The notes under the pieces are model-generated. The model was not told the DNA's origin, searched no databases, and was given only the letters and a program-made list of their open reading frames with translations. A stretch of DNA of 20,938 nt from a virus. The stretch spans positions 1-20,938 of the IMG/VR virus record IMGVR_UViG_3300008050_000408; one strand, given 5' to 3'. Both the position numbers and the translations under genes were made by a program. Shown piece by piece: positions 1 through 20,938 of the stretch (positions are counted from its first letter, which is position 1; every line of letters starts with the position of its first letter).

Positions 1-1069
1 GGAACTGGTTGCGTAAAGGGTCATCAATGAATACCTCCGCACCATGAGGGTGTTCCCCCACCCCGACGTTCTCGGCGTCAAACTCCAATCCTATGTCGCT
101 GGCCCTTTCGGTGGCCTTGATTCCGAAGTCTCCCGCGATTGACCTAAGCTTAAGTTCTCCAGTCACCTTGTCCGTAGAGCTATAAACGCCAGCAACAGGC
201 TGGTCTTCGAGGCCAAGCTCAGGGTCAGCTCCTCGGTCTAGCTCTCCCCCGAGGTTAACGATCTGCTGATAACCTAATGACCAATCGTAGTTCCCGTATC
301 TCGTTGAGCTACCACTGTTAACAACAGCGTCTCCGGGGGCGGCTCCCTGACCGCCAGCTCCTTCATTACCGTCCCCGTCTTCCTTTTCGGTGAGTGAGTA
401 AAGCTCGACCCAGTATTCGCCGTTGATCCCTCCTCCCCCGTCGTCGTCCTTGGGGTTAAAGTGAACTGACCCCTTAAGGGGTTCGTCAGCCACGAGTTCT
501 GCAAAGCTGCCTGCCTCGTCTACTGGTATAGGCTTCCCTTTGTAATCTGTCTTGAAGTGCAAATAAACAGCCTGACCTATGGCTACATCCAGTTCGGGCG
601 TGGGGTCTGCGTCCATAGCGACACCCCCGATAGCCACGGTAGTCACTTCGACAGGGCCATCCTCTTCGGGAACAACATACGAGAAAGTTCCGGGTTCGTG
701 AGTAACGAGTCCGTCTTTTATTTTGATGGGTTCAAAGGGCATGTAATAAGCCTCATCAATGTCGTCGTCATAGATTACCACATCCTCATGCTCTGCCGCC
801 CTGTATGTGCGGCCATAGTTATTTACCCCTTCTTCTTGGTGGTTGCCGTATCTCTTTTCCCTTAGTTCGGCTCTTGACTCTACAGCAGCGCGGTCTCGCT
901 CAAATCTGACAAAAGACTCTAAATTAAAGTTCTCGATGCCGAGGCTCTCAGCTCTGGCTCTAATGGATTCCTCGTTTTCCTTTAAGCCTTGGTCTTGGGC
1001 TATATCGCGTATGTCTCGGGCCAGAGCTTTCCGACCGCTTAGGTTTTCGTCTTTGTTTTCTTTGCTCAT
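1..1069 (-). CDS. Probable virion/structural protein, 3' end cut by window edge
   Basis: I do not recognise this protein. The frame is open from an ATG at 1067-1069 to the left edge, giving 356 codons with no stop, so the C-terminus is missing. The first 80 residues are charged and probably helical (starting MSKENKDENLSGRKALARDI). The rest is acidic and rich in Gly, Asp and beta-type sequence (for example YGNYDWSLGYQQIVNLGG), as in tail or fibre-associated proteins. Its ATG lies 4 nt after the stop of the 408-residue gene upstream, so the two are probably co-transcribed and perhaps translationally coupled. The leader is AT-rich (TTATTAAATAC) with no Shine-Dalgarno. Its place after the lysis and head genes suggests a late virion role, but this rests on position and composition only. 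Confidence 0.75.
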   Translation of the reverse strand, partial: MSKENKDENLSGRKALARDIRDIAQDQGLKENEESIRARAESLGIENFNLESFVRFERDRAAVESRAELREKRYGNHQEEGVNNYGRTYRAAEHEDVVIYDDDIDEAYYMPFEPIKIKDGLVTHEPGTFSYVVPEEDGPVEVTTVAIGGVAMDADPTPELDVAIGQAVYLHFKTDYKGKPIPVDEAGSFAELVADEPLKGSVHFNPKDDDGGGGINGEYWVELYSLTEKEDGDGNEGAGGQGAAPGDAVVNSGSSTRYGNYDWSLGYQQIVNLGGELDRGADPELGLEDQPVAGVYSSTDKVTGELKLRSIAGDFGIKATERASDIGLEFDAENVGVGEHPHGAEVFIDDPLRNQF

Positions 1070-1073
1070 GTAT

Positions 1074-2300
1074 TTAATAAGGAGCGAGGCAGGTCACTGT
1101 CTTTGTTAGGTAGCCCCCTTCATACGGGGTGGGGTTCACATCAATAACAATCTCTCCCGGCCAGTCTGTATGAGGAGTTGCCTCGAACTCTCGATCTGTC
1201 CCTATGTTCCACTTCCATTTCGGGTCTTTGTTTCCGATGTTAGCAGAGATTCTTGCCTTTTTATGAAGGCAAGGGGGTATGTTAACCGAGAAGAACGGGC
1301 AAGAGTAGTGTATCGGCGTTGCTATTAACGGGGTAAAGCTAATACTGGGGCTACTTTTCGTCCAGACTTCTGTAATCTTAGCCTCGCATAGCCCCCTGTA
1401 GCTTTGCTTCTTATACTTAACTTGAGGGTATTCCCTGCTGGTCGTTCCTTCGCTATCCCGGAGCGGCCAGATCATGAACGACACGGAATCAAGCACTGCT
1501 GGCCAGCTATAGTTGATCATTGACCTATAAGACCTAACGGTGTTCCCTCTGCCGTCTTGAGGGATAATGTCTTTTGTTACGACCACCCACACATCGGTCG
1601 AGACTTGATCGTAAGAGCTTATCTGGCCATCTTCCGTTGGCTTCCAGTATTCGTCTTGAGTTGTCGCATCTTCGATAGATGCTCCTTTTTCTGAGTCGTA
1701 AACATCCCCCCTTACATAAATGTTAACCCTTTGATAAAGGACGCCGTTAACCGTGTCGTTAAACTTCGATGATACCAATTCGGCTCTCTTAATGTAAGTC
1801 CGGCTCTCTGCGATATAAAGGGAATCTAACTCAGCCGCCCCCACGCCTGTCTGCGCTCTTCGCCCCATCTCAGAGATTCTCTGTTGCCTCCTTGATATAA
1901 GAATGTATTTGTCAAAATCAGGGAACTTGCCTTTCGGGAGGTTGGCCATTTCGGTCCCGAGCTTAGGGCTGGCTGGGCTGTATTCCTCCCTCTTGAATAA
2001 ATACCTTCTTTCGACTGTTGAAAACTTAAATCCGCTCAGGTTGGCTAAAGAGTGTTCAAAGTTGTAAGTCTCTTGCTTTTCCCTATCGGCTGCATAATGA
2101 ACAGCAAAGGTGCTTTCCCCTTGGCCTTTTATCGGCTCAATAGAAACAACTTTGTGGTCAGGCCATCTGCTCTGATCGTAATGCTGATCCCCATACTCAA
2201 TATCAGAATACCTCTTCTGAGAGAAATCCAATATCTCATAAAAGAGAACGTCAGAAATGAGAGGTGTTGGGAAGCTCTTTACCGTTGCTGGGGTCGCCAT
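1074..2300 (-). CDS. Probable phage structural protein (tail/virion), unknown function
   Basis: A 408-residue soluble protein with no signal peptide or membrane segment. It is rich in aromatic residues and beta-type sequence. The N-terminus (MATPATVKSFPTPLISDVLF) is followed by the motif YGDQHYDQSRWPDH at about residues 37-50. Tyr-rich strands continue through the middle, and Pro-rich turns fall near the C-terminus (VDVNPTPYEGGYL-like). I recognise no catalytic motif. Its length, position between the phosphoesterase gene and the partial gene at the left edge, and spacing of 4 nt to that gene suggest a late operon of virion proteins, perhaps a tail or connector component. No Shine-Dalgarno precedes the ATG at 2298-2300. 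The function is inferred from context only. Confidence 0.75.
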   Translation of the reverse strand: MATPATVKSFPTPLISDVLFYEILDFSQKRYSDIEYGDQHYDQSRWPDHKVVSIEPIKGQGESTFAVHYAADREKQETYNFEHSLANLSGFKFSTVERRYLFKREEYSPASPKLGTEMANLPKGKFPDFDKYILISRRQQRISEMGRRAQTGVGAAELDSLYIAESRTYIKRAELVSSKFNDTVNGVLYQRVNIYVRGDVYDSEKGASIEDATTQDEYWKPTEDGQISSYDQVSTDVWVVVTKDIIPQDGRGNTVRSYRSMINYSWPAVLDSVSFMIWPLRDSEGTTSREYPQVKYKKQSYRGLCEAKITEVWTKSSPSISFTPLIATPIHYSCPFFSVNIPPCLHKKARISANIGNKDPKWKWNIGTDREFEATPHTDWPGEIVIDVNPTPYEGGYLTKTVTCLAPY

Positions 2301-2334
2301 GCGAAAACCTTACATTAGAACTCTGTATTAGTAA

Positions 2335-2361
2335 ACGGGGGAAGCTGCTGCTCTTACCCGT
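2335..2361 (-). other. Imperfect hairpin between phosphoesterase gene and 408-aa gene
   Basis: Read on the minus strand, ACGGG-T-AAG can pair with CTT-CC-CCCGT around an AGCAGCAG loop. That gives 8 bp with small bulges, followed by TTTACTAAT. It sits in the 88-nt gap after the phosphoesterase stop. It could be a weak attenuator or an RNA processing site. The T-run is too short to call a firm terminator. Confidence 0.3.
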
Positions 2362-2388
2362 CGCGCCTCCGATGTTATTAGTGATCCC

Positions 2389-3225
2389 TCAGAGTGCCAT
2401 AGGCTCAAAGATAGCGGTATGGCCCTCGATAACGACGCCACAGCCGACAATGGGCTTTTTGTTGAACTTCTTGCCGTAAGCCATAGCTAAAGATTCGTGG
2501 TCGCACCCGCATCCTACCTGCATCCCAAATACTCTCGTATGGTGGTTAGCAAAGTAATTGACTCCTGCTTGCGCGTGAAAATGCCCTTGAACCACTGATT
2601 TATGCTCGTCTAGCGCATTAAGGAATGCCGCGTTGTTTTGGCCTCCCCGCCCTCGGTCTCCGTGTTGATACAGGACTCCATCAATCTCAACATGCCCGAA
2701 TCGGTCCACGACGTTCCAGTTTGGAACACCCCATAACTGATTGAAGTCCTTCAGGACGAGGACAGGCAAGCCAGCGTCTGACGCTTGCCTTTCCGAGAGG
2801 GCGTCATGGTTGCCGATGAGGTAATCGAGAACGGGGAAGGCTCGGTGAAGTTCCTGAACCTGAACAAGAGCCTTGGCGAACTCTGCTTCTGAGTTTTTTA
2901 AGCTGGGAGCTTTAGGGTGATACGAAATGCTCGCCCAATCAACAGCGTCGCCAATGTGGACAACTCTGTCGCAATTGTGCTTTTTCTGAATCCCTTTCAG
3001 GAAGTCAATGTATCCACTTAGCATACATGGGGCATGGCAATCCCCGATGACGAGAACTCGACTCTTGCCGTTAGTTGTCGCGGGAACCCGCTTTTTTGCA
3101 ATGCCTTTAAGTGCTGCCCTGACTGTTGAGCGACTGCATTTGAGGTTCCGGGCTGTCGTTGCCTTGCACTTGGTCTTCTTGAAGTCCTTGAGTATCTCTT
3201 CTTGTCTTGGCGTTAGTTTGCTCAT
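2389..3225 (-). CDS. Calcineurin-like metallophosphoesterase with N-terminal HTH
   Basis: This 278-residue protein has two parts. Residues 1-45 look like a helix-turn-helix: a TPRQEEILKDF helix, then KATTARNLKCSRSTVRAALK. Residues 56-275 carry the calcineurin-like phosphoesterase metal-site motifs in order: GDCH (61-64), GDAVD (92-96), GNHD (138-141), HGD (188-190) and GHFHA (214-218). This family uses a two-metal centre to cut phosphomono- or diesters, including nucleic acids. The HTH suggests a DNA-directed substrate, which is inference. All metal ligands are present, so it should be active. The gene stands alone between a putative terminator/promoter region (3247-3312) and the virion genes. 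The leader is A/T-rich (CAAAAAACAAAT) without a Shine-Dalgarno. The family assignment is secure, but the substrate is unknown. Confidence 0.9.
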   Translation of the reverse strand: MSKLTPRQEEILKDFKKTKCKATTARNLKCSRSTVRAALKGIAKKRVPATTNGKSRVLVIGDCHAPCMLSGYIDFLKGIQKKHNCDRVVHIGDAVDWASISYHPKAPSLKNSEAEFAKALVQVQELHRAFPVLDYLIGNHDALSERQASDAGLPVLVLKDFNQLWGVPNWNVVDRFGHVEIDGVLYQHGDRGRGGQNNAAFLNALDEHKSVVQGHFHAQAGVNYFANHHTRVFGMQVGCGCDHESLAMAYGKKFNKKPIVGCGVVIEGHTAIFEPMAL

Positions 3226-3246
3226 ATTTGTTTTTTGCTAAGTCAA

Positions 3247-3274
3247 AGAATACACTCAGACAGCAATCCGTCAA
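3247..3274 (-). promoter_or_regulatory. Candidate sigma70-type promoter for the phosphoesterase gene
   Basis: On the minus strand TTGACG (3269-3274) and TATTCT (3247-3252) are separated by 16 nt. They match the -35 consensus at 5 of 6 and the -10 consensus at 4 of 6. Transcription would start near 3240, about 15 nt before the ATG at 3225. The preceding hairpin and T-run would separate this unit from the lysis genes. Based on consensus match and position only. Confidence 0.45.
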
Positions 3275-3275
3275 C

Positions 3276-3312
3276 AAAAAAGCCCTTTACTTTTCAATGG
3301 GTCTTTCGACCC
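3276..3312 (-). terminator. Possible terminator after the lysis cluster
   Basis: Directly after the stop of the last lysis-cluster gene, the minus strand reads GGGTC-GAAA-GACCC (3299-3312), a perfect 5-bp stem with a GNRA tetraloop. A TTTTTT run (3276-3281) follows about 17 nt later. A second weak stem, AAAAG with CTTTT, abuts the T-run. The spacing is not classic, so this may be a leaky terminator or a stabilising 3' hairpin. Confidence 0.4.
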
Positions 3313-3651
3313 CTACCGATTAAGGCTTTTCTTCATTTCCTCCACTTTCTCCTCAATGTTCTTGATCTTGTTCAGTGTTACATCCTGACTCCTCTGAATG
3401 GACTCAAGAGCGTCTCGCATTCCCTTTGTCTCTGAGATGATTAGCAGCCTATCGTGATTCCTATCAGCGTGGATCTGGCCCTCACCAACATGATCCTCAA
3501 GGCCGCTGCTCAACTCAAAGTGCATTTTCTTCATGTGTTCTGCCTCCGCCTTGTGCGTGAACCACGCTCCGATGGTCAGGATTACTGCCATAAGTGGCCC
3601 CCACCAAGTCTTAATCAGGGACGCGGTTGCTTCTTTAGCTCTCTGTGTCAT
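3313..3651 (-). CDS. Small one-TM coiled-coil protein of the lysis cluster (holin or inner-membrane spanin-like)
   Basis: This 112-residue protein has one hydrophobic segment at about residues 16-33 (TWWGPLMAVILTIGAWF). A charged helical region follows and ends in a Lys/Glu heptad-like stretch (KIKNIEEKVEEMKKSL). The ATG (3649-3651) shares one base with the endolysin stop (TAATG), so the genes are translationally coupled. An N-terminal TM anchor with a long periplasmic helix fits an inner-membrane spanin. It also fits a one-TM holin or antiholin. Because a u-spanin and a three-TM holin-like gene are already present upstream, its exact role is open. No homologue is recognised. The lysis assignment comes from topology and neighbours. 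Confidence 0.75.
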   Translation of the reverse strand: MTQRAKEATASLIKTWWGPLMAVILTIGAWFTHKAEAEHMKKMHFELSSGLEDHVGEGQIHADRNHDRLLIISETKGMRDALESIQRSQDVTLNKIKNIEEKVEEMKKSLNR

Positions 3652-4298
3652 TACATTTTCTTTATAACTGTTCTTGTGAGCCTGCCGAAGTCAACGATGC
3701 CTCGCTTTTCCATTTCTTTGAATATAGCGGCTACCCCTACTTGTTTCGACCTAGCTGTTGACGACCACTTCCCGTCCGAAATGTATTTCCCCGGTTTCTC
3801 AATTGTAGTTGTCGCCCACAAGTAAGGGGACGGCGTTGACTTGTGATACCTGAGATACCCTGTGCCATTATAACGCTCACAAGCGTAAAGCGTGTCGTCC
3901 AGTTGGCCCCAATCCACTTTCCCCAGTTTGTCGTAAGTTATCGCGTCAATGGCTGACTCCTCCCAAGTGAAAGGGGGGCTTCCTGCTTTCGGCCTCCCTT
4001 TTGGAATCCACTTAGTCCTCCCGTATAAGGATGAACCCTCGTGGAGATGATGACGAAACGATCCGCTTGATTCCATGTTGTGAAGCCCTGACAAAACATA
4101 CCACGGCACATTTGTTTTGGAGTCAACGAGTTTGTAGCGGTCGATATTCCGCATGATTCGATCCACCACCTTGGCAACTTTGCGCTGCTGGCTAGGCCGA
4201 ACGTCTGCCTGATCCCACCTGTTTTCTTGCAAAGTCCCGCCATGAGCCTGCGTCAAGCAAGCCACTGAGAGAACGGCGGCAAAGATTCGAGGAAGCAT
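3651..4298 (-). CDS. Endolysin: peptidoglycan hydrolase, lysozyme-like, with N-terminal export signal
   Basis: This 215-residue protein degrades peptidoglycan at the end of infection. Residues 1-20 (MLPRIFAAVLSVACLTQAHG) look like a Sec signal or a releasable anchor. If it is exported by Sec, the holin would trigger or complete lysis rather than release the enzyme. The catalytic region resembles a phage lysozyme family: LSGLHNMESSGSF around the probable acid Glu76, then KGRPKAGSPPFTWEESAIDA (100-119), ERYNGTGY (141-148) and SPYLW (157-161). It lies 4 nt after the three-TM gene and overlaps the next gene by one base, forming a compact lysis cassette. I am confident it is a cell-wall hydrolase. 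The precise bond it cuts is inferred from the lysozyme-like motifs. Confidence 0.88.
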   Translation of the reverse strand: MLPRIFAAVLSVACLTQAHGGTLQENRWDQADVRPSQQRKVAKVVDRIMRNIDRYKLVDSKTNVPWYVLSGLHNMESSGSFRHHLHEGSSLYGRTKWIPKGRPKAGSPPFTWEESAIDAITYDKLGKVDWGQLDDTLYACERYNGTGYLRYHKSTPSPYLWATTTIEKPGKYISDGKWSSTARSKQVGVAAIFKEMEKRGIVDFGRLTRTVIKKM

Positions 4299-4302
4299 AA
4301 GG

Positions 4303-4644
4303 CTAGAATCCTAGTAACGACTTGAAGCAAAGGACAACAACAGCGTAAGAGACGCCAGTGCAAAACCAATAATGCTTCAGTGCTGGAGTTGTATCTAAGG
4401 GCTGCTCTAGGTCCGCCTTCAAAAGCCCTTGCTCTGCGTAACGTGCGGCAGATGGGAATACCAATAGCCGGACCACTGGGGCGACGACAATGATAGACGA
4501 GACCAACACGAGCGCATAAAGGAGTTCCGCGAACGGGGTTGACTCACCTAACGAGAGGTAACGAGTAATAACAAGCCCAAGGGCAACAAGAGCAACGCCT
4601 TTGTTCCAAAGAAGCTTTCCGAGTGATTTCAAATTTTCTTTCAT
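4303..4644 (-). CDS. Holin-like three-TM membrane protein
   Basis: I chose the ATG at 4642-4644, giving 113 residues (MKENLKSLGKLLWNKG). It lies 5 nt after the stop of the spanin gene. An upstream ATG at 4734 would overlap that gene by 85 nt and add a non-hydrophobic tail. Three hydrophobic segments are visible: about residues 11-30 (LLWNKGVALVALGLVITRYL), 38-62 (FAELLYALVLVSSIIVVAPV onward) and 90-112 (WFCTGVSYAVVVLCFKSLLG). Small size, a Lys-rich start, three TM segments and a position directly before the endolysin fit a class I holin, which forms inner-membrane holes or triggers exported endolysin. I recognise no specific family, so the call rests on topology and context. Confidence 0.75.
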   Translation of the reverse strand: MKENLKSLGKLLWNKGVALVALGLVITRYLSLGESTPFAELLYALVLVSSIIVVAPVVRLLVFPSAARYAEQGLLKADLEQPLDTTPALKHYWFCTGVSYAVVVLCFKSLLGF

Positions 4645-4649
4645 TTTCT

Positions 4650-5300
4650 TTATAGTAGTTTTCTGGTGAGGTAAATCCGTGCTGCATTCAGCAGGACCAA
4701 GACTACTGTTGCTGAAGCCCACCGAATTGTCCATGCTCGTGATTGGTTCAGCCTTTCTTCCGACTTGACTACCTCGGCGTTCATCTGGGTGATTGCTTTG
4801 CTGGAGTAGCTGAGTTTCTCATTGGCGCTCTCGTGCATACTCCTGTAATTGTTTAATTCTGCTTTGACCCCCGCAATATCTAGCTCCATCTCGTGTAAGC
4901 TTTTCCTTGCTGATTCTGCCTCAATCACAACGACATCTAGCGATAATTGAAGCAAGACGCTCTCTTTCTGCGCTGCCCGCAGGCTTCCGCCCAGTGCTTT
5001 GAGGGCCTCAGAAAGCTCTTTAACTCTCTTAGAGTCAGGGTGTTCCTCAAGGGTTGACTTGGCTATCTCTCGCGCTTTACTTAGCTCCGTCTCCGCTTGT
5101 TGTAACCGATCAAGGGACTTCGCTGATTGGATCTTCGCCGCCTGCCCTTTGGCTTTAACATTCTCGATATTGCTCGTAAGTGACGCTGATTGGACCTCAC
5201 GCGCCCTTGGTGGGGTCGGGAGGGGGCTAGGGGGGTCATACACCCTAGGGGAGCAAGATGCTGTCAGTGCCGTAGCAATGGCCAATAACGTCAATTTCAT
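4650..5300 (-). CDS. Unimolecular spanin (u-spanin): OM lipoprotein with C-terminal TM anchor
   Basis: The ATG at 5298-5300 gives 216 residues. A longer frame reaches back to 5411 but overlaps the upstream gene and would bury the signal. Residues 1-16 form a lipoprotein signal (MKLTLLAIATALTASC) with a TASC lipobox and Cys16 for acylation. Pro-rich residues 19-32 follow. A long, almost uninterrupted helix with many Ala, Glu, Lys and Ser residues spans about 45-188. The C-terminus has a TM helix (192-211) with a basic tail (RKLL). A lipid anchor at one end and a TM at the other, joined by a periplasmic coiled coil, is the defining layout of u-spanins such as T1 gp11. They fuse the inner and outer membranes in the last lysis step. 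It heads the lysis cassette. Strong on topology; there is no sequence match to T1 gp11. Confidence 0.8.
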   Translation of the reverse strand: MKLTLLAIATALTASCSPRVYDPPSPLPTPPRAREVQSASLTSNIENVKAKGQAAKIQSAKSLDRLQQAETELSKAREIAKSTLEEHPDSKRVKELSEALKALGGSLRAAQKESVLLQLSLDVVVIEAESARKSLHEMELDIAGVKAELNNYRSMHESANEKLSYSSKAITQMNAEVVKSEERLNQSRAWTIRWASATVVLVLLNAARIYLTRKLL

Positions 5301-5313
5301 TATTTCTCTTTGG

Positions 5314-6231
5314 TTACTTCGGTTTGATGAATGGCTCAACTGTCCCGTCTGGGAACACAAATTTACGTGCAAGTCTCCCGCCTCCCCTCCTCCGTGGGAC
5401 TTCAGCCACATCGCTCAAGAGCTTCTGTCTAATAGCCCCCATTTCTAGCTGTTCCTTGAGAGTTCTCCTCACTCCTTTCTTTCTCGGATATTTATCCTCC
5501 ATGTATTTTTGAACAACCGCTAGTTTTTGGTATTGCAGTTCGGCGGCTTCCGCACGGTCCCGCGCTTTACCTCCTTCCACAAGGGCCGACCCTGCCCCGT
5601 AAAGAGTGTTTACCGGATCTGCCTGCGACTTCAGCAGCCTCATTCCTACTGACTCTTTTGACATCTGTTCTGTCATCTCTCTCGCCTCTTTCCTAGCCTC
5701 TGGGTCAGTCACTAAGTCGAAGGCTTCCTTGGCATCAAGGGCTATGCTCAAAGGTTTAGCCCCAAATTTAAGAGCCTTCCCGAGAGCTTTTTTCCCCAGT
5801 CTCTTTTGTTTTACATCGAAGTCTTTGAACCGCGATTCCCTTTTTACATCAGCGGCCAAACTCGCCAAGGATAAAGCCGCTTCAGCCACATCCCCTTTAG
5901 TGAGAAAGGGGTCATCAGATTCAGGGATAGGAGCAAGAGGGGCGGGGCTTGGGTCCGGCGCGTCTGATCCGGGGCCGTAAGCCCAAGGCTTTTCCGTTGG
6001 GGTTGGCGGGGGCGGGTCCGTGGCCCAAGGCTTTTCCGTTGGGGTTGGCGGGGGCGGGTCCGTGGCCCAAGGCTTTTCCGTTGGGGTTGGCGGATCTGCT
6101 GCTTTCTTTTCTGCTGCCTTTTTGCGCCGATGCTCTTTGAGCAGTTCCCTCATCCCCGGAGTAAGCTGTTCCTCGAAATTTGAGGAACGAATATCACTGG
6201 GCTTTCTCTTACCTTTCTTGCTCGCTGGCAT
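5314..6231 (-). CDS. Basic proline-repeat protein downstream of the capsid gene, unknown function
   Basis: I chose the ATG at 6229-6231 (MPASKKGKRKPSD), giving 305 residues. The upstream ATG at 6306 sits inside the capsid terminator hairpin and is unlikely to be used. A basic N-terminus and a Lys/Arg/Ala helix are followed by a Pro-rich linker with a 14-residue unit repeated (PPPPTPTEKPWATD; two full copies and partial flanks). An Ala/Lys-rich helical body and a basic tail (PRRRGGGRLARKFV) complete it. There is no signal or TM. Being the first gene after the capsid terminator, it may be an internal virion, head-tail or assembly protein. I recognise no family. The near-identical DNA repeats mark a recently expanded, probably length-variable linker. 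Confidence 0.75.
   Translation of the reverse strand: MPASKKGKRKPSDIRSSNFEEQLTPGMRELLKEHRRKKAAEKKAADPPTPTEKPWATDPPPPTPTEKPWATDPPPPTPTEKPWAYGPGSDAPDPSPAPLAPIPESDDPFLTKGDVAEAALSLASLAADVKRESRFKDFDVKQKRLGKKALGKALKFGAKPLSIALDAKEAFDLVTDPEARKEAREMTEQMSKESVGMRLLKSQADPVNTLYGAGSALVEGGKARDRAEAAELQYQKLAVVQKYMEDKYPRKKGVRRTLKEQLEMGAIRQKLLSDVAEVPRRRGGGRLARKFVFPDGTVEPFIKPK
5981..6094. repeat. 42-bp tandem repeat encoding a 14-residue proline-rich unit
   Basis: A 42-bp unit beginning GCCCAAGGCTTTTCCGTTGG starts at 5981, 6023 and 6065. The first two copies are identical over the full 42 bp, and the third matches for about 29 bp. The period is 14 codons, so copy-number change keeps the frame of the gene at 5314-6231. 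Identity at DNA level points to recent duplication or slippage. Confidence 0.95.
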
Positions 6232-6285
6232 GGGCTGACTATACGCCTCAGATAAAGATAAATCAACACGGTCTCGCTTGATTGC

Positions 6286-6323
6286 AAAAAAAGCGCCGAA
6301 GCTCACTGGGAGCCTCGGCGCTT
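6286..6323 (-). terminator. Strong rho-independent terminator after the major capsid gene
   Basis: The arms 6291-6304 and 6310-6323 pair over 13 bp with a single A-C mismatch around a 5-nt loop (ACTGG). On the minus strand the stem runs directly into seven T residues (6286-6292). It begins 18 nt after the capsid stop. A terminator just after the capsid gene lets the capsid message be made in excess of the downstream lysis genes, as phage T7 does after gene 10. Confidence 0.92.
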
Positions 6324-6341
6324 AAGTTAAGTTAGTTAGGA

Positions 6342-7694
6342 TTAAGCAACGCCCTCCAAAGCTCCGACAGCGTGACGGATCGTGTAAAGGACATCTGAGT
6401 CCTTAGCGACGTTAGACGAAGCGATCTTGCCTTGGAAGAAGCCATGAGCGCCCCAAGGGTTAAGATCAGCGTCTTTCCAAGCGTTGAACTCGTAGTCACC
6501 AGAGTAATCCTGATGGCTAAACTTGTAAGCGCCGTCACCAGTATAGGATGGATTAGGAACCTGCGAGCTAAACGCTTTCGGAAGCATCACGTAAGACTCA
6601 GTGAATCCGGCAGAGCGGTAAGCACTGTTAATCACGCGGCTAGATCCGCTAGTCGATTGATAGACTTGCTCGTTCCACACACCCGTTCCGGCTGCTCCAG
6701 CGGAGTCAGTCGAGTCACCAGTAATGGTGAACTTCTTAGGTGCGATCTCAGGGCAGATCAACCAGCCCTTGAGAGCATAAGTCACTCCAAGCCCCTTCAG
6801 AAGCTCGCCAGACATATCGGACTCACGGAGGTCAGTCCGAACCGAGTTCTCAGCAGCGGCTTGCGTCTTGAGCCGCTCGGCAGTGAGCAAGTCACAGACG
6901 AGGACACAGACAGGCATTCCGTCAGCCATTGCGGTAGCATACTTACCAGTGGCGTCTTCCTGAAGCATACGCATCTTGATCGACTCAAGGTGCGCCCAAG
7001 ACAGGGCCTTGGTGTTCTGCTTGTCGGGAGTGTCAATGGTTCCAGCAACATCATAAGTTCCGTTTCCGAAACCGTAAGTGTTCCAGCGGGCGGCGGTGTT
7101 CGTCTCGAAGCACTCGTTGGAGTCTCCATTCTCAGTGAACTTGCCGTCAGCCAAAGCGATGAAGCGATTGCCCGAGATACGAGCAAACTCGTCTTGATAC
7201 ATCCGAACCCAATACTCAGTTCCGAGGTCAGTCAGGAGACTGACAATCTCATCGCTTTGCGACTTGGACTCAGCGGCGGCACGAAGACTCTCAATAGAGA
7301 AGTTATTCGTCTTGAAGCTCTTTTGCAGGAGCCCGTAGCCACGCTCAGACGGGTTAAACGTAATAACGTCAGCAGGGGGATCGACGTTATTCGTCGCGTT
7401 AATCGCGCCACCAGTGGAGTCACCTCCGTAGTTAGCAGTCGAGTTCCCCTTGATCGGCTCAGGATAAGCCGCGTTGTCTCCGTCAATGAATTCAGCGTCC
7501 GCGTCAGCAGTGATGCCTACTCGGTCATATTGAATATGCTTCTGGACAAAGCCAGCGTTCTGCTTCCATTCGGAGCGGTTGTCTCGGAAAAGCGCCAGCA
7601 ACTTGCTGGAGCGGTTCATCTTTCCGTTAATCTTAGTAGAACCAATGATACCAGTATAAGTGGTCCAGAAGTCCGTAATTGCGGATTGTGCCAT
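6342..7694 (-). CDS. Major capsid protein
   Basis: A 450-residue protein with no signal or TM (MAQSAITDFWTTYTGIIGST). Its composition is typical of HK97-fold capsid subunits: Ala, Gly, Asn and Thr rich, with a helical segment (SIESLRAAAESKSQSDEIVS, then LLTDLGTEYWVRMYQDEFAR at about 133-172). Asn/Asp loops follow, and a C-terminal beta region (YSGDYEFNAWKDADLNPWG onward) ends in a helix (DVLYTIRHAVGALEGVA). No short sequence motif proves the fold. The call rests on size, composition, position downstream of portal and scaffold, and the dedicated leader and strong terminator that isolate this gene as a highly expressed unit. There is no Shine-Dalgarno; the leader ends AAGACACGAAACT. I see no protease gene nearby, so N-terminal processing is not expected. 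Confidence 0.82.
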   Translation of the reverse strand: MAQSAITDFWTTYTGIIGSTKINGKMNRSSKLLALFRDNRSEWKQNAGFVQKHIQYDRVGITADADAEFIDGDNAAYPEPIKGNSTANYGGDSTGGAINATNNVDPPADVITFNPSERGYGLLQKSFKTNNFSIESLRAAAESKSQSDEIVSLLTDLGTEYWVRMYQDEFARISGNRFIALADGKFTENGDSNECFETNTAARWNTYGFGNGTYDVAGTIDTPDKQNTKALSWAHLESIKMRMLQEDATGKYATAMADGMPVCVLVCDLLTAERLKTQAAAENSVRTDLRESDMSGELLKGLGVTYALKGWLICPEIAPKKFTITGDSTDSAGAAGTGVWNEQVYQSTSGSSRVINSAYRSAGFTESYVMLPKAFSSQVPNPSYTGDGAYKFSHQDYSGDYEFNAWKDADLNPWGAHGFFQGKIASSNVAKDSDVLYTIRHAVGALEGVA

Positions 7695-7897
7695 AGTTTC
7701 GTGTCTTTCTAGTTAAGGCTTTGCGGGATCTCCGTCCAAGCCAAAAGACCAGCCGCTGACAGGTTGCCAAGCTCTTAAAACTGGTCTCAGTTGTGGTGCA
7801 ACGTGCGACGTTGCCTACCAGAAGGGTTATGGCCCCAGCGATCCCAAAGTGAATTTTACCGCTGACCTTTGCTCCAGCGCACATCTTATTTATCAGG
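7695..7897 (-). promoter_or_regulatory. Structured leader of the capsid gene (hairpins, possible promoter)
   Basis: About 200 nt upstream of the capsid ATG hold no convincing gene. On either strand GCAACGT (7798-7804) pairs perfectly with ACGTTGC (7808-7814) around GCG. A second dyad, AGACCAG (7746-7752) with CTGGTCT (7781-7787), has a 28-nt loop. Both would fold in a capsid mRNA leader and could stabilise it or tune translation. A hydrophobic minus-strand frame from an ATG at 7884 exists but looks accidental. I could not pick a convincing -35/-10 pair. Confidence 0.45.
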
Positions 7898-8251
7898 ATG
7901 ACAGAAGATTGTAAAGTCCCTTTGTGTGCGCTACTATGTGGTATGCCGTTACCCAAGTCCGTCGAAGTCGGAGGAGTTAAATTCAGAATACAGCGAACCC
8001 CTAAAGCTAAGGGCGATGAGGACTTCGGGGAGATCGACACAGATAGGCGCGTGATTTACATTAACCCGTCTGTCTGCAAGACACAGAAAGCGGAGTGGCT
8101 CACGCTTAAACACGAAGTGGCTCACGCCGCCCTTCACGTATCAGGCATTGGATACGTCCTTAAGCACAAAGATGAAGAGGCACTGGTGCGAATGCTGGAG
8201 CATATAATGATCCCCTCTCTGGAGAAGCTCACTCTCTTGGAACACTCTTAG
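7898..8251 (+). CDS. Small HExxH zinc peptidase, ImmA/IrrE-like, on the opposite strand
   Basis: This protein has 117 residues from ATG 7898. A later ATG at 7943 (MPLPKSVEVGGVKFRIQR) would give 102 and may be the true start, since the recognisable domain begins there. The fold pattern is that of small phage ImmA/IrrE-type metallopeptidases: a beta meander (GEIDTDRRVIYINPSVCKTQ), then the helix TLKHEVAHAALHVSG carrying HEVAH (72-76) as zinc site and catalytic Glu. A following acidic helix (KDEEALVRMLEHIM) could supply the third ligand. Relatives of this type cleave repressors or regulators, which here is only inference. The gene is read against all its neighbours and its 3' end overlaps the DUF115-like gene tail-to-tail by 23 nt. 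It must therefore have its own promoter or depend on rightward read-through. Confidence 0.82.
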   Translation: MTEDCKVPLCALLCGMPLPKSVEVGGVKFRIQRTPKAKGDEDFGEIDTDRRVIYINPSVCKTQKAEWLTLKHEVAHAALHVSGIGYVLKHKDEEALVRMLEHIMIPSLEKLTLLEHS

Positions 8252-8816
8252 CGATCATTCTTTTGTATGGGAGAACCGCCCACTCGGGGCAATATACTTG
8301 TAGCTTGGCCTCTGGGAATTCTTTGAACACAGCATGCCACCCTTTAGCCCATTTCTCTGCTGGAGCCTTGTTGTCTATGTTGTTCCGATAATACTTTTCT
8401 GACTGAGGATAGTGCTTCTCGGTTAGCGTCTCCCTGCTTCCCGTCCATAAGCTATCGAAGCCAATTAGTCTTATATCGCTAAACCCTACCCGTAACGCCC
8501 ATAGCACTGCGGTCTGCCCAGCGTTCTGTGGGTCTCTATCAATGGTGTCTTGTTTGTCTCTGGGCGGGACTGCACCTATTAGCGAAATCTTTCTAGTGAC
8601 ACCTCTGTTGCTCTCTACATATCTGTATGCTTGAGGGCCAAGAATGACAGGTCGCGTTATGCGCTGCTTCCCAAGCAATATCTCCCCCGCGATTCGAGCG
8701 TCCGTCACGACAACTGAGTTGGTATCCTCAGTTAGGTTGCACCCAATGGAGATGCCGTCTGACCAACTGTGATTAGCTCTGCTTGGGCCGTTTCCTACGA
8801 TGTATATTTTACTCAT
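8229..8816 (-). CDS. DUF115 / sialyltransferase-like (GNGPS) protein
   Basis: A 195-residue protein with a Rossmann-type start (MSKIYIVGNGPSRANHS). GNGPS lies at 8-12, followed by IGCNL (24-28) and VVVTDARI (35-42). NAGQTAVLWALRVGF at 98-112 leads into SDIRLIGFDSLW. This set of motifs recurs in DUF115/MptE-like proteins and CST-type sialyltransferases, where GNGPS and the Gly-Gln segment bind a nucleotide donor. It may therefore transfer a sugar or another group, perhaps to a virion protein or the cell surface. That is inference, and the acceptor cannot be seen. It starts 22 nt after the 43-residue lysine-rich gene, probably in one transcript, and its 3' end overlaps the opposing peptidase gene. 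No TM or signal is present. Confidence 0.78.
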   Translation of the reverse strand: MSKIYIVGNGPSRANHSWSDGISIGCNLTEDTNSVVVTDARIAGEILLGKQRITRPVILGPQAYRYVESNRGVTRKISLIGAVPPRDKQDTIDRDPQNAGQTAVLWALRVGFSDIRLIGFDSLWTGSRETLTEKHYPQSEKYYRNNIDNKAPAEKWAKGWHAVFKEFPEAKLQVYCPEWAVLPYKRMIAKSVPRE

Positions 8817-8838
8817 AGTTCAAGGCCAAGCCCTGCTG

Positions 8839-8970
8839 TCAGCTTTTCTTTCGTGGTGACTTCCGCGTTGCCTTCTTAGAGGCCACCTTTTTAGGGGCTA
8901 CTTTCTTAGATGTTACCTTTTTGGGTGGTCGCCCTACTTTACTTCCGTATGTTCCTTTTCCTTGTGGCAT
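8839..8970 (-). CDS. 43-residue lysine-rich DNA-binding-like protein (H1-tail/AT-hook type)
   Basis: A short gene with ATG at 8968-8970 and TGA at 8839-8841. The protein starts MPQGKGTYGSKVGRPPKKV and continues as a run of KK-containing four- to five-residue repeats (VTSKKVAPKKVASKKAT), ending KSPRKKS. About one third of residues are Lys or Arg and there is almost no acid. GRPPKK resembles an AT-hook core, and the KKVAPKK repeats resemble histone H1 tails. It likely binds DNA or another acidic partner. The MPxGKGTYGxKxGRP start also recurs in small phage proteins of unknown role. It sits between the SSB-like gene terminator and the DUF115-like gene, with a candidate promoter just upstream. 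Leader GGGTTTATTT, no Shine-Dalgarno. The function is inferred from composition. Confidence 0.75.
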   Translation of the reverse strand: MPQGKGTYGSKVGRPPKKVTSKKVAPKKVASKKATRKSPRKKS

Positions 8971-8976
8971 AAATAA

Positions 8977-9005
8977 ACCCTATCGAGCGTAGCTCGCTAA
9001 GTCAA
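8977..9005 (-). promoter_or_regulatory. Candidate promoter with a dyad in its spacer
   Basis: On the minus strand TTGACT (9000-9005) is followed after 17 nt by TAGGGT (8977-8982). It keeps the three best-conserved -10 bases (T, A and final T). The spacer holds a perfect dyad, CGAGC-GTA-GCTCG (8984-8996), which could be an operator. It lies between the SSB-like gene terminator and the 43-residue lysine-rich gene. The -10 match is weak. Confidence 0.35.
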
Positions 9006-9051
9006 GATCGCCCTTTGGCCCCAAGTTTTTCCCTTCCCTTTTAATTGATTA

Positions 9052-9096
9052 CAAGAAAGCCCCGCTGAGAGGGTCGGATGAGAGTCTCAGCGGGGC
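9052..9096 (-). terminator. Terminator after the SSB-like gene
   Basis: The arms 9059-9070 and 9085-9096 pair perfectly over 12 bp, GC-rich outside, around a 14-nt loop. On the minus strand the stem is followed by TTTCTTGT, a modest T-tract. It begins 22 nt after the SSB-like stop. On the plus strand no T-run follows, so it should act leftward. Confidence 0.8.
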
Positions 9097-9118
9097 CTCA
9101 GTGCGTCCAGCAAGGGGC

Positions 9119-9835
9119 TTAAAACGGAATATCGTCACCCTCGTCCAGCTCGTCCTTTTCCTTGCGTGGCAGATTGTCGCCCTCGGGGATCGCTGTGCTT
9201 CGCTGCTCCTGAATCTGGTCCTGTTTCTGAGACCTCAAATAAGACTGGAACTCCTTATCGGCTTCCTTGGCTTTTTCAAGCTCCTCATCCGAGGGTTCAG
9301 AAGCTTTGAGGACCGGGATGTCATACTTGGTAGAGCCTTGCTGCCCCTCGTTTGTGGAGCCATCCCAAGTGACGAGCTTGCCCTCCAGTTGGCCTCCAGC
9401 AGATTTCTGGAGGTCAAACCACGCTCCGCTTCCGCTCCCTGAAAGGACAAGGCAAATGGTTCCAGTTTCTCCGTTGTGAAGTTTGCCGATTCCATAGACA
9501 CAGATGGCGAACTTTCCACCACAACCGCGAACCGTATCCTTGATGTCTTTCCACTTGCCCGAGACGACTGGGGTTCGGGACTTAAATCCATAGTAAACAT
9601 CAAGGTCTTCGTTCTGGACGTTCTTTACCTCGTTAGCGCGGATTCCTGTGTTTTTTGCGGTGCTGTATCCACGGACGGAATAAAGAGTGTCAAACGGGAT
9701 GAATTGAAACGACTTGTGCCGGATGTTCTCCTCTTTCTCTTTATCCCACGATTGAATGCGGCCTTCTCCGTGAGCGCCTTTCCACTCAAGAAATTGCTTT
9801 ACGGGGCTCGATGCTCTTTTTGTAGTTAATGACAT
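9119..9835 (-). CDS. Phage single-stranded DNA-binding protein (SSB-like)
   Basis: A 238-residue soluble protein. The N-terminal two thirds look like an OB-fold of the phage SSB type: VKQFLEWKGAHGEGRIQSWD at 12-31 with aromatic residues, later YYGFKSRTPVVSGKWKDIKD and GCGGKFAICVYGIGKLHNGE. A flexible charged linker with Glu, Lys and Gln follows (about 180-225). The protein ends DELDEGDDIPF, very close to the acidic DDDIPF tip by which bacterial SSBs recruit replication and repair enzymes. It should coat ssDNA and recruit host or phage partners through that tip. Its position between scaffold and capsid genes is unusual for a replication protein. It is preceded by an 85-nt leader with an 8-bp hairpin and followed by its own terminator. 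The SSB class is well supported, but the OB-fold is not provable by eye. Confidence 0.82.
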   Translation of the reverse strand: MSLTTKRASSPVKQFLEWKGAHGEGRIQSWDKEKEENIRHKSFQFIPFDTLYSVRGYSTAKNTGIRANEVKNVQNEDLDVYYGFKSRTPVVSGKWKDIKDTVRGCGGKFAICVYGIGKLHNGETGTICLVLSGSGSGAWFDLQKSAGGQLEGKLVTWDGSTNEGQQGSTKYDIPVLKASEPSDEELEKAKEADKEFQSYLRSQKQDQIQEQRSTAIPEGDNLPRKEKDELDEGDDIPF

Positions 9836-9884
9836 TGTATTGCTTTTGTTGTGTTTGTGTTGCCGTCTATCCGTGCTGTCTCTT

Positions 9885-9910
9885 CGGAGAGCCTTGTAAG
9901 CCGCTCTCCG
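9885..9910 (-). other. Perfect 8-bp hairpin between scaffold and SSB-like genes
   Basis: CGGAGAGC (9885-9892) pairs with GCTCTCCG (9903-9910) around a 10-nt loop, 10 nt after the scaffold stop. No T-run follows on the minus strand, so it is more likely an mRNA-stabilising or processing hairpin than a terminator. Confidence 0.5.
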
Positions 9911-9920
9911 CTAGATCTCT

Positions 9921-11222
9921 TTATGCTCCTACGCTGATTCCAAAGCTGGACGCAACATCTTCGTGGCTAGGTGCTTTACCTTTAGCGACTGCTGGAGCCG
10001 CCGTTCCTTGGCTCAGGTTTACCCCAGAGGCGGCTTGGTCTTTCTTGCCTTTGTCGAGCTTTCTTAACTGCGCCCTCAGTGCTGCATTTTCCTTCAGCAA
10101 GGTCGGAGCGTAAGCGGCAGACGCCATAGCGAAAGCTTTGTTCTCTGTTGAAACAGAGTCGAAGTCAGCGGAGTTGGCAAACGCTAGATCTCCTTTGAGT
10201 TGCTTTTTATTAGCCTCTGAAACAGGAACCTCTGCATACTTGTCCGTAATCTCTTTAACCTGAAGTCGGTATAGCTTTTGGGATTTAGTTTGGGCTTCCC
10301 TTTTGCTTTCTGCTTGCGCTAATTGATTGGCCTCGTGAGTTGACTTAGCATCCTCCAGCATTTCCTGCTGTGATTCGATGGCTTTATTGTAATCTGCCGC
10401 CATCAGAGATACTTTCTGCTCGATATGTCGCTTGTATTTCGAGTTTGACTCTCCTGTCTCTTCGTCCTCGTCAGGCATCAATGCGTCAATCTTGTCTGCA
10501 AGAATCCTCGGGTTAGTCTCTCCGATTGCTCGGGCGACGGACTTCTCATCTAGCCCGAAAGACTCAGCCAATGACTTCATTTCTTCCGCTATTTTGGCTA
10601 CAGGCAATTCGTAAGCATTCGCGTAAGCGTCGGATGATTTGACAGCCAGTTCGTAACTGTCCTCAGTTAGCTGCTTATTCAGCAACTCCAGTTCCTCTAA
10701 GCGATCCTGCTTCTCTTTCATCTCACTCAGTTGAGATTCTAGCTCTAGCTCTCTGGGCGAGGACGCCGGGGATTTCTTGGCCTCTTTGAGTTGTTGTTTG
10801 AGCGACTTCCATTTGGCTCGCTCTTTGTCCTCCATGCCTTCGACCTCGGCCTCGGTCTCTGCGTCAAACGCCTCTTCGTCAAACTTGTCGGGATCAGCTT
10901 TCTTTGCCGCTTTGTCGTCGCCTTTGTCGCTGCTTTTGTCGAATCCAAGGTCAGGAACATTGATGTCGTCGCCTTCTCCGCTGGTGTCTTCTCCGCTGGT
11001 GTCTTCTCCGCTGGTGTCTTCGTTAGTGTTGACGAGATTCTCTACCGCCGCGTCCTCTTTTGAGGCACTTGGGTCTTCGGCTTTTACCTCATCGACTGCG
11101 GGGGCGGCTGTCTGTGACTCATCGGCCTCTTTGCCTTGCGACTTAGCCCATGCTTCTTGAATGTCAAAATCCTTGGCCTGATCTCCCGATGGAGCTTCTG
11201 TCTTTTGTTTATTTTCGTCCAT
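9921..11222 (-). CDS. Scaffold-like head assembly protein
   Basis: A 433-residue, very acidic, mostly helical protein. Residues 1-120 are disordered and rich in Asp, Glu, Ser and Ala, with a triple GEDTS unit. Residues 130-200 form a coiled coil (RELELESQLSEMKEKQDRLE then ELELLNKQL). The middle is helical (YELPVAKIAEEMKSLAESFG). After about residue 290 it becomes Lys/Gln-rich, with a helix LLKENAALRAQLRKLDKGKK before a Gly/Ala C-terminus ending SSFGISVGA. Long acidic helices with a short basic segment near the C-terminus are typical of scaffolding proteins, which guide capsid assembly and then leave. The position between portal and capsid genes supports this. There is no enzymatic motif, and no protease domain that would make it a fused protease-scaffold. 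Confidence 0.8.
   Translation of the reverse strand: MDENKQKTEAPSGDQAKDFDIQEAWAKSQGKEADESQTAAPAVDEVKAEDPSASKEDAAVENLVNTNEDTSGEDTSGEDTSGEGDDINVPDLGFDKSSDKGDDKAAKKADPDKFDEEAFDAETEAEVEGMEDKERAKWKSLKQQLKEAKKSPASSPRELELESQLSEMKEKQDRLEELELLNKQLTEDSYELAVKSSDAYANAYELPVAKIAEEMKSLAESFGLDEKSVARAIGETNPRILADKIDALMPDEDEETGESNSKYKRHIEQKVSLMAADYNKAIESQQEMLEDAKSTHEANQLAQAESKREAQTKSQKLYRLQVKEITDKYAEVPVSEANKKQLKGDLAFANSADFDSVSTENKAFAMASAAYAPTLLKENAALRAQLRKLDKGKKDQAASGVNLSQGTAAPAVAKGKAPSHEDVASSFGISVGA
10974..11018. repeat. 15-bp tandem triplication in the scaffold-like gene
   Basis: The unit TTCTCCGCTGGTGTC occurs three times without change at 10974, 10989 and 11004. It encodes three successive acidic pentapeptides, GEDTS in register, in the disordered N-terminal part. 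The period preserves the frame. Exact identity suggests recent slippage. Confidence 0.95.
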
Positions 11223-11237
11223 GATATTGAGTTGTCG

Positions 11238-11507
11238 TTATTTTGGAATCTCGCTTACGTCGTTGATTAACCCTCTTGCCCTTGGTTTGGCTGGGACTCT
11301 GGTGATTTGTAACTTAGTCTGAATCATTGTGGCTAACCTCAAGAACCCTGACATGACGCTGGCCGTGTGAGCAAGCATATCGTTTGTGTGAACGCCGTCA
11401 AGTGTTTTGTTTATGTCCGCTACGGGGGCTTCCCGAAGGCACTCATCAATTAGCCGCTCAATCGCGGGCGCGACCGCCCTGAGAGCATCCTTGTCCTCTT
11501 TTGTCAT
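11238..11507 (-). CDS. Unknown 89-aa protein between portal and scaffold genes
   Basis: Not recognised. It is a helical, soluble protein (MTKEDKDALRAVAPAIERLI) with Ala- and Leu-rich helices in the first 65 residues. A basic, Pro-containing tail (VPAKPRARGLINDVSEIPK) ends it. There is no TM or Cys pair. It lies 8 nt downstream of the 68-residue gene and 15 nt upstream of the scaffold-like gene, so it is co-transcribed with head genes. Size and place would suit a small head-assembly or portal-associated factor, but nothing in the sequence proves that. Confidence 0.7.
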   Translation of the reverse strand: MTKEDKDALRAVAPAIERLIDECLREAPVADINKTLDGVHTNDMLAHTASVMSGFLRLATMIQTKLQITRVPAKPRARGLINDVSEIPK

Positions 11508-11515
11508 AACTTAAA

Positions 11516-11722
11516 TTACTTGCGGAGCTTGCTGATAATCTCTAGCGATTCCCCTTCTCCGTGTCCCATCCAAAGCACAGCACTTAGTGACTCCGCTTCT
11601 GACTTCGCTGACCTTACAGCACGAACGGTAGAGAGTGCAAGACTTATTTCTTCATCATCCATTGCCTCTACATCTGATCCTGTGACCTCCGCATAGAGGT
11701 CCAGCGTTTGCTTTGCTATCAT
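11516..11722 (-). CDS. Unknown 68-aa protein downstream of portal
   Basis: Not recognised. A small acidic helical protein (MIAKQTLDLYAEVTGSDVEA) with a central DDEEISLALSTVRAVRSAKS helix and a basic end (ISKLRK). No TM, signal or metal motif. It starts 20 nt after the portal stop and ends 8 nt before the 89-residue gene. Tight packing and intact frame support a real gene. Confidence 0.68.
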   Translation of the reverse strand: MIAKQTLDLYAEVTGSDVEAMDDEEISLALSTVRAVRSAKSEAESLSAVLWMGHGEGESLEIISKLRK

Positions 11723-11742
11723 GACTTGATTTGACCCCTTTG

Positions 11743-13998
11743 CTATTGCGGCTTAGGCTGGTGTCCGCGTATTTTACTCGCCGCGAGAGCGCCGTCAATA
11801 GCCATCTTTGCTTGGGACTCATTATTCTCGCGAATGATCTTTGCATCTGACTCAGCTTTCTTTAGCTGCTGGTCTAGCTGGAACTTCTCGACTTTCATTT
11901 GAGACTCAGTAGCCGCTTCGTTGCGCCTGCTTTCTTGCTCTTCTCCAGCGGCCCCCTGCTGTTGTTGTTGCTCTTCTGCGTCTCGCTGCTCTTTCTCGAT
12001 AGCTTTCATGCCGTTCATAAAGAATTCTCCGAGTCGCTGCACCTGAGCGGTAATCTCGTTGATGTTTTGCTCGGTCACATCGTTAGGAACGATCATCTCA
12101 AGGTGGTTTTGGCAGTGCTTGTAAATCGGCAGGTTCTTTAAGGTGTATTCAGTTAACTCTAGCTCGCCGCTCTCTACGAGATCCTTGGTCGCCATCATTA
12201 CCTCAAGGTGAACCTCAAGGTGAACCAAATGGTCTTCGCCGTCATTGGGTTCAATCTCAGCGCCGTCTAGCATTTGATTATTCTCTAGCTCCGCAATCTT
12301 ATCATCGTAGGTCTTCCTTGTCTGGTTCGGTGGCCCAATGTAAGAGTCAGCGGCCTGCTTCCCGGCCCTGTTCAGGATGTAGTCGTAATCATTGTTTTTG
12401 CGGCCCTGAGCATCCATTGACCCGTAAGTGTTGGATCGGATGTCTTTCAGCGCGTTCATCTGGTTGGCCTTGCTTCCTCCCCCAAGAACCCTGATCGCCT
12501 TCACCCCGCTCCACTGAATCGCGTTAAATATGTCTTCACTTAGCCCGTCCTCCTCAATCAAGAGTCGCTTCATCTCTATGGACTCAGGCGTGTCCTTTTC
12601 GTCCCTGAAGATCCTCGCTACCATTTCTGCGTAAATCCTGTCGAGAGGAGGGTAAAACAACGTAATTGATGCGGAGTTCATCGCGTTCATCTCCTCTAGC
12701 GTGGCGCTGATGTTGTCTGAGTTTGCCCTCTCCCCAAATGAGTCAACCTCCCCGATGTTGCCTGAGACCTTCCGCAAGGCACTGTCGATAATGCTCATCG
12801 CCGGAATCAGGCTTTGGCCAAGATCTCGCGTCTGCTGCTTTTCTGGCATCCTGACCCCCGGAGCGAGAATTGTTCCGAACGCTCCGAACTCGACCAAAGC
12901 CGTGTCTTGAAGTTGTTCTGTTCCGTCCACCTCATATTGAGGGAGAGAGTTAAGCTTCGCCGCGTTAAGCAGATCAGTGGTAGAAATGTTTTCTGCGTTA
13001 CAAAGCTGGTAAATGAAATGTCCCATGCCGCGAACGGTTGCCAAGCGGTTCCCTTTGCCTGACGAGTAAGGGAACACCTGAAACGCCTCGTTCATGCTTT
13101 TGTATTTGCTTATTTGCTTCTGAAGGAACTCGCCGTCCTTCTCGGGCGTAGTGAAGAAGCTGACCGATCCGTCTAGCTCCTCCAAGAAAATATAAATTAT
13201 AGGGATAGGCTTTATGGTGTGACTGACGTATGCCTCGTTAGCCAGAAGATCCTCCTCCAGCTTCTCCCAGTTCTTCCAGTCCCCTCCCTTTGATGTTGCT
13301 GCTGAGTGAATCGCTTTCCTCACTGCGACCGCATCCCACCCTTGTTTAGCTGCCTCGCCCTCGTTTCTGATCTTCCTCCACAGATCCCCAACGTGAAGCT
13401 CTCTCTTCATGGCAGCAATAGGAATCTGCGAACTGACTGGCTCGCAATTGACCGGGAACTTAATGTCACTGCGTCCCGCGCTTCCTACTTTCCATGAGTT
13501 TACGTCCTCGAAGAAAAGAACCCCAGCGCCGTCATCGACAAAGTTACAGCAAAGGTCGTTGAGACGGGTAGCGAAGCAATCCCAATCTCGTAGCATCTCC
13601 GAAAACCTAGTGGCTAAATGGCGCTCTGCCTCAGTCTTTTGAGGCCCCGGAATCTTCGTTGACAGCGGGATCGAGACAAGGTTTCTGTCGGACTCAAAGA
13701 TGTCCATGATCCCTGATGCCGCGTTGCTCGTAATTAGCTTCCCGTGTCCTGTGTTCAGGTTGTATAGTTCCCCTTGTCCTTCTTCCTCTCTCTTTGATTG
13801 GCTGTAAGGCGGAACATTGTTAAGTAACTCCTGAACTATTGACCTATTGTATGATCCTACTCGGTCATCATCAACCAGCCCCTTGTAGATCGCTCTGGCT
13901 GAGTCCGCGTTCAGAAGCCTAGATTCAGGAACCTCTCCTGTTTCAAGGTCAGGAACCGCAAGTATATCGAGGGCTGATTTACGAAAATTTTCTAACAT
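11743..13998 (-). CDS. Portal protein
   Basis: A 751-residue protein that should form the dodecameric ring at the unique capsid vertex, through which TerL drives DNA. The ATG (13996-13998) shares a base with the TerL stop (TAATG), the usual terminase-portal pairing. Features are a helical N-terminal segment, a beta-rich wing (IYIFLEELDGSVSFFTTPEK around residues 268-287), a probable stem-like helical region, and a helix-rich crown. The last 100 residues form a Gln/Glu coiled coil (EEQQQQQGAAGEEQESRRNE) ending in a basic tail. Mid-protein text such as GHFIYQLCNAENISTTDLLN and FYPPLDRIYAEMVARIFRDE is typical of podovirus-type portals. The length is at the upper end for the family, mainly because of the C-terminal extension. 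HLEVHLEV near residue 592 comes from a 12-bp duplication. The call relies on these patterns plus synteny. Confidence 0.85.
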   Translation of the reverse strand: MLENFRKSALDILAVPDLETGEVPESRLLNADSARAIYKGLVDDDRVGSYNRSIVQELLNNVPPYSQSKREEEGQGELYNLNTGHGKLITSNAASGIMDIFESDRNLVSIPLSTKIPGPQKTEAERHLATRFSEMLRDWDCFATRLNDLCCNFVDDGAGVLFFEDVNSWKVGSAGRSDIKFPVNCEPVSSQIPIAAMKRELHVGDLWRKIRNEGEAAKQGWDAVAVRKAIHSAATSKGGDWKNWEKLEEDLLANEAYVSHTIKPIPIIYIFLEELDGSVSFFTTPEKDGEFLQKQISKYKSMNEAFQVFPYSSGKGNRLATVRGMGHFIYQLCNAENISTTDLLNAAKLNSLPQYEVDGTEQLQDTALVEFGAFGTILAPGVRMPEKQQTRDLGQSLIPAMSIIDSALRKVSGNIGEVDSFGERANSDNISATLEEMNAMNSASITLFYPPLDRIYAEMVARIFRDEKDTPESIEMKRLLIEEDGLSEDIFNAIQWSGVKAIRVLGGGSKANQMNALKDIRSNTYGSMDAQGRKNNDYDYILNRAGKQAADSYIGPPNQTRKTYDDKIAELENNQMLDGAEIEPNDGEDHLVHLEVHLEVMMATKDLVESGELELTEYTLKNLPIYKHCQNHLEMIVPNDVTEQNINEITAQVQRLGEFFMNGMKAIEKEQRDAEEQQQQQGAAGEEQESRRNEAATESQMKVEKFQLDQQLKKAESDAKIIRENNESQAKMAIDGALAASKIRGHQPKPQ

Positions 13999-16091
13999 TA
14001 GAATTGAAGTTTTTTAGATGACCTACCAGCAGACATTCCAAATCTTTTGCGAGCCCCTCTGAACTCAGTCTGTGCGCGGCCTATGATAGCCTTTTGCTCT
14101 TGAGAATCAAGCAGTCTGTTTTGTATGGCCACATCCAACATTACCACAAATGCGTCCGCTAAGTCAGGGCTCTTCCCTGTTCTTGCTCGCATTCTTGGTT
14201 TCGGCTCAACCTTCAGCTTGTGTCCCGATTGTTTTTCATCGTATTCTCGCGCCACAAGCTCCTGTACTACTGAGGCGGGAATGCCTGAGACTTGTCCTGA
14301 TCGAATATACTGCTTGGGTTGGACCCACAGTTCTGACACCCGATTGCTAAACTCCAGCTTTGTGTCTCCGTTCAGGCTTACCGTCCGGCCTGACGGACTG
14401 CCTCCGAACTCGATCTTTTTGACTTTGGGGGACCACTCCATATCGACGATATGGCCAAAAGCAATCCCCGCTCCTGAGTTATCAAAGCCCGCACATTGCG
14501 GAGAAATGCCGCGATCTACGGACATGTTCCGCCAATTGATGACGATTTGGTGGCTAGGGGCCATCTCTCTTGTGTCGTCAATGGGAATCTCGTTGATACA
14601 TGCTACATGGAGCTTCTGCACTCCGTTTACCCTGCCACAGATTGCCTCGATGCTCGGGCTCCTGTCTCCTCCGCTGGTAAACGCGGAATCCAATCCGCAA
14701 ACTCTAGTTAGCTGGTCTGGGTTGTCCCACTTGGGCTCATCGGTTCCTGACGCGCTCATTAGCTCGGACTCAGAATAAATGGCGTTAGGCGACTTGTCAG
14801 AACACCACATAGCTCTATACATCCGATAATAATATCGGGAAGTCGCCGTGTATGTCTCTTTTGCCGCATCCATGACTGGCTGTGATGGCATCCAAAAGCA
14901 CTTAGGGGATTTTTTCGCTCTGTCCTTAGCGTCCCAGTTTTGCTCTTCTTTGATCCTTGGGGACTTCTCTGCATCAAGCCTGATGACCTTGCCTCGCTGA
15001 GTGAGCCATGAATCAGGTTCGTGCGCCACAGAGTTCCACCCGTCTTTTGGCTCACAGAACTTCCCAAACGGGTCAAGTTTCAGATTCGGGTTCCCGAGTG
15101 CTATCATTTGAAACTTCGGGTTGTTAATCAGGTTGGTATAAGCAACGGTCAGCAAGTTAGCGGAAAGGTCAGGAAGCTCGTCAGCAATCAATAAACAGAG
15201 CCCCCCTCCCGGCGCTAACGCCCCCGCAAGAACTCGCGCTACAACGTCCGGGTCAGTTGACAAAGCCGTGTTAGACGGAGCTTTTGCTCCCATTACTTTT
15301 GACGTAGCTTCCTCTCCTTTTTGTTTGTCAGCGGCCACAAGCCTGAGTCCTGACGCATCTGTGATCTCCCCTTGAGCGCCTAACCCTCGGATAACGCATT
15401 TGGAGTGAACTGATTTGCCGGGAGCGACCGTCCCTTTCTGCCCGAAGTAATGCTCTACTTGGGACCAGTATTCCTTAACCGCCTTCCAGATCCGACCTTT
15501 GGCCATCTCGATTGTGGTCGATGTCAGGAGGCATAGCGTCTCGGTCGGGGCGCTGAGATACATGATAATAGCATATAACCCGTAGCAGTCGCTTTTCCCT
15601 CCTGATGATGCTCCCGCCACCCCTAAGAATCTTTTTGGCTCCCGATTGGCTAGTGCCTCACGGACCATGAGTTCACCCCAGTCGTTCCAGATGTGGTGAC
15701 GGGTTGAGTCTTTGTTGTTGAAAATGATGTCAACCGCGTTTTTATAGTGCGAAAAAGAATCAAGCCTCCCGTCCTCCCAGTCGCCACGCGGGTCATGCCT
15801 CAAGCAGAATAGCTCAATATCAAGCGCACTTACGTTTGCTGGCCACTTCCGATTGTATTTCGTAATAGCGATCATTCGTTCTAACACCTGCCTAACAGCT
15901 TGTCCAGCCTCAGCCCGCCCAGCTATGTTGATCGCCACAGCGGATAAAAGCTCTTGACAGAATGGACTCACCCGTGAGAGGTTCGCCTTGGCGGGCCGAT
16001 AGCCCCGTGGCTCACTGGTTGATTTCGTGCTGAACAAGTCGGGACCAGTGATCCCTCTGTAGGTAGCCCCTACGGTAGAGGGACAATCCAA
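13998..16091 (-). CDS. terL: Terminase large subunit (ATPase-nuclease packaging motor)
   Basis: A 697-residue protein that cuts concatemeric DNA and pumps it into the prohead. ATPase domain: Walker A-type GASSGGKS at about 160-167, Walker B LCLLIADE (298-305) with catalytic Glu305, and coupling-type motif ALGNPN (331-336). Nuclease domain, RNase H-like: VCGLDSAF with Asp468, AGFDNSG with Asp537, and SPDLADAF with Asp643/Asp646. All three acidic positions are kept, so both activities should be intact. The start is TTG at 16089-16091, only two codons after an in-frame TGA. No ATG follows until residue 73, so TTG or a nearby alternative start must be used. No small terminase is recognised next to it. 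The stop overlaps the portal start by one base. Confidence 0.95.
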   Translation of the reverse strand: MDCPSTVGATYRGITGPDLFSTKSTSEPRGYRPAKANLSRVSPFCQELLSAVAINIAGRAEAGQAVRQVLERMIAITKYNRKWPANVSALDIELFCLRHDPRGDWEDGRLDSFSHYKNAVDIIFNNKDSTRHHIWNDWGELMVREALANREPKRFLGVAGASSGGKSDCYGLYAIIMYLSAPTETLCLLTSTTIEMAKGRIWKAVKEYWSQVEHYFGQKGTVAPGKSVHSKCVIRGLGAQGEITDASGLRLVAADKQKGEEATSKVMGAKAPSNTALSTDPDVVARVLAGALAPGGGLCLLIADELPDLSANLLTVAYTNLINNPKFQMIALGNPNLKLDPFGKFCEPKDGWNSVAHEPDSWLTQRGKVIRLDAEKSPRIKEEQNWDAKDRAKKSPKCFWMPSQPVMDAAKETYTATSRYYYRMYRAMWCSDKSPNAIYSESELMSASGTDEPKWDNPDQLTRVCGLDSAFTSGGDRSPSIEAICGRVNGVQKLHVACINEIPIDDTREMAPSHQIVINWRNMSVDRGISPQCAGFDNSGAGIAFGHIVDMEWSPKVKKIEFGGSPSGRTVSLNGDTKLEFSNRVSELWVQPKQYIRSGQVSGIPASVVQELVAREYDEKQSGHKLKVEPKPRMRARTGKSPDLADAFVVMLDVAIQNRLLDSQEQKAIIGRAQTEFRGARKRFGMSAGRSSKKLQF

Positions 16092-16325
16092 ATCTCAGCC
16101 AGTTAGCACTGGGGGGCGCGGATCAACTAGCTTGATGAGAGCTAGGATTGGATACTCAAAAGGTATTTACGGTTGATCTTGTTTCATGCGGACGACCGAG
16201 ACTCGGTTTCACTTGATTAGCTCTCCTTTCCTCCCTTGCGGGGGGAAGGGGGGCTGTTTCACGAACTTCTCTCGATCTGGTTTCACTTCGTTTCCTTTAC
16301 TTCAAAAGAGCATTGAGACAAAAGA
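16092..16325. promoter_or_regulatory. Divergent intergenic control region between late and rightward genes
   Basis: No protein gene fits here. Inverted repeats include CTAGC (16127-16131) with GCTAG (16141-16145), GATCAAC (16121-16127) with GTTGATC (16172-16178), and the perfect 11-bp palindrome CCGAG-A-CTCGG (16196-16206). Heptamers GTTTCAC/T recur at 16181, 16206, 16256 and 16280. A C-rich then G-rich stretch (16227-16252) can form an imperfect hairpin. The leftward late promoter and any operator should lie here, but I could not pick a convincing minus-strand -35/-10 pair. Confidence 0.55.
16181..16286 (+). repeat. Phased GTTTCAC heptamer repeats
   Basis: GTTTCAT occurs at 16181-16187, and GTTTCAC at 16206-16212, 16256-16262 and 16280-16286. 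The steps are 25, 50 and 24 bp, so all sit on one roughly 25-bp grid with one position empty. Two of the four extend to GGTTTCACTT. Iterons of an origin or operators of a late regulator are possible. Confidence 0.6.
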
Positions 16326-16378
16326 AAAATAACTCAGAAATGTCTTGCTGTTTGATGCTGTTGCTGCATAATCTTCAT
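16326..16378 (+). promoter_or_regulatory. Promoter-like 53-bp module, copy 1 (before the tRNA-like gene)
   Basis: An A-rich stretch is followed by TTGCTG (16345-16350), a 16-nt spacer and CATAAT (16367-16372). CATAAT matches the -10 consensus at 5 of 6, and the -35 is weak. The whole 53 bp recurs at 16869-16921 with one mismatch. Transcription would start near 16380, about 25 nt before the tRNA-like gene. Confidence 0.65.
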
Positions 16379-16404
16379 TGAAGCAAATCAAAAACAAAGA
16401 CTTT

Positions 16405-16501
16405 GAGACAGTGGTGTAACGGCAGCACAAACGCCCCAAGCGTTGTGTTAGCGACTAATCAGTATGGTAAAAAGGTGGAGGTTCGATTCCTTCCTGTCTC
16501 A
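16405..16501 (+). tRNA. tRNA-like gene; anticodon by position CCA (Trp) but arm atypical
   Basis: A 97-nt cloverleaf. The acceptor stem GAGACAG (16405-16411) pairs perfectly with CTGTCTC (16494-16500), and 16501 A is the discriminator with no encoded CCA. The D arm is GTGTAACGGCAGCAC, as in many Gln tRNAs. The T arm is GGAGG-TTCGATT-CCTTC with one G-T pair. The anticodon stem is irregular: 4 bp (AACG with CGTT at 16430-16433 and 16441-16444) around a 7-nt loop CCCCAAG, which places CCA at 34-36. Position 33 is then C instead of the near-universal U. The variable region is about 31 nt, longer than usual even for class II tRNAs, and includes a TTAG-CGA-CTAA hairpin. It is either a functional odd tRNA, an intron-bearing or degenerate tRNA, or a tRNA mimic. 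Identity uncertain. Confidence 0.75.
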
Positions 16502-16526
16502 TAATTATCATCAACTACCACAACCA

Positions 16527-16847
16527 ATGACACTAACCAATACACAGCTACTAGAGTTTGCAAAGACCCTAGACTCAGACGAAATCATCTACATCAACTG
16601 CCCCTACACATGACTAGCAGCCCGAGCAGCCACTCAGTTGAGCGGCAAGGAGCATTACATGGATGGTTGGGAAGTGTTTAATCCCCTGTTTTGGCAGTCA
16701 TCTGAAGACCTAGACGACCGCTTTACAGCGGTTACAGACGGTTACGCAAAGTGGAGTGAAGAGCATTGCAACTCTGAACTAGACGAACCTAGAGTCGAAG
16801 AAATCATCGGCGCGTTAGAGAACTTAATTGAGGGAGGAGAAAAATGA
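16527..16847 (+). pseudogene. Reading frame interrupted by an in-frame TGA (full-length form)
   Basis: The ATG at 16527, 25 nt after the tRNA-like gene, opens a frame that runs to the TGA at 16845-16847 and is broken only by one TGA at 16611-16613. The upstream 28 residues (MTLTNTQLLEFAKTLDSDEI then IYINCPYT) and the downstream residues (LAARAATQLSGKEHYMDGWE) read as one continuous protein of about 106 residues. CPYT-W-LAARAA would be natural if TGA stood for Trp. The context TGACTAG is known as leaky in some viruses, though not as a rule in bacteria. Options are a nonsense mutation, a sequence error, read-through, or two separate peptides. TGA ends other genes here (for example at 8839 and 2389), so a general code change is excluded. 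Confidence 0.6.
16638..16847 (+). CDS. Unknown 69-aa protein (C-terminal part of the interrupted frame)
   Basis: Conservative call: an open frame from TTG 16638 (or ATG 16659, MDGWEVFNPLFWQSS) to the TGA at 16845-16847. The product is acidic, with an aromatic-rich segment and a Glu-rich C-terminal helix (EEIIGALENLIEGGEK). I do not recognise it. No Shine-Dalgarno precedes TTG, which weakens the case for an independent start and favours the longer frame from 16527. The second 53-bp promoter module follows it. Confidence 0.5.
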   Translation: MSGKEHYMDGWEVFNPLFWQSSEDLDDRFTAVTDGYAKWSEEHCNSELDEPRVEEIIGALENLIEGGEK

Positions 16848-16868
16848 AACCCTCTTTTTGAATTGCGG

Positions 16869-16921
16869 AAAATAATTCAGAAATGTCTTGCTGTTTGATG
16901 CTGTTGCTGCATAATCTTCAT
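16869..16921 (+). promoter_or_regulatory. Promoter-like 53-bp module, copy 2 (before the small-gene cluster)
   Basis: Same as the module at 16326-16378 with one substitution (C to T at 16876). TTGCTG is at 16888-16893 and CATAAT at 16910-16915 with a 16-nt spacer. Transcription would start near 16923. The -10 segment is partly repeated again (GCATAATCT at 16945-16953). Conservation of both putative boxes, with sequence diverging outside, supports a promoter role. Confidence 0.65.
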
Positions 16922-16957
16922 CTGAGAGGCAACAACCACTCTAAGCATAATCTATCT

Positions 16958-16974
16958 GACGGCTGGTAGCCGTC
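16958..16974 (+). other. Perfect 7-bp hairpin in the leader
   Basis: GACGGCT (16958-16964) and AGCCGTC (16968-16974) pair around GGT, followed by TCTTACCG. It lies about 35 nt after the second promoter. It is too weak in T to be a clear terminator, and may be a leader structure. Confidence 0.45.
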
Positions 16975-16985
16975 TCTTACCGTCC

Positions 16986-17033
16986 CCTTGGTGGAGCGTA
17001 AATCCTAAGAAACATTCCACAAGGACATTTACG
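16986..17033 (+). promoter_or_regulatory. Mutually exclusive hairpins in the leader of the 88-aa gene
   Basis: CCTTG(G)TGGA (16986-16995) can pair with TCCACAAGG (17016-17024) over 9 bp with one bulged G. CGTAAAT (16997-17003) can pair with ATTTACG (17027-17033) over 7 bp, extended by CCT with AGG (17004-17006 with 17022-17024) across a 2-nt bulge. The two pairings share 17022-17024 and interleave, so the RNA should switch between them. The ATG at 17060 lies 26 nt downstream. Confidence 0.5.
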
Positions 17034-17059
17034 GAGCCTTGGCGTTCCACAAAAAAATC

Positions 17060-17326
17060 ATGCAAAAAGCAAAATTACAACCAACTCACCCTCTTCCCGA
17101 TGTCGTCCAGACCGCATTTGTCTTTGCGGCCCGATACGTCCACCACCGAGACACGGGCGGCACATTGGCTGTTTGCCGCGCCTTGGCCTCTGTCTGGCCC
17201 GAACTGTCAGAGAATACCCGTGAGCAAATCCTCAGGGAGAGCTATGAGGCGACAACCAATCTCCATGAGTGGAGAGAGTTTCGCGGAGATGACGAAGAGA
17301 ACGCCAACTGTGATGCCGCCCCGTAG
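17060..17326 (+). CDS. Unknown 88-aa protein, first gene of the small-gene cluster
   Basis: I chose ATG 17060 (MQKAKLQPTHPLPDVVQTAF); a TTG at 17039 would add 7 residues but lies next to the leader hairpins. The protein is helical. AFVFAARYVHHRDTGGTLAV is followed by a helix-turn with WPELSENTREQILRESYEAT and an acidic end (GDDEENANCDAAP). No TM, metal motif or known domain is recognised. The leader is A-rich (CCACAAAAAAATC) without a Shine-Dalgarno. It follows the second promoter module and the switch-like hairpins, so its translation may be regulated. It is probably an early or accessory gene. Confidence 0.65.
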   Translation: MQKAKLQPTHPLPDVVQTAFVFAARYVHHRDTGGTLAVCRALASVWPELSENTREQILRESYEATTNLHEWREFRGDDEENANCDAAP

Positions 17327-17344
17327 GGGTCGGGCATCCGCGAC

Positions 17345-17358
17345 TTGTTCTCCATTTT
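17345..17358 (+). repeat. Leader motif TTGTTCTCCATTTT, copy 1
   Basis: This 14-nt motif lies 14 nt before the ATG at 17373. It recurs exactly at 17787-17800, 4 nt before the ATG at 17805, with GCGACT just upstream in both. A shorter relative, ATCCATTTTT, precedes the ATG at 18737. It may be a translation-initiation or promoter element of this gene set. Confidence 0.6.
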
Positions 17359-17372
17359 AATTGATTACTACA

Positions 17373-17786
17373 ATGAACAACAACCAAGAACTAAACGAGA
17401 AACTAGCCGCCCTCTGTGGGTGGAAATCACCTGACCACCCCGACTGCAAGGCGGCAACGGAAGGATGGGCTACGGGAGACAAGTGGTGGATCGACCCCGA
17501 AGGAATGCAGCGCATGTGCCACGATATTCCCAAATACTGCGATGACCTCAACGCCACGCGAAAGGCAGAGGCATTGCTAGACTATGATGGGCAAGTCGCA
17601 TTCATTACTGCGCTCTGTCCATTAGTGGGTCTGACGGGTGAAGGCAAATACTGGTATGACTTGGAGTGCCATGAGGCTTGGAGGGTGGCAAACGCCACGG
17701 CGAGGCAACGCGTGGAGGCTCTTCTTGTTGCTTTGGAGAACGGTCCATGTCCTGCCACCGAGCATGGCGAGGTTGGTAGCGACTGA
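17373..17786 (+). CDS. Phage ABA-sandwich-domain-like protein
   Basis: ATG 17373 (MNNNQELNEKLAALCGWKSP) gives 137 residues. The pattern resembles the phage ABA sandwich domain: an N-terminal Leu/Ala helix, a Trp/Pro-rich strand region (GWATGDKWWIDPEGMQ), then IPKYCDDLNATRKAEALLDY at 49-68. The C-terminal helix HEAWRVANATARQRVEALLV (100-119) ends near an Asn-Gly-Pro turn. Proteins with this domain occur in many phages and prophages, often among small early genes, and their role is unknown. It lies 46 nt after the 88-residue gene and 18 nt before the next. The AT-rich leader carries the repeated TTGTTCTCCATTTT motif and no Shine-Dalgarno. The domain call is by pattern. Confidence 0.78.
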   Translation: MNNNQELNEKLAALCGWKSPDHPDCKAATEGWATGDKWWIDPEGMQRMCHDIPKYCDDLNATRKAEALLDYDGQVAFITALCPLVGLTGEGKYWYDLECHEAWRVANATARQRVEALLVALENGPCPATEHGEVGSD

Positions 17787-17800
17787 TTGTTCTCCATTTT
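17787..17800 (+). repeat. Leader motif TTGTTCTCCATTTT, copy 2
   Basis: Exact copy of the motif at 17345-17358, here overlapping the end of the ABA-sandwich-like gene region and ending 4 nt before ATG 17805. A 3-nt difference separates it from the shared upstream GCGACT. Confidence 0.6.
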
Positions 17801-17804
17801 TGAT

Positions 17805-18032
17805 ATGAGACTCACGATACGACACCGAATCAGGATTGCATGGGAGGCATTGACCAGTCGAAGCGGTCACGCCCACCCTTCGCAAGAGAAGCAGCTTTCG
17901 ACATTTCAAAGAGGATACGATGCGGGGATGAAGGATGCCGAGCTTTCAAGAAAACAACTCAGGGAAGACGCAGACCTTGCAGACATGGGGCGTCCACTCA
18001 AATTCCAATACCATGAAAACGCACAAAGGTAA
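17805..18032 (+). CDS. Unknown 75-aa basic protein
   Basis: ATG 17805 (MRLTIRHRIRIAWEALTSRS). The first 25 residues are basic and amphipathic. The middle helix FQRGYDAGMKDAELSRKQLR has the spaced Gly/Ala pattern seen in many small phage proteins. Its C-terminus is polar. I recognise no family. Its last 20 nt overlap the next gene, which suggests coupled translation. The start directly follows the second TTGTTCTCCATTTT copy. Confidence 0.62.
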   Translation: MRLTIRHRIRIAWEALTSRSGHAHPSQEKQLSTFQRGYDAGMKDAELSRKQLREDADLADMGRPLKFQYHENAQR

Positions 18033-18384
18033 AACCTACTACTACGCCAAAGAGCCGAAGCGGTGGACTTGCATTGAAGCGACTGATGGCGAGAACGGTC
18101 AATCAACATTCGTCAGCGAGGATGGCGAAGAGGCGAAGTTCTATAATCACGACATGCACCTAACGTGCGAGAAACGCATCGCTTCAACGCTTATCGCTCT
18201 CCTTCCTCATGGAACCTACAACATCGGGATCTCGCTGGAACACACCCTATACGGGGACTCCAACGACTCTGCCGACTGGTGGAGAGTGGCTGTGCCGCTG
18301 CCGAGGCCAAGGGGAAACTGGAAAGCGATACACGAAGCCCGAACGGATGAAGGGGTGGCTCTCACGCTGGCTGACCAGTATTAA
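18013..18384 (+). CDS. Unknown 123-aa protein
   Basis: I chose ATG 18013 (MKTHKGKTYYYAKEPKRWTC), since the open frame upstream overlaps the preceding gene for longer. The protein reads as a small beta-rich domain: YYYAKEPKRWTCIEATDGEN, STFVSEDGEEAKFYNHDMHL, a helix IASTLIALLPHGTYNIGISL, and a Trp-rich core (DWWRVAVPLPRPRGNW), ending in GVALTLADQY. It has two Cys residues, no TM and no recognised catalytic motif. It overlaps the upstream gene by 20 nt and precedes the next by 9 nt, so it is in the same operon. Confidence 0.65.
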   Translation: MKTHKGKTYYYAKEPKRWTCIEATDGENGQSTFVSEDGEEAKFYNHDMHLTCEKRIASTLIALLPHGTYNIGISLEHTLYGDSNDSADWWRVAVPLPRPRGNWKAIHEARTDEGVALTLADQY

Positions 18385-18393
18385 GCAGAACTC

Positions 18394-18618
18394 ATGAATA
18401 CGAAAAACCAATTTGAAGCACAAAGAAAAGCCTTGGAGTTCCAAGAAATGTATTACCCAAGCGATTGCTTGCTTAAGCAACGCGCTCAAAGCGAGGCCAT
18501 AAGGTTCGCGTTCGCGCAGGGCTTTGAGATGGCGCAGAGATTAATGCAGGAACGCTTAGACGAAATGAAGGAAGACTTAGACTTCGCCAACGGAAAGGGC
18601 TGCAATTTTACTGGATAA
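18394..18618 (+). CDS. Unknown 74-aa helical protein
   Basis: ATG 18394 (MNTKNQFEAQRKALEFQEMY) gives 74 residues. It is mainly helical, with FAFAQGFEMAQRLMQERLDE and an acidic Lys/Glu stretch, ending GKGCNFTG. It resembles other short phage helical proteins in style but I recognise no family. It sits 9 nt after the previous stop, without a Shine-Dalgarno. Confidence 0.6.
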   Translation: MNTKNQFEAQRKALEFQEMYYPSDCLLKQRAQSEAIRFAFAQGFEMAQRLMQERLDEMKEDLDFANGKGCNFTG

Positions 18619-18629
18619 CGCACAAGATC

Positions 18630-18740
18630 ATGGATAGATGCCCACCAGAAACTATTGAAAGCACGGATAGCGCCACCGGGCAGCTATTCCATGCATCGCC
18701 TTGTTCTGCTCCGTTAGTTATCCATTTTTATATTTTATGA
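18630..18740 (+). CDS. Possible 36-aa microprotein coupled to the next gene
   Basis: A short frame from ATG 18630 (MDRCPPETIESTDSATGQLF) ends with TGA at 18738-18740. That stop overlaps the next ATG (18737) in an ATGA, the classic arrangement for coupled translation. The product is polar, then hydrophobic at the end (LVIHFYIL). It may be a real small protein or a leader peptide. The length is too short for coding statistics, so support is the overlap and the lack of another gene in this 118-nt gap. Confidence 0.4.
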   Translation: MDRCPPETIESTDSATGQLFHASPCSAPLVIHFYIL

Positions 18741-18970
18741 GCCTAGAAAACGACAACTACAACCTAGCCAACATGCTAACCAAAGCAGAGAATGAGCTAG
18801 AATCACTTAGGGTGGTATCTCAACAGATGGCGATGGTCTTGGGGTCATGTATTTATGACCGCGACCCATGGGCGCACGTTGACTCAAAAAGAACGGAGGC
18901 AGCAAACAACGCTTGGCGCGATCACCTGCACAAATTCCCCTTGGATAACGGAAAGGTGAATCATGACTGA
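18737..18970 (+). CDS. Unknown 77-aa protein
   Basis: ATG 18737 (MSLENDNYNLANMLTKAENE) is preceded by an AT-rich leader (ATCCATTTTTATATTTT). A Glu/Leu helix with coiled-coil character (TKAENELESLRVVSQQMAMV) is followed by a short Cys- and Asp-containing segment and a Trp-containing polar end. No domain is recognised. Its end overlaps the next gene by 8 nt, so the two are in one operon. Confidence 0.62.
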   Translation: MSLENDNYNLANMLTKAENELESLRVVSQQMAMVLGSCIYDRDPWAHVDSKRTEAANNAWRDHLHKFPLDNGKVNHD

Positions 18971-19151
18971 AACGACGAAGGAGTGTAAGGAATTGAATCA
19001 ACCGCCTTGTTATGTGGTGGTCGAGGAAGATAGGGGAATGGGTGCTACCGTGGAGGCCGTCTTTTTGGATAAGGAGCAGGCGGAAGCTTTGGCAAACACT
19101 AGCTCTCATCTGTATGTTGAAGAGTCTGTGCTTTGTTCACATAACGCATGA
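18963..19151 (+). CDS. Unknown 62-aa protein
   Basis: ATG 18963 (MTETTKECKELNQPPCYVVV) overlaps the end of the previous gene by 8 nt. The sequence reads as strand-helix: PPCYVVVEEDRGMGATVEAV, FLDKEQAEALANTSSHLYVE, SVL. The FLDKEQAEALA portion is reminiscent of small phage proteins with a beta-alpha-beta fold. It contains three Cys. I do not recognise it. Its stop overlaps the following start in ATGA. Confidence 0.6.
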   Translation: MTETTKECKELNQPPCYVVVEEDRGMGATVEAVFLDKEQAEALANTSSHLYVEESVLCSHNA

Positions 19152-19351
19152 GTGATGCCACCACAACGAGCGAAGCGAGGCAGGGGTTGGAATCCACGCC
19201 TTGTTCGCTGACCGCATTTATCTCCTGCGCTTTCATTTTGGCGGGAATCTCCGCCGTGATCATGATTGTCGGGCTTGCCGTATGGCTACCCGTCGAGATC
19301 GAAAAAGACGGCGAAACCATCAAAGAACGAAACGACCTTTTTCACAAATAG
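19148..19351 (+). CDS. Small one-TM membrane protein
   Basis: ATG 19148, overlapping the previous stop as ATGA, gives 67 residues. A polar N-terminus (MSDATTTSEARQGLESTPCS) leads into one long hydrophobic stretch (LTAFISCAFILAGISAVIMI then VGLAVWLPV, about 21-50). A charged tail (EIEKDGETIKERNDLFHK) ends it. It is probably an inner-membrane protein, perhaps altering the host membrane early in infection, which is inference. No signal-peptidase site is evident. Confidence 0.62.
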   Translation: MSDATTTSEARQGLESTPCSLTAFISCAFILAGISAVIMIVGLAVWLPVEIEKDGETIKERNDLFHK

Positions 19352-19361
19352 ACCCCTCGAT

Positions 19362-19389
19362 ATGTTCCCGAAATACGTTTCGGCAACAT
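19362..19389 (+). other. Strong inverted repeat between two rightward genes
   Basis: ATGTT-C-CCGAAA (19362-19373) pairs with TTTCGG-C-AACAT (19378-19389) around TACG. This gives 11 bp with one C-C mismatch. It sits in the 63-nt gap between the membrane-protein gene and the gene at 19415. The following TTGTAAG is a poor T-run, so it could be a weak terminator, a stabilising 3' hairpin or an operator. Confidence 0.6.
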
Positions 19390-19414
19390 TTGTAAGTCAC
19401 TGAAAACCAACAAT

Positions 19415-19699
19415 ATGAAAAAGAAATTAAACGCTAGTGGCGTTTCGATGCCTGCCCGTGTTCGCCCCCCCGTTGAAATTATGGGGCAGCTTCGGAAAAT
19501 GGAGGGCGAATTACACCACAGCGATCTGACCATGAGCAATCAAGATAGGATGGCTGGTGAGAGGATGGCGCATGAAATTGGCGACCTCTACATCGACCGC
19601 TTCAACGAGACACCTGTGGCCCAATGGTCAAAGGTTATGAGGGCATTACGCGCCCACGGATTCGAGATTTCTTTGCAGAACACCAACCACACAACATAA
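19415..19699 (+). CDS. Unknown 94-aa protein
   Basis: ATG 19415 (MKKKLNASGVSMPARVRPPV) follows an A-rich leader (GAAAACCAACAAT) without a Shine-Dalgarno. The N-terminus is basic and Pro-containing. It is followed by a Met/Glu helix (IMGQLRKMEGELHHSDLTMS), a second helix (QDRMAGERMAHEIGDLYIDR) and a C-terminal QWSKVMRALRAHGFEISLQN. No known domain. It ends 4 nt before the methyltransferase ATG, so it may be co-expressed with it. Confidence 0.62.
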   Translation: MKKKLNASGVSMPARVRPPVEIMGQLRKMEGELHHSDLTMSNQDRMAGERMAHEIGDLYIDRFNETPVAQWSKVMRALRAHGFEISLQNTNHTT

Positions 19700-19703
19700 A
19701 AAC

Positions 19704-20938
19704 ATGCAATTACTAAACGGAGACTGCCTAGAGCAGATGAAAGCATTACCAGATAACAGCGTGGACAGCATTGTAACTGACCCACCCTACGGGATTAGCT
19801 TCATGGCTAAGAAGTGGGATTATGACGTTCCCAAGGTCGAGGTCTGGCAAGAAGCCATGCGAGTGCTGAAGCCCGGAGGCCATGCTTTGATCGCTTGCGG
19901 CACTCGGACGCAACACCGAATGGTGGTGAACATCGAGGACGCTGGCTTTGAGATACGTGATGTGGTGAGTTGGATTTATGGGAGCGGATTCCCGAAGAGC
20001 CTGAATATCAGTAAGGCGATTGATAAGTCTGCTGGGGCAGAGCGTGAGGTCGTGGGCGTAAGTTCAAACAGTCGAGATAGGAGTAAGCACGTTGTCCATG
20101 CAATGAATGAAATACCTAACAAACCGATCAACATTACAGCCCCCGCAACCGAATCCGCCAAGCAATGGGACGGCTGGGGAACAGCCCTAAAACCAGCCTG
20201 TGAGTTCTTCACGCTTGCCCGTAAGCCTCTCTCGGAAAAGACGGTGGCCGCTAATGTCCTCAAGTGGGGAACAGGCGGGATTAACATTGATGGGTGTCGG
20301 GTGGGTACAGAGGTGCTTACTAATCAGGAGGGCATGTCCCGTTGGAATAACTATAGGCACGGAGACAATAAGTATCCATGTGACGTTCCAGCTACCGAGG
20401 TCACAGGTCGCTTCCCCGCCAACCTTATCCACTCAGGCGAGCAGGAGGTGATGGACTTGTTTCCGGAGACGAAGCCAAGTAAGAGGGCTGCGCGTGGTGG
20501 CACTAACGCAAACCCGATGGACTGGGGAAATGCACGGAGCGATGGCGACATTCCAAAGGGTCACAACGACAACGGAGGCTCAGCAGCCCGCTTCTTCTAC
20601 TGCGCCAAGGCAAGCAAGAAGGATCGCGACGAGGGGCTTGAGGGTTTTGAGGAGAAGCAGACAACTTTTTCGGAAGGGACAAGACTATCAAAAAACGGCG
20701 ATGGAACACCAAGGAATCAGAAGCCGAGTAATCGTAACAATCACCCAACAGTCAAACCCACAGCCCTTATGCAATACCTATGTCGCCTCATCACCCCTAC
20801 GGGTGGCGTTGTCCTAGACCCTTATATGGGTAGCGGCAGCACGGGGAAGGCAGCAGTAAAAGAGGGCTTCGATTTTGTGGGAATTGAGCTTAACCCTGAT
20901 TATTTCAATATCGCAAAGTCACGCATCGCATCAAGCAA
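19704..20938 (+). CDS. DNA methyltransferase, beta-order N4/N6 amino-methyltransferase, cut by window edge
   Basis: ATG 19704 (MQLLNGDCLEQMKALPDNSV) opens a frame of 411 codons that reaches the right edge with no stop. The catalytic motif TDPPYG (residues 25-30) comes first, then LKPGGHALIACGT. A long target-recognition region follows with WGTGGINIDGCRV. Near the end lie HPTVKP and the AdoMet-binding motif VVLDPYMGSGSTGKAAVKEG with FVGIELNPDYF. Motif IV before motif I is the beta order. DPPY fits methylation of adenine N6 or cytosine N4. It probably marks phage or host DNA, for example against restriction. No restriction partner is visible here. The short A-rich leader (CATAAAAAC) has no Shine-Dalgarno. 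Only a few residues are likely to be missing at the C-terminus. Confidence 0.92.
   Translation, partial: MQLLNGDCLEQMKALPDNSVDSIVTDPPYGISFMAKKWDYDVPKVEVWQEAMRVLKPGGHALIACGTRTQHRMVVNIEDAGFEIRDVVSWIYGSGFPKSLNISKAIDKSAGAEREVVGVSSNSRDRSKHVVHAMNEIPNKPINITAPATESAKQWDGWGTALKPACEFFTLARKPLSEKTVAANVLKWGTGGINIDGCRVGTEVLTNQEGMSRWNNYRHGDNKYPCDVPATEVTGRFPANLIHSGEQEVMDLFPETKPSKRAARGGTNANPMDWGNARSDGDIPKGHNDNGGSAARFFYCAKASKKDRDEGLEGFEEKQTTFSEGTRLSKNGDGTPRNQKPSNRNNHPTVKPTALMQYLCRLITPTGGVVLDPYMGSGSTGKAAVKEGFDFVGIELNPDYFNIAKSRIASS

What the first reader, a model, noticed from the sequence alone, without database searches (positions are those of the whole stretch)
16527..16847. In-frame TGA at a likely Trp position right after the tRNA-like gene
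One frame runs from ATG 16527 to TGA 16847, broken only by TGA at 16611-16613. The context reads CPYT-TGA-CTAG, and CTAG after TGA is a known leaky context in some viruses. A tRNA-like gene whose anticodon by position is CCA (Trp) lies 110 nt upstream. Classic UGA suppression in E. coli (the Hirsh tRNA-Trp) keeps a CCA anticodon and changes the D arm. A link between the odd tRNA and this TGA is therefore testable, though speculative.
Basis: partly seen in the sequence, partly recalled or inferred. Interest (0 to 1): 0.7.

Follow-up and report, generated by a model that had tools for sequence, protein, structure and literature searches.

The report
Small phage gene interrupted by TGA
A small gene of unknown relatives in an uncultured phage is split by a genuine TGA codon; the simplest reading is an ordinary stop in a broken or two-part gene, and a rescue of that stop by the odd tRNA-like gene next door is possible but has little support.

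Summary
The frame exists as described: ATG 16527, TGA 16611-16613, final TGA 16845-16847. A sister contig with its own sequence differences carries the same TGA, so a private assembly error is unlikely. A single stop inside a long frame is not unusual here (13 such frames in the window, 1-11 in shuffles). However, both sides of this TGA score as coding, and ATG 16527 has the most open, G-free, SD-less start region of the starts measured. One gene interrupted by TGA is therefore somewhat likelier than two. No homologue was found in GenBank phages, plasmids, IMG/VR or GTDB, so residue 29 cannot be tested. TGA ends 5 of 22 other genes and this frame itself, so UGA is not reassigned. The upstream tRNA-like element passes Rfam but not ARAGORN. 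It has a roughly 29-nt variable-region insert, A73 and no U33, and folds best as a non-cloverleaf. Read as CCA, it would have a 4-bp anticodon stem with an A27.G43 mismatch, the configuration recently shown to promote UGA readthrough in E. coli. That match is striking, but TrpRS identity elements are missing. Best explanation: an ordinary stop in a lineage-specific accessory gene broken by nonsense mutation; tandem ORFs and leaky readthrough are rivals.

The parts
16326..16378 (+). 53-nt direct repeat, copy 1, upstream of the tRNA-like element; CATAAT inside is -10-like
   Evidence: 98% identical to copy 2; found nowhere else in the 24.8 kb known of this phage; promoter role is inference
16405..16501 (+). 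tRNA-like element: 7-bp acceptor GAGACAG/CTGTCTC, Gln-type D arm, intact T arm, A73, no encoded CCA, about 29-nt insert in the variable region
   Evidence: Rfam RF00005 42.1 bits; not called by default ARAGORN; MFE -29.1 against -22.4 kcal/mol for the cloverleaf
16429..16445 (+). Anticodon-arm region AAACG-CCCCAAG-CGTTG: in the CCA register a 4-bp stem with A27.G43 mismatch, C33 and G38; more stable alternative is the 5-bp stem AACGC/GCGTT with loop CCCAA
   Evidence: direct reading; folds
16527..16610 (+). First part of the frame, 28 codons from ATG, G-free unstructured leader
   Evidence: codon score in the coding range (26th percentile of genes, top 5% of non-coding windows); start region the most open of those measured
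16611..16613 (+). In-frame TGA followed by CTAG
   Evidence: identical in sister contig L001
16614..16847 (+). Continuation of the frame, 77 codons plus terminal TGA; contains three TGG codons
   Evidence: positive codon score in this frame only
16647..16661 (+). AAGGAG followed 6 nt later by ATG 16659: possible restart site
   Evidence: only candidate start checked with AAGGAG, but in the most structured start region
16869..16921 (+). 53-nt direct repeat, copy 2, downstream of the frame and upstream of the next gene's leader

Best explanation
The frame 16527-16847 is one small, lineage-specific accessory gene of a tailed phage, probably transcribed with the tRNA-like element just upstream. 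It carries a genuine nonsense codon at position 29. Ribosomes start at ATG 16527 and mostly release a 28-residue peptide at the TGA; the remaining 77 codons are then a relic or at best made at trace level. Shown: the TGA, its presence in two assemblies, coding-like codon use on both sides, a start region typical of this phage, and continued use of UGA as a terminator. Inferred: that the two halves were one protein and that the TGA arose by mutation in a dispensable gene.
For: Coding score is positive on both sides of the TGA in the same frame and negative or near zero in the other frames. The leader before ATG 16527 has no G in 20 nt and no SD, as for most of the phage's other genes, and is the least structured start measured (-1.7 kcal/mol). 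The alternative start ATG 16659 lies in the most structured start region (-22.1 kcal/mol). TGA terminates 5 of 22 other genes and this frame; 96 TGG and no TGA occur inside genes. The same TGA is in L001. Weak and post hoc: a DUF4406-like pattern YIxxP...GWEVFNP spans the TGA (4.5 bits; 31 of 2000 shuffles of the N part score as high).
Against: No homologue shows an intact version. Four of the five coding-stop-coding frames in this phage are simply adjacent genes. The codon signal of 28 codons is modest. The AlphaFold model is poor (pLDDT 49). Nothing shows that the TGA is not read through.
Confidence: 0.42

Rival explanations
1. Two ORFs: a 28-codon leader or small gene ends at the TGA, and a separate gene starts at ATG 16659 (62 codons), reached by ribosomes that terminate at the TGA and restart at the AAGGAG site.
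For: AAGGAG 6 nt before ATG 16659; four other coding-stop-coding frames in this phage are tandem genes with 9-63 nt to the next ATG.
Against: Only 1 of the other 20 starts checked has even a 4-nt SD match; the ATG 16659 region is the most structured start; AAG GAG is also plain Lys-Glu; a 28-codon gene would be far shorter than the other genes considered.
Confidence: 0.26
2. Leaky or programmed UGA readthrough by host near-cognate tRNA makes a minor 106-residue form, without help from the tRNA-like gene.
For: UGA followed by C and CUAG; UGA_CUAG is a known readthrough signal in mammals (PMC9841425) and UGA is a leaky stop in E. coli (own knowledge); frame coding on both sides.
Against: CUAG effect not shown in bacteria; no conserved relatives; no special 3' structure (60 nt from the TGA on fold no better than shuffles, z +0.76; the 47 nt after it z -1.65).
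Confidence: 0.16
3. The tRNA-like gene is a suppressor: a CCA-anticodon tRNA with a 4-bp anticodon stem that reads UGA as Trp in the gene 25 nt downstream.
For: In the CCA register the stem is AACG/CGTT with an A27.G43 mismatch; C27A giving A27.G43 in E. coli tRNA-Trp raised UGA readthrough about 2.5-fold (PMC13092985). The loop CCCCAAG differs at two positions from the E. coli Trp loop CUCCAAA (own knowledge). The tRNA-like element directly precedes the gene.
Against: A73, G1-C72 and C5-G68 miss the bacterial Trp identity (G73, A1-U72, G5-C68, PMC12135181); C33; about 29-nt insert; best fold is not a cloverleaf; own terminal stop is TGA; no other coding-like frame is interrupted by TGA except adjacent genes.
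Confidence: 0.05
4. The upstream 28 codons are non-coding and the open frame across them is chance.
For: Such frames are common in shuffled sequence; the signal is from 28 codons only.
Against: Codon score in the top 5% of non-coding windows; start region typical of the phage and the most open.
Confidence: 0.09
5. UGA encodes selenocysteine.
For: A small hairpin with AGUU loop lies 22 nt after the TGA, within loose bacterial SECIS spacing (own knowledge).
Against: Weak stem with an A.C mismatch; no redox family match; no selenoprotein homologue.
Confidence: 0.01

Closest known systems
4-bp anticodon-stem tRNA-Trp(CCA) UGA readers (Blastocrithidia, Condylostoma, Zinderia; PMC13092985)
   Same: CCA register, unpaired A27.G43, 4-bp anticodon stem, adjacent in-frame UGA
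   Different: C33 and G38, A73, non-Trp acceptor pairs, about 29-nt insert, UGA still a terminator, only one candidate gene
Hirsh UGA suppressor tRNA-Trp (G24A)
   Same: U11-A24 in the D stem and CCA in one register
   Different: D arm resembles tRNA-Gln of a related phage; U11-A24 is common in tRNAs (own knowledge); identity elements missing
Phages with TGA-to-Trp code (table 4) and Sup-TCA tRNA (PMC11210395)
   Same: phage with a tRNA-like gene and an in-frame TGA
   Different: no TCA anticodon, TGA used as stop in 5 of 22 genes, no TGA inside the long genes
DUF4406 / nucleoside deoxyribosyltransferase-like phage proteins
   Same: YIxxP then G-W-E-V-F-N-P at similar spacing, spanning the TGA
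   Different: score not significant (4.5 bits), C-terminal LPGWExSxGAxxE motif absent, Pfam gives no match

Membership tests
Functional elongator tRNA | Match to tRNA covariance model | tested here: met
   RF00005 42.1 bits, cutoff 29
Functional elongator tRNA | Standard anticodon arm with U33 and 7-nt loop, normal or class II variable arm | tested here: not met
   C33 in either register, 5-nt loop in the best stem, about 29-nt insert without class II geometry; ARAGORN default none
Functional elongator tRNA | Cloverleaf favoured in folding | tested here: not met
   MFE -29.1 non-cloverleaf, cloverleaf -22.4 kcal/mol; unmodified RNA energies only, and several tRNAs of related phages also miss the exact cloverleaf
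Bacterial tRNA-Trp | G73, A1-U72, G5-C68 and CCA anticodon | tested here: not met
   A73, G1-C72, C5-G68; identity set; CCA only in one register
4-bp anticodon-stem UGA reader | Unpaired 27-43 with CCA anticodon | tested here: inconclusive
   A27.G43 in the CCA register, but that register leaves no nucleotide 26 and competes with a 5-bp stem
Phage with UGA reassigned to Trp | TGA absent as terminator, present within genes | tested here: not met
   TGA ends 5 of 22 genes; 0 TGA and 96 TGG inside genes
Programmed readthrough gene | Stop and extension conserved among relatives | tested here: inconclusive
   no relatives except the same phage
DUF4406 | Pfam PF14359 match | tested here: not met
   no match at E 10; custom profile 4.5 bits

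The most novel reading that the evidence does not exclude
A self-contained phage cassette, flanked by 53-nt direct repeats, in which a degenerate 4-bp-anticodon-stem CCA tRNA raises UGA readthrough of the gene immediately downstream, so that the tRNA and the stop together set the level of the full-length protein.
Probability: 0.05. Interest if true: 0.85.

Novelty: new member of a known kind. Interest (0 to 1): 0.3.

Why it matters
If the TGA is an ordinary stop, the locus is a small phage gene in decay or a pair of small ORFs. If the neighbouring tRNA-like element does read UGA, it would be a local, gene-specific stop suppressor in a phage that otherwise keeps UGA as a stop, and a natural case of the 4-bp anticodon-stem mechanism outside reassigned genomes.

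Tried and rejected
Homologue searches for the whole frame and its parts: tblastn in phages and plasmids, IMG/VR peptide patterns, GTDB, ten phage records (nine terminase relatives and L014), and motif patterns. All gave only the same phage. Pfam, NCBIfam, PHROGs and PDB sequence searches: nothing significant. AlphaFold on the TGA=W protein: too poor to use, so no fold search was run. tRNA-like relatives: pattern hits only the sister contig and one chance hit in L014 inside unrelated sequence; the exact 3' part is absent from GTDB contigs. ARAGORN's intron mode offers a His(GTG) reading with a 7-nt intron and a 3-bp stem; rejected as forced. GC content of the 45 nt after the TGA does not separate coding from intergenic. 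Global UGA reassignment rejected on terminator use. My first codon table used a wrong frame for the terminase-like gene and was redone.

Full report
What is there. The window is a 20.9 kb virus record. On the minus strand it has a 697-aa ORF that I take for the large terminase subunit, followed by large structural-type genes; on the plus strand, small genes and a DNA methyltransferase. The naming of the terminase and structural genes rests on position and size, since PHROGs and Pfam give no significant match. Close relatives are absent: the best IMG/VR matches to the 697-aa protein, other than the sister contig, are 39% identical. The sister contig L001 covers window 6004-20938 at 99.9% and extends about 3.9 kb further.

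The observation. The frame ATG 16527 to TGA 16847 with one internal TGA at 16611-16613 is confirmed. L001 has the same TGA. It differs from the window elsewhere by two substitutions and a 15-nt indel, so it is a separate assembly, though probably of the same population. It therefore argues against a private error but carries almost no evolutionary information. As a bare pattern, a frame broken once is common: 13 in the window, 1-11 in 20 shuffles.

Is it one gene? Using codon usage of 22 genes of the phage, the 28 codons before the TGA score 0.089 bits per codon, at the 26th percentile of real in-frame windows and above 95% of non-coding ones; the part after scores 0.159. In 24.8 kb, five of 26 once-interrupted frames are coding-like on both sides. 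Four of these are adjacent genes in the same frame, with 9-63 nt between the stop and the next ATG. The fifth is this one, with 45 nt. So the two-gene reading has precedent here. The start sites argue the other way. Most genes in this phage lack Shine-Dalgarno sites, and the leader of ATG 16527 is G-free and the least structured of all starts measured, -1.7 kcal/mol, whereas ATG 16659 has AAGGAG at 6 nt but lies in the most structured start region, -22.1 kcal/mol. SD-less starts tuned by low structure and adenines are described for Bacteroidetes (PMC6847099); the host here is unknown. A DUF4406-like pattern across the TGA (YIxxP, then GWEVFNP) is a weak and post hoc hint for one domain.

Is the TGA read as Trp? 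UGA is not reassigned: it ends five of 22 genes and this frame itself, and 96 TGG but no TGA occur within genes. The following CTAG is a readthrough signal in mammals (PMC9841425); I found no evidence that it acts in bacteria.

The tRNA-like element. Acceptor stem, D arm and T arm are intact and the Rfam score is above the cut-off. The D arm matches tRNA-Gln of a phage with a related terminase, in register (16 of 18). The anticodon region is abnormal. The strongest stem is AACGC/GCGTT with a 5-nt loop CCCAA. In a register with a 7-nt loop, the loop is CCCCAAG with CCA at 34-36, the stem has four pairs and A27.G43 is unpaired. This last feature is the one that makes E. coli tRNA-Trp(CCA) read UGA better (PMC13092985, about 2.5-fold). 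Against function as a Trp suppressor stand C33, the roughly 29-nt insert, the non-cloverleaf minimum-energy fold (a soft criterion, since some tRNAs of related phages also miss the exact cloverleaf) and the missing Trp identity elements: A73, G1-C72, C5-G68 (G73A cost about 9-fold in B. subtilis). It may be a decayed tRNA gene.

Verdict. The most economical account is a genuine stop in a dispensable small gene (0.42), then two ORFs with restart (0.26), leaky readthrough (0.16), chance (0.09), and tRNA-linked suppression (0.05). The distinction between a broken gene and two ORFs rests on modest signals and could turn with one homologue.

Noticed in passing
16326-16378 and 16869-16921: 53-nt direct repeat, 98% identical, flanks the tRNA-like element plus frame; could be a duplicated promoter or the edges of a cassette.
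   Followed up: partly
19341-19417; L001 3182-3259: 78-nt repeat (91%) at gene junctions of different small genes; 17033-17056 also recurs about 4 kb further on in L001. The phage seems to reuse leader sequences.
   Followed up: partly
11007-11021: 15-nt in-frame indel between window and L001 inside an EDTSG repeat of ORF 9921-11222; length variation of a coding repeat.
   Followed up: no
5970-6093: Tandem repeat of about 42 nt coding for PTPTEKPWATDPPP, at the point where the match to L001 ends.
   Followed up: no
L010 6016-8775: The match to the 697-aa terminase-like protein spans 2760 nt for 573 residues, leaving about 1 kb of extra sequence inside, with six tRNA genes just upstream (5275-5799); possible intron, intein or insertion.
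   Followed up: no
L016 848-944: ARAGORN calls tRNA-Pro(TGG), but the loop CTTGGAA and long variable arm fit tRNA-Ser(GGA).
   Followed up: partly
16429-16445: CCA-register anticodon stem with A27.G43 mismatch matches the 4-bp-stem UGA-reading tRNA-Trp design.
   Followed up: partly
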